Shown: piece after piece, positions 1 to 64,000 of the stretch
How the letters are laid out: each line of letters begins with the position of its first letter
Position numbering within the stretch: the stretch's first letter is position 1
Source: Sedimentibacter sp. SX930
GTDB lineage: Bacteria; Bacillota; Bacilli; Lactobacillales; Aerococcaceae
Direction of reading: 5' to 3'
Assembly (NCBI GenBank): GCA_002155105.1
Contig: MUZD01000001.1
Coordinates: 310,001 to 374,000 of the forward strand
DNA: 64,000 bases
Made by a program: the position numbers and the translations under genes
Notes under the pieces: generated by a model
The model's database searches: none
Told to the model about the DNA's origin: nothing
What the model saw: only the letters and a program-made list of their open reading frames with translations

Positions 1-588
1 CCACAAGAACAGCACCATCAGGAACGCACCAGTCAACAGCAGCGGCCCATAGGCATTTTTGAACAGGATAGCCCCGAGCAGCAGAACGGCAATCAGCAGG
101 ATGCCGAACAGATAGAGGCTGGTGACGGAAAGTGCCAAATTTTCGGTCGTGCCTTCGGGGAAGTAATACAGCGTGTACCCCAAAGTGATGAAAAAGCAGA
201 GCCAATAGCTGACGGTCCAGAGCAGCAGGGCACTTGTGAATTTTGAAAAGAGGATCGTCCGGCGCGGCAGGCCTTTCGTGACCATATTGATGAGCGTGCC
301 TTTTTCATATTCCTTTGCCATCATGCCGCTCAAGAGGATGACGATGATGAACAGGCCGGTCTGGGTGCCGTTCTTGAAGAATTGGATCCAGGAATCGAGG
401 TTCGTCGGTTCCGCAATCAGGATCGTGATCCCTTCCGGCATGAAGTTTCCCAACAGATCGGGCAAAAATTTGGCCGTCAACGGATTCATGATGCCCAACA
501 ACGCAAACAAGGCGATCGCCAAGAACAGTTTGAAGTTGCGAGTATATTCGGTCAGTTCTTTTTTGGTGAAGGCAAGATACGCTCTCAT
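1..588 (-). CDS. ABC-2 type transporter permease, 3' end outside the window (YxlG-like)
   Basis: Membrane half of an ABC exporter. The visible 196 residues begin MRAYLAFTKKELTEYTRN, typical of ABC-2 permeases (a cytosolic amphipathic start, then a first membrane span). They continue with a cytosolic stretch containing MMAKEYEKGTLINMVTKG, the usual EYE-x-GT coupling motif, and several further hydrophobic spans. The start overlaps the stop of the ATPase gene by ATGA, so the two are translationally coupled. A small PLDc_N-type membrane protein is first in the operon; the same three-gene order is known as yxlE-yxlF-yxlG in Bacillus. The substrate is unknown. The gene is cut by the window edge, so no stop is seen. 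Confidence 0.85.
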   Translation of the reverse strand, partial: MRAYLAFTKKELTEYTRNFKLFLAIALFALLGIMNPLTAKFLPDLLGNFMPEGITILIAEPTNLDSWIQFFKNGTQTGLFIIVILLSGMMAKEYEKGTLINMVTKGLPRRTILFSKFTSALLLWTVSYWLCFFITLGYTLYYFPEGTTENLALSVTSLYLFGILLIAVLLLGAILFKNAYGPLLLTGAFLMVLFLW

Positions 589-1502
589 CGGACCACCTCC
601 AGGAAGATATCCTCCAGTTTGGGTTCGGCCGTTTCCAAGCGGAGCGGCACCAGTCCTGTCTCGCCAAGAATCCGGATGATCAGTGCCATGGTCACTTCCG
701 GGTCATCGGCTTTGATGGTGACGGAAGGATCTTTTGCACGCAAAGCGGTATTCGTCAGATTTATCCGCGGATCGCCCTGGAACACAGCAGCATCCGCTGG
801 GGTCCGGAAGGTGACTGTGCAGGAATGTTTGGAGTAGGTGGTTTTCAATTCTGACACCGATCCGGTCAGGACGATTTTTCCTCCGTCAAGGATGCCCACC
901 CGATCGCAGATGGCTTCAACATCGGTCAGGACATGCGTCGAAAAGACCACAGTTGTCCGTTCTTTCACCTTCAGCAGGATATCCAGTATTTCCCTGCGGC
1001 CGATCGGATCCAATGCGGAAGTCGGTTCGTCGCAGATCAGCAGTCGCGGTTCGTTCAGCAAAGCCTGGGCGATCCCCAAGCGCTGCTTCATGCCGCGGGA
1101 AAACGTGCCGATGCGTTTTTTCACATCCGCCAGCCCGACCAGATCCAACAGCTCCTCGGATTTCGTTTGGATAAGTGCGGACGGCATGCCTGTAATGTCG
1201 CCGCACAACCGCAGATATTCCTTTGCGGTCATGAAGCCGTAGAATTCCGGTACATCCGGCAGATAGCCGATGAAGCGGTTCGTCCTTGTGTCGCCGTAAT
1301 GCACTTTTTCGCCGCAGATGCTGATTTCTCCGGCATCAGACTGCAACAAGCCCAAAACGATTTTCATGGTTGTCGTCTTCCCGGAGCCGTTTTTGCCGAT
1401 GAAACCGTAGATCGAGCCTTCAGGGACGGAGAAGGACAGGTCATCGAGAACGCGTTGGTTCCCGAAGGATTTCCCCAATCCGGCAATCGTGAGGATGTCC
1501 AT
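585..1502 (-). CDS. ABC transporter ATP-binding protein (YxlF-like)
   Basis: Nucleotide-binding subunit, about 305 residues, energising the adjoining ABC-2 permease. Visible motifs in order are Walker A GKNGSGKTTT (about residue 38), Q-loop region YLPDVPEFYGFMTAKEYLRL, signature FSRGMKQRLGIAQ, Walker [14 protein letters not shown], and the switch histidine in VVFSTHVL. A C-terminal extension of about 80 residues, as in the drug and bacitracin exporter family (CcmA/YxlF), follows. ATG at 1502 is preceded by GGAAGGGG and overlaps the upstream stop (TGATG); an in-frame GTG lies one codon earlier. Function as part of an exporter is well supported; the cargo is not. Confidence 0.93.
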   Translation of the reverse strand: MDILTIAGLGKSFGNQRVLDDLSFSVPEGSIYGFIGKNGSGKTTTMKIVLGLLQSDAGEISICGEKVHYGDTRTNRFIGYLPDVPEFYGFMTAKEYLRLCGDITGMPSALIQTKSEELLDLVGLADVKKRIGTFSRGMKQRLGIAQALLNEPRLLICDEPTSALDPIGRREILDILLKVKERTTVVFSTHVLTDVEAICDRVGILDGGKIVLTGSVSELKTTYSKHSCTVTFRTPADAAVFQGDPRINLTNTALRAKDPSVTIKADDPEVTMALIIRILGETGLVPLRLETAEPKLEDIFLEVVR

Positions 1503-1705
1503 CACTCATCGCCCCTTCCAATCAGGAAATACAGGACCGGACCGACGATGTTCAGGAAGATGATGATGAAGATCCAAAGATTTTTGCTGCCTATTTTTAC
1601 TTGTGGATGCTTGTTCAGGTGGAGCAGAGCCGTGATCAGAAGGATGATCTGGATCACGACCAAAGGGATCAGGATGGGTAAGTATGGCTGCAGTTCTGCT
1701 ATCAT
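1502..1705 (-). CDS. PLDc_N-domain small membrane protein (YxlE-like)
   Basis: A 67-residue protein with two predicted membrane helices (IPLVVIQIILLITALLHL and LWIFIIIFLNIVGPVLYFLI). It ends IGRGDE, matching the 'phospholipase D N-terminal' (PLDc_N) family, which despite its name has no catalytic domain here. It is first in an operon with an ABC ATPase and ABC-2 permease and overlaps the ATPase start, so it probably belongs to that exporter or its control, as YxlE does in the sigY operon of Bacillus. AGAAAGAAGG lies upstream of the ATG. Confidence 0.8.
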   Translation of the reverse strand: MIAELQPYLPILIPLVVIQIILLITALLHLNKHPQVKIGSKNLWIFIIIFLNIVGPVLYFLIGRGDE

Positions 1706-1796
1706 AAAAGTTTGCCTTCTTTCTTTTTACGCCTATTAGCTCATATCTTCATTTTACGCGTCTGAATGGTTTTCCACAACTTTATCCCTATTGGTA

Positions 1797-1835
1797 GTTA
1801 TATAACAAGTATAACACTTACAGTGGGATTTGCAA
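1797..1835 (-). promoter_or_regulatory. Putative promoter with overlapping dyad for the YxlEFG-like operon
   Basis: Read on the minus strand, TTGCAA (1835-1830), a 16-nt spacer and TATACT (1813-1808) resemble a sigma-A promoter. It is followed at the expected start site by the perfect palindrome GTTATATAAC (1797-1806), part of a longer GTTATA...TATAAC dyad. The overlap suggests repressor control, for example by a YtrA-type GntR protein. The regulator is a guess. Confidence 0.4.
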
Positions 1836-1970
1836 GTCGGAAGAGTGGCGAAACCTATCATGTAAGGAGGCCTCGCAAAGGGTCACGGCTGTATGGGACT
1901 GGCGCTGTCCTGTGCTATAATGAAGCAAAGATACCAGAACAGCCAGTGCTGTCAAAGGAAGGACAGAAGG

Positions 1971-2891
1971 ATGAATCCATTTTTTAAATTGATGCTTAAG
2001 TTGATGTCGTCACCAAAAATCAACATGCAGGAAGACTACGCCCGTGTCCGCAAAGTGCAGCAGATACTGGCTCCCAAGCCGAAAAAAGGCTATATCATCA
2101 TGGACCACAAAATCTATTCGGAGGACCGTTCCCATGATATTCCGGTGCGCGTCTTCTATCCGAAAGAGCGCCTGTATAAAGAGCCTCTGCTTTTTTTTCA
2201 TGGCGGCGGGTGGGTCATCGGTGATATCGAAACCTACACGAATGCCTGCATCAATATGGCGGACCTGAGCGGCAGGACCGTCTATTCCGTCGATTATCGT
2301 TTGGCGCCGGAGCATCCGTATCCGGCCGGTCTCTATGATTGTTACCGGGTGGCGGAAGTATTGCTGAAGCATCTGGAAATGAGCGGTCTTTCGGATGAAA
2401 AAGATCTGATCCTTATCGGCGATTCCGCGGGTGGAAACTTGGCGGCAGCCGTGTCTTTGCTGCTCCGAGACAGAGGCCAAGCGACTCCGATGAAACAGAT
2501 TTTGCTTTATCCTGTCACCTATTGGGATCATTCTGAAGCATCTCCATTCGAATCGATCCGCACGAATGGGTATGATTACGGACTGACTGCGAAAAAAATG
2601 GAAGAATACATGGCGTTGTACCAACCAGATCCCGAGTTGCGCAAGAATGGATATGTCGCACCTTTGATGGCGGGAGATTTGTCGAATCAACCGGAAACGT
2701 TGGTGATCACAGCCGAATTCGATCCGTTGCGGGATGAAGGCGAAGCCTACGCGGAAGCTTTGCGGAATGCCGGCAACAAGGTACAAGTCCATCGCGTGAA
2801 TAGCATCGTCCATGGCTTCATCACTTATCCGAAGACAGCTGAATCAGTTGTCGAAGCATACGAAGTCATCAATGCGTTTCTGAATGCATAA
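1971..2891 (+). CDS. Alpha/beta hydrolase, HSL (Abhydrolase_3) family esterase
   Basis: A 306-residue cytosolic carboxylesterase-like enzyme. It carries the oxyanion-hole motif FFHGGGWVIGD, the HSL-family motif DYRLAPEHPYPAG, the nucleophile elbow GDSAGGN, the acid residue in TAEFDPLRDEG and the histidine in SIVHGFI, so the full catalytic triad is present. The ATG at 1971 has AAGGAAGGACAGAAGG directly upstream; the reading frame stays open further upstream without a ribosome binding site. It lies 45 bp ahead of a condensation-fold acyltransferase-like gene and a DUF6320 gene on the same strand, a grouping I recall from other Firmicutes, suggesting one pathway of acyl-ester or lipid metabolism. 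The natural substrate is unknown. Confidence 0.88.
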   Translation: MNPFFKLMLKLMSSPKINMQEDYARVRKVQQILAPKPKKGYIIMDHKIYSEDRSHDIPVRVFYPKERLYKEPLLFFHGGGWVIGDIETYTNACINMADLSGRTVYSVDYRLAPEHPYPAGLYDCYRVAEVLLKHLEMSGLSDEKDLILIGDSAGGNLAAAVSLLLRDRGQATPMKQILLYPVTYWDHSEASPFESIRTNGYDYGLTAKKMEEYMALYQPDPELRKNGYVAPLMAGDLSNQPETLVITAEFDPLRDEGEAYAEALRNAGNKVQVHRVNSIVHGFITYPKTAESVVEAYEVINAFLNA

Positions 2892-2936
2892 GCCGAGATA
2901 GCGGTTCTATGGAACAAGAGGGAAGGGGGAAAAGCA

Positions 2937-4322
2937 GTGAACCGAAAAAAGTGGGTACGTTTGGATAATGCCTCCAATATATTTTTGGCTGCCATGACGA
3001 GCAGCGATACGAAGGTCTTCCGCATGAGTGCGGAACTGACCGATGCCGTGGATCCGTTGTTGCTGCAGCGGGCACTTGATGAAGTCTATGAGAACTATGT
3101 GCTGTACCACAGTGTGCTGCGGCGCGGATTTTTTTGGTATTATCTGGAAGAAAGCGACCTGAAGCCGAAAGTTACGGCCGACGTGTTGCCTCCTTGCGCG
3201 CAGATTTATCATTTTGACCGGAGGGAGCTGTTATTCCGGGTCTTTTACAACCAAAACCGGGTTCACTTGGAGCTCTTCCATGCCTTGTCGGATGGCACCG
3301 GTGCGTTGTGGTTTTTCGAGGATCTGCTGAAGGCGTACATCATGCTGCGTCATCCCGAGGCATTTGAAGGCTTGGATGCCGCAGCGCACGATCGCTTGAA
3401 CCACCAACTGGAGGACAGTTTTGCGCATTATTTCCGCAAGGAAAAGAAACAGAACTTTACGGATGCGGCGCAATCCGCAATCCGTTCTGTCGCGAAAGTC
3501 AGCCAATTGACAGGGAAAGGCCATGCTCAAAAGAGCGCCTTGCCTGAGGAAAATGAGCCAAAGCAGAAGCTCCGCGTGCACCAGTTCCGCGGCAAAAAGA
3601 CCCCGGACAACCGGCCGCATGTCATCGAACTCGAGATGCCGGTCAAGGACGTTCTTGCCCTGGCCCGGGAACAACAAACTTCTTTGACATTGTATCTGAC
3701 CGCCGTGTACATGCTCGCCGTGCGCAAGGCCAGTCAAAATTTCCAACCAGGCTCGGCTATGGCTGTTTCTGTTCCGGTCAACTTACGGCAATTCTTCCCT
3801 TCCAATTCTGCCAGGAATTTTTTCAGCACGACCCGCCTGATTTATACTACAGATGAAAAGGGAGAAGCGGATGACATTGCTGCAATCGGCAGTACGCTGA
3901 AAGAGCAGTTCCAACAACAGATTACGCCGGAAAGTCTGGAGGAAAAGCTGCGGACGTTGATTGCCTTCGAGTACAGTCCCTTCACACGGATGGTCTTCCG
4001 ACCGATCAAAGACCTTGTTCTGAAGTTGGTCAATTACGTCAGCAACCGGAATTTGACGATCGCGATCTCTAATCTTGGCAAGGTTACCTTTCCTGAACCG
4101 ATCGACGGCTACATCGAGAAAATGTATTTCCATACTTCGGCGGTCCGCCCGCAGTTTTGCGCCATCAGCCATGGGGAACACCTGACGGTCAGTTTCACCT
4201 CTCCCTTTGTCGAATCCACGATCGAAGAACAGTTTGTCAGGATTTTGACCGACGTGGGCGTTGCCGTCACCGTCGCAGCGAACAAGGTTACGAGTGAAGA
4301 TTTGGAAGGTGAGTTATCATGA
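2937..4322 (+). CDS. Condensation-fold, alcohol acetyltransferase-like protein
   Basis: A 461-residue protein of the chloramphenicol-acetyltransferase/condensation fold. The key motif is ELFHALSDGTGA (about residue 115), i.e. HxxxDG, whose His is the catalytic base in this superfamily. A second region NYVSNRNLTIAISNLGKV resembles the later strand motif of wax-ester and alcohol acetyltransferases. The middle (about residues 165-215) is a charged low-complexity linker. The start is GTG at 2937 after GGAAGGGGG. The stop overlaps the next ATG (ATGA), so translation is coupled with the DUF6320 zinc-ribbon protein. It may esterify a lipid or alcohol using acyl-CoA; the substrate is not deducible. 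Automated labels often say only 'alcohol acetyltransferase'. Confidence 0.75.
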   Translation: MNRKKWVRLDNASNIFLAAMTSSDTKVFRMSAELTDAVDPLLLQRALDEVYENYVLYHSVLRRGFFWYYLEESDLKPKVTADVLPPCAQIYHFDRRELLFRVFYNQNRVHLELFHALSDGTGALWFFEDLLKAYIMLRHPEAFEGLDAAAHDRLNHQLEDSFAHYFRKEKKQNFTDAAQSAIRSVAKVSQLTGKGHAQKSALPEENEPKQKLRVHQFRGKKTPDNRPHVIELEMPVKDVLALAREQQTSLTLYLTAVYMLAVRKASQNFQPGSAMAVSVPVNLRQFFPSNSARNFFSTTRLIYTTDEKGEADDIAAIGSTLKEQFQQQITPESLEEKLRTLIAFEYSPFTRMVFRPIKDLVLKLVNYVSNRNLTIAISNLGKVTFPEPIDGYIEKMYFHTSAVRPQFCAISHGEHLTVSFTSPFVESTIEEQFVRILTDVGVAVTVAANKVTSEDLEGELS

Positions 4323-4984
4323 GACACTGCCAACATTGTAATGCGACCATCAAGGGCGAATGGGAACAATGTCCCTTGTGCCAAACGACCTTGGATGCCG
4401 CCACCGATCCGGTGCTGCCGGATCCATACCCGAAGGTCCCTTTGCGGTTCAATAAAGAGGTTGTCTGGAAATATCTGACCTTGCTTTCCTTTGTGCTGAT
4501 CATCGCTTTTCTGCTGATCGAACTGATTTGGATTGGAAGGATGGAAAATCTTCAGCTTGCCCTGTTCGGGATCTTGAGCATGTGGCTTTCCGTCTTGATC
4601 CTGATCCGGAAACGACGGAACATCGCAAAGGGCATCGTTTATCTGATCTTCTCCTTGTCGCTCTTGTGCATTTATTTGGATTACCTGTCAGGGTGGAGCG
4701 GTTGGTCGACCACCTATGCTGTGCCGATCATCTGCAGTTTTGCGATCGTATCCTTATACATCGCGGTGCGCCTCGTCAAATTAGGCGTCAGGGACTACGT
4801 GTTGTACCTTTTGACAGCTGCCTTGCTGGGGCTTCTGCCGGCGCTATTCCTGACCTTGGACTGGGTCACGACGTCATTGCCTTCAAGTCTGTCGGTCATG
4901 ATGAGTGCAGTCACCTTGGTCATCATCCTGCTCTATCACGGCGGAGAGATATGGCGAGAACTGGAGAAAAGGATGCATGTTTAA
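4319..4984 (+). CDS. DUF6320-type zinc-ribbon membrane protein
   Basis: A 221-residue protein with an N-terminal zinc ribbon, CQHCNATIKGEWEQCPLCQ (two CxxC pairs). A short linker then leads into about six hydrophobic segments, beginning YLTLLSFVLIIAFLLIELIW. The domain order matches DUF6320. It overlaps the condensation-fold gene by four bases and is the last gene of the cluster, which ends in a strong terminator at 5060. A membrane-anchored partner for the acyltransferase and esterase is the simplest reading, but no function is established. Confidence 0.75.
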   Translation: MRHCQHCNATIKGEWEQCPLCQTTLDAATDPVLPDPYPKVPLRFNKEVVWKYLTLLSFVLIIAFLLIELIWIGRMENLQLALFGILSMWLSVLILIRKRRNIAKGIVYLIFSLSLLCIYLDYLSGWSGWSTTYAVPIICSFAIVSLYIAVRLVKLGVRDYVLYLLTAALLGLLPALFLTLDWVTTSLPSSLSVMMSAVTLVIILLYHGGEIWRELEKRMHV

Positions 4985-5059
4985 ACCGTGATTATTCAAA
5001 AATTTCCATGATGGTCACAAAAGCAGAAACCCGAGATAGAGCTGTATCTGCCCAAACAA

Positions 5060-5093
5060 AAAAGCTTTGAGAAATTTGAATTCTCAAAGCTTT
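5060..5093. terminator. Bidirectional terminator
   Basis: A 13-bp perfect stem AAAGCTTTGAGAA / TTCTCAAAGCTTT with a 7-nt loop, with A-rich and T-rich flanks. It lies between the convergent DUF6320 (+) and fasciclin (-) genes. Confidence 0.85.
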
Positions 5094-5132
5094 TTATTTG
5101 TTTAATTATTCGGAAGCGTAAGAAGAAAAGCC

Positions 5133-5774
5133 CTAAGCTGTTTTTTTCTTGAAGACAAAGAGAAGGAGTAGGCTGCCTGTAACCAGAATGGAAACAAGAA
5201 GGAGTGCATTCCCTTCTATGCCAGTCTGAGCCACTTGGTCTGCCTCTAAATCAGTTTCTTGCAACTCGAAGTTGGCAGGAACCAAAATAGTGTCGATGAC
5301 ATGGATAACACCATTGGTTGCCTCAATATCCGTAGTTGTGATATTTGATTTATTGACCATAGGTGCGTCTGAGAGATCAAAAGTAAGCTCTTCACCGTTT
5401 AAGGTTTCAGCTTTCATTCCATCTGTTAAATCAGCTGCCAAGACTTTTCCGGAAACGACATGGTAAGTAAGAACTTTTCCTAAGTCTGGTTGTGCAAGTA
5501 GCTCTTCGGCAGTGATGCCCAATTCACCAAGCAACTTCTCGAATGCGGCGTTAGTAGGTGCAAACACTGTAAATGGACCGTCCCCTTGAAGATCATCAAC
5601 AAGGTCTGCCTTTTGAAGTGCCGAAACAAGAATACTGAAATCTTCATTCCCAAGTGCAATACCTACAATGTCATCGGTAGGTTCAGCGGTAGCAGCAGAA
5701 GCCATAGGAGCAATACTGAACGAGAGAAACAGCAATGTAGCAAGTGAAAGTAAGCGGCTGATAATTTTTTTCAT
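5133..5774 (-). CDS. Fasciclin-domain surface protein with VAQTG-type cell-wall sorting signal
   Basis: A 213-residue exported protein. Residues 1-27 form a signal peptide (KK start, hydrophobic core, cleavage near MASAA). Residues about 35-165 are one fasciclin (FAS1) domain with the H1/H2 motifs FTVFAPTNAAFEKL and TYHVVSGKV...VIHVIDTILVP. The C-terminus reads VAQTG at 181, a hydrophobic span and KKKTA, i.e. a sortase sorting signal with A replacing the usual P. FAS1 domains usually mediate adhesion. A class B sortase gene is divergently transcribed next door, and this is presumably its substrate. AAGGAG precedes the ATG. If the VAQTG is not cleaved, the protein would simply be membrane-anchored. 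Confidence 0.88.
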   Translation of the reverse strand: MKKIISRLLSLATLLFLSFSIAPMASAATAEPTDDIVGIALGNEDFSILVSALQKADLVDDLQGDGPFTVFAPTNAAFEKLLGELGITAEELLAQPDLGKVLTYHVVSGKVLAADLTDGMKAETLNGEELTFDLSDAPMVNKSNITTTDIEATNGVIHVIDTILVPANFELQETDLEADQVAQTGIEGNALLLVSILVTGSLLLLFVFKKKTA

Positions 5775-5807
5775 TTTACCCTACTCCTTTCAATAGTTGC
5801 AAATCTT

Positions 5808-5860
5808 TTGTAATCTCTATTACATGGCTTATAATAGCACCATGATGTAAGCGGTGTCAA
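5808..5860. promoter_or_regulatory. Overlapping divergent promoters with a 16-bp operator-like dyad
   Basis: Plus strand: TTGTAA (5808-5813), 16 nt, TATAAT (5830-5835), for the sortase gene. Minus strand: TTGACA (5860-5855), 18 nt, TATTAT (5836-5831), for the fasciclin gene. A perfect dyad TGTAATCTCTATTACA (5809-5824) lies inside the shared region, so one repressor could control both genes. The regulator is not identified. Confidence 0.6.
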
Positions 5861-5897
5861 TTTCGGGGATTTGCTTTAAAAAAGGGAGGAAGGAATC

Positions 5898-6668
5898 ATG
5901 CGAAAAAATATATGGGTGCTCCTCCTCTCCAGGTTACTCTTTCTGCAGATCATCTACTTTGGTGTTCAGGAAACAGAGCAAAGAAAGGACGTGGTTGTAC
6001 CCGAGAAGAAGGAGCAGGCCGCCGTCCCACAACAAAAGACTTCTTCCACGGACTTCCTTTCGGAAACCGATTCTTCAGAAGAGGCAGCAATTCCTTTGGA
6101 AGAATTGACTTTTACGATTAATCCATCTGCGGAATATTATCAGATTAATCCGGATTATGTAGGCTGGCTTTCTGTGAATGGAACCGTTATTGATTACCCG
6201 GTCGTCCGGGGACAAGATAATGAAATGTATCTTTCTCATAATTTCTATCGGGAACCGGATATCTTTGGAGCCATCTTCATGGATTATCGGAATATCGGCA
6301 TGGGAATAGACCGGCATACTATCATTTATGGCCACTATACGCAGTATGGCCAGATGTTCGGGGAATTGGATAAATTTCTGAACGAAGAATTCCTGAATGA
6401 AAATTTTGAATTTACATTCAGTGACGGCTATGGACAAAGAAGTTACCGGATTTTTTCCGTCCATGTGGCGCCAGCTGATACAAGTTTTTTGGATATTGAT
6501 TTTGAGGGGAACGAGTACACCGATTTTCTGTCCATGCTCAAGGACCTGTCCTTTTTTCCGTCAGAAGTCCTGGTGACAGAGGAAAATAACATTCTCACGC
6601 TGATGACGTGCAACGACTCCGCAGAAAACGGCAGGCTCTTTATTCATGCTGTGGAAGTAACAGAATAG
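5898..6668 (+). CDS. Class B sortase
   Basis: A 256-residue membrane-anchored cysteine transpeptidase that would join surface proteins to peptidoglycan. It has an N-terminal hydrophobic anchor (residues about 5-22) and a charged linker. The sortase B barrel follows, with PDYVGWLSVNGTVIDYPVV near the start, the catalytic His in TIIYGHYTQYGQMFG (about 150), the Cys in LTLMTCND (about 238) and the Arg in NGRLFIHAVEV. The start has GGGAGGAAGG upstream. It is divergent from the fasciclin protein gene with shared promoters, so the two look like a dedicated enzyme-substrate pair. The class B call rests on the long helix-containing region before the Cys and the TLMTC motif. Confidence 0.92.
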   Translation: MRKNIWVLLLSRLLFLQIIYFGVQETEQRKDVVVPEKKEQAAVPQQKTSSTDFLSETDSSEEAAIPLEELTFTINPSAEYYQINPDYVGWLSVNGTVIDYPVVRGQDNEMYLSHNFYREPDIFGAIFMDYRNIGMGIDRHTIIYGHYTQYGQMFGELDKFLNEEFLNENFEFTFSDGYGQRSYRIFSVHVAPADTSFLDIDFEGNEYTDFLSMLKDLSFFPSEVLVTEENNILTLMTCNDSAENGRLFIHAVEVTE

Positions 6669-6755
6669 CAACCGCGGCGTCTTATGATTGCCCTTGAAGC
6701 GGAAATGCGATACGCTAAAGGCAGCAATCATATTCACGAAACGCGAGGGACAAAA

Positions 6756-7520
6756 ATGACAAACAAAATAGCGCTCATCACAGGCGCCAGTGCGGGCATA
6801 GGCAAAGAGTTCGCCAAAAAGCTCAGCCAACAAGGATACGATCTGATTCTGGTTGCGAGGCGTGAGGATAGGCTTGTTGAGATCAGCAAACAATTGCCAA
6901 CCAAAAGTCAAATCATCACAGCGGATTTGGCGAAGACAGAGGAATGCTACCGTCTGTACGAAGAAACGAAGGACAAAAACATCTCCATGCTGATCAACTG
7001 CGCCGGTTTCGGTGATTTCGGCGCATTCATGACGACCAGTCTCGACAAGGAACTGGAGATGATCGACGTCAACATCAAGGCTGTGCATATCCTGACAAAA
7101 AAATTTCTGCCGGATATGATCGCAAGGAATGAAGGCTACATCCTGAATGTGGCTTCGGTTGCCGGACTGATGCCGGCGGGGCCTTACATGGCGACTTATT
7201 ACGCGACAAAGGCCTACGTCACGAGCTTCACTTCCGCGATTGCTGAAGAGTTGGAAGAGAAGAAGAGCAACGTTTATATCGGTTCATTATGTCCGGGACC
7301 GGTTGATACGGAGTTCAACCAAGTAGCGGATGTGAAATTCAATCTGAAGGGCATCACTTCGGAATACTGCGTCAATTATGCCTTGGACAAAATGTACAAG
7401 CGCAAGAAAATCATTGTTCCGACGATGTTGCTGAAGGGAGCGCTCTTCTCGTCCAAGCTGGTGCCGCGCAACTTGGTCGTCCGTTTGACAAGCAGGCAGC
7501 AAAAGAAAAAGCAAGGCTAA
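6756..7520 (+). CDS. Short-chain dehydrogenase/reductase, classical type
   Basis: A 254-residue NAD(P)-dependent oxidoreductase. It has cofactor motif TGASAGIG (residues 9-16), the NAG-equivalent NCAGFGDFG, the catalytic Tyr and Lys as YYATKAYV, and PG at LCPGPVDTEF. It is most like the YqjQ/DltE-type SDRs of Firmicutes, whose substrates are mostly unknown. The ATG at 6756 has GAGGG upstream; the frame is open 24 codons earlier without a good ribosome binding site. It is followed by a terminator. The 303 bp to the next gene hold that hairpin and nothing else I recognise. Confidence 0.85.
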   Translation: MTNKIALITGASAGIGKEFAKKLSQQGYDLILVARREDRLVEISKQLPTKSQIITADLAKTEECYRLYEETKDKNISMLINCAGFGDFGAFMTTSLDKELEMIDVNIKAVHILTKKFLPDMIARNEGYILNVASVAGLMPAGPYMATYYATKAYVTSFTSAIAEELEEKKSNVYIGSLCPGPVDTEFNQVADVKFNLKGITSEYCVNYALDKMYKRKKIIVPTMLLKGALFSSKLVPRNLVVRLTSRQQKKKQG

Positions 7521-7612
7521 TGAATGCGGGGGGCCAGCTGGCGCAAGCGAAGCTGTCCGGAGAACGCGAGAGAACAGCGAAATCGAATATCTAACCGACC
7601 TCCTGTAACCCC

Positions 7613-7665
7613 AAAAAACGCACGAACTACCAGTATCATCCTACTGGCAGCTCGTGCGTTTTTTT
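7613..7665 (+). terminator. Rho-independent terminator after the SDR gene
   Basis: A long stem, AAAAACGCACGA...ACCAGTA / TACTGG...TCGTGCGTTTTTTT, with an internal mismatch and ending in seven T. Confidence 0.85.
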
Positions 7666-7823
7666 GCGTGCCGTATCGGGAAGCTGACAGGCTACGCTCT
7701 CCCGTTTGGTGCAAACTCGTTTTCTTGGTAAAATAGATACAAATGGGTGGTGGAACCAAAATAGCATAAAAAGTCGCTGCCTTAGCCCGGATGGATAGCG
7801 TGCCGGTGAAGAGAGGGGTTTTG

Positions 7824-8933
7824 ATGATGAAAATCGACAGAATTGAAATTGGGGAAGTGGCCATCCCGCTGCGGACGCCATTCCAAACAGCATCGCGTAC
7901 GGTTGACGCTGTGCATAACATCCTGATCCGCATCGTGACCGATGACGGGACCGCTGGATATGGGGAGGCGCCACCGACAGCCTTGATCACAGGCGAAACA
8001 AAGGCTTCCATCCGCGAGGCCATCATGCAATACATCGCTCCGAGCATCATCGGAATGGAAATTTTCGATCTTGATACGATCATGCAAAGGATGCATGCCA
8101 GCATCGTCAACAACACATCGGCGAAAGCCGCCGTTGATATGGCGATCTATGACCTATATGCCAAAAAGCTCGGCCAACCTTTGTACAAAGTGTTGGGCGG
8201 GGCGAAACGGAAAATCGAGACTGCTCAGACCGTAAGTAATCATCCCATCGATGAGATGGTGCGCGATAGTCTGCAGGCTGTCCAGGACGGCTTCAGCATT
8301 CTGAATGTGGCTGTCGGGAGGAATGGGATCAAGGATGTGGAAAGCTTGTTGGCCATCCGCAAGGCAGTCGGACCGGATATCCGTATCCGGGTAGAGGCCA
8401 ATCAAAGCTGGAAACCCCAGGAGGCGGTCCGCTTCATCAACATGATGGAGGATAAGGGTGTGCAGGCCGAACTGGTGGAACAGCCGGTGAAGGCGAACGA
8501 TTTGGCTGGCCTGAAATTTGTGACGCAACACGTCCAAACACCGATAGTGGCTGACGAGAGTGTCTTCTCCGTGAAGGATGCCCTCCAGATCATCCAGACA
8601 CAATCAGCAGACCTCATCAACATCAAACTGATGAAAACGGGTGGCATTCACGAGGCACTCAAAATCTGCACAGTGGCGGAAACCTACGGGGTGGACTGCA
8701 TGATCGGTTGCATGATGGAAAGCAAGATTTCGGTCAGCGCAGCGGCCCATCTGGCAGCCGCCAAAAACTGCATCACGATGGTCGACCTCATTGGGCCGTC
8801 GTTCTACAAAATCGAAGCTTATGAGGGCGGTCCGCTGTTCACAGGAGGCACAATCAAGCTGGGGGATACGAACGGCATCGGCATCAACGCTTTTCCGAAG
8901 ACCCATTTCAAAAAACTCGGAATCGTGAAATAA
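7824..8933 (+). CDS. Enolase-superfamily, dipeptide-epimerase-like protein with an altered KxK motif
   Basis: About 369 residues in the muconate-lactonising/dipeptide epimerase subgroup. There is an N-terminal capping domain (MKIDRIEIGEVAIPLRTPF) and a C-terminal barrel. The metal ligands are visible in IRVEANQSW, ELVEQPV and IVADESV, and the second catalytic lysine in INIKLMKTGG is present, as in L-Ala-D/L-Glu epimerases. At the second strand, where relatives have LKIKVG (the KxK acid/base pair), this protein reads LNVAVGRNG, so both lysines are lost. It may have lost epimerase activity or do different chemistry. AGAGGGG precedes a tandem ATGATG at 7824/7827. A 35-residue membrane peptide follows. 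Confidence 0.8.
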   Translation: MMKIDRIEIGEVAIPLRTPFQTASRTVDAVHNILIRIVTDDGTAGYGEAPPTALITGETKASIREAIMQYIAPSIIGMEIFDLDTIMQRMHASIVNNTSAKAAVDMAIYDLYAKKLGQPLYKVLGGAKRKIETAQTVSNHPIDEMVRDSLQAVQDGFSILNVAVGRNGIKDVESLLAIRKAVGPDIRIRVEANQSWKPQEAVRFINMMEDKGVQAELVEQPVKANDLAGLKFVTQHVQTPIVADESVFSVKDALQIIQTQSADLINIKLMKTGGIHEALKICTVAETYGVDCMIGCMMESKISVSAAAHLAAAKNCITMVDLIGPSFYKIEAYEGGPLFTGGTIKLGDTNGIGINAFPKTHFKKLGIVK

Positions 8934-8967
8934 ATGTCCCACTTAGGAAGCCAAGGAAGGAAAAACC

Positions 8968-9075
8968 ATGAAGTTGAGAGATTTTTATGTGAAACGAGCC
9001 ATCGGTTTTATCATCGTTATGCTTCTTGTGTTGATTATTTTGTTGCTCAACAAGTATATACTGCATCTATTCTGA
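8968..9075 (+). CDS. Small single-span membrane peptide (35 aa)
   Basis: A short reading frame beginning MKLRDFYVKRAIGF, followed by a run of about 18 Ile/Leu/Val/Met residues and a short tail NKYILHLF. This is a positively charged cytosolic end plus one transmembrane helix. AAGGAAGG lies 8 nt before the ATG and a strong terminator follows the stop, so the gene has its own complete expression context 34 bp after the enolase-superfamily gene. No family is recognised. The composition and ribosome binding site make chance unlikely. Confidence 0.6.
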   Translation: MKLRDFYVKRAIGFIIVMLLVLIILLLNKYILHLF

Positions 9076-9082
9076 AAAATAT

Positions 9083-9125
9083 AAAAACCGCCACCGGAAA
9101 CATAAAATTCCGATGGCGGTTTTTT
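9083..9125. terminator. Bidirectional terminator
   Basis: Stem AAAACCGCCA..GGAA / TTCC..TGGCGGTTTT with T tracts on both strands, between the small membrane peptide (+) and dapA (-). Confidence 0.9.
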
Positions 9126-9134
9126 GGGTTTGTT

Positions 9135-10022
9135 CTAGATCAGGCCAACTTTTTTCATGGCTGCGGCCAAACGGTCAATGACCGCTTGATCGGCATCCGT
9201 CAACGGCAGACGCATTGGTCCGACGTTGAAGCCCAGCAGTTGCATTCCGGCTTTTACAGGAATCGGATTCGGCTCCACGAACAGGCAGTCGATCAGTTCT
9301 TTGTACTGTGCTTGCATCGCGGCAGCTTTTTTGATGTCGCCATCCAGGAAAGCATGCGTCATTTCCGATGTAGCTTTCGGTGCGATATTGGCAAGGACAG
9401 AGATGACGCCTTTTGCGCCCAAGCTCATCAACGGGATGATAGTGTCATCATTCCCCGAGTAGATGTCCAGGCGATTGCCCAAAAGACTCAGATTGTCCAC
9501 GGCTTGGCTGAAGTTTCCAGTGGCGTCCTTCAAGGAAACGATGTTATCGATTTTCGCCAGTTCCACCAGTGTTTCAGGGGTAATGTTCTGACCGGTGCGG
9601 CCCGGCACATTGTAAAGGACGATCGGAACTTCCACGCTGTTGGCGATGGCTTTGTAATGCTCAATCAAGCCTTTTTGCGATGTTTTGTTGTAATAAGGGG
9701 TTACGCTGAGGATCGCATCCACACCGGTTGCCTCTACAGCGCGCGTCAATCCGACCCCGTGGCGCGTGTCATTGCTTCCGGCACCGCCGATGACAGGGAT
9801 ACGGCCGTTGACTTTTTCGACAGTGAAACGAATGAGATGAAGTTGCTCTTCATCCGTCAGCGTTGAAGCTTCCCCGGTTGTGCCCGCGATGATGATCGAA
9901 TCGGTGCCGTTCGCGATATGGAACTCGATCAGCTCTTCCAATACCTCGTAGTTGATTTCTTGGTTCTCCGTGTCTTTAAACGGCGTAACGATCGCAACGC
10001 CTGATCCTTCAAAAATTGCCAT
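9135..10022 (-). CDS. dapA: 4-hydroxy-tetrahydrodipicolinate synthase
   Basis: Cytosolic class I aldolase, 295 residues, condensing pyruvate with aspartate semialdehyde, the first committed step of lysine and diaminopimelate synthesis. Motifs: GTTGEASTLTDEE (substrate loop), the Tyr of VTPYYNKTSQKG, VLYNVPGRTG, and the Schiff-base Lys in IVSLKDATGN. The length is normal for the family. The start ATG at 10022 has AGGAGGAAG upstream. The gene has a long leader carrying an L-box riboswitch and terminator, so it should be repressed when lysine is plentiful. It stands alone rather than in a dap operon. Confidence 0.97.
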   Translation of the reverse strand: MAIFEGSGVAIVTPFKDTENQEINYEVLEELIEFHIANGTDSIIIAGTTGEASTLTDEEQLHLIRFTVEKVNGRIPVIGGAGSNDTRHGVGLTRAVEATGVDAILSVTPYYNKTSQKGLIEHYKAIANSVEVPIVLYNVPGRTGQNITPETLVELAKIDNIVSLKDATGNFSQAVDNLSLLGNRLDIYSGNDDTIIPLMSLGAKGVISVLANIAPKATSEMTHAFLDGDIKKAAAMQAQYKELIDCLFVEPNPIPVKAGMQLLGFNVGPMRLPLTDADQAVIDRLAAAMKKVGLI

Positions 10023-10064
10023 GCTTATCTTCCTCCTGAATTCTGTTTTATATTTATGAATAGA

Positions 10065-10310
10065 CAAAAAACGACTATGAGCAAATGGTCTCATAGTCGT
10101 TCAAAACAGGCTGCTTAAGCTGAAGCGTTGCATCCGTATAGTGAATTCCACCAATTTGCCCCAACGTGAGAAGCTCACCGAACAAAGCTGGGCGGCTTTG
10201 TCCGACAGTGCCAGATTTATTCAACCTTGGCCCCAATACAGAGTATTTCGGCAGCAACACCTTTCAGGGAATCCCTTACTGATTGTTAACCGCGACCTCT
10301 TCATCACATC
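10065..10310 (-). promoter_or_regulatory. Lysine riboswitch (L-box) with transcription terminator, upstream of dapA
   Basis: Read on the minus strand, the leader contains the conserved L-box blocks GAAGAGGTCGCG, CAGTAAGG, CTGAAAGGTG, TGCTGCCGAAA and GGCACTGTCGG in the right order. The P1 arms GTGATGAAG (10307-10299) and CTTCTCAC (10173-10166) close the aptamer. About 65 nt later a terminator follows: AACGACTATGAG / CTCATAGTCGTTTTTT (10101-10065), 50 nt before the dapA ATG. Lysine binding should favour the terminator. A promoter TTGACA-17-TAGTGT lies at 10360-10332 (minus). The region from 10361 to 10601 holds nothing else I can name. Confidence 0.93.
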
Positions 10311-10601
10311 GAATCGTATTTTGTTACTTCCACACTATCAAATACAAATCAGTCTGTCAATCATATTCTGAGTGGATGCTGAGAAAATACTTTGAAAAAG
10401 ATGGCAAAAAAGACACATAAGGTGCCGGTATATGAGGATGCTTCCGGGAACGCATATGCGCCGCCAATGTGATAAAATCAAATTGAGGAAACGCTTTTAC
10501 GGAAAGTCCAAAAAGGGATTCCGGGATGTTTTGTTGCAGGCCATCCGCGCAGAGTTTATCTCCAGCGCACCGGCGAGGATGATGAGAGGACGTGAATAAC
10601 G

Positions 10602-10985
10602 ATGAAGATTGAACATGTTGCAGTGTGGGTGGGCGATTTGGAGCTGATGCGCGATTTTTATGTTCGTTTTTTTGATGGAAAGGCCAATAAATTATACCGG
10701 AATCCTGAGAAAGACTTCCAATCTTACTTTATTACTTTCCGTGAAGGAGGGGCCCGTTTGGAGCTTATGAAAAGGATGGATGTCAACGAACGCTATCCCC
10801 TTGATATGCTTGGCTGGGCGCATCTGGCCGTCTCCGTCGGCAGCAAGCAGAACGTCGACTATTTCACTGATAGACTCATCAAAGCGGGGTACACATGCAA
10901 AAGCCAGCCGCGCATTACAGGGGATGGCTATTATGAAAGCATGTTCCTTGATCCGGAAAAGAATGTCATCGAAATCACGATCTGA
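10602..10985 (+). CDS. VOC (glyoxalase/bleomycin-resistance) superfamily protein
   Basis: A 127-residue protein with two beta-alpha-beta-beta-beta modules: MKIEHVAVWVGDLELMRDFY at the start and WAHLAVSV...MFLDPEKNVIEI in the second half. The metal-binding pattern His5, Glu in RLELMK, His in WAHLAV and Glu in NVIEI is intact, so a metal-dependent lyase, dioxygenase or related activity is possible. The ATG at 10602 follows GAGAGGA. It is 39 bp ahead of the DUF1345 gene and probably co-transcribed. Substrate unknown. Confidence 0.85.
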   Translation: MKIEHVAVWVGDLELMRDFYVRFFDGKANKLYRNPEKDFQSYFITFREGGARLELMKRMDVNERYPLDMLGWAHLAVSVGSKQNVDYFTDRLIKAGYTCKSQPRITGDGYYESMFLDPEKNVIEITI

Positions 10986-11024
10986 AAGAACAGTCAGGCC
11001 GAAAAAGCAGGGGGGCTGTCAGCC

Positions 11025-11687
11025 ATGAAGAAAAGAAGCCATCTATTTGCCGATCAAACGAAAGCCGGAAGGGATATGCGCAAAAAGAGGACGCGCTTCC
11101 TGATTGCCGGAGCGATCGGTACGGGCATCGGGCTGGCCGGCGGATTCTGCTTGCGTTGGGAATTGGCCCCTTTGATCGGTTGGGACAGTGCAGCAATCAT
11201 TTTGTTGTATTTGCTGTGGAAGGATTTTCATCCGCATGATGGCACGGAAACCGAGCGGATTGCGCAAGAGGAAGATATCCAATATTCGACGATCGATTTT
11301 TTTGTCCTTATGGCATGCCTGATCAGCATCGGGGCTGTCGCGTTGATGCTGACGACTCATGTACGCAGCTTCGGGACGATCGGATTTGGTTTGTTCAGCA
11401 TCGTGCTCTCCTGGACGACGGTGCACAGTCTCTACATGTTGCGGTACGCGGAACTCTATTACCGCGATGTGAACGGCGGCGTCATCTTTGAGGGTACCGA
11501 AAAGCCTAATTTTTGGGACTTCGCCTATCTGGCGTTCACGATCGGGATGACTTATCAAGTCTCCGACACGACTTTCACGACAACGGAATTCCGGAAGGCC
11601 GCGCTGGGCCATGCGCTGCTGTCCTTCGTTTTCGGGACGGCCATCATCGCCACGACCATCAATTTTGTCGCAAGCCTGAGCAGATGA
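11025..11687 (+). CDS. DUF1345 family membrane protein
   Basis: A 220-residue integral membrane protein with four to five hydrophobic spans (for example FLIAGAIGTGIGLAGGF and SAAIILLYLLWKDF) and the typical DUF1345 block FWDFAYLAFTIGMTYQVSDT near residue 162. No function has been shown for the family. It lies between the VOC and persulfide-dioxygenase-like genes on the same strand with short gaps, which suggests one operon. Confidence 0.82.
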   Translation: MKKRSHLFADQTKAGRDMRKKRTRFLIAGAIGTGIGLAGGFCLRWELAPLIGWDSAAIILLYLLWKDFHPHDGTETERIAQEEDIQYSTIDFFVLMACLISIGAVALMLTTHVRSFGTIGFGLFSIVLSWTTVHSLYMLRYAELYYRDVNGGVIFEGTEKPNFWDFAYLAFTIGMTYQVSDTTFTTTEFRKAALGHALLSFVFGTAIIATTINFVASLSR

Positions 11688-11734
11688 ATCATTTTGAATT
11701 TTTGATTGATGGAGGATAAAGGAGGAGTTCATGC

Positions 11735-13099
11735 ATGTTTTTTAAATCATTTTTCGATCCCCAAGTAGCGCAATTTTCCTATTTGGTGGGTTGCCAAAAA
11801 ACAGGAGAAGCCATCATTATCGATCCCTTGCGCAAGTTGGATGACTATATCTTGGCAGCCGAAGACGAAGGGTTGGTCATCACTGCGGCAACGGAAACGC
11901 ATATCCATGCCGATTATGCATCAGGCCTGCGGGAGACCGAAAGGCGTTTAGGAGCCAAACTGTATGTTTCGGACATGGGCGGGGAGGACTGGCGTTACCA
12001 GGATCTGCCGGAAGGAAGCGTGCTGCTGCAGGATGGGGATATCATCTCCGTAGGGAAGGTCAAACTGGAGGTGCTGCACACGCCTGGGCATACGCCGGAG
12101 AGTGTATCCTTTCTGTTGACTGACATCGGCGGCGGTTCGGACATTCCGATGGGATTGTTCACCGGCGATTTCATCTTTGTGGGGGATGTCGGCCGGCCGG
12201 ACTTGCTGGAAGAAGCAGCCCATATGCAAGGCACCACCGAAATCGGAGCGAAAGAAATGTTCCGCTCTCTTCAGAGAATGGCTGACTATCCGGACCATCT
12301 GCAGATTTGGCCCGGGCACGGTGCCGGCAGCGCCTGCGGGAAGTCGTTGGGCGCCGTACCGATGACCACTTTGGGCTACGAAAAAGACAACAACTGGGCT
12401 TTCCAACATGACGAGGAAACGAGTTTCATCGATGCTTTGACGGATGATCAGCCTGAGCCCCCGACCTACTTTGCCCAGATGAAGAAGATCAACAAACTGG
12501 ACGGCGGCGCCTACATGCCTTATCCGGTCTTCCCGCTTCAGCAGGCCGGCCCAAATGACAGGGTGATCGATCTGCGCGCGAAAGAAATCTATCAAGCTGG
12601 ACACATCGAAAGGACGCTCAATATTCCGCTGAATAAAAAGTTTTTGACTCACGCCGGGTGGTTCCTGGATTACGAAGGGCAAGTGACCCTCATCGGAACC
12701 AAAGAGCAGGCTGAAACGGCTGCCCGCCACCTGCAACTGATCGGGTTCGACCAAGTCAGAGGCTATCTGGACGCCGGACAAATCGCGGATGATAAGATGA
12801 CCGAAACGATTACATCAGCCGCCTTCATCGCCTTGCGCCAAGAAAAAGATCTGCAGATATTGGACGTGCGTTCGAAAAGCGAATGGGATAAAGGGCACCT
12901 GTCCGATGCCAAACGCGTACTCCTGGGCAAGCTTTTGGAGGACCCGTTGCCGTTCAATCGGGATGAACCTCTGTACGTCCATTGTCAATCCGGTGTCCGT
13001 TCCGCCGTCGCCATCGGTGCATTGGAGGAGAGGGGATTCAAAAAGATTGTCAATATCCTGGGAGGATACACTGCGATCGAAAAGATCCTCAACGGATAG
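11735..13099 (+). CDS. Persulfide dioxygenase/sulfurtransferase fusion (MBL fold plus two rhodanese domains, CstB-like)
   Basis: A 454-residue fusion. Residues 1-240 are a metallo-beta-lactamase fold with ETHIHADYASG, HTPGHTPESV and FTGDFIFVGDVGRPD, the iron site of ETHE1/CstB persulfide dioxygenases. Residues about 265-350 are a degenerate rhodanese domain without the active Cys (VTLIGTKEQ). Residues about 365-454 are an active rhodanese domain with YVHCQSGVRS. The arrangement and length match CstB of Staphylococcus, which oxidises CoA or low-molecular-weight persulfides to relieve sulfide stress. AGGAGG precedes the ATG. No CstR-type repressor is adjacent. Confidence 0.88.
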   Translation: MFFKSFFDPQVAQFSYLVGCQKTGEAIIIDPLRKLDDYILAAEDEGLVITAATETHIHADYASGLRETERRLGAKLYVSDMGGEDWRYQDLPEGSVLLQDGDIISVGKVKLEVLHTPGHTPESVSFLLTDIGGGSDIPMGLFTGDFIFVGDVGRPDLLEEAAHMQGTTEIGAKEMFRSLQRMADYPDHLQIWPGHGAGSACGKSLGAVPMTTLGYEKDNNWAFQHDEETSFIDALTDDQPEPPTYFAQMKKINKLDGGAYMPYPVFPLQQAGPNDRVIDLRAKEIYQAGHIERTLNIPLNKKFLTHAGWFLDYEGQVTLIGTKEQAETAARHLQLIGFDQVRGYLDAGQIADDKMTETITSAAFIALRQEKDLQILDVRSKSEWDKGHLSDAKRVLLGKLLEDPLPFNRDEPLYVHCQSGVRSAVAIGALEERGFKKIVNILGGYTAIEKILNG

Positions 13100-13145
13100 A
13101 CACAAATGCGCGAAGACCTGTAAAACGCAATCCGAACAAAAAAAC

Positions 13146-13192
13146 AGCCGGAAGGAAGAGCTTCAACAGGTCTTTCCTACCGGCTTTTTTTT
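13146..13192 (+). terminator. Rho-independent terminator
   Basis: Stem AGCCGGAAGGAAGA / TCTTTCCTACCGGCT followed by eight T, after the CstB-like gene. Confidence 0.88.
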
Positions 13193-13323
13193 GATTTGGA
13201 ACGTTTTAATCCAGGTACAAGGAATAGCCAGAATCCCTGTGCGATGGTATACTACTGATTGTCGCATTTAGTGGAGTAGACCGAATAGTCCAAGAGTTTT
13301 CTTAAGAGAGAGGTGTCATTTGG

Positions 13324-15567
13324 TTGCATAAAGATCTAACGAAAGAACAGGAACGTGTCCATCGCGTCATTAAAGTCATCAACAACGAAAAAACGCGATT
13401 GGCCGAGCAAGTAGAAGAAAAAAGTGAAAAGCAAAGACAGCAATTAAAGGAATCCAAAGAGATCAAAATCAGCCAAGGTTCTTCAGAGAGTGTCTGGGAA
13501 TCGTCGGCTGAACTGCGGGCTTTCGAGCAGGAGCTGATGATCCGCAACAACGAATTGCAGAACAGCAACGAGCGTGTCGCTGTCTTGGAAAAAATGCAGG
13601 ATGAGCCTTACTTCGGCCGTATCGATTATCACGATGATTTCGGCAATGAAACGATCTACATCGGGATCGGATCCTTGTTCGAGAAAGATGAGAACCTGAT
13701 CGTCGACTGGCGTTCGCCGATTGCCTCGCTTTATTATGAAGGCAGCAAAGGCGAAAAAGTGAAGCTGATGATAGCCGATCAACCGATGTCCTACGGCGTT
13801 GACCTGAAGAGGCAATTTCTGATCAGACAGGCGGAAATCATCCGCATGATGGACACGGACAATGTCATGGGCGATCCGTATTTGCTGGAAGTGTTGGAAG
13901 GACCTTCATCCTATCAGATGGGCACGGTCGTATCCACCTTACAGAAAGAGCAGAACCAAATCGTCAGGGAAACCAAAGCGGCCGTCACGCTGATAGAAGG
14001 GGTTGCCGGATCAGGGAAAACGGTTGTCCTGATGCAGAAAATCGCCTATCTGCTGTATGCTTTCCGAGACCAATTGAAGTCGGAAGAAGTCGTCCTGTTT
14101 TCCCCAAACAAAATATTCCAGGAATATGTTTCCCAAGTGTTGCCTGCATTGGGCGAACTGAACGTTGGAAACACAACCTTCAGCGAATTCATGGAGCGGA
14201 AGGTGACCGGTTTTTCTTTGCGCGCCGATCAAGAGGACAGCTTAGCCAAGGTCACGGTACTGAAGGGCAGCTTGGCCTTTTATGAAGCGTTGCAGAAATA
14301 CGGTACACTCCTGAAGAAGCGCTACCTGAAATTCTCGGATATCCGTTTCCGCGATGATATCATCCTCTCGGAGAAGGAGATCGAGTCGGCCTTCTACAGC
14401 ATCGAAAGCCAAGGTTCATTGGCCAGCAAATTGGATATCCTCAAAAGGCACTTGTTGCAGCGCGTGGAACGCATCCAACAGTCGCAAAAAGGCAAGCCAT
14501 GGGTCGAAAAAGAAATGATCGCCATGTCCGATCTGGATCTGTACCGTTACGAGAAAGAGACCCACAACCAAAAAGCGATGGAAGAGGCCATGACGGCGGA
14601 TATCCTGGAGGACGCTTTCGAACCGATCGTCGCGAGGATCGAAGCGCTGGCCTTTATCCGTTATAAGAACCAATACATCCATTTCCTGAGAGCCGTCCCT
14701 AAATTGCTTTCATTGGATGCTTTCGGCTTGGATGAGGATGAATGGCGCACCCACATCGCTGTGGTTGCGGCACACATGGCAGAGAAGAGCGTGCTGCTGG
14801 AAGATCTGGATGCCTACTACAGTCTGCGTTTGTTGCTGAAGGGACCATCCAGTGACATGAAATATCAATACATCTGCCTGGATGAGGTGCAGGATTTTTC
14901 ACCTTTCCAACTGCAGATGCTGCAGCATGCCTACCCGAGCGCACGCTTCATCCTGAGCGGCGACTTGAATCAGAATATCCTGAACAGACGCCTTTCTTTT
15001 GATGATCTCCGGACCATCTTTTCCGAAAGCACATTCCGTTCGTACCGTTTGCTGACCAGCTACCGATCGACGAATGAAATCGTCCGTTTCTCGGAAAGCT
15101 TCATCGAAGGCGAAAAACCGGAAGGGACCTATATCCGTTCCGGCAAGAAACCGGAAGTGCTGCTGACCGACGATGGCGGGCTCGATATGGACTACATCAA
15201 ACAGAAGGTGGACGCGAGCGTCGCTGCCGGCATGCGCGTGGCTTTCATCAGCCGCAATGCGGAAGATGCGGAACGCATCAGCCAGGAACTGTCGGTTGCC
15301 GGCATTGACTTCAAACTCGTGCAGCAGGATACCGACAACAGCCACCATCCGGTATTGATCATGCCGGCCCGTTTGGCGAAAGGTCTGGAATTCGATGTCG
15401 TTTTTGCGATTTGCCACTATCCGGCAAAAGCTGCCCAGAACGAAATGCAGATCCTCTACACAATCTGCACCCGGGCGATGCACGAGCTCTATCTGACCGT
15501 TTCCGAGAAGGAAGCCGGACTGGTGGAACGCGTGGATCCGGATTATTATGACGTAAGAAAAATGTGA
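13324..15567 (+). CDS. helD: HelD-type RNA polymerase recycling helicase (UvrD/PcrA-like SF1)
   Basis: A 747-residue ATP-driven factor that removes or recycles stalled RNA polymerase. The N-terminal 60 residues are a charged coiled coil, as in the arm HelD inserts into the secondary channel. Then come FGRIDYHDDFGNETIYIG and VDWRSPIASLYYEG, which are HelD signatures, Walker A EGVAGSGKTVVLMQK (about 222), Walker B LDEVQDFSP, the SGDLNQNI motif and the UvrD-C motif MPARLAKGLEFDVV. The start is TTG at 13324 after GAGAGAGGTG; no ATG start lies nearby in frame. A monocistronic unit with a terminator at each end. Confidence 0.9.
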   Translation: MHKDLTKEQERVHRVIKVINNEKTRLAEQVEEKSEKQRQQLKESKEIKISQGSSESVWESSAELRAFEQELMIRNNELQNSNERVAVLEKMQDEPYFGRIDYHDDFGNETIYIGIGSLFEKDENLIVDWRSPIASLYYEGSKGEKVKLMIADQPMSYGVDLKRQFLIRQAEIIRMMDTDNVMGDPYLLEVLEGPSSYQMGTVVSTLQKEQNQIVRETKAAVTLIEGVAGSGKTVVLMQKIAYLLYAFRDQLKSEEVVLFSPNKIFQEYVSQVLPALGELNVGNTTFSEFMERKVTGFSLRADQEDSLAKVTVLKGSLAFYEALQKYGTLLKKRYLKFSDIRFRDDIILSEKEIESAFYSIESQGSLASKLDILKRHLLQRVERIQQSQKGKPWVEKEMIAMSDLDLYRYEKETHNQKAMEEAMTADILEDAFEPIVARIEALAFIRYKNQYIHFLRAVPKLLSLDAFGLDEDEWRTHIAVVAAHMAEKSVLLEDLDAYYSLRLLLKGPSSDMKYQYICLDEVQDFSPFQLQMLQHAYPSARFILSGDLNQNILNRRLSFDDLRTIFSESTFRSYRLLTSYRSTNEIVRFSESFIEGEKPEGTYIRSGKKPEVLLTDDGGLDMDYIKQKVDASVAAGMRVAFISRNAEDAERISQELSVAGIDFKLVQQDTDNSHHPVLIMPARLAKGLEFDVVFAICHYPAKAAQNEMQILYTICTRAMHELYLTVSEKEAGLVERVDPDYYDVRKM

Positions 15568-15573
15568 AACTTG

Positions 15574-15628
15574 AACAGCCCCGGCGGAAGCTGCATGTAA
15601 ACTGCAGACTCCGCCGGGGCTGTTTTTT
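15574..15628. terminator. Strong terminator between convergent genes
   Basis: Stem AACAGCCCCGGCGGA..CTGCA / TGCAG..TCCGCCGGGGCTGTT followed by T6, between helD (+) and the metallophosphatase gene (-). Confidence 0.92.
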
Positions 15629-15644
15629 GTGTTGTGTTGGCGGA

Positions 15645-17078
15645 TCAGACTATCTGATAGGTTCCGCGCAGTTCTTTTTCGTAAGGACCCATCTCGGCCA
15701 GATAATCCATCATGGCTTCGACTGCATGTTTTTCCAGATTCTTGTGTTCTTTTCCGAATTTCTTCGGAACGCCTTGGTTGGTCACATAGCTGACGTTGTA
15801 TTCTTTATCCGGGATGACTTCTTCGCCCGCGATGAATAGTTTTTGGACACGGGTGCCTTTCGGATTCTCCAGTTTCAGGTAAGCGTGCAAGCCCATCGCC
15901 CGCTTCAGGTAGCCGCCCATCTGATCAAATGGGTCCGCTGCGTAGGTGCTCTCGAGATTTTCTTCCAGCAGAGCGACTATTTCCGAACCAGTCAGGATAG
16001 CAGTTGAAATCGGCGGATCCATCGGAATGATCTGATACAATTCCCTCAGCGTCACCGGGCCTTTCAGGATCGGAACCCCGTAGCGCCAGCCGTTGGAGAA
16101 GGCCAGATCCGTTTTCGTGTGGTATAGGATTGCATCCAAGAGGAAATTGTCCATCGTCGTTTCAACGCTCCAGCCGCGGTGAAGCACTTTTTTGGTTTCG
16201 CCGACTTGGCGACCCAATTTTTCGCGGTAAGGGGCTAAAGCTTCATCGATCAAAGCTTTCATTTCGGCATCTTCGGGGATGTCCTCCGTGACCGGAATAA
16301 GTTGATGTTCGATGTTTTGGATCGCGCCGTCCTCAAGGGTCAGTTCGAGCGCTCCGAGGAAAGAGCCGTGCGAACCGGACTGGATGACTGCCGTTTCGCC
16401 TACTGTGACGATGTGTTCCTGACGGTTATGGGTGTGGCCGCTCAGACAAATCGCCACGCCTTCGACTTCGCTCATCAATTTCAGATCCTGCGGGAAACCG
16501 AGATGGGACAGGACGATGATCAGGTCGACTAATTTTTCCTTCAGTTCCGCCACATAGCCGGGCAGCTCCTCGCGGCCTAAAGTGAAGGAAAGACCTTCGC
16601 TGAAATGGGGCGGCATGGTTTTGTCGATGATGTTGCAGGCGATGCCGATTACGCCGATCGAAAGTTCGCCAACGGAGAGGATTTTATAGGGCTCGAACGC
16701 CAAATTGCCGCTTTCTTTTTCGTAGGCATTGATTGCGAGAATCGGATAATCCAACTGCTTTCCGATTTGTTTCAGGTTGGCCGGCCCGAAGCCGGTGTCC
16801 CAATGGAACGTCATGGCATCGAAACCGACTTCGTTCAGGATCGGCAGCATGTGCCAGCCTTTTGAATCGATCGCTTCATAAGTGCCGTGGATCGTGTCGC
16901 CGTTATCGAAAACGAGAGTCGGATTTTTGCTGCGGAAATCTTTGATCAGACTTTGGAGACGGGCATAGCCGCCAGCTTTGCGGAACGCCAGTTTTTCCTT
17001 TTCGTAGAACAGTTCGTTGTGAAGCTCCAAGTAGCTGTGGGTGTCGTTGATCTGAAGGATCGTCAATTTTTCCTGCAT
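15645..17078 (-). CDS. Bifunctional metallophosphatase/5'-nucleotidase family protein, SoxB-like active-site variant
   Basis: A 477-residue, two-domain protein. The calcineurin-like domain (about 1-270) has metal motifs LQINDTHSY, FDNGDTIHG, VLSHLGF and SGHTHNRQ. The 5'-nucleotidase C-terminal domain (about 290-477) has SNGWRYG, DPFDQMGGYL and YNVSYVTN. There is no signal peptide, unlike secreted UshA-type enzymes, so it should be cytosolic. The usual GNHE motif is replaced by MTFHWDTGFG: the Asn is lost, the His kept, and a Trp follows it, as in the GHWE motif of SoxB thiosulfohydrolases. The ATG has AAAGGTGG upstream. The substrate is uncertain: nucleotides, or something else given the variant site. 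Confidence 0.85.
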   Translation of the reverse strand: MQEKLTILQINDTHSYLELHNELFYEKEKLAFRKAGGYARLQSLIKDFRSKNPTLVFDNGDTIHGTYEAIDSKGWHMLPILNEVGFDAMTFHWDTGFGPANLKQIGKQLDYPILAINAYEKESGNLAFEPYKILSVGELSIGVIGIACNIIDKTMPPHFSEGLSFTLGREELPGYVAELKEKLVDLIIVLSHLGFPQDLKLMSEVEGVAICLSGHTHNRQEHIVTVGETAVIQSGSHGSFLGALELTLEDGAIQNIEHQLIPVTEDIPEDAEMKALIDEALAPYREKLGRQVGETKKVLHRGWSVETTMDNFLLDAILYHTKTDLAFSNGWRYGVPILKGPVTLRELYQIIPMDPPISTAILTGSEIVALLEENLESTYAADPFDQMGGYLKRAMGLHAYLKLENPKGTRVQKLFIAGEEVIPDKEYNVSYVTNQGVPKKFGKEHKNLEKHAVEAMMDYLAEMGPYEKELRGTYQIV

Positions 17079-17284
17079 AGGGATCCACCTTTCTGGACGA
17101 AATGTGACAGTAGCATTGGTTATATTATTGTTTCCATTCTAACACTCTGTGCGGAGGATACCGATTGATATGCCCTGGACCGTAGAGGCTGAATCGTGAA
17201 ACTGAATCGAAAACGCAATTTCAGCGCAGAACTGTGTTAGAATTTGGATATATAAATGGATGGAACAGGGGAGGCGTTCGGGTT

Positions 17285-18208
17285 TTGGATGTTGGGGTTG
17301 TATTTGGTAGGATGATCATGTTGGTGTTGATCATGTTTGTGGGCTATCTAGCGACGGTCATGAAGGTTTTCGACAAGCACGCGAACGCCAATTTTGCGGC
17401 ATTGATCACCTATGTCACGGTGCCGGCACTCGTCATCGCATCGGTGGAAGGCGCAGGTGAGGTGGGTACGAAATCGGACACGCTCTTTGTTTTGTTGACC
17501 GCGACGCTGATGTATCTTTTCACGGTCGGATTGGCCAAGTTCAGTCCCAAACTGTTCCGAGCGGATAAAGAAACGGAAGGAATCATCGAGTTCCTGACCA
17601 TCTTCACGAACAATGGCTTCATGGGGCTGCCGGTCGTTCAGGCCATTTTCGGCACAGGCGCGCTTTTTTATGCCTCGCTGTACGGCATCCCCAACAACCT
17701 GTTGATCTACTCTTTGGGTGTCTTTCTGATTGCGAAAGGCTCGAAAAAATCGCGGGCGAACTGGAAAGCGATCCTGCTGAATCCCGGCAACCTCGCTTCG
17801 CTGTTCGCGGTTTTCGTTTTCTTGTTCGACATCAAATTGCCGGCGTTGGTGATGGACACCGCCACCAGCATCGGAAACATTACGTCCCCCTTGGCAATGA
17901 TCATCATCGGCGCATCATTGGCCGACATCGATATCCTAGGCGCCTTCAAGGAATGGAAAATCTATCTGTTTGCGTTCTATCGTATGATTGTGATTCCACT
18001 TTTCCTTTGGTGGGCTTTGAAGGGCATCCTGACGAACCCGACCATGCTGGGGATCCTTGTGATCATCGCCGCCATGCCCGGCCCGGCGATGGCTGTGGCG
18101 CTTTCCATGCAGTACGGAGGCAACACGGCCTTCTCAACGCGCTACGTTTTCATTTCGACACTGCTATCGGTGTTCACGATCCCGCTGTTGGCGGCGCTGC
18201 TGTTTTGA
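17285..18208 (+). CDS. AEC (auxin efflux carrier) family transporter
   Basis: About 307 residues with ten hydrophobic spans in two halves separated by a cytosolic loop (LIAKGSKKSRANWKA). The family motif FTNNGFMGLPVVQAIFG is clear, and AAMPGPAMAVALSMQYGGN marks the second half. Members move organic acids such as malate, or other carboxylates. The likely start is TTG at 17285, 10 nt after AGGGGAGG; the frame is open upstream but starts with non-membrane residues. It is divergent from the metallophosphatase gene. Substrate not deducible. Confidence 0.85.
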   Translation: MDVGVVFGRMIMLVLIMFVGYLATVMKVFDKHANANFAALITYVTVPALVIASVEGAGEVGTKSDTLFVLLTATLMYLFTVGLAKFSPKLFRADKETEGIIEFLTIFTNNGFMGLPVVQAIFGTGALFYASLYGIPNNLLIYSLGVFLIAKGSKKSRANWKAILLNPGNLASLFAVFVFLFDIKLPALVMDTATSIGNITSPLAMIIIGASLADIDILGAFKEWKIYLFAFYRMIVIPLFLWWALKGILTNPTMLGILVIIAAMPGPAMAVALSMQYGGNTAFSTRYVFISTLLSVFTIPLLAALLF

Positions 18209-18223
18209 GCGGCACATATGCAC

Positions 18224-18268
18224 AAAGAACGCCCATTCCGCACGGTTCGCGGAATGGGCGTTCTTTTT
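18224..18268. terminator. Bidirectional terminator
   Basis: A 17-bp perfect stem AAGAACGCCCATTCCGC / GCGGAATGGGCGTTCTT with T tract, between convergent AEC and ECF S-component genes. Confidence 0.92.
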
Positions 18269-18340
18269 GACACCAACTGAGCAACAAAAGCGCTCAAGCA
18301 ACAAAACCTTGAGCAGGTCCGTTGAATGCGCGCACATTCG

Positions 18341-18838
18341 TCATTTCAATTTCTTCGTGATGTAAGGATTCAACCAACGATACAAGAGGGTGGACAAGAA
18401 AGCCCCGACGAGACCCTGCGCAATGTTCAGCGGGAATGAAGCGATCGCGGCACCGAACCCGAAAAGGATCGTGTCCCCGATGGCGTATCCGATCGCCATC
18501 CAGATACCGGCGATCACCGTGGCAACCAGCGGCTTCTTGTGATCCATTTTCTGGAACAACCAGCCGGCAAAGAATCCTTCCAAACCTTTCACGACAAAAG
18601 TGATCGGTGCATAGAAGGCATAGCCAGCGAACAGGTCGGCCAACATGCTGCCGAGTGATCCAACGAAGAAGCCTGCGCTGCCTCCGAAGGATAGACCGGC
18701 CAACAGGAGCACCATGTCTCCCAAGTTAACGTAGCCGAAAGGAATCGGGATGCGGAACAATAAAGTCATGACGACGGTAAACGCCATAAATAAGGCCAAA
18801 ATAACCAATCTGTAAGTACTGTTTTTTTCAGTTTTCAT
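18341..18838 (-). CDS. ECF transporter S component, probably for pyridoxine (PdxU2-like)
   Basis: A 165-residue membrane substrate-binding subunit with six hydrophobic spans. Family features are IPFGYVNLGDMVLLLAG and GFFVGSLGSMLADLFAGY, followed by PITFVVKGLEGFFAGWL. It would use a shared ECF ATPase/T module encoded elsewhere. Gene choice: ATG at 18838 with GGAGGAGAG upstream. It is divergent from a pyridoxine kinase gene, and in Firmicutes the S component next to pdxK is the vitamin B6 type, so B6 uptake is a context-based inference. Confidence 0.82.
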   Translation of the reverse strand: MKTEKNSTYRLVILALFMAFTVVMTLLFRIPIPFGYVNLGDMVLLLAGLSFGGSAGFFVGSLGSMLADLFAGYAFYAPITFVVKGLEGFFAGWLFQKMDHKKPLVATVIAGIWMAIGYAIGDTILFGFGAAIASFPLNIAQGLVGAFLSTLLYRWLNPYITKKLK

Positions 18839-19007
18839 GCAACTCTCCTCCAAGCATTATTTTTTATTATAGCCCTTATGCAAAAGTTTGCACTCTTTTT
18901 CTCATCGTTTTCACAATAATTTCCAAAATGATGGAAAAATGAGAAAATCCAATGAAAAGATGATAGAATGGGAATAATTGAGTTTTTAAAGTTAAGGGGT
19001 GAAGCAT

Positions 19008-19871
19008 TTGAGTCAACCAAGAGTATTGATTATCCAAGATATTTCCGCCAGTTGCCGCATTTCGATGAACGTGGCGGTTCCTGTAGTGAGCTGCCTGGAC
19101 AATTGGGTGAGCATCCTGCCGACAGCACTGCTGTCCACCCATACAGGTAAAGAATTTGAAGGCTATACCTTTTTGGATCTGACCCAGGAAATGGGCGGCA
19201 TCCTGCAGCATTGGCAGTCTTTGGGCATCAAGTTCGATGGCATCCTGATCGGCTATCTGGGTTCGCGTCAGCAAATCAACATCGTACGCGAGATTATCCA
19301 TACATTTGCGGCCGAAGATGCCCACATCATTCTTGATCCGGCGATGGGCGACCAAGGCGTGCTGTATCCGGGATTCACGCTGGAATATGTGGATGAAATG
19401 GCGGCACTCTGCAATGAAGCGACTGTAATCACGCCGAACGTGACCGAAGCCTGCTTTTTGACGAAACAGCCCATTTTGAAGAAACCCTACGCTGAATCGG
19501 AAGTGTCTGAACTTCTTGCCGACTTGCGCGCTTTGAACCCGAATAATGTTGTGCTGACGGGGGTTTCCTTGGAATCGGAAACGATAGGTGCTGTCTGCGT
19601 CAGCCAAAGCGAGCCTGAAGCGCATTATGCCTTCGCGAAACATTTTCCCGGCCACTATGACGGCGCGGGAGACTTGTTCACAAGTGTCGTTGGCGGTTTG
19701 CTTTTCCAGAACCTGCCGCTGACCGTAGCCACCGAAACTGCCGTTCGATACAACAGCATGGTGATTGAACGCACCCTGAAAAGCGGACGCGAATTGCACT
19801 ATGGCGTCCAATTCGAGACGGACCTACCGTATCTGATCGAACAGTTGCGTAAATACAAACCAGCTGAATAG
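19008..19871 (+). CDS. pdxK: Pyridoxine/pyridoxal/pyridoxamine kinase
   Basis: A 287-residue ribokinase-fold enzyme that phosphorylates vitamin B6 forms. Visible are VLIIQDISASCRISM at the N-terminus, LGSRQQI, HIILDPAMGDQGVLYPGF, ITPNVTEACFL, and the anion-hole/catalytic motif HYDGAGDLFTSVVGG with the catalytic Asp in GAGD. The start is most likely TTG at 19008, 6 nt after AAGGGGTG; a GTG at 18999 overlaps that ribosome binding site. It is divergent from the ECF S-component gene, making a B6 uptake and trapping pair. Confidence 0.9.
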   Translation: MSQPRVLIIQDISASCRISMNVAVPVVSCLDNWVSILPTALLSTHTGKEFEGYTFLDLTQEMGGILQHWQSLGIKFDGILIGYLGSRQQINIVREIIHTFAAEDAHIILDPAMGDQGVLYPGFTLEYVDEMAALCNEATVITPNVTEACFLTKQPILKKPYAESEVSELLADLRALNPNNVVLTGVSLESETIGAVCVSQSEPEAHYAFAKHFPGHYDGAGDLFTSVVGGLLFQNLPLTVATETAVRYNSMVIERTLKSGRELHYGVQFETDLPYLIEQLRKYKPAE

Positions 19872-19913
19872 AGAAATTTTTTCAAGAATTTTTTCGGAAA
19901 GAGGCGTGAGAAA

Positions 19914-20831
19914 ATGAAGATAGAAACTGTCGCCATCATCGGATTGGGTGCTCTAGGGATCCTCTACGGCAATCATTTCACGAAAGCCATCGGAAAGGAC
20001 TGCGTGCGCATAGTCGTCAACAAAGAGCGGATGGCGCGCTACCAAGAACAAGGCATTTCCTTCAACGGAGAGCCATGCGATTTCCAATACGTAGACGAAA
20101 CGGATGCCAGTCTGGAACCTGCAGACTTGGTCATTCTGGCGGTGAAGGGGACCCAATTGGATGAAGCAATCAAAACCGCCCGCAACCAAGTCGGACCGGA
20201 GACGACGATCATTTCGGTCCTGAACGGCATTGCCAGCGAGGAAGTCATCGGCGCAACATTCGGCGATGAGAAAGTCATCCACTGCGTAGCCCAAGGAATG
20301 GACGCGCTGCGCAACGGCAACGATGTGAAATCTGTGCATATCGGCGAACTGCGGATCGGCCTCGACGCCATGGAAAAACAGGTGCGTTTGGATGCGGTGG
20401 CGGCTTTCTTCGAAGAAACGGCTTTGCCGCATGTAGTCGAAGCGGATATCCTGCACCGCATGTGGGCAAAATTCATGCTGAATGTCGGCGTGAACCAAGT
20501 GCTGATGGTGAAGGAAGGCACTTTCCGCGACATCCACAAAGAGGGACCAACCCGCAATCTGATGATCGCCGCCATGCGTGAAGTCCTGCCGATTGCCCAG
20601 AAGGAAGGCGTCAACCTGACGGAAACCGATTTGGAGAATGATTTGGCGATCATCGACGGACTGACGCCGCTGGGAATGCCATCGATGCGCCAGGATGGCA
20701 TTGCGAAACGGCCTTCAGAGGTCGAACTTTTTTCCGGCACCATCCTGAAAAAAGCTAAAAAGTACGGATTGCCTGCCCCAACGAACCAGTACCTCTACGA
20801 CCAGGTCCAAGCTATCGAAGCAACATACTGA
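19914..20831 (+). CDS. Ketopantoate reductase family protein (PanE/ApbA)
   Basis: A 305-residue NADPH-dependent 2-oxoacid reductase-like protein. It has Rossmann motif VAIIGLGALGILYG (GxGxxG-type), LAVKGTQLDEA, ISVLNGIASEEVIG, the catalytic Lys in MWAKFMLNVGVNQ, and the C-terminal PSMRQDGIAKRPSEVELFSG. AGAGGCGTG precedes the ATG. Pantothenate synthesis genes are not nearby, and many Lactobacillales paralogues of this length have other or unknown substrates, so I do not assign panE itself. Confidence 0.85.
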   Translation: MKIETVAIIGLGALGILYGNHFTKAIGKDCVRIVVNKERMARYQEQGISFNGEPCDFQYVDETDASLEPADLVILAVKGTQLDEAIKTARNQVGPETTIISVLNGIASEEVIGATFGDEKVIHCVAQGMDALRNGNDVKSVHIGELRIGLDAMEKQVRLDAVAAFFEETALPHVVEADILHRMWAKFMLNVGVNQVLMVKEGTFRDIHKEGPTRNLMIAAMREVLPIAQKEGVNLTETDLENDLAIIDGLTPLGMPSMRQDGIAKRPSEVELFSGTILKKAKKYGLPAPTNQYLYDQVQAIEATY

Positions 20832-20867
20832 GAGAACGGATTACCGGCCTTCGCAGGCGAAGGCATC

Positions 20868-20892
20868 AAGCCCTCGCCTGCGGGGGCTTTTG
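20868..20892 (+). terminator. Terminator after the PanE-like gene
   Basis: AAGCCC..GGGGCTTTT, nested in a larger stem CGCAGGCGAAGGC / GCCCTCGCCTGCG that begins at 20852. Confidence 0.75.
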
Positions 20893-20942
20893 CATTGTTG
20901 CTGAGGTTTCAGGCAGCGCTGGATGATTTTTGGCGAGCCCAA

Positions 20943-21092
20943 CTCCGGCGGGGCCCTCCTCGCCGGAGGTCAGAGAGCTGTGGGATGCCGATCTCCGGCG
21001 AAGCCGCTGTGGTCGGAGGTGATGATCACTATCGATGCTTTCCTCCGGCGGAAGGACTCCTGCCCGGAGCTGGCCAGCTCCAATGAAAAGAA
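20943..21092. repeat. Three-unit hairpin array, 50-nt period
   Basis: CTCCGGCG begins at 20943, 20993 and 21043, exactly 50 nt apart. Each is followed about 13 nt later by a complementary CGGAG (unit 1: perfect CTCCGGCG/CGCCGGAG; units 2 and 3 shorter), so each unit can fold. The rest of the units is diverged. A 14-base piece, CTCCGGCGAAGCCG (unit 2), recurs alone at 53853. The surrounding 363-bp gap between the PanE-like gene and pepF has no supported gene; a TATAAT at 21137 probably belongs to the pepF promoter. Confidence 0.6.
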
Positions 21093-21194
21093 ACCGCTCA
21101 CCAGGGTACAGCACGACGCCGGCCGCATTTTTTTGTTATAATGGAAGCATTCATTTAACATTCGTCAAAAGCACGAGTAAAAGGAGCAAAAATC

Positions 21195-23003
21195 ATGACA
21201 CAAGAACAACTGAAAAACCGCGCGGACGTCCCTGAGGCATTGACTTGGGATGTGACCGCCCTTTATACAACACGAGCAGACTTCGATGCAGCTTTGAATG
21301 GTCTAAAAGCTGCAACAGCAACCTTTGCAACGACGTACGAAGGCAAACTCACGGACGCCAAAACGATCCTTGCCGCAATCAAGGAATACGAAAGGCTCAT
21401 CGAAACCGCGACATTGGCGGATCACTATGCGATGATGCCGGAAGCGACCGACCTGACCGATCCGGACAACGTCGAGCTGTCCCGCCAAACGGCGAACGCG
21501 ATGGCGGACATAAGCGCCCAACTGACATTCTTTGAATCGGAACTGATCGGCTGTGACGCCGCTGTCCTCGATCAGGTCGTTTCGGAAGAAGCGCGTTTCG
21601 CTTCCTATATCCGCCACATCAAGAAAAACAAAAGCATCCAGCTGGCGCCCGAAGTTGAAAAAGCATTGGCCCAGTTGGCCCCGACCTTGGATGCGCCGAG
21701 CGCCATCTATGAGCAGGCCCGCCTTGGTGATATGGACTTCGGCACCTTCACGGCCGACGGGAAGGAATATCCGCTAAGCTTCGTGCTCTATGAGGATTAC
21801 TACATGTACCATGACGATACGGCGATCCGTCGGGCGGCTTTCGACAAATTCTCCGCTGTCCTCAGCGATTACGAGAACGTGGTCGCAACTGCCTATTATA
21901 CCCAGCTGCAGAAGGAAAAGACGCTGGCGACGATGCGCGGTTTCGATTCCGTGATCGACTATCTGCTTTACGGTCAGGAAGTGACTCGGGAGCTGTATGA
22001 CCGTCAAATCGACACGATCATGAACGACCTAGCGCCGGTGATGCAGAAATACATCACGCATCTGAAGGAAATACGCGGGCTGGACAAAATGACCTACGCC
22101 GACTTGAAAATCGCGCTGGATCCGGAATATTCGCCGCAAGTTTCGATCGAAGAGTCGCAGACGATGGTGGAGGATGCCATAGCGGTATTGGGCCAGGACT
22201 ATACGGATCGGATCATGCAGGCTTATCCGGAGCGTTGGATCGATTTTGCCCAGAATATCGGTAAATCGACAGGTGGATTCTGCACGAGCCCTTACGGCAC
22301 GCACCCGTACATCCTGATGTCATGGGCGAACCAACTTTCGGACGTCTACACGCTGATCCATGAATTGGGCCATGCCGGACAGATGATCTTGTCGAACGAA
22401 AACAACAGCATCCTCGGATCGGAGCCATCGTTGTACCTGATCGAAGGTCCATCCACCTTCAATGAACTGCTGTTGACGGAGTCATTGGCACGCAAGAGCA
22501 CGGATGCGCGCATGCAGCGATTCGCTTTGACGAAGATGCTTTCCGATACCTATTTCCACAATTTCGTCACACACTTGCTGGAAGCAGCCTATCAAAGGGA
22601 AGTCTACGATTTGATCGACGCGGGCAAGAGCTTCGATGCCGGCAAATTGAGCGAAATCAAACGGAGCGTGCTGGAGCGATTCTGGGGTGATGCTGTGGAA
22701 ATCAACGCCGGAGCGGAGCTGACATGGATGCGCCAGATCCATTACTACATGGGCCTGTATTCCTATACCTATTCGGCCGGTCTGACGATCGCGACGCAAG
22801 CCTTCCTGCGCGTCAAAACGGAAGGTGAACCGGCTGTCGGAAAATGGTTGGAATTCCTGGCTCTAGGGGACCAATTGGAAGCCGCAGAAGCAGCAGCCTT
22901 GGCAGGCGTGGACATCAAAACAGATCAGGCGCTGCAAGATACGATCCATTATTTGGATGAAGCGGTCGATCAAATCATCACACTAAGCAAAGAACTTGCT
23001 TAA
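21195..23003 (+). CDS. pepF: Oligoendopeptidase F (M3B metallopeptidase)
   Basis: A 602-residue cytosolic zinc peptidase that cleaves short peptides of roughly 7-17 residues. The zinc motif LIHELGHAGQM (HExxH) lies near residue 390, with the third ligand Glu downstream in IEGPSTFNELLL. The N-terminal region has PEALTWDVTALY, characteristic of PepF. KKNKSIQLAPEVEKAL and FTADGKEYPLSFVLYEDYYM are also typical. The length is normal and AAAGGAGC precedes the ATG. The downstream ywbE start is 13 nt after the stop. Confidence 0.95.
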   Translation: MTQEQLKNRADVPEALTWDVTALYTTRADFDAALNGLKAATATFATTYEGKLTDAKTILAAIKEYERLIETATLADHYAMMPEATDLTDPDNVELSRQTANAMADISAQLTFFESELIGCDAAVLDQVVSEEARFASYIRHIKKNKSIQLAPEVEKALAQLAPTLDAPSAIYEQARLGDMDFGTFTADGKEYPLSFVLYEDYYMYHDDTAIRRAAFDKFSAVLSDYENVVATAYYTQLQKEKTLATMRGFDSVIDYLLYGQEVTRELYDRQIDTIMNDLAPVMQKYITHLKEIRGLDKMTYADLKIALDPEYSPQVSIEESQTMVEDAIAVLGQDYTDRIMQAYPERWIDFAQNIGKSTGGFCTSPYGTHPYILMSWANQLSDVYTLIHELGHAGQMILSNENNSILGSEPSLYLIEGPSTFNELLLTESLARKSTDARMQRFALTKMLSDTYFHNFVTHLLEAAYQREVYDLIDAGKSFDAGKLSEIKRSVLERFWGDAVEINAGAELTWMRQIHYYMGLYSYTYSAGLTIATQAFLRVKTEGEPAVGKWLEFLALGDQLEAAEAAALAGVDIKTDQALQDTIHYLDEAVDQIITLSKELA

Positions 23004-23016
23004 GAAAGAGGAATTT

Positions 23017-23220
23017 ATGGACGGAAAACTTAGAAAAAACATCAAAATCGGCGCTTTGGTCGACATCGTCTTGAAGAAAGACCAACGCACCGGGAAATTG
23101 ACAAGAGGGCATGTGAAACGGCTGTTGACGAACAGCCCCAATCATCCGCACGGCATCAAAGTCATGCTGGTTGAAGGCGACCAAGTCGGCCGCGTGCAAC
23201 AGATCGTGGACGAGGCATAA
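23017..23220 (+). CDS. YwbE family protein
   Basis: A 67-residue basic protein, MDGKLRKNIKIGALVDIVLK followed by DQRTGKLTRGHVKRLLT and HPHGIKVMLVEGDQVGRVQ. It matches the YwbE family, a small KOW-like fold of unknown function found in Firmicutes and other bacteria. The ATG at 23017 follows AAAGAGGAA. The gap from pepF is 13 nt, so it is probably co-transcribed. Confidence 0.85.
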   Translation: MDGKLRKNIKIGALVDIVLKKDQRTGKLTRGHVKRLLTNSPNHPHGIKVMLVEGDQVGRVQQIVDEA

Positions 23221-23308
23221 ATTGGATTAGAAAATGAGAAAAAGATCGATTGATCGCTACTTTTCTCAGAAAAAAGAACCAGATGAAAATCCGATGATAG
23301 TTTTTTTG

Positions 23309-23337
23309 TTGACAGTTCTTTTCAAATCTTATATTAT
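23309..23337 (+). promoter_or_regulatory. Sigma-A promoter of the T-box leader
   Basis: TTGACA (23309-23314), 17-nt spacer, TATTAT (23332-23337): near consensus, placing transcription start shortly before the T-box stem I. Confidence 0.8.
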
Positions 23338-23354
23338 GATTTCATACCACAACT

Positions 23355-23616
23355 GAATAGAACAAAGTCAGTGATGAAGAGAGTAGATTTGAATATTTTC
23401 TCCAGCGAGCCGGGACAGAGTGGAAGCCCAGCAGTAAAATATCAAATTGAAGCGCACTTCGGATGACGAAAAGGTGAACGTTCAGTAGCCTTTTACGCAA
23501 TTTATGCGTTATTTTAATCGAGGTGGATTTGTTGTTTCGCAACAGATCAACTAGAGTGGTACCGCGGAATCAAACATTGACCCGTCTCTTGTAGCAATAC
23601 AAGGGGCGGATTTTTT
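23355..23616 (+). promoter_or_regulatory. T-box riboswitch upstream of an amino-acid ABC transporter
   Basis: Stem I begins with GTGATGAAGAGAGTAG, carries the distal block CCAGCGAGCCGGGACAGAG, and returns through AAATTGAAGCGCACTTC. The T-box sequence AGAGTGGTACCGCGG is at 23553-23567. A competing terminator, CCGTCTCTTGT / ACAAGGGGCGG plus T6, ends at 23616. The UGGU in the T-box predicts a tRNA with discriminator A. The specifier lies in the TGAAGCGCA strand. By eye AGC (Ser) or CGC (Arg) are possible, and the discriminator argues against Ser. Uncharged tRNA binding should allow expression of the downstream transporter. Confidence 0.95.
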
Positions 23617-23675
23617 ATACCCTAAAAGACCGCATCAATCATAGCAATCATAATAAAGAAGGAGAATGCAAGCAA

Positions 23676-24347
23676 ATGAATTTAGATTTTATTCAGAAAT
23701 ACACAGACGTACTTCAGACCTACATGCCGATTTACTTGCAAGGCGCCGGGTATACAATCTCACTTTCCATCAGTTCAATCATTATAGGGGTAATATTGGG
23801 TACAGGGTTGGCATTGATGAGGATGTCACCGAACAAGATACTTCAAAAACTGGCTTACGGTTATATTCAGATCATCCGAGGGACCCCGCTGCTTGTGCAG
23901 TTGTTTATCATCTATTACGGATTGTATGTCATCAACATCGAACTGCCGGACTTCCTGTCAGGGGTCATCGCCATCTCGATCAACTCAGCGGCTTATATCG
24001 CTGAAATCATCCGTTCCGGTATCCAAGCGGTCGACAAAGGCCAGATGGAAGCAGCCCGTTCCATCGGGATGAGCAAGCGTTTGGCCATGCAGAAAATCAT
24101 TTACCCGCAAGCGGTCAAAAATATCCTGCCGGCGTTGGGGAACGAGGTCGCAACACTGATCAAGGAAACATCCATCGTGTCCGTGCTGGGACTGCGGGAC
24201 TTAATGTTCGCATCCGACATCGTCCGCGGAGCAACCTTTATGCCATTCTTCCCGTTGGTGATAGTCGCCGTGATTTACTTCATCCTGACGACATCCGTTT
24301 CGAAGTTAGTGGATATGCTAGAAAGGAAGATGAAACAAAGTGATTAA
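23676..24347 (+). CDS. Polar amino-acid ABC transporter permease (HisM/GlnP family)
   Basis: A 223-residue inner-membrane permease with five spans. The family start [20 protein letters not shown], the [20 protein letters not shown] motif and the EAA loop [22 protein letters not shown] (ATPase docking) are all visible. An AAGGAG ribosome binding site precedes the ATG. It is the first gene after the T-box leader, and the ATPase start overlaps its end by 8 nt. Confidence 0.93.
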
Positions 24348-25062
24348 AACAGAAAATCTTACCAAATCATTTGGCGATAAAGAAGTATTGAAGGGCATAA
24401 CGGAAGAAATCCAAGCTGGCGAAGTGGTCGTCATCATCGGCCCATCCGGATCTGGAAAGAGCACGTTTCTCCGGTGCCTGAACCTTTTGGAAGAACCTAG
24501 CTCAGGAGAAGTGATTTTCGAAGAGCAGGTCATCAATAAAAAAGAGACGAACATCGATGCAATCCGCACAAAGATGGGGATGGTGTTCCAAAGCTTCAAT
24601 CTCTTCCCGCATTTGACGGTCTTGGAGAACATCACCATCGGGCCGACTCAAATAAAGAAAGTACCAAAAGAACAAGCGGAAGCAATCGCCATGAAGTTGT
24701 TGGCGCGCACGGGCATGACTGAAAAAGCGAATGTCTATCCGAAATCCTTATCCGGCGGCCAGCAACAACGGATCGCAATCGCACGAGCTTTGGCGATGGA
24801 ACCCAAAATGATGCTATTCGATGAGCCGACATCGGCCCTTGATCCGGAAATGGTCGGGGAAGTATTGCAGGTAATGAAAGACTTGGCGCTTGAAGGGATG
24901 ACCATGGTTGTGGTAACGCACGAAATGGGATTCGCGAAGGAAGTGGGGGACCGCATCCTCTTCATGGATGGCGGGTATATCGTGGAACAAGGAACGCCGG
25001 AACAAGTTTTCGACAATCCGCAAAATGAGCGTACAAAGGACTTTTTGTCAAAAGTCCTATAA
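24340..25062 (+). CDS. Polar amino-acid ABC transporter ATP-binding protein (GlnQ family)
   Basis: A 240-residue nucleotide-binding subunit. Walker [16 protein letters not shown] (about 33), [17 protein letters not shown] (Q-loop), signature [15 protein letters not shown], Walker [15 protein letters not shown] and switch [10 protein letters not shown] are all intact. The start is GTG at 24340 ([12 protein letters not shown]), overlapping the permease gene by 8 nt. It works with the preceding permease and the following binding lipoproteins. Confidence 0.95.
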
Positions 25063-25091
25063 TACAAAAAACAAAATTTGGAGGGGTTAAG

Positions 25092-25946
25092 ATGAAAAAA
25101 GGATTACTGAAATTAGTTTTGGGAACAATGAGTATTTTAGCTTTAGCAGCATGCGGCAACACAAGCGATACGGCAGACAGCTCTGCAACAGATTCGGCAG
25201 CGTCAACGGCTACGACCGATAAATTGCAAGAAATCAAAGATAAGGGCAAGTTAGTGATGGGTACGTCCGCCGACTATCCTCCATACGAATGGCATCTGAT
25301 AAAAGATGGAAAAGATGAAATCATTGGATTCGACATTGACATCGCCCAAGCAATCGCAGATGAACTTGGCGTTGAACTGGAAGTGAAGGATATGGCCTTT
25401 GACGGCCTGATCCCAGCGTTGTCTACAGGAAAAATCGATATGATCATTGCCGGTATGAACGCCACTGAAGAAAGAAAACAAAGCGTTGATTTCACGGATG
25501 TCTATTATACGCAAACAGACATTGTCGTGATCAGAAAAGAAGATGCGGATAAGTTCACTTCAGAAGACAGCCTGAAGACAGCAAAATTGGCTACCCAAAA
25601 AGCGACCGTCCAAGAAACGTATCTACTGGAAACTTTCCCAGACGCTGAAATCCAATCCGTACCGAAATGGAACACAGCAATCATGTCATTGACGACCGGA
25701 AAAGTTGATGCCGTAATGATGGTGGATACCGTTGCGAAACAATTCATTGCACAAAATGATGATTTGATGGTTGCTAACTTTGATATCAACAGCACGCCAA
25801 ATGCAGCAGCTATCGCAGTTGCGAAAAACGGCGGCGACTTCCTGGAAACTGTCAACAATATCGTAAATGAAATGAAAGAAAGCGGCAAAATCGAAGAGTT
25901 ATACCAACTTAACGATCAAATCGTAACAGACAACACAGCAGAATAA
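25092..25946 (+). CDS. Amino-acid ABC transporter substrate-binding lipoprotein (copy 1)
   Basis: A 284-residue extracellular lipoprotein. The signal peptide ends in lipobox LALAAC (Cys about 18). A Ser/Thr/Asp-rich linker follows, then the SBP_bac_3 fold with GTSADYPPYEWH, IIGFDIDIAQAIADELG, FDGLIPALSTGKIDMIIAGM, the ligand-contact TEERKQSVDFTD and QKATVQETYLL. GGAGGGG precedes the ATG. It is the third gene of the T-box-controlled operon and delivers the amino acid to the permease. The ligand should match the T-box tRNA. A close paralogue follows at once. Confidence 0.95.
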   Translation: MKKGLLKLVLGTMSILALAACGNTSDTADSSATDSAASTATTDKLQEIKDKGKLVMGTSADYPPYEWHLIKDGKDEIIGFDIDIAQAIADELGVELEVKDMAFDGLIPALSTGKIDMIIAGMNATEERKQSVDFTDVYYTQTDIVVIRKEDADKFTSEDSLKTAKLATQKATVQETYLLETFPDAEIQSVPKWNTAIMSLTTGKVDAVMMVDTVAKQFIAQNDDLMVANFDINSTPNAAAIAVAKNGGDFLETVNNIVNEMKESGKIEELYQLNDQIVTDNTAE

Positions 25947-25969
25947 AAAAGTAACATACCAATAAAAGT

Positions 25970-26001
25970 GCAAGGGTGCTCTGAAAAGGGCATCCTTTTT
26001 T
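25970..26001 (+). terminator. Intercistronic terminator or attenuator between the two binding-protein genes
   Basis: AAGGGTGC ... GCATCCTT followed by T6, an 8-bp stem with one G-U pair. Partial read-through would express copy 2 below copy 1. Confidence 0.7.
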
Positions 26002-26028
26002 CAGGCAATGAATGCGGAGGAATCACGA

Positions 26029-26865
26029 TTGAAAAAAGGGTTTATGAAAATGGTTTTGGGAACGATGAGCCTATTGGCTTTGGCAGCATGCGGAAACACG
26101 AGCGAAACAGCCGACAACGCTGCGACGGATGGAAGCAGCGCCTTGCAGGAAATCAAAGACAGCGGCAAATTGGTCGTCGGAACTTGTGCTGATTATCCTC
26201 CATATGAGTGGCATCTTGTGCAGGACGGAGAGGACAAAATCATCGGCTTCGACGTCGATATCGCCCAAACCATCGCGGATGAATTGGGGGTCGAGCTGGA
26301 AGTCATAGATATGGACTTCGACGGCCTGATTCCGGCATTGTCCACAGGCAAGGTCGATATGATCATCGCCGGCATGAACCCTACGGAAGAAAGAAAAAAA
26401 AGCGTCGATTTCACGGACATTTACTTTACTCAAAAGGATGCCTTGGTGATCAAGTCGGAGGACGCGGATGATATCCGATCGGAAAAAGACCTGAAGAAAG
26501 CCAGCCTGGCGACGCAAAAGGCAACGATCCAGGAAACGTATCTGCTGGAAAATTTCCCGGAAGCTGAAATCCAGTCCGTGCCGAAATTGAATACGGCCAT
26601 CCTGTATTTGGTAACCGGCAAAGTGGATGCCGTATTGATGGTGGAGACTGTTGCGAGGCGATACGTCGAAGAGAACGAAGGTCTTGAAATCGCCGCCTTT
26701 GACGTCGCCAGCACGCCGAACGAATCAGCCATCGCTGTCGCGAAAGACAGCGAAGATTTTCTGGATGCGGTGAACGACATTTTGGATGAGATGGAAGACA
26801 ACGGAAAAATCGAGGAACTGATCCGTACGAATATTGAGATTATGGATGAGGACAACGGGGTTTAA
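26029..26865 (+). CDS. Amino-acid ABC transporter substrate-binding lipoprotein (copy 2)
   Basis: A 278-residue paralogue of the preceding protein, alignable throughout. It has lipobox LALAAC, GTCADYPPYEWH, IIGFDVDIAQTIADELG, FDGLIPALSTGKVDMIIAGM and QKATIQETYLL. The start is most likely TTG at 26029 after GCGGAGGA; an ATG 7 codons earlier has no suitable ribosome binding site. Its codons look more G+C-rich than those of copy 1, so the duplication is not recent or one copy was acquired. There is no second permease, so both probably feed the same ABC unit with different ligand preference. A hairpin separates the two genes. Confidence 0.9.
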   Translation: MKKGFMKMVLGTMSLLALAACGNTSETADNAATDGSSALQEIKDSGKLVVGTCADYPPYEWHLVQDGEDKIIGFDVDIAQTIADELGVELEVIDMDFDGLIPALSTGKVDMIIAGMNPTEERKKSVDFTDIYFTQKDALVIKSEDADDIRSEKDLKKASLATQKATIQETYLLENFPEAEIQSVPKLNTAILYLVTGKVDAVLMVETVARRYVEENEGLEIAAFDVASTPNESAIAVAKDSEDFLDAVNDILDEMEDNGKIEELIRTNIEIMDEDNGV

Positions 26866-26885
26866 CTGGATAGCTAGATAGCAAA

Positions 26886-26960
26886 AAGAAGAGAAGGAAC
26901 AGTCAGCCGCGGAGCTGAGTGTTCCTTCTCTTTAATTATTGTCGGAAGTTGCTTTTGACA
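26886..26960. repeat. Left copy of paralogous terminator repeat flanking the catabolic island
   Basis: Hairpin AGAGAAGGAACA-G-TCAGC-CGCGGA-GCTGA-G-TGTTCCTTCTCT (26890-26931) followed by TTAAT and a further shared stretch TCGGAAG.TGCTTT.GA. It aligns over about 70 nt with 44627-44700. It also acts as a bidirectional terminator between binding protein copy 2 (+) and the AraC gene (-). Confidence 0.85.
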
Positions 26961-27004
26961 GGAAATTTCTATTCTATTTTATCAAAGAACAATGGTGCAG
27001 TCTG

Positions 27005-28216
27005 TCAGAATTTTTTTTCTTTTCTGTATGATAAGGGTGTTATTCCTGTAACTTTTTTAAAAATTGCCTGAAAATAGCTTTGGTTCGAAAAAGCCAAAGA
27101 TTCAGAAATATCCGAAAGGGACATAGATGTAAATGCAAGGAGTTTTTGAGCTTCTTGAATTTTTTTTTGATTGATAAAGTTTGGAAGATTTATTCCAGTG
27201 ACTTTTTTGAATTTTGAGGATAGATATTCAGGAGAAAGACCGACTTCTTCGGCAATCATCGTAACCGTAATTTTAGCGTGACAATTTTCCGTAATATAAT
27301 CGATACTCTTATTGATCACATCTTCACCCGTTTTAATAGCTTGTTCGTTTTTGACGCGCATACAGTAGTCTTTTACCATTGAAAGCGTCAAAGTGCTTAA
27401 ACTATCTATATTCGTGCATAATTCTAGTTGTTGTACATAGAATCGACCCAGTTTGTAACACGTGCCAGGATTCAAGCTACCGGCAATAGCTGCCCTGAGT
27501 GCCAGAGAATTTAATATTATGGATGAATTTTTGAAGTGCCTTAATGAATCAGGCCCTAGTTTACCGAAATTGTAGGAAAAATCCGTCAGCATCTTATTTA
27601 GTTGATCAACCGCGCCAGTTTTAATTAAGTATGAAATTTGCTCTTCATAGTTTGTAAGTGATTGATGGGAAGTTATTTCATTAAGGTAAATTTCTTCTTC
27701 ACTAATATGAATTAGTTGTTGCTGTGCTTTTTTCAGTATATTTTTTTCCTCAATTCCTTTTGTCAAAAGCTGTTGAGTCGATACGATTTCTTGGTTGAGC
27801 ATACAACTTGCTACGCTGAGTGCGTTAAGGAATTTTCCCATCGGGATGATGGAACAGGTTCTTAGATACTCCTGCAACTCTTTTTTTTGTTCTGGCGTCA
27901 TCTTCGATTCGGTCCTGCTGATAATCCTCTTGATATCATTATCAGAAATGACGCCTATAACACTTGGTCCGATAAACAGCAATTTGTCATCACATTTGCT
28001 TCTTATGTAACCAAAAATCAAAAAATTCTCAGTAATGAAATAGTTTACGTTGGATTCAAGTTTATTGAAAATCGTTAAATTAGGTGTGAGTAGATCGATG
28101 TTTACTAATATTGGTGAACTACAGTATATTTTTTCACTGTGGTCATAAACGGTATACGGTACCTGATAGGTTTCCGCTTCCAATTCACAAAAATGCAGAA
28201 GCAATTCTAAATCCAT
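27005..28216 (-). CDS. AraC family transcriptional regulator
   Basis: A 403-residue DNA-binding regulator. The C-terminal 100 residues hold two helix-turn-helix motifs: ITVTMIAEEVGLSPEYLSSK and LSDISESLAFSNQSYFQAIF, with KKVTGITPLSYRKE closing the domain. The N-terminal 300 residues are a large, mostly helical sensor region with no family I recognise by eye (about 100 residues PAS-like, then helical). It is divergent from the glycoside operon at 28.4 kb and is the obvious candidate activator. The upstream ribosome binding site is GGAGGAAA. A+T-rich, as is the whole island. Confidence 0.9.
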   Translation of the reverse strand: MDLELLLHFCELEAETYQVPYTVYDHSEKIYCSSPILVNIDLLTPNLTIFNKLESNVNYFITENFLIFGYIRSKCDDKLLFIGPSVIGVISDNDIKRIISRTESKMTPEQKKELQEYLRTCSIIPMGKFLNALSVASCMLNQEIVSTQQLLTKGIEEKNILKKAQQQLIHISEEEIYLNEITSHQSLTNYEEQISYLIKTGAVDQLNKMLTDFSYNFGKLGPDSLRHFKNSSIILNSLALRAAIAGSLNPGTCYKLGRFYVQQLELCTNIDSLSTLTLSMVKDYCMRVKNEQAIKTGEDVINKSIDYITENCHAKITVTMIAEEVGLSPEYLSSKFKKVTGINLPNFINQKKIQEAQKLLAFTSMSLSDISESLAFSNQSYFQAIFKKVTGITPLSYRKEKKF

Positions 28217-28275
28217 ATTTTTTCCTCCGAAGATATATTTATCATTGGATTTTATAATAAATGTCCGAAAATAGC

Positions 28276-28310
28276 AAGAATGCGCTTTCTTGTTGTGATA
28301 TTCTTTAATA
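28276..28310. promoter_or_regulatory. Shared operator/promoter element, copy 1 (cre-like)
   Basis: AAGAATGCGCTTTCTT, an imperfect palindrome whose reverse strand AGAAAGCGCATTCT fits a CcpA cre site at 12 of 14 positions, is followed by TGATATTCTTTAAT. Nearly the same 30 nt recurs at 43253 upstream of the GH1 gene. It may combine catabolite repression with the AraC target or a -10 (TATTCT). Confidence 0.55.
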
Positions 28311-28411
28311 CATGTTGAGGGTTATTCACGATCAATTATACTTCCGAAAGGGGTATCATTCAGACCTCATACTAAGAACCAATGAATTTACTAGAAAAAA
28401 GAGGGACCATT

Positions 28412-29257
28412 ATGACAATTAGAGCAGTTCAACAATTTCAGTTGCGGCAAGAGCTTGGTACAGAAGCAAAAGCGAAAAAAGCATTGCAGGCTATGAAAGA
28501 TGCAGGTTACGAAGGTATTGAGCTGAATGGCTTTATGATTCATAAAATGTCTTTTGGAGTGCGGATGTTGTGCAGTATGGCGGGGATGCCGATAGGATCC
28601 AGTGGGACTTTGGATTGGCATCGCTTGGTATCTGAAATGGATTTGAAAGTAGTCAGTCTGCATGAATATTTGGATGGACTATTGAAGGAACCGCAGCCAA
28701 TCATCGAAGAAGCAAAAGCATTTGGAACAAAAAATATCGTCATTACAGGTATGCGAAAGTTTGATTATTCCATTGAAGGTGAAGTACTGGCATTAGCCAA
28801 AAAACTGAATCGTGCTGGAGAAACAATAGCTGAATCAGGCTTGAATCTTTTATATCACAATCATAATTGTGAATTTCGCAGACTAGCTACCGGCCAAACT
28901 GCCTTTGAACTTTTGATCGAAGCGACAGATCCGCGCTACGTAAATTTTGAGTTTGACTCCTATTGGGCAACCGAAGCAGGATGCGATGTTCCCGGGTTGA
29001 TGCATCAATTGGGGACACGAATGAAACTCTATCATATCAACGATCGTGGCACAAGAATTGAAGGTCCCACAAATTCTATACTAAAATCGGACAGCATCGA
29101 GTTGGGGTATGGAAACATCAACTTAGTAAATCTGGTGGACATTGCCAAGAGTTATGCTGTTGAATCCATTATTTTGGAAAGTCATCAAAATTGGGCTGAA
29201 AAATCAGCCATCAAGTCGCTGCAACTCAGCGCGGAGTTTATGAATAAATACGTTTAG
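28412..29257 (+). CDS. Sugar phosphate isomerase/epimerase (AP endonuclease 2 / xylose isomerase-like TIM barrel)
   Basis: A 281-residue TIM-barrel protein of the IolE/hydroxypyruvate isomerase type. Recognisable pieces are AGYEGIELNGFMIHKM, VVSLHEYLDGLL, NIVITGMRKF, LLYHNHNCEFRR and VNFEFDSYWATEAGCDV, with metal-binding His/Glu/Asp residues and IILESHQNW at the end. The start is ATG at 28412 after AGAGGG; an in-frame ATG at 28382 lacks a ribosome binding site. It is first in the island's main operon. Such proteins often epimerise or isomerise keto-sugars made by oxidoreductases, which fits the SDRs nearby. Confidence 0.82.
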   Translation: MTIRAVQQFQLRQELGTEAKAKKALQAMKDAGYEGIELNGFMIHKMSFGVRMLCSMAGMPIGSSGTLDWHRLVSEMDLKVVSLHEYLDGLLKEPQPIIEEAKAFGTKNIVITGMRKFDYSIEGEVLALAKKLNRAGETIAESGLNLLYHNHNCEFRRLATGQTAFELLIEATDPRYVNFEFDSYWATEAGCDVPGLMHQLGTRMKLYHINDRGTRIEGPTNSILKSDSIELGYGNINLVNLVDIAKSYAVESIILESHQNWAEKSAIKSLQLSAEFMNKYV

Positions 29258-29276
29258 AAAAGGATGTGTTTGTAGT

Positions 29277-31487
29277 ATGGAAGATTTAAAACATTGTTTT
29301 ATCAGCTCTACCGATAGAGTATATGTAGAGGGAAAGGTAAATTTGTTTCAGCAGAAAATAGCAGTTGAAAAAGAGATCCTTTCAGCCAACTTGTATATCA
29401 CCGCTTTAGGCATCTATGAAGCGGAACTGAATTCGGAAAAGGTTGGGGATCATGTATTTGCTCCTGGCTACACTTACTATCCGAGAGACTTATCTTATCA
29501 GTCTTATACAGTGACAGATCAGATACACAGAGGTGAAAATACACTGAAAGTATATGTAGGTCAAGGCTGGTATTCGGGGCGTTTTACGCATGAAAATAAA
29601 ACGCAAATATATGGGGATCAAAGCGCCGTATCCTGGATTCTGGAAATCGAGTATACGGATCATGAAATCGAAACATTTAATTCGACTCAGGGTGTCACTG
29701 AGTTGCGTTCGCCTTATCAGTATGCCGGCTTCTACGACGGTGAAATATTCGATGCAGATGTGGCAGAAAAAGATGAGGTAATCGGAAAAGCCATCAACTT
29801 TGAAGGTAAAGTCCCGGATCATTTATCAGAAACAATCAGCAAAGTAATCCTGCAGGAGACGATGTCGGTTAAAGAAATCATTCGGACAGAACAGGCGACA
29901 ATTTTGGATTTCGGACAAAATTTTGCGGGGATAGTTGAAATAGATCCCAATCTTTTACCGGAAAACGCCATAGTAAAGCTTCGCCATGGTGAGGTTCTGT
30001 TGGACGGAGCCACTTTGTATACAGATAATTTGAGGGCCGCCAAAGCGGAAATCATTTATCAACGTGGCTCTGCGTCAAAAATATATAGGCCACGCTTTAC
30101 TTATATGGGTTTCCGCTATGTTGAACTGAGCGGGGTTGATTATGTCGAAGGTTTGATACAAGCGAAAGCCCTCTATAACGACATGGAACGGACCGGCAAG
30201 TTCAGTTGTGACAATAAATTAGTTGAACGTCTCTATGAAAATCAACTTTGGGGGCAGAAATCCAATTATGTTGAAGTTCCAACCGACTGTCCACAACGTG
30301 ACGAGCGGATGGGATACACTGGTGACGGACAAGCTTATGCATGGACTGGCAGCTACAACTTTGATACGGAGCGCTTCTTTGAAAAGTTTCTGAAAGATAT
30401 TCGCTATAGTCAGATGGATAATTCAGAAGGTTATGTTGCTCCCACAGTTCCGGCTTCCGGGCCTGCCGGTGTCGGTTTTCTGAGTATGCTAGGTTGGGGG
30501 AATGCAGTCACGATAATCCCAGATATGTTGTACTGGCAGTATGGTTCATTGGATCACTTGATCCGGCAATACGACAGCATCAAGAAATTTGTAGAATTGG
30601 AGATTCGTCAAATGGGCGAAAATCATCTTTGGTTAGGAGCGAATCTGGGGGATTGGCTGATGCCTGGTAAAGATATCCAATGGATGGCTATGAATAACGG
30701 ACCCGTCTCCAACTCTTTCATAGTGAACGATCTGACAATTTTAAGCAAATTAGCCGGCAAGTTAAGGAAGCCTGAAGACGAAAAACGCTACACGGAACAA
30801 TTAGAAAAAACGAGAAATGCCTATATTGAAAAATATATCAGTTGCGACGGTGTTGTGGAAGGTGATTACCAAGGGGCGTACATCATGGCTTTGCGCTATG
30901 TTTTACCCAAAGGAGATCTTTATGAAAAAGTGATGGCCAATTTTATTAAGGACGTCGAAAAAAATGGCTTGAACACGGGTTTCTTTGCAACCGAGTTTTT
31001 ATTGCCGCTCCTCATCGAATCCGGCCGAACGAAATTAGCCTTCGATACTTTATTGGATGAAGCGTGTCCAGGCTGGATGTATCAAGTGCTTAACGGTGCA
31101 ACAACGATTTGGGAACGTTGGGATGCGCTGAAAGAAGATGGAACGGTCAACGATACCAAAGTGGGGGATGCTGGGAATATGGTTTCCTTCAATCATTATG
31201 CATTCGGTAGTGTCGGTGAATTTTACTATCAGTATATCTTAGGAATTAAACCGCTCCTTCCGGGTTATAAAAAAATTCAGTTGAAACCGTATACAGATCC
31301 AAGGTTAGGAAAAGTCACCGGTTCCTTTGCAGCCCGGACAGGAACAATTAAGTCTGCATGGGAATATCAAGGGAATCAAATCACATTCAGCTTTGAGACC
31401 CCGGTCGCGGCAGTTATTGAACTTCCTGACGGCAGCAAGCATGAAGTAGAAAAAGGCATTCATATTTATCAGATCGAAAACAATTAA
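29277..31487 (+). CDS. Alpha-L-rhamnosidase, GH78 family
   Basis: A 736-residue glycosidase without a signal peptide, so intracellular. The N-terminal beta-sandwich domain (about 1-160) carries SANLYITALGIYEAELN and VGQGWYSGRFT. The catalytic (alpha/alpha)6 barrel carries the GH78 hallmark EVPTDCPQRDERMGYTGDGQ (about 335), with the general acid in this motif, and GATTIWERWDAL with the second acidic residue. The C-terminal beta domain ends LPDGSKHEVEKG. It removes terminal alpha-L-rhamnose from glycosides. AAAGGATGTG precedes the ATG, which lies 20 nt after the isomerase stop. Confidence 0.93.
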   Translation: MEDLKHCFISSTDRVYVEGKVNLFQQKIAVEKEILSANLYITALGIYEAELNSEKVGDHVFAPGYTYYPRDLSYQSYTVTDQIHRGENTLKVYVGQGWYSGRFTHENKTQIYGDQSAVSWILEIEYTDHEIETFNSTQGVTELRSPYQYAGFYDGEIFDADVAEKDEVIGKAINFEGKVPDHLSETISKVILQETMSVKEIIRTEQATILDFGQNFAGIVEIDPNLLPENAIVKLRHGEVLLDGATLYTDNLRAAKAEIIYQRGSASKIYRPRFTYMGFRYVELSGVDYVEGLIQAKALYNDMERTGKFSCDNKLVERLYENQLWGQKSNYVEVPTDCPQRDERMGYTGDGQAYAWTGSYNFDTERFFEKFLKDIRYSQMDNSEGYVAPTVPASGPAGVGFLSMLGWGNAVTIIPDMLYWQYGSLDHLIRQYDSIKKFVELEIRQMGENHLWLGANLGDWLMPGKDIQWMAMNNGPVSNSFIVNDLTILSKLAGKLRKPEDEKRYTEQLEKTRNAYIEKYISCDGVVEGDYQGAYIMALRYVLPKGDLYEKVMANFIKDVEKNGLNTGFFATEFLLPLLIESGRTKLAFDTLLDEACPGWMYQVLNGATTIWERWDALKEDGTVNDTKVGDAGNMVSFNHYAFGSVGEFYYQYILGIKPLLPGYKKIQLKPYTDPRLGKVTGSFAARTGTIKSAWEYQGNQITFSFETPVAAVIELPDGSKHEVEKGIHIYQIENN

Positions 31488-31519
31488 AATATAAATTCTG
31501 AGTAAGGGGATAAGGATAA

Positions 31520-32326
31520 ATGGTAGATTTTGCAAGTGTAAAAGGAAAAGTCGTCATCGTCACTGGAGCGAGTAAAGGAATCGGACAAGCCATTGCGAAC
31601 TGTTACGCCCAACATGGAATGAAGGTTGTGTGTGCAAATCGAAATGCAGAACAAGGAACGAAAGCAGTGGAAACAATCAGAAATGCTGGCGGTGAAGCAG
31701 TATTCTGTCAAACAGATTGTAGCAATAGTGAAGAGATTAAAGCTTTAGTAGCCTTCGCCGTCAAGCATTATGGGCGTTTGGATGGGATAGTGAATGATGC
31801 CGGAATTGGTATGGGTGGAACGCCCTTGCATGAATATTCTGTTGAAGACGCCGATAAAATCTTTGATTTGAACTTAAAAGGCGTATTTGCGGGTATGAAG
31901 TATGCAGCAGAGGCAATCTTCAAAAGCAAAGCAGAGAACGGTTTCATCATTAATGTTGCTTCGATCGCTGGATTGATGCCTCAACGCGGCCAATCACTTT
32001 ATACAGCAACGAAGTTCGGTGTCGTGGGTATGACCAAATCAGCCGCTTTGGATTATGCACCTTATAATGTGACGGTCAATGCTATCTGTCCGGGATATAC
32101 AGAAACACCGATTTTTGATGGCACTCCGGAACAGGCAAGGCAATTTTTCATCAATGATTGCCCAAGCGGAAGAATGGGGCAACCGGAAGAATGTGCCTAC
32201 TTAGCCTTGTTTTTGGCATCTGACATGGCTCGCTATATCAACGGAGCTGCAATCCCGGTCGACGGTGCGCTATCAGCTGGCGCAAAAAATGTAAGTATGT
32301 GGCGACACCCGGAAATTTTGGAATAG
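31520..32326 (+). CDS. Short-chain dehydrogenase/reductase, FabG-like
   Basis: A 268-residue classical SDR: TGASKGIGQAIA cofactor motif, DNAG-equivalent VNDAGIGMGG, the Ser of INVASIAGLM, catalytic YTATKFGV, and CPGYTETPIFDGTPEQ. Within a glycoside operon it may oxidise a released sugar (for example L-rhamnose to the lactone, as SDR rhamnose dehydrogenases do) or an aglycone hydroxyl. Ribosome binding site AAGGGGATAAGG. Substrate not established. Confidence 0.85.
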   Translation: MVDFASVKGKVVIVTGASKGIGQAIANCYAQHGMKVVCANRNAEQGTKAVETIRNAGGEAVFCQTDCSNSEEIKALVAFAVKHYGRLDGIVNDAGIGMGGTPLHEYSVEDADKIFDLNLKGVFAGMKYAAEAIFKSKAENGFIINVASIAGLMPQRGQSLYTATKFGVVGMTKSAALDYAPYNVTVNAICPGYTETPIFDGTPEQARQFFINDCPSGRMGQPEECAYLALFLASDMARYINGAAIPVDGALSAGAKNVSMWRHPEILE

Positions 32327-32354
32327 CAAGAAGAGTGATGACGGAGGAAACAGA

Positions 32355-33956
32355 ATGAGAATGCCTTATTTGAAAGAAATAAATGGAAAAAAAGTATTGA
32401 GTGTCCATGACAAGCCTTTCCTGGTGTTGGCGGGGGAAGTACATAATTCTGCTTCATCCTCTATTGAATGCATGGAATCCGCCTGGGAAAAAGCGATCAG
32501 TCTGGGAATGAACAGTTTGTTGTTGCCCGTAACATGGGAAAACATAGAACCGGAAGAAGGTATTTTTGATTTTGCTCTTGTCGATCAATTAATTGAGCAA
32601 GCCAGAAAGTACAACAAAAAAATAGTTTTCCTATGGTTCGGTGCCTGGAAAAATGCACAATGCTATTATGCTCCAGCATGGGTAAAGAAAGATGTCAAAC
32701 GGTTCAAGCGAGCTGAAGTAAAAAAAGGCCACAATTTTACAAATTTGGAGGATTTTTACGGAATGCCTTACACAACCCTATCCTACCTTTGCGAAGAAAC
32801 CAAGAAATCCGATACCCGAGCATTCAAGGAACTGATGAAGCACATCAAAGGTTTCGACGGAGAAGAAAACACTGTGATTATGATGCAAGTGGAAAACGAA
32901 CCGGGATTGCAAGGTGCAGCGCGTGAAAATTCTGATGAGGCCGATAAAATATTCAAATCTGAAGTGCCTCAAGAATTTGTTGCATTCATGAAGTCCAATT
33001 CCGATTCCATGGCTGAAGACGTGAAGAAAGCAGTCAAGTCTGGCGCATACGATGGGAATTGGAGCGAGGTATTCGGTGAGGTTGCGGAGGAAGTCTTCAG
33101 TGCTTATCATGTGGCGACTTACATCAATTCAGTCGCATCGGAAGGAAAGAAAGAGTACGCATTGCCTTTGATAGCGAATTGTTGGCTTGACAAAGGTCAG
33201 AAACCTGGATTGTACCCGAGCGGCGGCCCCGTTTCAAGGATGATGGAAGTTTGGAAATTTTGTGCTCCCGAAATTGATGTGATCGCTCCAGATATTTATG
33301 TGCCTAATTTTATTGATGTTTGCGATCAATACATCAAACTGAACAATCCTCTATTCATTCCGGAAACGGTCACCCATGCCTACGCAGGTCCTAGGCAGTT
33401 ATATGTTGTAGGTCACTATCATGCTCTTGGTTATGCTCCTTTCGGGTTCGAGGGGATGGGCGAGGAATTTTCGGCAATCGATAGTTACTTGTTCGGAGTG
33501 GAAACAGCGGATCCTTTATTTGAAGTACCGCAAGACGTCCACGAATATCATTGGATCACGAAGACATTGGATGATTTGAGTCCGCTGTTGCTGACAAAAT
33601 ATGGCACTACGGATTTGCAGGCGATCAGTTGTGAAAGAAAAGATGACGACATCATGCTGTTCGGCGAATATGGCATCAAGGTTATGACGGAATCACAAAT
33701 GATTTCGAGACGGGACGGAGTCTGCTTAGCGCTTAAAATTGCCGAAGATGAATTTTATCTGATAGCAAATGGATGTATTATCCATCCGTTCTCACTGAGC
33801 AAAGAAAAGCCATATTCCGGAATTCTCTCGTTGGAAGAAGGAAGCTACGAAGATGGTGTATGGAAAGCACAAAGACGTCTGAATGGGGATGAAGTTGCCA
33901 TCATGCGTTACGAAAAGCCGACATTATTAAGAATGAAGGTATACTCATACAACTAG
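32355..33956 (+). CDS. GH35-like beta-galactosidase family protein (DUF5597-containing type)
   Basis: A 533-residue intracellular glycosidase-like protein. The N-terminal TIM barrel has FLVLAGEVHNSASSS, LLPVTWENIEPEEG, FLWFGAWKNAQ, the acid/base Glu in MMQVENEPGLQG (about 185) and a nucleophile candidate Glu in FIPETVTHAYAG (about 340). The C-terminal 150 residues form a beta domain as in DUF5597 proteins. Relatives are labelled beta-galactosidase or glycoside hydrolase 42/35; the exact sugar is uncertain. The start is ATG at 32355 after GGAGG. Confidence 0.8.
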   Translation: MRMPYLKEINGKKVLSVHDKPFLVLAGEVHNSASSSIECMESAWEKAISLGMNSLLLPVTWENIEPEEGIFDFALVDQLIEQARKYNKKIVFLWFGAWKNAQCYYAPAWVKKDVKRFKRAEVKKGHNFTNLEDFYGMPYTTLSYLCEETKKSDTRAFKELMKHIKGFDGEENTVIMMQVENEPGLQGAARENSDEADKIFKSEVPQEFVAFMKSNSDSMAEDVKKAVKSGAYDGNWSEVFGEVAEEVFSAYHVATYINSVASEGKKEYALPLIANCWLDKGQKPGLYPSGGPVSRMMEVWKFCAPEIDVIAPDIYVPNFIDVCDQYIKLNNPLFIPETVTHAYAGPRQLYVVGHYHALGYAPFGFEGMGEEFSAIDSYLFGVETADPLFEVPQDVHEYHWITKTLDDLSPLLLTKYGTTDLQAISCERKDDDIMLFGEYGIKVMTESQMISRRDGVCLALKIAEDEFYLIANGCIIHPFSLSKEKPYSGILSLEEGSYEDGVWKAQRRLNGDEVAIMRYEKPTLLRMKVYSYN

Positions 33957-33976
33957 AAAAAACAGGATGGTGTCAG

Positions 33977-35779
33977 ATGAAATATTTTTGTAATCCCTTA
34001 AATTTACCTTATAAATACCAGCTGAACAGTACCGATGGGAAAATAATTGCCTCAAGGGAAGCAGCGGATCCCTCACTCGTCCATTACCGAGGACTCTATT
34101 ATCTCTTTCCCTCAATGACAGCGGGATTCTACACCAGCTCAGATATGGGTGATTGGGAGTTCCATGCCCTCAAAGAGGACATGCCGATATACGACTACGC
34201 TCCCGATGTTCGGGTGATCGATGATTATCTGTATTTTTGCGCTTCGAAAAGGGACAAGAACTGCCCCTACTATCGATCGCAGAATCCTATTCAGAATGGC
34301 TTTGAAGAAATCAAAGGCACCTTCTCGTTTTGGGATCCTCATCTATTTCAAGATGATGATGGTAAGATCTATTTTTATTGGGGATGTTCCAATAATACAC
34401 CACTATACGGAGTAGAAGTGAGTCCTGAAACAATGATTCCGATCGGAGAAGCAGTAGGATTGATTTCCAGTCGTGTTGAAGAGCTGGGATTCGAGCGGAA
34501 CGGAGAGGACCATGTCCCAGCAAAAACGCCGGAGATGATTGCGGCTTCCGTTAAGAATATGCTCAGCAATTTCCCAGGAGTAACAGATATTGACCAATTA
34601 CCGAAAGCGATGCAAGAAACCTTGCTTGCATATGCAGGCAATGCTCCCTATATCGAGGGTGCGTGGGTTACAAAATACAAAGGAAGTTACTATCTGCAAT
34701 ATGCCTTCCCGGGCACGCAATATAATGTATACGGAGACGGTGTTTATGTTGCGGAACAGCCATTAGGGCCTTTCCGTTTAGCGAAAAACAATCCATTTTC
34801 ATACAAACCGGGTGGCTTTATTACAGGGGCGGGCCACGGATCAACAATCCAAGATCATCGTGATGAGTGGTGGCACATTTCAACGATGAAAATCAGTAAA
34901 AATCATCCTTTTGAACGCAGACTCGGATTATGGAAAGCGGGCTTTGATGACGACGGTGAGTTGTATTGTGACCAACGATTTGGAGATTGGCCGATTGGAT
35001 TGGAACAAGAGCCTTGGGAGAAACCGGAATGGTTCCTTTTATCCTACGGAAAATCTGTGAGAGCCTCCTCTGGAAGGAAATCGGAAGCAGTTGTTGATGA
35101 AGATGTTTGTACTTGGTGGAGTGCCGAAAGCAATCAAGCAGGAGAGTGGATAGAAATTGATCTTGGCGAAAGTTATGATGTCCATGCCATTCAAGTGAAT
35201 TTTGCGGATGATCAACTGCACTTGCCTTTACCTGAAGGAGCTGAACTTCAAGGGGAAACGGGGAGTAAAAGGTACATTGATCAAACCCATCAACGAACTT
35301 GCTGGAAGTTGGAAGGCTCCCTTGATGGTGATACTTATTTTACGATCGAAGATAAAACAAACGCCTTGACGGATCTACCACATGATCTGATTGTCAGGGA
35401 AAACGGATTTGGTTGTAGATATGTAAAATTAACTGTGAATGCCCTCCCTTACCAACAGAACGCACATGTTTCCGGTTTGAGAGTTTTTGGTTCAGGTACC
35501 GGGAATAAACCAGAGCCGGCAACCGAGGTAAAAGTCATCAAAGAAAGCGATCTTGATTTAGTCGTAAGTTGGGGGGAAAACGATGCGACAGGTGTGAACA
35601 TCCTCTGGGGGAATGCTCCTGAAAAGTTATACCATAGTTATATGGTCTTCGGAAAAACAAAACAAAAAATTGGCGCATTAATAAAAGGAGAACCTGTTTA
35701 TTTAAGAATCGATACTTTTAATGAATCAGGAATAACGGAAGGTCAAATAATCAAAGTGGATGGGAATGAAACCGTTTAG
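33977..35779 (+). CDS. GH43-family glycosidase with C-terminal discoidin (F5/8C) and FnIII-like domains
   Basis: A 600-residue, signal-less protein. The five-bladed propeller (about 1-330) has the catalytic base Asp in REAADPSLVHYRGLYYLF, the pKa-modulating Asp in YDYAPDVRVIDDYLYF and the acid Glu in YIEGAWVTKYKGSYYLQYA. Residues about 355-510 form a discoidin-like carbohydrate-binding domain (WWSAESNQAGEWIEIDLG ... GCRYVKLTV), and about 515-600 look FnIII-like. GH43 enzymes act on arabinosides, xylosides and some galactosides. It is in operon order between GH35-like and GH2 genes. Confidence 0.88.
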   Translation: MKYFCNPLNLPYKYQLNSTDGKIIASREAADPSLVHYRGLYYLFPSMTAGFYTSSDMGDWEFHALKEDMPIYDYAPDVRVIDDYLYFCASKRDKNCPYYRSQNPIQNGFEEIKGTFSFWDPHLFQDDDGKIYFYWGCSNNTPLYGVEVSPETMIPIGEAVGLISSRVEELGFERNGEDHVPAKTPEMIAASVKNMLSNFPGVTDIDQLPKAMQETLLAYAGNAPYIEGAWVTKYKGSYYLQYAFPGTQYNVYGDGVYVAEQPLGPFRLAKNNPFSYKPGGFITGAGHGSTIQDHRDEWWHISTMKISKNHPFERRLGLWKAGFDDDGELYCDQRFGDWPIGLEQEPWEKPEWFLLSYGKSVRASSGRKSEAVVDEDVCTWWSAESNQAGEWIEIDLGESYDVHAIQVNFADDQLHLPLPEGAELQGETGSKRYIDQTHQRTCWKLEGSLDGDTYFTIEDKTNALTDLPHDLIVRENGFGCRYVKLTVNALPYQQNAHVSGLRVFGSGTGNKPEPATEVKVIKESDLDLVVSWGENDATGVNILWGNAPEKLYHSYMVFGKTKQKIGALIKGEPVYLRIDTFNESGITEGQIIKVDGNETV

Positions 35780-35830
35780 TGTTTTTCGCTAGATTAGCGT
35801 GTTCATCGATCATCGGGAAAGGAGCAAATA

Positions 35831-38032
35831 ATGAGAAATAAGATGTGTATCAATCAAAATTGGCATTTCAAAAAGGAGAATACGGAAGAGACAGTCACCC
35901 TTCCGCATACGTGGAACGCGCAGGACGGACAAGATGGAGGCAACGACTATTACAGAGGCGTTTGTGTATATACGAAAATGATTCCTTACCCAAGCAATTT
36001 TATGGATGAGGATGAGATATATCTTGAATTCAGAGGTGTTAACTCTTCAGCTGAAGTAAAAGTGAACGGCAAACCATGTGGGAAACATGATGGTGGATAC
36101 TCGACTTTCCGGGTTAACATTACAGATGCTCTCAAAAGAGATGGGAATCAGAATAAGATTGAAGTTTTGGTGGATAATTCAGCTAACATAGAAGTTTATC
36201 CCCAAAAAGCGGATTTCACCTTTTATGGCGGAATCTATAGAGATGTCTATCTGATCGGTGTCCCAAAACATCACTTTGAAATGGACTACTTTGGGACTCC
36301 AGGCATTCAGGTGACACCCGACATTCAAGGCAGAAATGCAAACGTAAACATCAAAGCTTATACACAGGGTGTATGCGATTATGTAAAATTCTCGATAGAA
36401 GGTGTGGGTTCGATTGACATCATTCCTGATGAAAAACAGGCTGAAGGAATCCTCACAATTCCTCAGGTTCATTTATGGAATGGCATCGAAGATCCCTATC
36501 TATACAGTGCTAAAGCAGAAATGATGATTGATGGCGAGTGTGTCGATGAAATCTCAACAAAATTTGGGTGCCGAAGCTACGCTTTCGATCCAGAAAAAGG
36601 ATTTTTCTTGAACGGGAATCCATACCCTCTGCATGGAGTATCGCGGCATCAGGATCGTAAAGGTGTCGGAAATGCCCTAACGCAAGAGATGCATGATGAG
36701 GATATGACGATCATTCTTGATATGGGAGCGAATTCAATCAGATTGGCGCACTACCAACACGATCAGTATTTTTATGATCTTTGTGATGAGAAAGGCATCA
36801 TTGTTTGGGCGGAAATTCCTTATATTTCGGAACATGTTCCTGAGGCCAGAAAGAATACAATCACCCAGATGACCGAGTTGATTGTTCAAAATTACAACCA
36901 TGCATCAATCATTTGCTGGGCACTCTCAAATGAAATAACAGCTGCAGGTGTAACGAATGATATAGTGGATAATCATAGGGAATTGAACGATCTGGTTCAT
37001 CGTTTGGATCCATCAAGGGTAACGGTAATGGCAAATGTATTTATGTTGGAAACGGACCATCCTTTGGTTGATATTCCTGATATTATGTCGTATAACCTTT
37101 ACTACGGATGGTATATCGGTGATTTAGAAGACAATGATCGCTTTTTTGATGAATTCCATGAAAAGTATCCAAAAAAAGTGATTGGTTTATCTGAATACGG
37201 CGCTGATGCAGTATATAAACTGCAAGCGGCAAAACCGCACAAAGGTGATTATTCTGAACAATATCAGAGCATTTACCATGAACACATGCTGAAAATGTTC
37301 TCAGAAAGACCTTATCTGTGGTCCACCTATGCTTGGAATATGTTTGACTTTGGCGCTGACGGAAGGGACGAAGCTGATGACAACGGCGTGAATCATAAAG
37401 GCCTGGTAAGCTTTGACCGTAAAATTAAGAAGGACGCCTATTATATTTACAAAGCTTGGTGGTCTAAAGAACCATTTCTACATATCTGCAGTAGTCGTTA
37501 TGTGGACCGTACTGAAGATATAACAGAGATAAAGGTATACAGTAATCTAAATCGAATCGCCCTATATAAAGATGGCGTACTTCTGGAAGAAAAAACAAGC
37601 TCCCATATTTTTACATTCGAAGCGGAAATTGAGGGAGAACATATTTTTGAAGCCAGATCTGGCAAGCTCTCAGAAAAAATCAGCGTATGCAGAGTTGATC
37701 ATGCTAATCCGGATTATTATCTGGAAAGTTCCATGATTCAGAACTGGTTTGAGGATGAAAACCTCGGATTTATACCCGGATACTATTCCGTTCAAGATAC
37801 GATGGCAGACATCAAAGAGCATCCCAAAGGTAAACTCTTGCTTGGAAGAATGATGGCAAAGGCTATTGAAGCCAGAGGTGATGTTGCCAAAAATGTACAA
37901 CTTGGTCCTGAAGTTGAAAAAATAATGGATCGGATGACCGTTCTTGAATTAGCGAAACAATCAGGAGGATCGGTTACGCAAGATATGGTAATAGATTTGA
38001 ACAAGGAATTAATCAAAATTGGAAAAGCATAA
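35831..38032 (+). CDS. GH2 family beta-galactosidase/beta-glucuronidase-type enzyme
   Basis: A 733-residue intracellular retaining glycosidase. The jelly-roll domain starts WHFKKENTEETVTLPHTWNA and includes YRGVCVYTK. The immunoglobulin-like domain leads into the barrel with KGFFLNGNPYPLHGVSRHQD, the acid/base Glu in ICWALSNEITAAG (about 373) and nucleophile Glu in VIGLSEYGADAV (about 455). A C-terminal helical tail of about 100 residues is unusual for the smaller GH2 enzymes. The specific sugar (galactose, glucuronate, arabinose) cannot be read off. AAAGGAGCAAATA lies before the ATG. Confidence 0.92.
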   Translation: MRNKMCINQNWHFKKENTEETVTLPHTWNAQDGQDGGNDYYRGVCVYTKMIPYPSNFMDEDEIYLEFRGVNSSAEVKVNGKPCGKHDGGYSTFRVNITDALKRDGNQNKIEVLVDNSANIEVYPQKADFTFYGGIYRDVYLIGVPKHHFEMDYFGTPGIQVTPDIQGRNANVNIKAYTQGVCDYVKFSIEGVGSIDIIPDEKQAEGILTIPQVHLWNGIEDPYLYSAKAEMMIDGECVDEISTKFGCRSYAFDPEKGFFLNGNPYPLHGVSRHQDRKGVGNALTQEMHDEDMTIILDMGANSIRLAHYQHDQYFYDLCDEKGIIVWAEIPYISEHVPEARKNTITQMTELIVQNYNHASIICWALSNEITAAGVTNDIVDNHRELNDLVHRLDPSRVTVMANVFMLETDHPLVDIPDIMSYNLYYGWYIGDLEDNDRFFDEFHEKYPKKVIGLSEYGADAVYKLQAAKPHKGDYSEQYQSIYHEHMLKMFSERPYLWSTYAWNMFDFGADGRDEADDNGVNHKGLVSFDRKIKKDAYYIYKAWWSKEPFLHICSSRYVDRTEDITEIKVYSNLNRIALYKDGVLLEEKTSSHIFTFEAEIEGEHIFEARSGKLSEKISVCRVDHANPDYYLESSMIQNWFEDENLGFIPGYYSVQDTMADIKEHPKGKLLLGRMMAKAIEARGDVAKNVQLGPEVEKIMDRMTVLELAKQSGGSVTQDMVIDLNKELIKIGKA

Positions 38033-38060
38033 TGCCTGATGAAAGTGAGGAGAATTGACA

Positions 38061-39446
38061 ATGATCAATGTTGAGCAGAAAGTAGAGTCAAATTTGGAAA
38101 AAGTAGGCCTCGGGAAATCTTTAGCATGGGCAAGTCGTTCGTTGGGTACAGCTTCCGTTTTTACAATTATTAGTTTTTTATCCATTTATTGTACGGATAC
38201 CCTGGGTCTTCCCATTTCCCTGGTGGGGGGGATCCTGCTTGTCAGTAAAATATTCGATGGGGTGACCGATCTCATTGCGGGATACATTGTCGATAACACG
38301 CAAACGCGTTTCGGAAAAGGTAGACCTTATGAATTTGCGATTATCGGTATGTGGATTTCTACGGTGCTGCTGTTCAGCACGCCGGAATCATTCAGCCTAC
38401 CCGTCAAAGCAGGATGGGTGTTTGTGATGTATATATTTGTCCAATCGATTTTCGGGACTTTGGGTGCAGCCTCGGAAACCCCATATATGATGCGTGCTTT
38501 TCCCAATACCCAAGCAATGGGAAAAGTGTCCAGTATGGTAGCTATCTTTTCTGCGATTGGTGGAATAGTAGTTTCCGTGCTATTTCCTGTGTTGATGGCA
38601 AGTATTGCAATTAATGGCGCTGGATGGACGCGCTTGTTGTTGATATTTGCGATTCCATTATCCCTGATAGGTTTTATGCGTTTCATTTTTGTAAAGGAAA
38701 TTTATCCGCAAGTAGATGATGATAATCAAGAGCGTGTCAAAGTAGTGGACATGCTGAAAATGCTTAAAGAGAATGGATATGTTTGGGTCCTAGCTGTAAT
38801 TTTTCTATTGAAAGGATTAGTTGCCAACCTCGGAATGGGAACATATTACTTTAAATATATTGTGGGTAATGTTGCGTTGTTAGGGGTTTTGTCGATAGCT
38901 TCGCTGCTTGGAATTATTGTCATGATTCTTGTCCCTGCATTATTGAAAAAGTTTACAATTTCAGAAATTATCATTGGATGTACGCTTTTTGCAATTGTTG
39001 GTTACATCATCAATTGGTTTGCAAAAGATAATATAACCCTGCTGATTATTGGTGGCGCTTTCACGGCGTTGCCGATTATCCCAATCAGCAGTTTTCTGAA
39101 TATGATGGCTATGGACGTAGCTGTATACAACGTCTATAAAGGCGGCAAATCCATGGAAGCCACAGTAGCTGCAATGCCAAATTTTTTGAATAAAATAGGC
39201 GGTGGTGTAGGTGCCGGCTTGATGGGAATCATTCTGGGAGCAATCGGTTATGATGGCGCCTTGGCAGATCAAAGTTCTGCTGTTTTAAATACTATACGTG
39301 CGGGCAATTCGTTGATTCCAGGCTTTATGTTTATGCTGTTGCTGTTAGTCATGATCAGATTCAATAAATTGGAAAAACAAATCCCTTTCATGAAAGAAGA
39401 AATTGCTAAAAGAGAAGCAGAAAAAGAAATGGAGCAGACACGATAA
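38061..39446 (+). CDS. GPH-type (glycoside-pentoside-hexuronide:cation) symporter, MFS superfamily
   Basis: A 461-residue, twelve-span cation-coupled sugar transporter of the MelB/XynB group. Family marks are SRSLGTASVFTIISFLSIYC, FDGVTDLIAGYIVDNTQTRFGKGRPYE (positions about 70-95) and the C-terminal EEIAKREAEKEMEQ tail. The likely start is ATG at 38061 with GAGGAGA upstream rather than a TTG two codons earlier. It is the only transporter in the island, so it presumably imports the glycoside (or disaccharide) degraded by the five glycosidases. A strong terminator follows. Confidence 0.92.
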   Translation: MINVEQKVESNLEKVGLGKSLAWASRSLGTASVFTIISFLSIYCTDTLGLPISLVGGILLVSKIFDGVTDLIAGYIVDNTQTRFGKGRPYEFAIIGMWISTVLLFSTPESFSLPVKAGWVFVMYIFVQSIFGTLGAASETPYMMRAFPNTQAMGKVSSMVAIFSAIGGIVVSVLFPVLMASIAINGAGWTRLLLIFAIPLSLIGFMRFIFVKEIYPQVDDDNQERVKVVDMLKMLKENGYVWVLAVIFLLKGLVANLGMGTYYFKYIVGNVALLGVLSIASLLGIIVMILVPALLKKFTISEIIIGCTLFAIVGYIINWFAKDNITLLIIGGAFTALPIIPISSFLNMMAMDVAVYNVYKGGKSMEATVAAMPNFLNKIGGGVGAGLMGIILGAIGYDGALADQSSAVLNTIRAGNSLIPGFMFMLLLLVMIRFNKLEKQIPFMKEEIAKREAEKEMEQTR

Positions 39447-39468
39447 AGTTGATTCAGCGGTATAAAAC

Positions 39469-39511
39469 ACAGAAAAAAGTTTGGGACTCCCAAACTTTTT
39501 TCTGTTTTATT
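39469..39511 (+). terminator. Terminator of the main glycoside operon
   Basis: ACAGAAAAAAGTTTGGG-ACT-CCCAAACTTTTTTCTGT: a perfect 17-bp stem with a 3-nt loop, then TTTTATT. Confidence 0.93.
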
Positions 39512-39560
39512 ACAATCCAGAATGACTATCGTAAAGATGTTTTTGAGATAAGGAGTCATT

Positions 39561-40733
39561 ATGATAATTAGACAAAATAAAAAAAGAGAAGCACTATCTA
39601 TGGAATTTCCTGTCATCGGAGGAATTCTCTTGGTTTATACGGCGACTGTTTTCTTTCAAAGTGAGCAAAATTGGAATGTAAAATCTGTACTTAGTTTCTC
39701 ATTACTGATTTCTTTGCATGCAGTAATGTACTTGTTTCGAGAACATATTTTCAAAGAAAAGATAGCCTTATATCTTTTCCTGCAAGGAATAATCATATTT
39801 TCACTTTCTGTTGTCATTAAGGGAAATTATCAAGCTGCCTATCTGGGCTTGATTCCTATGATTATTGCCCAGAGCATCCAATTATGGAATGATATCCGGA
39901 AATCATTCTATTCTGCTTCCTACTTTTATCTTATCTATTGCGCAACAATCATCTTTAATAATGGATATACGGAGCTATTGCATTCAATTTCATTATTATT
40001 ACTCATATCATTCTCAATATTAGTATACGGACATCTCTATTCAAATCAGGTCAGAGCATTTGAAAAAACGCAACGGTTACTTGTAGAACTTGAAACTGCC
40101 AATGACAAATTAGAAGAAATGGCAAGAGAGAGTGAGCGACAAAAAATAGCGAGGGATATTCATGACACTTTATTACAGGGAATGGCAGGTATCTTGATGA
40201 AAATGGAAGCTTTAGACATTCATCTTGCAAACGGCAATATGGAAAAAAGTCAAATGATCGCAAAAAAAATTGCAGATCATACACGCGAGTCACTGAAAGA
40301 ATCCAGAGAGATTATTCAAGGGTTACGAGTGCATCACGAAAACAGAAATGACCTAGGGGAAGCAATTGAAAGAGAAATAGAAATATTCAGGCGACAAGCT
40401 GCTGTTAAAATTAAACTCAATAAAACAGGAAGCAGCTATAGTTCTATCGTATTTGAAAAAAATATCGCATACATATTCAGAGAAATTCTTACGAATATCA
40501 CCAAGCACGCAAAAGCTACTCAAGTTAACATTATTGTTTCATTGGAGTATGAGCAAGTAATCATTCGTGTGGAAGACAACGGGATTGGTTTTGACTATCA
40601 ACACTTTCACAGCATATATGGACATTATGGGATTCTTGGTATGCAAGAAAGAGCAAAAGCAATTAATGGAAAGCTGATCATTGAAAGTGAAAAACAGTGC
40701 GGAACCTGTATAACTCTGATTGTCAAGATATGA
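39561..40733 (+). CDS. Sensor histidine kinase, NarL-system type (HisKA_3)
   Basis: A 390-residue membrane kinase. Residues about 10-165 contain five to six hydrophobic spans with almost no extracellular domain. A coiled coil (about 165-200) leads to the phosphorylation motif ARDIHDTLLQGMAGILMKME (His about 203) of HisKA_3, and the ATPase domain has EILTNITKHAKATQ (N box), VEDNGIGFD (G1) and GHYGILGMQERAKAI (G2). Ribosome binding site AAGGAG. It is partnered with the response regulator directly downstream. The cue is probably membrane-related or a ligand inside the bilayer. Confidence 0.92.
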   Translation: MIIRQNKKREALSMEFPVIGGILLVYTATVFFQSEQNWNVKSVLSFSLLISLHAVMYLFREHIFKEKIALYLFLQGIIIFSLSVVIKGNYQAAYLGLIPMIIAQSIQLWNDIRKSFYSASYFYLIYCATIIFNNGYTELLHSISLLLLISFSILVYGHLYSNQVRAFEKTQRLLVELETANDKLEEMARESERQKIARDIHDTLLQGMAGILMKMEALDIHLANGNMEKSQMIAKKIADHTRESLKESREIIQGLRVHHENRNDLGEAIEREIEIFRRQAAVKIKLNKTGSSYSSIVFEKNIAYIFREILTNITKHAKATQVNIIVSLEYEQVIIRVEDNGIGFDYQHFHSIYGHYGILGMQERAKAINGKLIIESEKQCGTCITLIVKI

Positions 40734-40746
40734 GGGGGGGAGAACT

Positions 40747-41409
40747 TTGAGAACGAAACCCACTAAAATCTTATTAGTAGATGATCACACTATTGTCAGA
40801 GAAGGTCTTAGACTTATTTTTGATGCGGAAGAAGAATTTTCGGATATTGATGAAGCCAAAAATGGGAAAGAAGCGTTGGAAATGCTGGAGATCGTTCAGT
40901 ACGACCTGATTCTTTTGGATATTCAAATGCCTGTCATGGGAGGGTTAGAATTTTTGGAAGAAAAAAGGAAACTAGGGTGTAATGTGCCGGTAATAGTTTT
41001 GACCATGTCAGATGATGCAGTCGTTATTCGGAAAACAATTGACTATGGCGTAAAAAGTTTCATCATAAAAGATTCTTCGCGAAAGGAAATGTTGGAAGTT
41101 ATTAATAAAAGTCTGGAGGATAGAGCATTCTTTCCGAAGGAAATAACAGAATTGCTTGAAAGAGATGCGCATAAGCTGATCAATCCGGAGCACTCTTTAG
41201 GAACGGATTTGACTCAAAGAGAAAGGTTGATTTTGACTCATGTCGTCAGGGGTGAAATGAGCAAAGAAATAGCGATGGACATGGGCATCACCGAGCGAAC
41301 TGTAAAGGCGCATTTGACAAATATTTACAGGAAGTTAGGCGTAAATTCCAGAACTGAAGCTGTTGCGATGGCTCTGGTTAAGAAAATAATAATAGTTTCA
41401 AATATGTGA
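40747..41409 (+). CDS. NarL/LuxR-family response regulator
   Basis: About 220 residues. The receiver domain has KILLVDDHTIVREGL (acidic pair), phospho-acceptor Asp in DLILLDIQMPVMGG (about 57), Thr in VIVLTMSD and Lys in SFIIKDSS. The C-terminal LuxR helix-turn-helix reads LTQRERLILTHVVRGEMSKE and MGITERTVKAHLTNIYRKLG. The start is probably TTG at 40747 after GAGGGGGGAG; an in-frame ATG at 40720 lies inside the kinase gene. Its targets may be the two SDR genes that follow, but no binding site is evident. Confidence 0.92.
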   Translation: MRTKPTKILLVDDHTIVREGLRLIFDAEEEFSDIDEAKNGKEALEMLEIVQYDLILLDIQMPVMGGLEFLEEKRKLGCNVPVIVLTMSDDAVVIRKTIDYGVKSFIIKDSSRKEMLEVINKSLEDRAFFPKEITELLERDAHKLINPEHSLGTDLTQRERLILTHVVRGEMSKEIAMDMGITERTVKAHLTNIYRKLGVNSRTEAVAMALVKKIIIVSNM

Positions 41410-41499
41410 AAACTTCCCAAAGGTACAATATCAACTTTATCTCAATGCTCTTATAATAAAATTAAGCAGAAGAGCAATACGATAAGGAGAGGCGATTTC

Positions 41500-42294
41500 A
41501 TGGAAGTAAAAAATAAGGTAGTCGTGGTAACTGGTGGAGCAAATGGTGTGGGTAGGGAGTTGGTACTGACATTATTAAGTAAAGGAGCAAAGGTGGCAGC
41601 TGTTGATATCGACGAAATTGGACTGAGAGAAACATTTACAATTTCTGGAAAAAATCAAAACATGTCCATACATATAACGGATATCGCTGAGCTTGAACAA
41701 GTGGAAGCTTTACTTCAGGATGTCCTGGTTGAGCATGGTCAAATAGATGTTCTCATAAATAATGCTGGTATCATTCAGCCTTTTCTTAATGTAGATGAAA
41801 TCGGAAAAGAGAAGATTGATCAAATTATCAATGTGAATCTGCATGGGACTCTGAATATGGTTCGAGTTTTTTTACCTGAGCTAAAAAAACGACCTGAGGC
41901 TCATCTGACAAATATTTCGAGTATGGGAGGTTTTTTCCCGGTCCCTGGTCAAAGTATTTACGGCGCTTCCAAAGCGGCTGTAAAACTTTTGACGGAAGGG
42001 CTTTACGCCGAAATGGCGGGCACGAATATGGGTGTATCTGTCGTAATCCCTGGTGGTATAGCAACTAATATAATGAAAAATTCAGATTTAGGAATCAATG
42101 TTGAGGATGTTAATGTAAAAACCACTAAATTTCTATTAACGCCTAAAGAAGCGGCCAGACTGATTATTTCAAGTGTAGAAAAGAATAGATTCCGCATGTT
42201 TATCGGGAAAGATGCCAAGCTTATGAATGTTTTGTATAAAATAAGCCCTAAGTTGGCAATAAAGCTTATCGGAAAAGTGTTGCGAGTGAACTAG
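41500..42294 (+). CDS. Short-chain dehydrogenase/reductase (island SDR 2)
   Basis: A 264-residue SDR with TGGANGVGRELV, INNAGIIQPF, ISSMGGFFPVPGQ (catalytic Ser), YGASKAAVK (catalytic Tyr, Lys) and IPGGIATNIM. It ends in a basic segment resembling the acyl-CoA/steroid-type SDRs (SDR_c1). Its own promoter region (TATAAT near 41452) follows the response regulator gene, and AAGGAGAGG is the ribosome binding site. The partner SDR lies 19 nt downstream. The substrate is unknown; an alcohol on an aglycone is possible. Confidence 0.85.
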   Translation: MEVKNKVVVVTGGANGVGRELVLTLLSKGAKVAAVDIDEIGLRETFTISGKNQNMSIHITDIAELEQVEALLQDVLVEHGQIDVLINNAGIIQPFLNVDEIGKEKIDQIINVNLHGTLNMVRVFLPELKKRPEAHLTNISSMGGFFPVPGQSIYGASKAAVKLLTEGLYAEMAGTNMGVSVVIPGGIATNIMKNSDLGINVEDVNVKTTKFLLTPKEAARLIISSVEKNRFRMFIGKDAKLMNVLYKISPKLAIKLIGKVLRVN

Positions 42295-42313
42295 AAAGGT
42301 AAAGAGGTGCAAG

Positions 42314-43138
42314 ATGAAAGAGGTATGTGTGATAACTGGCGGAGGCAGCGGTATGGGTCTGGCAGCTGCTAAAGAGTTGGGTGACGAGTATCAAATTCTG
42401 ATTACCGGCCGAACAATCGAGAAGTTGCAAGCAGCGGTGGAAGACTTGAAAATGAAGGGGATAGAAGCAGAAGGATTTCCTTGTGATGTCTCTGACCGCA
42501 GAGCGGTTGAAAAATTAGCTGAATATGCGTCAAGTATGGGGAATATCAAGGTGGTTATACATGCAGCGGGGCTGTCGCCAAATATGGGCTCTGCGGAAAC
42601 AATCATGCGGATCAATGCTGTCGGAACCGTCAACGTTAATGAGGTTTTTTATGGAAAAGTAATCCAGAATGGCTGTATCATCAATGTCTCATCCATGTCG
42701 GGTCATCTCGTTCCAAAGATGGTCATGCCTTCAAAAAAGTATTCATTATCGACAACAAATATAGAATTATTTTTGAAGAAAATGATGAATAGAGTTTCCC
42801 TTTTTCCAAAGAAACATCAATCCGGGGTTTCATACAGCATATCCAAAAATTTTGTGATTTGGTACGCTCAAATGCATGCGGAAAAATTTGCTGAAAGAGG
42901 AATCAGAGTATTCTCGATTTCGCCGGGGCTTTTTGAAACTCCTATGGCTGACGCAGAAAGAGAGCTAAGCCAAGGATTTGTAGAAAAATGTGCAATCAAA
43001 CGCTACGGTAGGGTGGAAGAGATCGCTTATCTATTTAAAGTTTTATCAAATGAGAAAGCTGGCTATCTTACTGGCATCGATATTCTTTGCGATGGTGGAT
43101 GCATCGCTTCAGGAACCAAGGGACTTCTTAAAGTATAA
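42314..43138 (+). CDS. Short-chain dehydrogenase/reductase, hydroxysteroid-dehydrogenase-like (island SDR 3)
   Basis: A 274-residue SDR with TGGGSGMGLAAAK, VIHAAGLSPNMGSAE (in place of NNAG), INVSSMSGH, catalytic YSISKNFVIWYA and SPGLFETPMADAERE, and LTGIDILCDGGCIAS at the end. An insertion of about 35 residues lies between the Ser and Tyr motifs (KKYSLSTTNIELFLKK...). The family includes 3-alpha-hydroxysteroid/carbonyl reductase-like proteins of gut and soil bacteria. Co-transcribed with SDR 2. Whether it acts on sugar or a terpenoid/steroid aglycone cannot be told from sequence. Confidence 0.82.
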   Translation: MKEVCVITGGGSGMGLAAAKELGDEYQILITGRTIEKLQAAVEDLKMKGIEAEGFPCDVSDRRAVEKLAEYASSMGNIKVVIHAAGLSPNMGSAETIMRINAVGTVNVNEVFYGKVIQNGCIINVSSMSGHLVPKMVMPSKKYSLSTTNIELFLKKMMNRVSLFPKKHQSGVSYSISKNFVIWYAQMHAEKFAERGIRVFSISPGLFETPMADAERELSQGFVEKCAIKRYGRVEEIAYLFKVLSNEKAGYLTGIDILCDGGCIASGTKGLLKV

Positions 43139-43162
43139 AAGAAAATCTGATTACCTGAATCG

Positions 43163-43214
43163 GTCCCGAAATGACTCAATTAAGCGGAGTTGCTTCGGGA
43201 CTTTTTTTTTTTTT
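43163..43214 (+). terminator. Terminator after the SDR pair
   Basis: GTCCCGAA / TTCGGGAC with a 23-nt loop and a run of about 13 T. Confidence 0.85.
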
Positions 43215-43252
43215 GATATATTTGAATAGTATAATATTTCTTTGTAAAGAGA

Positions 43253-43287
43253 AAGAATGCGCTTTTTTATTATGATATTCTGTATTC
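43253..43287 (+). promoter_or_regulatory. Shared operator/promoter element, copy 2
   Basis: AAGAATGCGCTTTTTT followed by ATTATGATATTCTGTA. It aligns with 28276-28310 with four mismatches over about 29 nt. It lies about 70 nt before the GH1 start, so the two catabolic units appear co-regulated. Confidence 0.55.
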
Positions 43288-43354
43288 ACAAGGTGATGGA
43301 TGATTAAAAGTGAAAGTTGTAAGAACAAAATTTAAATAACAAGGAGCGAGTTAG

Positions 43355-44620
43355 ATGACATTTTTATTGGGAACGGCAACAGCTGCACATCAAGTGGAAG
43401 GAAATAACACGCACAGTGATTTTTGGATTCAGGAAAACATGGAACACACTATTTTTGTGGAACCGTCACTGGATGCTTGTGATCACTACAACCGCTTTGA
43501 AGAAGATATCCGATTAATGAAGGAAGCAGGTCTGAATGCTTACCGTTTTTCAATTGAGTGGGCGCGTATTGAACCCGAAGTGGGCAAATTCGATGAGAAT
43601 GAAATTGCTCATTATCGAAAAGTCTTAGAAAGTTGTCATGAGAACGGCATCGAGCCTATTGTTACCATGCATCATTTTTCGAGTCCAAAGTGGTTGATCA
43701 CTGAAGGCGGGTGGGAATCTGAGCATACTGTCGCATATTTTAAGAATTATTGCCAATTCGTTGCGGAGAATCTTGGCGAACTGTTCACGTACGTATGCAC
43801 AATCAATGAAGCGAACATGGGAATCCAACTGGCAGCCATCATTAAGCGTATCACGAAACAAATGGAATCCAATATACAAGTTGGGATAAATATGCCGGTG
43901 ATGAAGGACTATGAGCTACAAATGAATGAGACTACGAGGGCCTTTGACTTGAGTACTGGTGAAAATGCACATACTTTCTTGTCACAAAGAACATCTTTTG
44001 GGGATGAATTGATTATGCGGGCTCATGAAGCAGCACGGGATGCCATGAAAGCTGTTTGTCCTCATCTAAAAGTCGGTCTTTCACTCAGTCTGCATGATTT
44101 GCAAGCTGCTGATGATGCGCCAGAAACGATTAAAAATGTGGAAAAAGAATGGCAGGAAGAATTTTTGCATTATATGCCATACATCGAAAAAGATGATTTC
44201 TTGGGGATCCAAAATTATACGCGGGAGATTATCGGAGTGGATGGCATTCAAAAAGCGCCAGAAAATGCTGAATTGACCCAAATGAATTATGAGTATTATC
44301 CGGAAGCGCTGGAAAATGTCATACGTAAAGTTGCCGAATCATTTAAAGGGGAATTACTGGTAACGGAAAATGGAATCGGAACTGCAGACGATGAGCGTCG
44401 CGTTCAATTTATTGATACGGCACTTGCCGGAGTCAAAAATTGTATCGCTGATGGTATTCCTGTCCATGGTTATATGCACTGGAGTTTATTGGACAATTTT
44501 GAATGGCAGAAAGGCTACTCAATGACTTTCGGTTTGATTGAAGTGGATAGACAAACGCAAAAGCGGTATCCAAAACGTAGCCTTTCAGTGCTGGGCAGCT
44601 ATACCGACAAGTTTGCATGA
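43355..44620 (+). CDS. GH1 family beta-glycosidase
   Basis: A 421-residue intracellular retaining glycosidase. It starts FLLGTATAAHQVEGNN, as GH1 enzymes do (FLWGxAxAAxQxEG). Further motifs are YRFSIEWARIEPEVGKFDE, acid/base Glu in TINEANMG (about 152; canonical TxNEP, here A instead of P), nucleophile Glu in LLVTENGIG (about 335) and MHWSLLDNFEWQKGY. It is slightly shorter than most GH1 enzymes (about 450-480). CAAGGAGCGA is the ribosome binding site. It has its own promoter region with the island's shared element. It acts on beta-glucosides or related sugars; no phospho-sugar pocket is evident. Confidence 0.92.
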   Translation: MTFLLGTATAAHQVEGNNTHSDFWIQENMEHTIFVEPSLDACDHYNRFEEDIRLMKEAGLNAYRFSIEWARIEPEVGKFDENEIAHYRKVLESCHENGIEPIVTMHHFSSPKWLITEGGWESEHTVAYFKNYCQFVAENLGELFTYVCTINEANMGIQLAAIIKRITKQMESNIQVGINMPVMKDYELQMNETTRAFDLSTGENAHTFLSQRTSFGDELIMRAHEAARDAMKAVCPHLKVGLSLSLHDLQAADDAPETIKNVEKEWQEEFLHYMPYIEKDDFLGIQNYTREIIGVDGIQKAPENAELTQMNYEYYPEALENVIRKVAESFKGELLVTENGIGTADDERRVQFIDTALAGVKNCIADGIPVHGYMHWSLLDNFEWQKGYSMTFGLIEVDRQTQKRYPKRSLSVLGSYTDKFA

Positions 44621-44626
44621 AGCGTT

Positions 44627-44702
44627 AAGAAGAGAAGGAACAGCCACCCGCGGAGGTGATTGTTCCTTCTCTTTAATCATTTTCGGAAGCTGCTTTCGAT
44701 AA
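44627..44702. repeat. Right copy of paralogous terminator repeat flanking the catabolic island
   Basis: Hairpin AGAGAAGGAACA (44631) ... TGTTCCTTCTCT (44672) with inner arms CACC/GGTG where the left copy has CAGC/GCTG. The pair has therefore changed on both sides and pairing is kept. The shared downstream stretch TCGGAAG.TGCTTT continues. It serves as a terminator between GH1 (+) and the permease-prefix gene (-). Confidence 0.85.
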
Positions 44703-44714
44703 GCGAATGCCATT

Positions 44715-45695
44715 TTATTTTTTCTTTTTCAGATCCATGTAGCCGTTGTAGACAGTCGCGAAGATTCCGAAGAGGATGCCGACGATCGGAAAGATGATCC
44801 AGGCGCTTGCCCAAGCGTAATACACGAAGCCGGCAATCAGATAAACGGCAGCGGCAAGCGGAAAGACAACCCCAGCGACGATACCGACCACCTTGTTCTT
44901 CTCTGCCTTATCCTTCGCAAACTCTCCGATCGACAGCAGTTTTTCGTACGTTTCGTCCTGAATGCCGTAGAAAATAAACAGGAAGACGCCGATTGCGATG
45001 AAGCTGAGCAGGAAAACAAGTGACAGACTGTTATCTTCCCCGATCAGGACGACGGAAAGCAACAAGGAAACGGGCGCCAGGATGCAAAGCGCGACCCCGA
45101 TTGCGACAGCAATGGCCAACCGCGGCCGGAAGGTTTTGTATTCAGTTTTAAGTCGGGCGTAGGTTGTGGCGTCGAGTTTAATTCGTTTCTGCTCCAGTTC
45201 AAATTGCTGTTCTTTCATGCCATAGATGATAAACAGCGAAACGCCGGCTGCGACAAAGAGGAACAGCGGCACAAGCGTCAGAATATCCAACAGTTCACTC
45301 GTACGGCCTCCATGAGCATTTTGATAGCCGGTAAGGTACTGGCCGAGGAACAGGCTGGCTGGGCCCATGATGCACAGGAAAACACCTGTTGCCATCGCCC
45401 AGGCAAAGTGATGGCGATGATCAATATATTCATCGACTTGTTCGGGAGTAAGGTAGACTTCATTATCGGGAATTTCTGCAGGTGAAGTGGGTATGTCCGA
45501 AACTGTGTAGTCATCAATATTGCCGTGAGCCGCTATGGCAGTGCTGATAGCCTCGTGCTCGCTTTTGCCTTCTGCTTTCAACTGTTGGTACTTGTCCTGC
45601 ATTTTCGTTAGCATGGCTTGCTTGCGGGCTAGCATCTCCGGTGTTTTTGGCAGATTTGCAAAGATGGATTCCACATAATTGCTGATTGTATTCAT
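44715..45695 (-). CDS. Membrane protein with N-terminal permease prefix (HAAS-like) domain
   Basis: A 326-residue protein. The N-terminal 65 residues (YVESIFANLPKTPEMLARKQ ... GKSEHEAISTAIAAHGNIDD) form the small helical 'permease prefix domain 1' seen in proteins paired with PadR-like regulators. The remainder has about six hydrophobic spans in three pairs separated by similar cytosolic blocks (IIYGMKEQQFELEQKRIKLD and IFYGIQDETYEKLLSIGEF), suggesting internal duplication, and ends DLKKKK. The ribosome binding site is weak. No adjacent PadR gene is present. Role unknown; possibly envelope-stress or transport-related. Confidence 0.75.
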   Translation of the reverse strand: MNTISNYVESIFANLPKTPEMLARKQAMLTKMQDKYQQLKAEGKSEHEAISTAIAAHGNIDDYTVSDIPTSPAEIPDNEVYLTPEQVDEYIDHRHHFAWAMATGVFLCIMGPASLFLGQYLTGYQNAHGGRTSELLDILTLVPLFLFVAAGVSLFIIYGMKEQQFELEQKRIKLDATTYARLKTEYKTFRPRLAIAVAIGVALCILAPVSLLLSVVLIGEDNSLSLVFLLSFIAIGVFLFIFYGIQDETYEKLLSIGEFAKDKAEKNKVVGIVAGVVFPLAAAVYLIAGFVYYAWASAWIIFPIVGILFGIFATVYNGYMDLKKKK

Positions 45696-45895
45696 AACGT
45701 TCTATCCCCATTCCTGATGATGATTCTGATATGGAAGTTTTTGTGAATGCCCCATACGGACCGTACATAATTAAAACTGATGATTGCTTTTATATCAACT
45801 AAAGTGTAGCACTTTTAGAGGGGGTGGGGAAATGATAAGAGCGGAGTGAATATAATCGAAGACGATAAAACAGCTCGAAAAAAGTAGCCCAATGA

Positions 45896-45935
45896 AAAAG
45901 CCGCCTTGCACATGATGATATGCAAGGCGGCTTTT
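45896..45935. terminator. Terminator of the symporter gene
   Basis: AAAAGCCGCCTTGCA / TGCAAGGCGGCTTTT, a 15-bp perfect stem with T runs on both strands. Confidence 0.92.
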
Positions 45936-45941
45936 ACTTTA

Positions 45942-47180
45942 TCATACTTCTTGAATAATCCCATGGTTGAAAATATCATAATTGATTGCATCTTCAGTTT
46001 TAGCGACAATCAGCGCTGTTGTAGTATCTGCAGTTACATTCAGGATCGTTCTCAACATTCCCACGAACCATTCTACCCCGGCAAAAAGAGCGATACTTTC
46101 AATCGGCAAGTTCATTTGCGGAACTACGATAGCCAAAGATACCAAGCCAGCTCCTGGAACCACGGCATTTGCCAAAGAAGCAAGCGCAGCCAAGAATGCA
46201 ATATAGATGTAGTTCGTCATTGAGTATTCCACACCATAAATCTGAGAGATCGTGATGACGGTGATCGCCATATGCATGGCAGAACCGTTACTGTTAAGGG
46301 TCATACCCAAAGGCAATACCAGTTTTGATACACGCTCTTCAATTCCCAATTTTTCACGGGCATCCTTCAATTCAGTCGGCAACGTAACCGCTGAAGATGT
46401 TGTAACGAGTGCCATGATTGCGATTTGCGTCATGTTGTATATCAGACGGAAAAAGCTGACCCGACAGAAGAATGATGTTAATAAGAACCATACAACGAGA
46501 TAAACTAAAGTTCCTAAAGCATAAACGCCTAAGTATTTTAATAATGGCAAGATAACTTGCAATCCCATATTTGCAATTGTTGAAGCGATAAGAGCAAATA
46601 TACCTATCGGAGCAATAAGCATAACCATGCTGATCAAACGCAAGATGATTTTATTGAAACGTTTAACAATGTCTAAAATCGTGTTCTCTTCATCCTCTAC
46701 TCTCACATAGCTCAAAGCCAAACCGAATAAAATTGAGAATACAATGACATGAACAATATTTCCTTCAGCCAAAGCTTGCATGATATTAGTAGGGAAGAAA
46801 TTTAAAATTGTTTCTCCAAATGACATTGCTGCTACTTCGGCCATTTTGAAACCTTCTCCGGAAATCGAAGCACTATCGATACCTGAACCTGGTTGGAACA
46901 ACACACCGAACAATACACCCATTCCACCAGCTAAAACGGAGGATATCAAAAAGATAGTAAATGTTTTAACCCCCATCGTTCCCAGTGTTTTTGGATTCAA
47001 TTCGCCAACAGCCTCAATAATCTGTCCCATTACCAACAATACAATGGACATTTGAATGAGACGTAGGAACAAGGTCCCGATGATGCTTAAAAAGCCGACG
47101 TTTTCACCGAAAAGCGACCCAACCACGACACCCATAATAGTCATGATGACGATTTGGGTCAATAAATTCATTTTCTTCAA
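45942..47180 (-). CDS. Dicarboxylate/amino acid:cation symporter (DAACS family)
   Basis: About 412 residues with the GltPh-like fold of eight helices and two re-entrant hairpins. Marks are FLRLIQMSIVLLVMGQIIEA, the serine-rich hairpin VTTSSAVTLPTE, the NMT-like stretch PLGMTLNSNGSAMHM, the ALASLANAVVPGAGLVSLAI hairpin and WFVGMLRTILNVTADTTTALIVAK (substrate Asp/Asn). Imports glutamate, aspartate or C4-dicarboxylates with H+ or Na+. The likely start is TTG at 47180 with AAAGGGG 8 nt upstream. The gene stands alone. Confidence 0.9.
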   Translation of the reverse strand: MKKMNLLTQIVIMTIMGVVVGSLFGENVGFLSIIGTLFLRLIQMSIVLLVMGQIIEAVGELNPKTLGTMGVKTFTIFLISSVLAGGMGVLFGVLFQPGSGIDSASISGEGFKMAEVAAMSFGETILNFFPTNIMQALAEGNIVHVIVFSILFGLALSYVRVEDEENTILDIVKRFNKIILRLISMVMLIAPIGIFALIASTIANMGLQVILPLLKYLGVYALGTLVYLVVWFLLTSFFCRVSFFRLIYNMTQIAIMALVTTSSAVTLPTELKDAREKLGIEERVSKLVLPLGMTLNSNGSAMHMAITVITISQIYGVEYSMTNYIYIAFLAALASLANAVVPGAGLVSLAIVVPQMNLPIESIALFAGVEWFVGMLRTILNVTADTTTALIVAKTEDAINYDIFNHGIIQEV

Positions 47181-47270
47181 TGTTGCAACCCCTTTCATAA
47201 GTGATGGCACTATTGTAAACTGTTTTTCAAGCGTTTACATTATACGAAGTGGCTAAAATAATAGAAATGT

Positions 47271-47396
47271 TTATCCACATTGTACCCTAGTCAAGGGGTT
47301 GACTTCTTGTTCATTTATCTTCGTATCGATGATGCGAACTTCCATAAATCCATGTTTCTTCAATAACTTTAAAACTTGTCGGGCTATTTGTGGCAT
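47271..47396 (-). pseudogene. Possible HicA-like toxin N-terminal remnant
   Basis: A 41-codon frame starting MPQIARQVLKLLKKHGF and then EVR, which resembles the first 20 residues of HicA mRNA-interferase toxins (KLLxKxGFxxVR). It lacks the following GSHxxF catalytic histidine region and has no evident ribosome binding site or hicB partner. It lies in the 348-bp gap before the TerB-C operon, where I see no other gene. It may be a decayed toxin fragment or a chance match. Confidence 0.3.
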
Positions 47397-47558
47397 TTCG
47401 GCAACTTATTTCGCCCCACATTTTTCCATATCATTTGAAGCCAAAGAGATGTGCTCTTAATCTAATCAGAATAGAACACGCGTTCTTGAACATGTGTCCC
47501 AATAGACGTATACTTAGGACGTATCTTTACTCTGACTTGGAAAGGGGGAACGTCCAAG

Positions 47559-49418
47559 ATGTTTGAATTTGTAAATAAAATATTCAAAAATAAGCAAATG
47601 ACCGAAGAAAAAAAATTATCGATCATCGAGTTGGTGAAGAACGAGGAGTCCTTCATCAATCCAAGAGATCTCATCGCAGAGCAGTGCGCTCTAAAAAAAG
47701 CTGAAACGAAAGTTGTGAAGGAATCATGGATCAGCTATGTTTCACCTCAAGTGAGAATGAATGACAATTTGACAGGACAATTGGAGGCAACGGTTGAGGC
47801 CTTATTTGAAATCCTATGCACAGTTGCTGATGTCGAATTGAAAAAGAAGCGCAAAAATATCAAACATGTGAAATATGAACGCTACTATTACCGTGTCACC
47901 ATCTTTGACGAAATTCATCGGCTGGCCAGAGAAGTGGTTTTTTCATTTTACCGACAGGACAATATGTACCCGGATATCTATTTTTCCTATGACCTACAAG
48001 CCATGTTGTCCAGGGATATCCAAAAAATCCTTACCCGCGAGGTAGAGGAGTATCGCAAGCATATGTCTGCTCCGGATGAGGAGACCAGAAGACGATTCGG
48101 GTTGACAACGTTTGGAACCAAAATCGTCTGGTGGGATCCATCAGGAGTGCTTCGGGACAAACAACTCTTTGACAAAAATGAAATGGATTATTTCAATCAG
48201 TTGTCAAAACGTGTGACGCGGTTTACGGAAATACCGGCTGTCATGAGCCTGTGCTTGTCGAAATACGTGGAGCTTTTGCAGCTCGTAGTGCTTGATCTGG
48301 AGGATGACTCCATCAAATGGAAGATCAAACCCAATAATTATTTCCGGAAATTTTTCCGGTTACCGCAGGATGATGGCCGTATCTGGGCGGAAACGTTCCG
48401 GCTGCCGACGGACCTGTACATCTTGGCAGAGAACACGGTCCGCCGCCAGGTAGAAGGGTTGCGTGTACTGCCCGAGGAGGAATACTTGCAGAATCTTAAA
48501 CAGTATTTTCCGGATGAAACGTTCCGGAAGATGCAAGTATGCCTGAGCCAAAAAGTTGATTTAGAGCTGGATTATCCGACCATCTCAGCCTTGCGCAACG
48601 TGAACAAGACTGTTTGGAATGAGGCCGCCAATCTGCTCATCAGTCAATCGCTTGGGCAGGTCAGTGGACTGCTTGAGGATGTTGTCAATGATCCGGATTT
48701 GAAAAAGATAGCCACGAAGGTGATCAAGCAAAGCGAAGAGCCGGACAAACGCATGCTGTTTATTTGCCTGATGGAACGTATGGAATTGCCGATTTCAAAA
48801 GTACTGCAAAAAGAGCGGGATGGCTTCATTCATCCAACCAGACAGACCGATTATCAGCAGTTGCTGATTGATGCAAATATCCAGATGGAAAGTTTGCCGA
48901 AGCTTCTAAATGAATGCACGCAACCGATGCGCAAGGAAATAAAGCTGGACACGGCATTAATCAACGCTTCACATTCTGCATTGGATACCATTATTGATAT
49001 GGTCGACACCTACTTGAGTGATGATGAAACCAGCGAAGGGCTGGATTCGGCTGTGAGCCTGAACATGTTTGCCGAAATTGAAATGTCATCGGTCGAGGAG
49101 CAAATTGAAGCAGAAAGTGTTGTCTCTACATCGGTATCTGCTACCGTAACTATTATTGAAGAACCGGAAAATCCGCACAGCAATCAGGAGTCTGAGCATA
49201 TGCTGTTCCTGAAACAGTTGGTGGTAGGCAACGGGATATCTTTGGATGATTTTAAAGTACACGCAAAAAATAAAGGGAAACTCCATCAGGCATACCTGAC
49301 GGAATTGAACGAAGTGCTTTATGAAATATTTGATGATCAAGTGTTGGTGATCAGTCACCAGCAAGTCATCATTGAAGAAGATTTTATGGAAGAAATGAGG
49401 GAATGGATCTATGGCTGA
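47559..49418 (+). CDS. TerB-C domain protein of a three-gene ATPase/helicase system
   Basis: A 619-residue cytosolic protein. The final 70 residues (FLKQLVVGNGISLDDFKVHA ... LNEVLYEIFDDQVLV) fit the TerB-C domain, which follows TerB modules in Ter-associated and phage-defence operons. The region before it (about 490-550) is acidic and low in complexity. The N-terminal 450 residues are mainly helical, with a basic patch KKKRKNIKHVKYERYYY, and I cannot assign them firmly. The ATG follows GAAAGGGGGAA. The stop overlaps the next start by 8 nt, so all three genes are translationally coupled. In relatives such proteins are thought to act as platforms for the ATPase and helicase. Confidence 0.75.
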   Translation: MFEFVNKIFKNKQMTEEKKLSIIELVKNEESFINPRDLIAEQCALKKAETKVVKESWISYVSPQVRMNDNLTGQLEATVEALFEILCTVADVELKKKRKNIKHVKYERYYYRVTIFDEIHRLAREVVFSFYRQDNMYPDIYFSYDLQAMLSRDIQKILTREVEEYRKHMSAPDEETRRRFGLTTFGTKIVWWDPSGVLRDKQLFDKNEMDYFNQLSKRVTRFTEIPAVMSLCLSKYVELLQLVVLDLEDDSIKWKIKPNNYFRKFFRLPQDDGRIWAETFRLPTDLYILAENTVRRQVEGLRVLPEEEYLQNLKQYFPDETFRKMQVCLSQKVDLELDYPTISALRNVNKTVWNEAANLLISQSLGQVSGLLEDVVNDPDLKKIATKVIKQSEEPDKRMLFICLMERMELPISKVLQKERDGFIHPTRQTDYQQLLIDANIQMESLPKLLNECTQPMRKEIKLDTALINASHSALDTIIDMVDTYLSDDETSEGLDSAVSLNMFAEIEMSSVEEQIEAESVVSTSVSATVTIIEEPENPHSNQESEHMLFLKQLVVGNGISLDDFKVHAKNKGKLHQAYLTELNEVLYEIFDDQVLVISHQQVIIEEDFMEEMREWIYG

Positions 49419-50739
49419 AAGCAAGCTGAGAAAGAAGGATGCCCAAATGATTATTGCCTCACTTGAGGCGGGTGTTGTTCCGGTAAAAGGGGTACAGCAT
49501 GTGTTGGTGGGCAGGAGCAATGAAGTCAAGGAAATCATTGACACCTTGCAAAAATTGGAGGACGGCAACAGTGATTTGCGGTTTTGGGTAGGCGATTTCG
49601 GCTCAGGCAAAAGTTTTGTTTTGCGGACGATCGAATCGTTGGCGCTGCAAAAGAATTTCGTCGTCTCCACGATCGACTTGACCCCGACGCGTCGTTTCTA
49701 TGATTCATCCGGGAAAGCGTTGGCGTTGTACAATGAAGTCGTCAATAAAATCGTCATCAAGAACAACCGCGACGGGAATGCCATCGAGACGATCGTCCAG
49801 CAATGGATCCAGGTTCTGCTCGAGCAGATTGCCGCGGAAAACAGCCTAACCGTTCCCGTTTTGATGGAAAAGGCCAATTGGAAATTGGTGGAGAATGCCA
49901 TCCTGAAGACGACGAATTCTTTTTATTCATCGGGGCTTTCCTATGAATTCGGACAAGCGCTGATGAAATATTTCGAAGGGATTGCCGGCGACAATATGTC
50001 CCTTCAGATTGAGGCGATTCGTTGGATCCGCGGGGATATCACGACGAAAACGGAAGCCTCCAAAGAGTTGGGCATCAAGAACGTCATCAACGACTCGAAC
50101 TATCTCACCGCATTGAAAAATCTGGCGGAATTATTCCTTAAGATCGGCTACAAGGGATTTGTCATAAATTTTGATGAATCAGTCAATCTGTACAAATTAC
50201 CGCGTTCGTTGACCCGGGAAAAAAATTATGAAATGATCCTCAATCTTTACAACGAAACGAAAACCAATGAAGCTAAAGGCTTGTTCATCAATTTTGGCGC
50301 AACGAAGCACACGGTTTATGACGAACGAAGAGGGTTGGCCAGCTATGGCGCTTTGAAAACACGCTTCGGGAACGGATTGATGAAAAATAAGGACTATGTC
50401 AATGTGAACAGCACCGTCATCGATCTGAAGCCGCTGACAGCGGAGGAGATCTTTATCCTTTTGACCAAGCTGTTGGAAATATACAATACGGCCTATCAAA
50501 CAACGCTGACGGTGAAGGACAGCGAAATCAAGCAATACATGGAAGACCAGTTGAACCGACCAGGAGCTGCGGCATTTTTGACGCCGCGATCCGTCATCAA
50601 GGACTATATCGAAATTCTGTCCTTGCAGCGCCAGAACCCGGACCATTCTTTCGCTCAGATCCTTGCCGATCGCTTCGGCAGAAAGCCTTCAGTTGTGGCG
50701 AAGGACGCAGATGACCACGATGAAATAGAGGTTTACTGA
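49411..50739 (+). CDS. BrxD-like P-loop ATPase (DUF2791 family)
   Basis: A 442-residue AAA-type ATPase. VPVKGVQHVLVGRSNEVKEI leads into Walker A WVGDFGSGKSFVLRTIE (about 65), and a Walker B-like FVINFDESVNLYKL is near residue 255, followed by GATKHTVYDERRGLASYGAL. The family is the BREX BrxD / DUF2791 group, which pairs with Lhr-like helicases. It overlaps the TerB-C gene (8 nt) and the helicase gene (TGATG), a strong sign of one complex. No PglZ, PglX methylase or BrxL is in the window, so this is not a complete BREX locus. Confidence 0.82.
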   Translation: MAESKLRKKDAQMIIASLEAGVVPVKGVQHVLVGRSNEVKEIIDTLQKLEDGNSDLRFWVGDFGSGKSFVLRTIESLALQKNFVVSTIDLTPTRRFYDSSGKALALYNEVVNKIVIKNNRDGNAIETIVQQWIQVLLEQIAAENSLTVPVLMEKANWKLVENAILKTTNSFYSSGLSYEFGQALMKYFEGIAGDNMSLQIEAIRWIRGDITTKTEASKELGIKNVINDSNYLTALKNLAELFLKIGYKGFVINFDESVNLYKLPRSLTREKNYEMILNLYNETKTNEAKGLFINFGATKHTVYDERRGLASYGALKTRFGNGLMKNKDYVNVNSTVIDLKPLTAEEIFILLTKLLEIYNTAYQTTLTVKDSEIKQYMEDQLNRPGAAAFLTPRSVIKDYIEILSLQRQNPDHSFAQILADRFGRKPSVVAKDADDHDEIEVY

Positions 50740-52814
50740 TGCAAGCATTTGACAGTCTCAGCAGAGACATCCAGCAGTACATCTATGATAAAGGGTGGCC
50801 AAGCTTGACGCGCATCCAAAATGCTGCCATCAAACAGGTTGCCAATACCGATCATAACATTATTCTGTCAGCTCCGACGGCATCGGGGAAAACGGAAGCG
50901 GCATTCATTCCGGCGCTGAACAGCGTGGAAGATTGGGATACGGGGCTGAAGGTGCTGTACATCTCTCCTTTGAAAGCACTGATCAATGATCAATTTCAGC
51001 GCATCAGCGAACTCAGTGCGTATTTGGATATACCGATCACGCCCTGGCATGGTGAGGTTTCCCAGGCTCAGAAAAAGAAAGTTGTCAATCAACCAAAAGG
51101 TATTCTGTTGATCACACCGGAATCGATAGAGGGCATGCTGGTGAATCGTCCTGGCGAGGCGCAGCACCTCTTTAAAGGGGTGGAATGGATCATCATCGAT
51201 GAGTTGCACAGTTTTCTTGGGACGGAACGTGGTGTTCATTTGCAATCGTTGCTGCAACGGATCAGCCAATTCATGCAAGCGCCACGTTTCATCGCGATGA
51301 GTGCAACCTTGAACAAGAAGGATTTTGGTTACGCGAAAGCCTTCTTCGGCAGCTATCGGGACACGGATATTCTCGTGGACCGCGATAAAAATGATCTGCT
51401 CGTCACGATAGACTACACGAGTGGTGAGGCGGGTCCCTTTGTCGCAAGGGAATCCTTGGCAGCGATCTATCAGTATTCCAAAACGGAAACGATGCTGATT
51501 TTTCCGAATTCCCGCAACAGAGTGGAAGAAATCACCCATAAATTGGATAAGATGGCAAAAAAAGAGAACGCGCCCATCCGCTATTTTGCCCATCACTCAT
51601 CGGTGGACAAACTTTTGCGTGAAGAAGTGGAATTTTTTGCCAAAAATAATGAGGATCAGCTGTTCACGATCACCTGCACCTCCACCTTGGAATTGGGAAT
51701 AGATATCGGATCGGTGGACAGTGTGGTGCAGTACGGTTCTCCTCCATCCACTTCTTCGTTGAGCCAAAGACTGGGGCGCAGCGGACGGAGAAACCACCAA
51801 AGCATCCTTCACATTGTGGAAGATGACTCCTGGGAAATGCTTCAGACCTATGCCGCATTGGATTTGCTGGAACGGGGTGAATTGGATGCAACAGAAATGA
51901 TTGAGACTCCCTACAATGCTTTGGCGCATCAGGTGATGGCAATCCTTTTCCAAAAGGTCAGTATGCCGATGACGCAATTGTTGCAGCTGAATAAAACCTT
52001 TCCGGTCTGGTCAGCGATTTCGGATGCAGATTTGGCGCTGTTGATTGATTATATGGTTGAAAAAGACTTCATCGAAATCATGGATGAAGAGGCGATTGTC
52101 GGTTTGGAGGGAGAGCGTCTGCTGCGTTCCAGAGATTTCTATGCACTGTTTTTCACTACAAGTGATTTTTCTGTCCATTACCAGCATGAGCGCATCGGCA
52201 GTCTGCCGTTCACACCCGATATCCAGATCGAAAGCAAAATTCTGTTGGCGGCCAGGGTATGGATCGTGAAAGATATCGATGTGAAGGCTAAGCGCATCAT
52301 GGTGGAAATGACGAAAGAAGGAAGACCCCCGAAATTCATCAGCGACGAAGGCTTCGTCTCCAACGAAGTGCGTGAGAATATGGAAAAGCTCTTGCGGACG
52401 GGAGATTATCTGACCCTGAACAATGACAAGATCACCCGCGATTTTAATTTTCTGAAGAGTGAACTATACTACGATGACGGGAACTATTGGTATGAGGACA
52501 ACCAGACGAATATAGGCATCGTGACATTCAGGGGGACTAAGTTCAATATCGCGTTGCTGCTGCTCATCAAGAGCATCGCAACTGAGGGAGAAAAATATCA
52601 ACTGCATGACAAACACTCCTTGATCACGGGTCCCGACATAAAAAGGATGGTGGAACGACTTGCTGGAGGGGATGTTTCTCTGGATAATGTCGTAGCCTAT
52701 CTGGAGAAAAACGAGAAGGCCATCGAAGAGTTGGCGGCCCATCAAAAATTCATGCAATTGGTTCCCGCAAGCTTGAAAATCAAGTGGATCCTGAACAACT
52801 TCTTTTCGATTTGA
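50739..52814 (+). CDS. Lhr/BrxHI-like superfamily 2 DEAD/DEAH helicase
   Basis: A 691-residue helicase. Q-motif region GWPSLTRIQNAAIKQ, Walker A SAPTASGKTEAA (about 49), KVLYISPLKALINDQ (Ia), Walker B IIDELHSF, AMSATLNK (III), TCTSTLELGIDIGSVD (V) and QRLGRSGRR (VI) are all intact. A C-terminal region of about 300 residues resembles BrxHI and the core of Lhr rather than RecQ or RecG. The start ATG overlaps the ATPase stop. It probably unwinds DNA or DNA-RNA as the effector of the three-gene system. A terminator follows at 52830. Confidence 0.9.
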   Translation: MQAFDSLSRDIQQYIYDKGWPSLTRIQNAAIKQVANTDHNIILSAPTASGKTEAAFIPALNSVEDWDTGLKVLYISPLKALINDQFQRISELSAYLDIPITPWHGEVSQAQKKKVVNQPKGILLITPESIEGMLVNRPGEAQHLFKGVEWIIIDELHSFLGTERGVHLQSLLQRISQFMQAPRFIAMSATLNKKDFGYAKAFFGSYRDTDILVDRDKNDLLVTIDYTSGEAGPFVARESLAAIYQYSKTETMLIFPNSRNRVEEITHKLDKMAKKENAPIRYFAHHSSVDKLLREEVEFFAKNNEDQLFTITCTSTLELGIDIGSVDSVVQYGSPPSTSSLSQRLGRSGRRNHQSILHIVEDDSWEMLQTYAALDLLERGELDATEMIETPYNALAHQVMAILFQKVSMPMTQLLQLNKTFPVWSAISDADLALLIDYMVEKDFIEIMDEEAIVGLEGERLLRSRDFYALFFTTSDFSVHYQHERIGSLPFTPDIQIESKILLAARVWIVKDIDVKAKRIMVEMTKEGRPPKFISDEGFVSNEVRENMEKLLRTGDYLTLNNDKITRDFNFLKSELYYDDGNYWYEDNQTNIGIVTFRGTKFNIALLLLIKSIATEGEKYQLHDKHSLITGPDIKRMVERLAGGDVSLDNVVAYLEKNEKAIEELAAHQKFMQLVPASLKIKWILNNFFSI

Positions 52815-52829
52815 ATGTGACAGACGACG

Positions 52830-52869
52830 AAAGAGCGCATACCATCGTTTTTGGTGGAGTGCTCTTTTT
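52830..52869 (+). terminator. Terminator of the TerB-C/BrxD/BrxHI operon
   Basis: AAAGAGC..CCA / TGG..GCTCTTT followed by T2C; an imperfect stem. Confidence 0.7.
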
Positions 52870-53089
52870 CGTGTCTATGGATACGATTTTGAAATTGACT
52901 GATTTGAGATCCTATCAACTATCGTATAAAGTAGAATACGCCTGCTGATATCGACAAGCTTGAAGAAGGATTGTCTTAGAGCCATATTTTATGTATACTG
53001 AAAATATAGACTTTTTTCGATAAAGCCTAATTTTTTTGATTTTTCTTGCGTCAAGCTTAATTATTTAACGAGAGGTGCAATGCTAAAAT

Positions 53090-53803
53090 ATGCAAAAATA
53101 TGTCATCATATCCAATGATATTCGGAATAAAATCGTAAACGGAGAGTACGTTGCCAATCAACAGATTCCCTTCGAAAAAGATATGTGTACTCATTACAAT
53201 GCAAGCAAAATGACGGTAAAAAAGGCATTGGACATCTTGGTAGCGGAAGGATTGGTCATCAAGCGGAGAGGTTCCGGTACTTTTGTGAAGGACTTGAATC
53301 TGGAGGAAATCAAGCGCGTGACGATGGCGAATCAATTCCGCGGCATGACTGCGCTTTATGCCGGGAAAAAGGTCCACAGCAAAATACTGAATTTTTCGAT
53401 TGTGAAGGTGCCGGAGGTTGCAGCCAAAAAGTTGAATATTTCGCTTGGCAGCTTTGTGTATGACATCTATCGGGTACGCTATTTGGAAGACGAACCAATC
53501 GTAATGGAAAAAATCTACATGCCGATTGATCTGATACCGAACATCAAGGATAAAAATCTCAAAGGCTCGATCTATGAATATATTGAAAATGATCTAAAGT
53601 TGAACATTCAGAGCGCGCATAGGACGGTTGCTGTTCGCAAAGCCACTGATTTTGAGGCGGAGGAGCTTGGACTGGACAAGGGTGATCCAGTGGCGGTAGC
53701 CGAGCAGGTCGGCTATCTCGATACTGGCAATGCGTTTGAGTTCTCCACAGCTGTCCATCGCTATGATAAGTTTGCCGTCGAACTCGTTTTGACGCGCAAT
53801 TGA
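53090..53803 (+). CDS. GntR/HutC family transcriptional regulator
   Basis: A 237-residue repressor-type protein. The N-terminal winged helix (MQKYVIISNDIRNKIVNGEY ... CTHYNASKMTVKKALDILVA, RRGSGTFVKD) is followed by the UTRA ligand domain (about 85-235, VYDIYRVRYLEDEPIVMEKI ... FEFSTAVHRYDKFAVELV). UTRA members sense sugar phosphates or amino-acid derivatives. No transport or catabolic operon is directly adjacent, so the target is unclear. The ribosome binding site is GAGAGGTGC. Confidence 0.9.
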   Translation: MQKYVIISNDIRNKIVNGEYVANQQIPFEKDMCTHYNASKMTVKKALDILVAEGLVIKRRGSGTFVKDLNLEEIKRVTMANQFRGMTALYAGKKVHSKILNFSIVKVPEVAAKKLNISLGSFVYDIYRVRYLEDEPIVMEKIYMPIDLIPNIKDKNLKGSIYEYIENDLKLNIQSAHRTVAVRKATDFEAEELGLDKGDPVAVAEQVGYLDTGNAFEFSTAVHRYDKFAVELVLTRN

Positions 53804-53852
53804 ACGAAAGCTCTGTAAGATCGGTTTCGATGTGGTGACTCGATAGCTTGAC

Positions 53853-53879
53853 CTCCGGCGAAGCCGTCGTTCACCTGAG
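53853..53879. repeat. Solitary CTCCGGCGAAGCCG element
   Basis: A 14-base identity to unit 2 of the array at 20993, here as a single copy in the gap after the GntR gene. The opposite arm (CCTGAG) pairs only weakly, so this looks like a degraded unit. Confidence 0.4.
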
Positions 53880-53911
53880 CAGGACACATCACTGAAATTT
53901 TGGATGTAAAG

Positions 53912-53943
53912 AAGGGTCGCCTCATTTTCGAGGCGACCCTTTT
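53912..53943. terminator. Bidirectional terminator
   Basis: AAGGGTCGCCTC-ATTTTC-GAGGCGACCCTT with flanking A and T, between GntR (+) and NUDIX (-). Confidence 0.92.
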
Positions 53944-53952
53944 ACGCTTTTC

Positions 53953-54369
53953 TTAGTTTTTCATGCCTTCGATGAAGTCGATGGCGGACTGCAGGATGCT
54001 CTTGTCGTTGTCGTACGTGATGGCTTGCAAAGCTTCGTTGAAAGGCATCCAGGCGAAGTCGGTGACTTCGGCATCCTGTTTTTCGATCGTTTCCGTATGG
54101 GCGAAAGCGATGAAGTAGACGACTTCTTTGATTATGCCGGGAGCGGGGGAGTAGCTGACGGATTTCCGGAAAGCGGTGCTTAGATCGGTGCTCAAGCCGG
54201 TTTCTTCCTTGATTTCCCTCAGAGCCGTTTCGACTTCTGTTTCGCCGTCCTCGACATGGCCTTTCGGGAAAGCCCAATGGCCGCCGTTTTCATGTTTGAT
54301 CAATAATACTTTTCGGTTCGTGTTATCGGGGGAGAGCACGATGGCTCCGCATGATTTTTCTGATTTCAT
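53953..54369 (-). CDS. NUDIX hydrolase
   Basis: A 138-residue pyrophosphohydrolase. The Nudix box GHVEDGETEVETALREIKEE (from about residue 37) has the GxxxxxEx7REUxEExGU pattern intact. The N-terminus EKSCGAIVLSPDNTNRKVLL and W-A-F-P-K-G resemble the MutT/Ap4A hydrolase type of Firmicutes. It cleaves a nucleoside diphosphate linked to some moiety; the substrate cannot be fixed. It is followed on the minus strand by the shared terminator. A fragment of a related gene lies beyond the DegV gene at 55404. Confidence 0.9.
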   Translation of the reverse strand: MKSEKSCGAIVLSPDNTNRKVLLIKHENGGHWAFPKGHVEDGETEVETALREIKEETGLSTDLSTAFRKSVSYSPAPGIIKEVVYFIAFAHTETIEKQDAEVTDFAWMPFNEALQAITYDNDKSILQSAIDFIEGMKN

Positions 54370-54397
54370 AGTTTATGCTCCATTCATTTGTTTCATT

Positions 54398-55288
54398 TTA
54401 CTTTTCCAAAAACGCAGGGCGTCTATCATATCTTTCCGGCAATTGAGATAGGGCGAAGACACCGACACCGCCGATGCCGAGATGAACGCCCAGAACCGCG
54501 CTTACTCTTAATACGATAAAGGAGGCTTCAGGCACTGCCTCGCTCAGCATTGCTTTGAGTGTTTGTGCGATTTCTGGATCGCCCACATGGCTGATGACAA
54601 CGAGTTGATCTTGATAGGGACCGATATGGTCGACCGTTTTTTTGATGATATGTTTGTAGACACGCTTATGTCCGCGCAGGAGTTGGTCGATCACGATTTT
54701 GCCTGCCTTAACGGTCAACAAAGGCTTGATGTTCAGATTGTCACCGATGAGGCTGGTTACTTTATTGATGCGCCCGCCAATCTGGAGCCAGTCCAGATTG
54801 GCGATTGTGAAGGAATAGGAAGTATACGCAACGATCTCTCGGATAGTTTGGGCAACTTCATCATGGGGATGGCCTTTATCCAACAAGTTTAGGGCTTGAA
54901 TGGCAGCCAAGCTAGCGCCGCCGCAACCACCTTGCGAATCGATCAAGGTCAGCTTCATCTCCGGGAATTCTTCCCGGTACATCTCAAATACTTGATGGGC
55001 TACCGCATGTGTTCCAGACATCGCGCTTGAGAAAGACAAATAAATCAGATCTTCGTTGGCTTTGCGGTTGCGGTCCAATATTTCCAACAGGCTGGCGATG
55101 TCAATCTGTGAAGTCTGTGGCATCTCTCCTTTTCGCATCACTTCGTAGACGCGTTCCAAATCGATTTCGACGCCGTCCTTGTAGCTTTTGCCATCGATGA
55201 TGATGTTTAACGGCAAGTACTCCAGTTTGGGATGCTTGCGCATCGCTTCGTTTAGGTCACATGTTGAATCTATTATTAATTTCGTCAA
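54398..55288 (-). CDS. DegV family fatty-acid-binding protein
   Basis: A 296-residue protein with LIIDSTCDLNEAMRKHP at the start and YLPLNIIIDGKSYKDGVEID, PQTSQID, YLSFSSAMSGTH, LIDSQGGCGG and LKPLLTVKAGKI, which are DegV/FakB family marks. FakB proteins deliver fatty acids to the kinase FakA for phosphorylation and phospholipid synthesis. No fakA gene is in the window. Transcribed just upstream of the NUDIX gene on the same strand (28-nt gap), so possibly co-transcribed. Confidence 0.93.
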   Translation of the reverse strand: MTKLIIDSTCDLNEAMRKHPKLEYLPLNIIIDGKSYKDGVEIDLERVYEVMRKGEMPQTSQIDIASLLEILDRNRKANEDLIYLSFSSAMSGTHAVAHQVFEMYREEFPEMKLTLIDSQGGCGGASLAAIQALNLLDKGHPHDEVAQTIREIVAYTSYSFTIANLDWLQIGGRINKVTSLIGDNLNIKPLLTVKAGKIVIDQLLRGHKRVYKHIIKKTVDHIGPYQDQLVVISHVGDPEIAQTLKAMLSEAVPEASFIVLRVSAVLGVHLGIGGVGVFALSQLPERYDRRPAFLEK

Positions 55289-55403
55289 AATTTCACTCCT
55301 TATTTTTCAGCAATAACTACCTGATCTGGTTTGAGGCGCAACCGATGCGCGTTGCGCTTAGATGAACGGTGTGGCCGCTGTTGTTGTGCCGTTTCCGGTT
55401 GGA

Positions 55404-55493
55404 TTAGTTCTCCAATCCTTCGACAAAATCGCTTGCGGTCTGCAGGATATATTTATCGTTGGTATAGGTGACTTTTTCCATAGCTTCATTCAT
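55404..55493 (-). pseudogene. NUDIX hydrolase C-terminal remnant
   Basis: A 29-codon frame starting MNEAMEKVTYTNDKYILQ and ending SDFVEGLEN then stop. It aligns without gaps to the last 29 residues of the NUDIX protein at 53953 (FNEALQAITYDNDKSILQ ... IDFIEGMKN). The Nudix box is absent, so this is a leftover of a second copy. It lies on the other side of DegV. The rest of the 490-bp gap holds the NCS2 promoter and PurBox-like sites. Confidence 0.75.
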
Positions 55494-55678
55494 TTAATAT
55501 AGTATAACAAAAATTAGGACTACATCGCATCCGTATTTACTAATGATCTATAAAGAATAATTCGCTATTTCAATACAAACGGCCGGGGAAATCTTGATAA
55601 TGTTCGCTTCTAACTCCGATTAATCCCTAAAATGTGAAGATTCTCATAATGAAAGCCCTTATAATTCGTTTTTTACAC

Positions 55679-55765
55679 TTTACAATTGTATGTGATATCG
55701 ATATAATTTTATTTGTCGTTAATAAACGAATTATATTTTGTTTTGCAATCATTAATGTTCGTTAT
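55679..55765 (+). promoter_or_regulatory. Promoter and two PurBox-like sites of the purine permease gene
   Basis: TTTACA (55679-55684), 17-nt spacer, TATAAT (55702-55707). Downstream are ATAAACGAATTAT (55722-55734) and its inverted counterpart AATGTTCGTTAT (55754-55765). These resemble paired PurR boxes, whose core is CGAA...TTCG, with one or two mismatches each. Position after the start site suggests repression by PurR. Confidence 0.55.
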
Positions 55766-55778
55766 CAGGAGGAGAAAC

Positions 55779-57092
55779 ATGGAAGAGAAAGTACATACAG
55801 GCCTGACTTACGGTGTGGAAGATAAACCGGATTTAGGCACGACAATTGTTTTAGGATTTCAGAACGTCATCACCGCTTTTGGTGGTTTAGTGGCAGTACC
55901 GCTTATCATTGCCGGAATCGCAGGTTTCGGGGTTGAGGATACTGCTTATATGGTCAGCGCGGCGCTTTTGGCTTCGGGTATCGTTTCAATCATTCAATCC
56001 AAAGGTTTCGGTCCGAAATGGTTCCGCGTCGGAGCGGGCTTGCCGACGATTATGGGAACTGATTTTGCATTTGTGGCACCGGCTGCTGCCGTCATCGGTG
56101 CTGGCGGCATCACTGCCTACTTCGGTGGTACGATGCTGGGTGCTTTACTTGAAGTTGGTTTAAGTTATTTTGTAAAACCATTGTTAAAATTTTTCCCGCC
56201 GGTAGTGACCGGATCGGTTATCTCCTTGATGGGGATGACGCTGATGTCCGTTGCGATGGGCTGGGCAGGCGGTGGCTTCGGATCTGAGGATTTCGGTAAT
56301 CCGATGAATATCGGTATCGCAGTGCTCGTGTTCCTGATCATCGCTTTGATCAACCATTACGGACCAAGCAGAATCGCGCCAGCCGCTGTTCTGATCGGTG
56401 CCGCAATCGGTTATGTCGTCTGCATTCCGTTGGGGATGGTCGACTTCGGCCAGGTAGTTGCCGCTGAATGGTTTGCCTTACCACAATTCTTCAAATTTGG
56501 AGTGCCTGATTTCAAGCTTGAATACGCGATTCCTTTCGTATCCGGCTATCTCGTAACCGTCATTGAAACAGTCGGCGTTATGCAGACTTTGGGTGCCGTT
56601 ACGGAAACAAAACTGACGGATGAAAGAATTGCTGCCGGTGTCCGTGCGGATGGTTTCGGTTCGTTCATCGCGCCTTTCATCGGGTCCGGTCCAGCTGCAA
56701 CTTTCAGCCAAAATGCCGGATTGATCCCGTTGACCCGCAATGCTTCCCGTAAAGTAGCCATCATGGGCGGTATCATCATGATCGTGATGAGCCTGTTCCC
56801 TAAATTTGCTACCCTGATTTCAATCATGCCGCAACCTGTTTTGGGTGGTGCAGGCATCTTGATGTTCGGTACAGTTGCCGCTGCCGGTGTGCAATCACTG
56901 TCCCGCGTTGAATTCAACAACCGCAACATGATCATCGTCGCTTCTGCGTTGGGTGTCGGTCTGGGAGTTTCCTTTGTTCCCGATACAGTGGCACAATTGC
57001 CAGGCATCTTGAGCGGATTGTTCTCTTCCGGTATCTCGGCAGGTACGATCGTTGCATTGGTCTTGAACATCATCCTGAAAGAAAAAGTCTGA
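55779..57092 (+). CDS. NCS2 family nucleobase (xanthine/uracil-type) permease
   Basis: A 437-residue, about 12-14 span cation symporter. Motifs are GFQNVITAFGGLVAVPLII at the start, GLPTIMGTDFAFVAP, the substrate-helix GYLVTVIETVGVMQT with the conserved Glu, and SGPAATFSQNAGLIPLTRNA (NCS2 signature; here NAG where many have NNG). The start is ATG at 55779 after AGGAGGAG; the frame is open 22 codons upstream without a ribosome binding site. PurBox-like sites and a guanine deaminase gene 1 kb away point to purine (xanthine or guanine) transport rather than uracil. Confidence 0.88.
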   Translation: MEEKVHTGLTYGVEDKPDLGTTIVLGFQNVITAFGGLVAVPLIIAGIAGFGVEDTAYMVSAALLASGIVSIIQSKGFGPKWFRVGAGLPTIMGTDFAFVAPAAAVIGAGGITAYFGGTMLGALLEVGLSYFVKPLLKFFPPVVTGSVISLMGMTLMSVAMGWAGGGFGSEDFGNPMNIGIAVLVFLIIALINHYGPSRIAPAAVLIGAAIGYVVCIPLGMVDFGQVVAAEWFALPQFFKFGVPDFKLEYAIPFVSGYLVTVIETVGVMQTLGAVTETKLTDERIAAGVRADGFGSFIAPFIGSGPAATFSQNAGLIPLTRNASRKVAIMGGIIMIVMSLFPKFATLISIMPQPVLGGAGILMFGTVAAAGVQSLSRVEFNNRNMIIVASALGVGLGVSFVPDTVAQLPGILSGLFSSGISAGTIVALVLNIILKEKV

Positions 57093-57120
57093 ACATACGC
57101 TGCTTGAGCAGCTTGAATGA

Positions 57121-57166
57121 AAAGAAACACGTAAGCATCCGCTTGGCTGCTTGCGTGTTTCTTTTT
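57121..57166 (+). terminator. Terminator of the NCS2 permease gene
   Basis: AAAGAAACACG.AAGCA / TGCTT.CGTGTTTCTTTTT, an imperfect 16-bp stem. Confidence 0.85.
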
Positions 57167-57223
57167 GGGTAAATGAAGGCATATTGAAAAGACGATAGGC
57201 TTCCATTAATAATTTTCGAAAAA

Positions 57224-57604
57224 TTATTTTGCGCGCTTTACTTCAATTCGATAGCCATCAGGGTCCGTCACAAAGAAATAGGTTGGTGTGCCGCCTGAAA
57301 GTCCTTTTAATTCACCTGTTTCGTAAGCAGAAGCTTTACAAACTTCATGCATTTTTTCTAAGTCACTGACAGTCACACCTAAATGACTGAAGCCATTTCC
57401 TACATTATATGGCTCGGCATCGTAATTGTAAGTGAGTTCAATTTGTACAGAAGAGCCGGGAGAATTCAGATAAACTAAATCAAACTTATCTTCAGGGAAT
57501 TTTCTGTGGCTGGCAACTTCAAAATCAAATAGATTAGTATAGAAGTCTAAAGTAGCGTCAATATCTCTGACACGCAGGCAAATTTCAACGAGTTTTTGGT
57601 TCAT
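57224..57604 (-). CDS. VOC superfamily protein (glyoxalase I-like)
   Basis: A 126-residue protein, LVEICLRVRDIDATLDFYTN in the first module and GFSHLGVTVSDLEKMHEV in the second, ending VTDPDGYRIEVKRAK. Metal-binding positions are Glu (VEICLRV, where His/Gln is more usual), Glu in QIELTYN, His in SHLGV and Glu in IEVKR. It resembles lactoylglutathione lyase and would act as an isomerase or detoxifying lyase, but many relatives are uncharacterised. The start is ATG at 57604 with GGAGGATG upstream. Confidence 0.82.
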   Translation of the reverse strand: MNQKLVEICLRVRDIDATLDFYTNLFDFEVASHRKFPEDKFDLVYLNSPGSSVQIELTYNYDAEPYNVGNGFSHLGVTVSDLEKMHEVCKASAYETGELKGLSGGTPTYFFVTDPDGYRIEVKRAK

Positions 57605-57756
57605 AATAGCATCCTCCAATAGTATATTATTTTCATTCTAACATGAATAGGTCATATAGGCATTTTATTTACCCGAAGCGGAACTTATTAAAGGCGTTGA
57701 GGGACCCGTATGGGAAGTACTGATTAAAAAAACGCAGCAACAAACGATAAGGTAGT

Positions 57757-57887
57757 TGTCCGATAACCCGAAAGAATCGGACATCCCGGCCTTCTACGAT
57801 GATGCGGATGTCCGATAACCCGAAAGAATCGGACAACTAGGCCCTGTACGATGATGCGGATGTCCGATAACCCGAAAGAATCGGACA
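57757..57887. repeat. Three-unit hairpin array, 52-nt period
   Basis: TGTCCGAT-AACCCGAAAGA-ATCGGACA occurs identically at 57757, 57809 and 57861. The two 25-nt intervals are also related (both end TACGATGATGCGGA). Each unit forms a perfect 8-bp stem. It lies in the 412-bp gap between convergently placed VOC and guanine deaminase ends, which holds no supported gene. Nearly identical intervals exclude a CRISPR array. Confidence 0.8.
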
Positions 57888-57920
57888 ACCAGCCCCCGGG
57901 CAACCACGTTACGAAAATAC

Positions 57921-57953
57921 AAAAAACCTCCGAATCATCAATAATTCGGAGGC
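57921..57953 (-). terminator. Terminator of the guanine deaminase gene
   Basis: On the minus strand GCCTCCGAAT / ATTCGGAGG followed by T6. Confidence 0.85.
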
Positions 57954-58016
57954 TAGATGGAGTTGCCGCGGCAGCAAACCAAATGCAGCACAATGTAAAT
58001 TAGCCTTGCGACTCAT

Positions 58017-59387
58017 TTATGTCCGTTTGTGCACGCATTCGCCCTGAACCCAGACCTCGCGGATATTATCCGGACGGCTCAAAAAGAGGATTTTGTGCAG
58101 CAGATCTTCCATGGAAATATTTTCGTCGAACAGAGGCAGTTTGGCGTTCGGCGCGCTGACGTCGATCACTTGGACATCCCAAATGTAGTTTTCCTCCAGG
58201 CGTCCGATCGGCAGGCTCAAACTTTGCCCTCCGCCGGCAGTCGCATAGTAAAATGCCTCATTGGCGGAAATGCGCGATTGCGGTAGGCCGCGTTCTGCAG
58301 AGGGTAGCGACGGATCGACGCCTTCCTCCAGCATTCTTGAGGAGATGACAGCCTGGCGGATGTTGTCGAAAAGGCTTGGGGAGAAGCCGCCGGATATGTC
58401 CGTGCCCAAGCCGATGTCGATCCCTTTCCGAGTGAAACGTGCAGCCGGAAGGACACCGTTTGAGAAGCAGACATTCGAAACCGGACAATGCGCAATCGCG
58501 GTGCCGGTTTCGGCAAACAAATCGGCATCCGCATCCGAAAGGAAGACGGCATGAGCCATGACTGCTTTATCCTGCAGAAGGCCCATCTCATGAAGCGCAA
58601 ACGTATCGCTCTTGTGCATCCGATCGAGGACATAGTTGTGCTCCCAATCGCTTTCGCTGCAATGCGATTGGATATGTGTATCATACTTTTTCGCTAACTC
58701 GCCGAGACCCGCCAGCGCTTCATCTGTGCAGCTCGGAATGAAACGGGGAGTCACTACTGGGTAGACGCCTTGTTTGGTCGTCTCGTTCAATTCCTGGACC
58801 AGATGGATGAAACTTTCAGTGTCCGCCAATGCGGCTTCCGTGCTTTCATCCCGATAATACTCCGGATTCTCTGACTTGTCGTCCATGACCACTTTCCCTA
58901 CCAAACCGCGTTGGCCTTTGTCGGCGCAGATTTGGGCCAACAGATAGCTGGCTTCCTTATGGACGGTCGCGAAGTAGAGCGCAGTCGTCGTTCCGTTCGC
59001 CAACAAAGTTGTGACCAGATCCTGATAGACTTTGCGGGCGAAATCCAGATCGGAGAATTTCGATTCCAGCGGGAATGTATAGGTATCCAGCCAATCATGC
59101 AAAGGGATGTCCATGGCTGTTCCGGCCTGCGCCCATTGCGGAGCGTGGATGTGCAGATCGATGAATCCCGGCAGAAAGTACTGTCCCTCAGCAAGCGCAT
59201 GTAATTTTTCCGTTCCGCTGTAGGCAGCCATGACCGTTCCATAATCAGGATCCTGCGGCTTCAGGATGCGCCGGATCACGCCTTCCTCATCCAGACAAAA
59301 CAGATAATCCTCCAATGCGCTCACTTCCTGCGGCGACTTGCTCGTGAAAGCTGTCCCCCGAAACACCTTGTCATATATGCGATCCAT
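58017..59387 (-). CDS. guaD: Guanine deaminase
   Basis: A 456-residue amidohydrolase turning guanine into xanthine. The zinc site is PGFIDLHIHAPQ (HxH), the later ligands are in HIQSHCSES (His) and VMAHAVFLSD (His), and LGTDISGGFSPS (Asp) completes the set. The guanine-deaminase pattern DIPLHDWLDTYTFPLESKF is clear. Purine permease and PurBox context agree. The length is usual for bacterial GuaD of the amidohydrolase type. Its own terminator follows; the ribosome binding site is AAGGGGGAA. Confidence 0.92.
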   Translation of the reverse strand: MDRIYDKVFRGTAFTSKSPQEVSALEDYLFCLDEEGVIRRILKPQDPDYGTVMAAYSGTEKLHALAEGQYFLPGFIDLHIHAPQWAQAGTAMDIPLHDWLDTYTFPLESKFSDLDFARKVYQDLVTTLLANGTTTALYFATVHKEASYLLAQICADKGQRGLVGKVVMDDKSENPEYYRDESTEAALADTESFIHLVQELNETTKQGVYPVVTPRFIPSCTDEALAGLGELAKKYDTHIQSHCSESDWEHNYVLDRMHKSDTFALHEMGLLQDKAVMAHAVFLSDADADLFAETGTAIAHCPVSNVCFSNGVLPAARFTRKGIDIGLGTDISGGFSPSLFDNIRQAVISSRMLEEGVDPSLPSAERGLPQSRISANEAFYYATAGGGQSLSLPIGRLEENYIWDVQVIDVSAPNAKLPLFDENISMEDLLHKILFLSRPDNIREVWVQGECVHKRT

Positions 59388-59527
59388 CCTAATTCCCCCT
59401 TAGCTTGCTTCTTTACCTTCATTATAGCACTGTAGATGAAAGAGCAGATCGCGAAAGCAATGATATCTAAGCGACGATTATTCAGGTATACTTAGAGTAA
59501 GAGAACTTTTTGGAAGGAATGAAGCAA

Positions 59528-60169
59528 GTGCCCGTAAAGATCATGGAACCCGCAATACCAAAGGATTTGCCTGAAAAAAATTTCGCCGACTGTTTCGATC
59601 CGGATGAACCTTACATAGAGCATGTCCTCTTCAAAGATACTGCCATTGACCTTGGCGACAGACGAGGAGTGGAGTTCACTGAAGTCAGATTCCAGAACGT
59701 GACTTTCAGCGAAGCGACAGTGCCGCAAATGTACCTGCGGGATGTCATCTTCGAAAGTTGCGATTTCGCCAATGTGCAGCTGGATGAAGTGACGATGAAA
59801 CGTGTCCGCTTCATGAACTGCCGGCTCATCGGGACCTCGATGACTGAAGGGGTTTTTGAGGATGTGCTCTTCCGGGAATGCAATCTGCAGATGGCGGCCT
59901 TGGGATTCAGCAAGCAGAAGAATGTCCGTTACGAGAACTGCCGCCTGAATGAAGCCGATTTTTATACATGCAAACTGAAGAAAGTCGATTTTTCGGAGTG
60001 CGAGCTGTCCGGAATCAATTTCACAGGAACCCCTTTGAAGGCGATTGACATCAGCAGTTGCCGATTCGAGCGCATCAGCGTCACACTTGAGGATCTCAAA
60101 GGCGCAATCGTCAGCGAAGAACAGGCGCTGGACTTCGTTGTGATGCTCGGACTGGTCATCAAAGAGTAA
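59528..60169 (+). CDS. Pentapeptide repeat protein
   Basis: A protein of about 213 residues in which every fifth residue is Phe, Leu or Met across about residues 30-190 (VEFTEVRFQNVTFSEATV, ESCDFANVQLDEV, FRECNLQMAALGFSKQ, NEADFYTCKLKKVDFSECEL). This is the A(D/N)LXX quadrilateral beta-helix, though degenerate, with many Val/Thr in place of Ala. Some relatives mimic DNA and protect gyrase from quinolones (Qnr); others have no known role. GTG at 59528 fits the GGAAGG spacing better than the ATG at 59519, where the ribosome binding site would be too close. Confidence 0.82.
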   Translation: MPVKIMEPAIPKDLPEKNFADCFDPDEPYIEHVLFKDTAIDLGDRRGVEFTEVRFQNVTFSEATVPQMYLRDVIFESCDFANVQLDEVTMKRVRFMNCRLIGTSMTEGVFEDVLFRECNLQMAALGFSKQKNVRYENCRLNEADFYTCKLKKVDFSECELSGINFTGTPLKAIDISSCRFERISVTLEDLKGAIVSEEQALDFVVMLGLVIKE

Positions 60170-60200
60170 AAAATGTGAAGGATAGAATAAGGAGGAAGAT

Positions 60201-60857
60201 ATGGAGAAAAAAGTGTTGGCAAGTGAACTTGCTTTGGCGATGGGCGTGATGTGCAATGCCATTGCCGTGTCGTTGATGATTAAAAGTGAATTAGGGGTGT
60301 CGACGATTTCATCCGTGCCGGTGGTGTTGAACGAAATGTTTGCGCACGTGACAATCGGCAGCTGGAACTTTCTCTTCCAAGTGGTCCTTGTGCTGGTGAT
60401 GGCTCTGATTACGCGGAAGTTTTTGGGCTATGTCTTTTCGGTTGCACTCGCGTTGCTGTTCGGCTACTTGCTGGATTTCTTCGAATTGCTTTTTTCGGGC
60501 ATCGTCGCAAACATGCCGCTGCGGATTGTGTTCTTTTTCACTGGATTTTTTATGTTGTCGCTTGGGATCAGTCTGATGCTGAATTGCCGCTTGCCAGCCC
60601 TTCCTTTCGACTTGTTTGTGCGCGAGATGTCCGAGCATTTCGGTCTCACCGTAAAACAGATGAAGACTGGATTCGACGCTACTTGTGTCGGGTTGAGCGT
60701 CGTCTTCTCTTTGTTGTTCCTGGAGGGAATCGCTGGAGTCGGGCTCGGGACCGTGTTTGCCATGCTCTTCACCGGTACGGTGACGCAACATTTCGTGAAC
60801 CGATTGAATAGCCGCTTCGTTTTCCAGAAGATGATGGTCACCAAAGAACGCGCGTAA
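60201..60857 (+). CDS. YczE/YyaS/YitT-family (DUF6198) membrane protein
   Basis: A 218-residue membrane protein with about five to six spans: LALAMGVMCNAIAVSLMI, WNFLFQVVLVLVMALI, IVFFFTGFFMLSLGISLML, and the family piece LPFDLFVREM...FDATCVGLSVVFSLLF. Function unknown; YczE affects surfactin regulation in Bacillus through an unknown route. AAGGAGGAAG precedes the ATG. It follows the pentapeptide gene by 31 bp and may be co-transcribed. A terminator follows. Confidence 0.8.
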   Translation: MEKKVLASELALAMGVMCNAIAVSLMIKSELGVSTISSVPVVLNEMFAHVTIGSWNFLFQVVLVLVMALITRKFLGYVFSVALALLFGYLLDFFELLFSGIVANMPLRIVFFFTGFFMLSLGISLMLNCRLPALPFDLFVREMSEHFGLTVKQMKTGFDATCVGLSVVFSLLFLEGIAGVGLGTVFAMLFTGTVTQHFVNRLNSRFVFQKMMVTKERA

Positions 60858-60859
60858 CG

Positions 60860-60893
60860 CAGAGGCTGACTCCTAGCGAGGCAGCCTCTTTTG
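60860..60893 (+). terminator. Terminator after the YczE-like gene
   Basis: AGAGGCTG / CAGCCTCTTTT with a 13-nt loop. Confidence 0.8.
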
Positions 60894-60918
60894 CAATGAG
60901 AAGTCAGAATGTCGATCG

Positions 60919-61071
60919 AAAAGATGAATAAAAACACAGAATCCATCTTTTCGGCGCGGAATGCGGTCAAAAAGATGAATAACTATAAAGAATTCATCTT
61001 TCCGGCGCGAAATATGTTCAAAAACATGAATAAACGCAAAGAATCCATCTTTGTACCGCAGAATGCTGCTC
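60919..61071. repeat. Three-unit hairpin array, 51-nt period
   Basis: AAGATGAAT...GAATCCATCTT is repeated with start points of the G at 60923, 60974 and the equivalent base at 61025 (here C), 51 nt apart. Each unit forms an AAAGATG/CATCTTT stem, and the intervals share TTCGGCGCGGAAT. Because 51 is a multiple of 3, a plus-strand frame from 60909 gives a 17-residue repeat (KMN.N.ESIFSARNA) and the minus strand gives another. No good ribosome binding site or codon bias supports either as a gene, so I treat it as a non-coding repeat. Confidence 0.7.
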
Positions 61072-61168
61072 CGCAGCACACTAGTCATAAAGCGAATAAC
61101 ATCTGTTTTCAAAAAAATACTGACATAACAACGTGCTAAATGAAAATGATATTTTTTATGGAAAGGGC

Positions 61169-61197
61169 TTGCATCTTTTTCTTGGAAGTGCTAACAT
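61169..61197 (+). promoter_or_regulatory. Promoter of the licT-bglP locus
   Basis: TTGCAT (61169-61174), 17-nt spacer, TAACAT (61192-61197). The start site would lie just before the RAT sequence at 61208. Confidence 0.6.
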
Positions 61198-61207
61198 GTT
61201 GTTCATA

Positions 61208-61290
61208 GGATTGTTACTGGTTGTGCAGGCAAAACCTAAATTGATACGAGATGATGTGCACATCATTTGGTGTTAGTTTAGGTTTTTTTT
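61208..61290 (+). promoter_or_regulatory. RAT antiterminator site and terminator upstream of licT
   Basis: GGATTGTTACTGGTTGTGCA then GGCAAAACC (61208-61236) matches ribonucleic antiterminator sequences bound by LicT/SacT/BglG proteins. It overlaps the stem AAACCTAAA / TTTAGGTTTTTTTT of a terminator ending at 61290. LicT binding would prevent the terminator from forming. Confidence 0.93.
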
Positions 61291-61316
61291 AATGGAAGGG
61301 GGAATGGGGATAATCG

Positions 61317-62156
61317 ATGAAGATTGAAAAAGTCTACAATAACAACGTGGTCCTGGCGAAAGCCGGCGATTCATCCGAAGTCATTGTGATGGGAAAAGGG
61401 ATCGGTTTCCAGAAAAGATCAGGGGACGTTTTCGACAAGTCTTTGATCGAGAAAACCTTCGTCATCCAGGAAAATGATTCAGCAGATCAATTAAAGGCCA
61501 TTTATCAGGATTTACCGCAAGAAGAATCAGATGCCATTTTTAAGATCATCCAAGAGGCCGAGACAAGGCTGAATCATATCTTCCAAGCAAACGTCTACCT
61601 GACGCTTGCCGACCACATCCATTACGCCATCCAGCGGACAAAGGAAGGGATCGTTTTGACCAATCCTTTGGCCTTCGAAGTGAAGAAGTTCTATCGACGG
61701 GAATACGAGCTCGGCAAAATCGGGCTGGAACTCATCGCGGAACACACCGGTGTCATGATGGCACCCGATGAAGCGACATCCATCGCTCTTCATTTCGTGA
61801 ATGCGCAGAAGGAAGGGCAATTGATCGAAGAGACAATGAAAGTGACACGGATTGTTCAGGACATCCTGAACATCGTCCGCTTGCATTTCGGAGTCGCCTT
61901 CGATGAAGAATCGATTTCCTATAATCGTTTCTACACCCATCTGCAGTACTTTGCGCAGCGGGTCGTCATGGGGGAAGTTTTCCAGACGGCTCCAGACACC
62001 TTCTTGGTGGAGCAAGTGAAGGCAAACTATCCGGCTGCCTATACCTGTGCCAACAAAATATCGACCTATGTCGGAGCTGCCCATCAATTCCAAGTCGGGA
62101 CCGACGAACTTGTTTACCTCACAATCCATATCCATCGGGTCGTGCAGCAAAAGTGA
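61317..62156 (+). CDS. licT: BglG/LicT family transcriptional antiterminator
   Basis: A 279-residue RNA-binding regulator. Residues 1-55 form the CAT domain (MKIEKVYNNNVVLAKAGDSS). PRD1 (about 65-170) carries His in LADHIHYAIQR and ALHFVNAQ; PRD2 (about 171-279) carries His in THLQYFAQRVV and LTIHIHRVV. PTS phosphorylation of these His residues sets activity: HPr at PRD2 activates, EII at PRD1 inhibits. RAT-terminators precede this gene and the next, so it controls itself and the beta-glucoside PTS. The assignment as beta-glucoside-specific rests on bglP. Confidence 0.95.
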   Translation: MKIEKVYNNNVVLAKAGDSSEVIVMGKGIGFQKRSGDVFDKSLIEKTFVIQENDSADQLKAIYQDLPQEESDAIFKIIQEAETRLNHIFQANVYLTLADHIHYAIQRTKEGIVLTNPLAFEVKKFYRREYELGKIGLELIAEHTGVMMAPDEATSIALHFVNAQKEGQLIEETMKVTRIVQDILNIVRLHFGVAFDEESISYNRFYTHLQYFAQRVVMGEVFQTAPDTFLVEQVKANYPAAYTCANKISTYVGAAHQFQVGTDELVYLTIHIHRVVQQK

Positions 62157-62177
62157 ATACCTAAAATGCTCTCAAGA

Positions 62178-62258
62178 GGATTGTTACTGGTAAAGCAGGC
62201 AAAACCTAAGTAGACAGCAGCGGAAGAAATTCCCATGCTCTCTATTTAGGTTTTTTTT
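62178..62258 (+). promoter_or_regulatory. Second RAT site and terminator, upstream of bglP
   Basis: GGATTGTTACTGGTAAAGCA then GGCAAAACC (62178-62206), nearly identical to the first RAT, overlaps AAACCTAA... / ...TTTAGGTTTTTTTT ending at 62258. It provides a second checkpoint inside the operon. Confidence 0.93.
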
Positions 62259-62262
62259 ATAA

Positions 62263-64000
<1,738 letters not shown>

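Follow-up and report, generated by a model that had tools for sequence, protein, structure and literature searches.

A putative Shango operon beside a defence hotspot of Trichococcus joins a conserved ATPase-helicase pair to a fast-diverging SngA

Shango has been described as a three-gene anti-phage system composed of a TerB-like protein, an ATPase and a DEAD/DEAH helicase, and its anti-phage activity has been published for Pseudomonas aeruginosa (PMC10250203). As of 2024 one source listed its mechanism as unknown and gave no identified phage antagonist (PMC10855318), and another places its helicase SngC with BrxHI, DruE and DpdJ in a potentially distinct clade (PMC12278908). Here we have analysed a window of 64,000 nucleotides (the whole stretch of DNA under study), in which three overlapping ORFs lie on the + strand at 47559-52814, exactly where an earlier note on this sequence had put an operon. 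They are sngA (47559-49418, 619 aa), sngB (49411-50739, 442 aa) and sngC (50739-52814, 691 aa), the first two overlapping by 8 nt (49411-49418) and the last two by a single nucleotide (50739).

The trio matched all three PADLOC profiles, SngA, SngB and SngC, and its gene order is the one by which Shango is defined. The SngA match (2.4e-16) covered only residues 203-617 of the first protein, and a match to the same profile was obtained in 24 of 24 aligned relatives. Pfam recognised in this protein TerB_C alone (residues 454-613, 3.2e-11, 44.1 bits for a cut-off of 26.3), and this is the form in which the TerB-type module is present. The second protein is a P-loop ATPase of the BrxC/BrxD family (Pfam BrxC_BrxD, 9.4e-117) with GDFGSGKS at residue 61 and FVINFDE at 250, and the third an SF2 helicase (Pfam DEAD/Helicase_C) with APTASGKT at 45, DELH at 154, SAT at 188 and QRLGRSGR at 343. 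Both proteins thus have their catalytic motifs, Walker motifs in the ATPase and helicase motifs in SngC. Pfam and PADLOC agree with the earlier description of a TerB-C protein, a BrxD-related ATPase and a BrxHI-related helicase in one operon. The family names BrxD and BrxHI came close, but they are not the best ones: PADLOC gave 8.5e-142 for SngB against 2.3e-43 for BrxD, and 7.3e-186 for SngC against 4.5e-112 for BrxHI, while the NCBIfam BrxD equivalog scored only 148.1 bits on SngB, far under its cut-off of 350. Nor does the trio look like a chance assembly, since the same three genes appear in the same order in all 13 Trichococcus genomes examined. Judged from sequence similarity, it is nearly certain that we are dealing with Shango (SngABC) and not with a new system. 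The defence role suspected earlier thus finds support in the family, described as anti-phage (PMC10250203), but the idea of a new stand-alone system has to be given up.

In two of the 13 genomes one gene is interrupted as sequenced, sngA by an in-frame stop (G011) and sngC, which is broken (G007), so that the cell may manage without the operon, unless these are errors of assembly. Beyond the genus the trio is patchy (5 of 48 genomes of the same family but other genera, and 2 of 40 from the remainder of the order). Downstream there are anchor genes (53090-57092) for a GntR/UTRA regulator, a NUDIX protein, DegV and a xanthine/uracil permease (Pfam), whose order is kept in most relatives. Upstream, the space between an anchor gene of 326 aa (44715-45695) and sngA is a hotspot (45696-47558) that contains in the window just an SDF symporter gene (45942-47210, - strand); relatives have BREX, CRISPR-Cas or both in it, or else lack defence genes there. 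Where these systems are present, they come as BREX with Cas9 and CRISPR or as type I-C Cas with CRISPR; G003, for example, has BrxA, BrxB, BrxC, PglX, PglZ, SoFic and Cas9, and G005 has Cas3c, Cas8c and Cas7c (type I-C). CRISPR repeats were found upstream of the trio in 7 of the 13 genomes. The earlier note would have taken a trio at a fixed place in all relatives, with no variability and no effect on phage or plasmids, as evidence against its proposal; half of this picture was found, the operon being genus-wide and at the same place in the eight genomes whose two flanks are visible, yet the adjoining island and SngA are highly variable.

All three genes are under purifying selection, with dN/dS values over the genus of 0.191 for sngA (12 rows), 0.038 for sngB (12) and 0.051 for sngC (11). 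In the 11 other species SngB was ca. 95-97% identical to the window protein, and SngC, in its intact copies, 91-97%. SngA was the least conserved of the three in every one of 235 pairs of Shango loci, which are not independent, with mean identities of 35.2% (SngA), 70.5% (SngB) and 63.6% (SngC). The same was seen in 9 of the 10 pairs formed by five enterobacterial loci, the tenth being the closest (97.5, 97.0 and 94.5% for SngA, SngB and SngC). Between two species, SngA had the second lowest identity of 199 ORFs of at least 200 aa. Its pN/pS stays well below 1 in all 40-column windows of the alignment (maximum 0.57, in the linker described below) and the changes run through the entire protein as far as the tail, not gathered in one patch, so that we see no evidence of recurrent positive selection at this scale. 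The tail itself was more conserved than the remainder in 87 of 94 pairs. That SngA changes far faster than the two motor proteins suggests that it is the part facing the phage.

SngA consists of a mostly helical, fast-evolving body (residues 55-487, 47721-49019 on the + strand; mean pLDDT 86.2 in an AlphaFold2 model of this part, rates from the pN windows), a probably disordered linker with pLDDT below 50 (residues 488-543, 49020-49187, +), which is the most variable stretch (lowest identity, alignment columns 481-560), and the last part of TerB_C (residues 544-619, 49188-49415, +), which is conserved and is modelled as winged-helix-like. The body gave no Foldseek match in the PDB at E<=0.001, and in the N-terminal part of some 450 residues we detected no TerB_N homology and no clear structural match. 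TerB_N was absent from the 24 SngAs of alignment A2, all of which have TerB_C; it was present in all 18 of A3, the sample from the other clade, and in 22 of the 28 of a mixed set (A5). TerB (PF05099) was not detected in the window SngA and appeared in just 3 of the 18 from the other clade, and a profile-profile comparison of the N-terminal parts from both clades returned a probability of 1.4. A midpoint-rooted tree of SngB (70 tips) has a deep split (node support 0.975), with the window protein outside the clade of the enterobacterial ones, and the two deep clades differ in the presence or absence of TerB_N, apart from three loci whose SngA ORFs are short. By these profile searches and the tree, the window operon is a presumed anti-phage Shango of the clade in which TerB_N cannot be detected in SngA.

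A particularly close comparison is provided by G100, a strain that the database places in the same species as the window strain. The two are 97.5% identical in SngB and 99.3% in SngC but only 75.0% in SngA, which ranks last among 136 syntenic ORFs of at least 300 aa and third from last among 273 of at least 100 aa. They are sisters in the trees of sngB (0.988) and sngC (1.000), not in that of sngA, in what is one replacement event, in one pair, together with exchange of the island. The G100 SngA allele compared with that of G001 was ninth lowest of 170, which is not extreme.

How could such a system work? We think it fairly probable that SngB and SngC form a conserved DNA motor and that SngA is a variable recognition subunit docked on it by the TerB_C tail, a mechanism that we infer. 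SngB would oligomerise and load or activate SngC on invading or phage-replicating DNA, and the motor would be released when the variable helical body of SngA meets a phage-specific trigger, either one of the phage's proteins or a DNA-protein structure of the phage. Phage counter-pressure would then act on the body, so that SngA alleles would diverge and pass from strain to strain, with the motor retained. The presence throughout the genus counts against this explanation, being unusual for a defence system, and so does the fact that a scaffold under weak constraint would equally make SngA the fastest subunit. SngA could indeed be a mere structural platform whose divergence reflects tolerance, with specificity residing in SngC or in DNA structure, and the low pN/pS throughout, the dispersed variation, the fact that the most variable stretch is a probably disordered linker and the presence of just 13 invariant columns among 16 diverse SngAs are consistent with it. 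However, a divergence greater than that of all 135 other syntenic ORFs of at least 300 aa in the strain pair, and nearly the greatest between two species, is extreme for an ordinary scaffold, and the tail stays conserved and confidence in the predicted body is good; we hold this alternative to be possible but rather doubtful.

The replacement between the two strains might, for its part, be a case of hitch-hiking, in which recombination swapped the adjoining island and the break came by chance to lie in sngA-sngB. DNA identity is 72-87% in sngA, steps up to about 95% in sngB and reaches about 99% in sngC, and G100 carries, in the space from the 326-aa gene to sngA, a CRISPR array and ORFs resembling those of the BREX-SoFic-Cas9 island of G003, against the lone symporter gene of the window. 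We give this an even chance; it is compatible with SngA as recognition subunit, and it does not account for SngA being the most divergent in all 235 pairs. A housekeeping role of the trio in DNA repair or replication stress would fit its occurrence in all 13 genomes of the genus, at a single locus to the extent that the contigs reveal it, and the core-like evolution of SngB and SngC, but seems unlikely given its patchiness elsewhere, the neighbouring CRISPR-Cas and BREX islands and the 64 plasmid records with relatives of the helicase (a helicase-only query, not all of which need be Shango). Least credible, and already disfavoured, is the reading of the trio as a BREX type 2 remnant. BrxD and BrxHI have been described as a tightly linked dyad (PMC12839542) and both proteins resemble them, but the SngB and SngC profiles fit them far better, neighbours of SngB that have a TerB_C protein are found in many phyla, and, as noted earlier for the surroundings of the trio, no other BREX genes adjoin it: PglZ, PglX, PglW and BrxC are all absent among the window genes scanned (25.1-59.4 kb).

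More tentatively, and with somewhat less than even confidence, SngA may be seen as the recognition subunit of the Shango immune system and as its one interchangeable, rapidly evolving part, mounted on an ATPase-helicase motor that is conserved. The system would then exist in two deep lineages, with SngA bodies that either are not related or have diverged beyond recognition, and the type without TerB_N would be a separate putative fold for sensing phage, linked to the motor through the TerB_C tail that both types share. Shango as such was known already; what goes beyond the label is the genus-wide presence by a defence hotspot, the fast SngA and its lack of a detectable TerB_N. The difference in rate between SngA and SngB-SngC, together with the 13 alleles that a single genus offers naturally, makes SngA the subunit to swap first, and what Shango recognises becomes directly testable.

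Compared with the Shango of E. coli and P. aeruginosa PA14, the gene order (TerB-like, ATPase, helicase) is the same, but enterobacterial SngA consists of TerB_N, TerB and TerB_C (769-775 aa in three proteins), the first two of which are undetectable here. Shango is in every Trichococcus genome examined, whereas 469 of 5426 E. coli genomes match at least 80% of a Klebsiella sngB-sngC query, a search at the DNA level that misses divergent copies. Ter-linked operons carry TerB_N, TerB and TerB_C proteins; only the TerB_C module is shared with the window SngA, whose partners are SngB and SngC. Druantia DruE, Dpd DpdJ and Hachiman HamB are also SF2 helicases of defence systems, with other partners and weaker profile scores than SngC. 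In BREX type 2, BrxD and BrxHI are an ATPase-helicase pair homologous to SngB and SngC, but the window pair scores lower as such and has a TerB-C protein as its partner instead.

The three genes lie on the + strand at 47559-49418 (sngA), 49411-50739 (sngB) and 50739-52814 (sngC), overlapping by 8 nt and 1 nt respectively, just as the earlier note had read them. The products carry, in this order, the Pfam domains TerB_C, BrxC_BrxD and DEAD helicase, and their best PADLOC matches are SngA (2.4e-16), SngB (8.5e-142) and SngC (7.3e-186); Walker and helicase motifs were found in the operon proteins. The operon is therefore Shango, a system already known, here with an SngA in which TerB_N is not detectable. 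The names BrxD-like and BrxHI-like given earlier reflect a genuine relatedness, since these are the second-best PADLOC matches (2.3e-43 for SngB and 4.5e-112 for SngC), but as an identification BrxD was rejected, SngB scoring 148 bits against a cut-off of 350 for the curated BrxD equivalog.

All 12 members searched of Trichococcus, the genus of the window's genome (itself among the 12), have SngB, as do 5 of 48 genomes from the family's other genera and 2 of 40 from the remainder of the order. SngA was found in 13/13 genomes of the genus (11/11 among the high-quality ones), always in the order A-B-C. Both anchors, i.e., the transporter or 326-aa gene (window 44715-45695) upstream and the GntR/NUDIX/DegV/permease set downstream, are visible in eight of the 13: G000 (the window's strain), G100 (placed by the database in the same species), G001, G003, G004, G005, G009 and G011. 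Of the others, G006 shows just the upstream anchor. In the remaining four the contig ends upstream of the operon; on the downstream side G002 and G010 have the anchor, and G007 and G008 an esterase ORF like that of G006 (the G006 copy matching Pfam AXE1). As sequenced, sngA of G011 is interrupted by a single in-frame stop and sngC of G007, a genome 51% complete, is broken by a frameshift. The order B-C-A is seen in four family relatives (L038, L039, L040 and L042). With sngB-sngC DNA of Klebsiella as the query, 80% or more of its length was matched in 469 of the 5426 complete genomes of E. coli.

The earlier idea of a stand-alone operon holds in the window's genome, where only an SDF symporter gene (Pfam) separates the 326-aa gene from sngA, but not in many relatives, where this variable interval contains BREX or CRISPR-Cas genes. 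That of G003 has a CRISPR array and an island (L187:3931-14939) of BrxA, BrxB, BrxC, PglX and PglZ, then SoFic and Cas9 (PADLOC), with no BrxL-sized ORF (at least 150 aa) between PglZ and SoFic. Upstream ORFs of the other relatives were identified from their beginnings and lengths: by such ORF comparison, those of G001 and G100 are like the G003 island in order, length and beginnings, and by the same features the interval of G011 resembles that of G005, in which Cas3c, Cas8c and Cas7c (PADLOC) accompany a CRISPR array. G002, whose upstream region also has the SDF gene, and G008 show repeats near a contig end. In total, upstream CRISPR repeats occur in 7 of the 13 genomes and were not seen in G000, G004, G006, G007, G009 and G010, the contigs of G007 and G010 ending within 3 kb.

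Across the 326-aa gene from the operon, the window has a cluster at 27005-44620 (regulator, alpha-L-rhamnosidase, GH35-like, GH43, GH2, MFS transport, histidine kinase and SDR genes, plus a GH1 gene); it is an insertion that parts the 326-aa gene from transporter genes lying close to it in G100 and other relatives. A HicB-like antitoxin ORF (L029:5941-6369, - strand, in G003; Pfam 3.9e-11) has counterparts, judged from similar beginnings, in L027, L028, L032, L034, L035 and L037; it precedes sngA, in divergent orientation, in six relatives and follows sngC in G002, and the window has no such ORF before sngA. G003 also has an IS110-family transposase (L029:12522-13772) between sngC and the GntR gene. 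Tandem units of ~52 bp with a short hairpin (GTCCGAT...ATCGGAC) occur at window 57755-57893 and about 60917-61050; 57750-57900 is matched at 44 places in its own genome and at many in G100 and G003, which makes it a dispersed REP-like element.

Within the operon, SngA diverges much faster than its partners. Within the genus (12, 12 and 11 rows for A, B and C), mean identities are 77, 96 and 94%, pairwise dN/dS 0.191, 0.038 and 0.051, and dS 0.66, 0.49 and 0.57. The SngA substitutions are distributed along the protein, with clear conservation only in the last ~60 columns. Even between G000 and G100, one species according to the database, identity is 75.0% for SngA, 97.5% for SngB and 99.3% for SngC, and at the DNA level sngA is at 72-87%, after which identity rises stepwise, to about 95% for sngB and about 99% for sngC. 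Among 273 syntenic ORFs of at least 100 aa (464 kb against 429 kb; median identity 99.3%) SngA is the third lowest, and it is the lowest of the 136 of at least 300 aa, the next being at 87.5%. Below it are a 209-aa ORF, which may not be a real gene, and a Vsr-type endonuclease (L141:7300-7770, 55%); a PLD-DUF3427 helicase (L134:2660-5551, 87.5%) is likewise among the species' most divergent syntenic genes. The two strains are sisters in the trees of sngB (0.988) and sngC (1.000) but fall apart in that of sngA. Against G001, another species, only one of 199 ORFs of at least 200 aa is less conserved than the window's SngA (75.3%), whereas the G100 allele (83.5%) is ninth lowest of 170 and hence not extreme.

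More broadly, we compared 54 loci out of the best 80 of at least 540 relatives, those with SngA >400 aa and an adjacent SngC. They give 235 pairs, not independent of each other, with SngB identities of 60-99%; SngA was below both partners in all 235 (means 35.2, 70.5 and 63.6% for A, B and C), and SngB was above SngC in 187. Five enterobacterial loci form 10 pairs, and SngA was least conserved in nine of them; the closest pair, Klebsiella L190 and E. coli L192 (97.5, 97.0 and 94.5%), departs from this. When 94 pairs from five groups were examined, the last 65 residues of SngA were better conserved than the remainder in 87. A fast SngA beside slow SngB and SngC is a general and simple pattern across Shango loci.

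SngA also comes in two types. In the window's group Pfam detects TerB_C in 24/24, TM2 in 3/24 and TerB_N in 0/24; TerB_N is present in 18/18 of one set of other SngAs and in 22/28 of a mixed set, three of whose sequences belong to the window's group. By eye, L049, L063 and L064 have TM2-like membrane segments N-terminal to the SngA body, and some Shango systems may be membrane-tethered. In a midpoint-rooted SngB tree of 70 tips, none of the 27 on the window's side has TerB_N by our own profile, and it is present in 40 of the 43 opposite (node support 0.975); the three lacking it have short ORFs (309-349 aa) that may be truncated. The tips come from the best 80 of at least 540 relatives, collected with the window's protein at the head of the query alignment, and hence are a biased sample. 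In profile-profile comparison of the two types the TerB_C part aligns (probability 97.6) and the N-terminal parts do not (1.4). In the model of the window's SngA (mean pLDDT 77.7) a helical body is followed by a linker of low confidence at 488-543, and residues 544-619 form a winged-helix-like end; the body modelled separately reached 86.2, and neither model matched a PDB structure at E 0.001.

The identity of the operon, its genomic context and the evolutionary contrast of SngA are established here, and it is this contrast, of which a limited literature search returned no account, that points to a clear experiment; the Shango label itself is ordinary. SngA would dock via its TerB_C tail and its body would meet a phage-variable trigger or inhibitor. 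A serious alternative is that the divergence reflects weak constraint on a platform protein, and it stays serious because pN/pS of SngA is <1 throughout. By analogy with what PMC12839542 proposes for BrxD and BrxHI, SngB would load or activate SngC on foreign DNA; the word Shango was not found in the main text of that paper.

Shango has been described as three genes for a TerB-like protein, an ATPase and a helicase in the part of PMC10250203 consulted, which cites an E. coli Shango of another group; there, the cloned Pseudomonas aeruginosa PA14 system reduced the plating of many phages, though not of all, by 10-100-fold, and liquid cultures were protected too. The relevant passages of a 2024 paper list the mechanism as unknown and no phage-encoded anti-Shango enzyme as identified (PMC10855318). 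SngC itself has been grouped with BrxHI, DruE and DpdJ in a potentially distinct SF2 clade (PMC12278908, in the section concerned).
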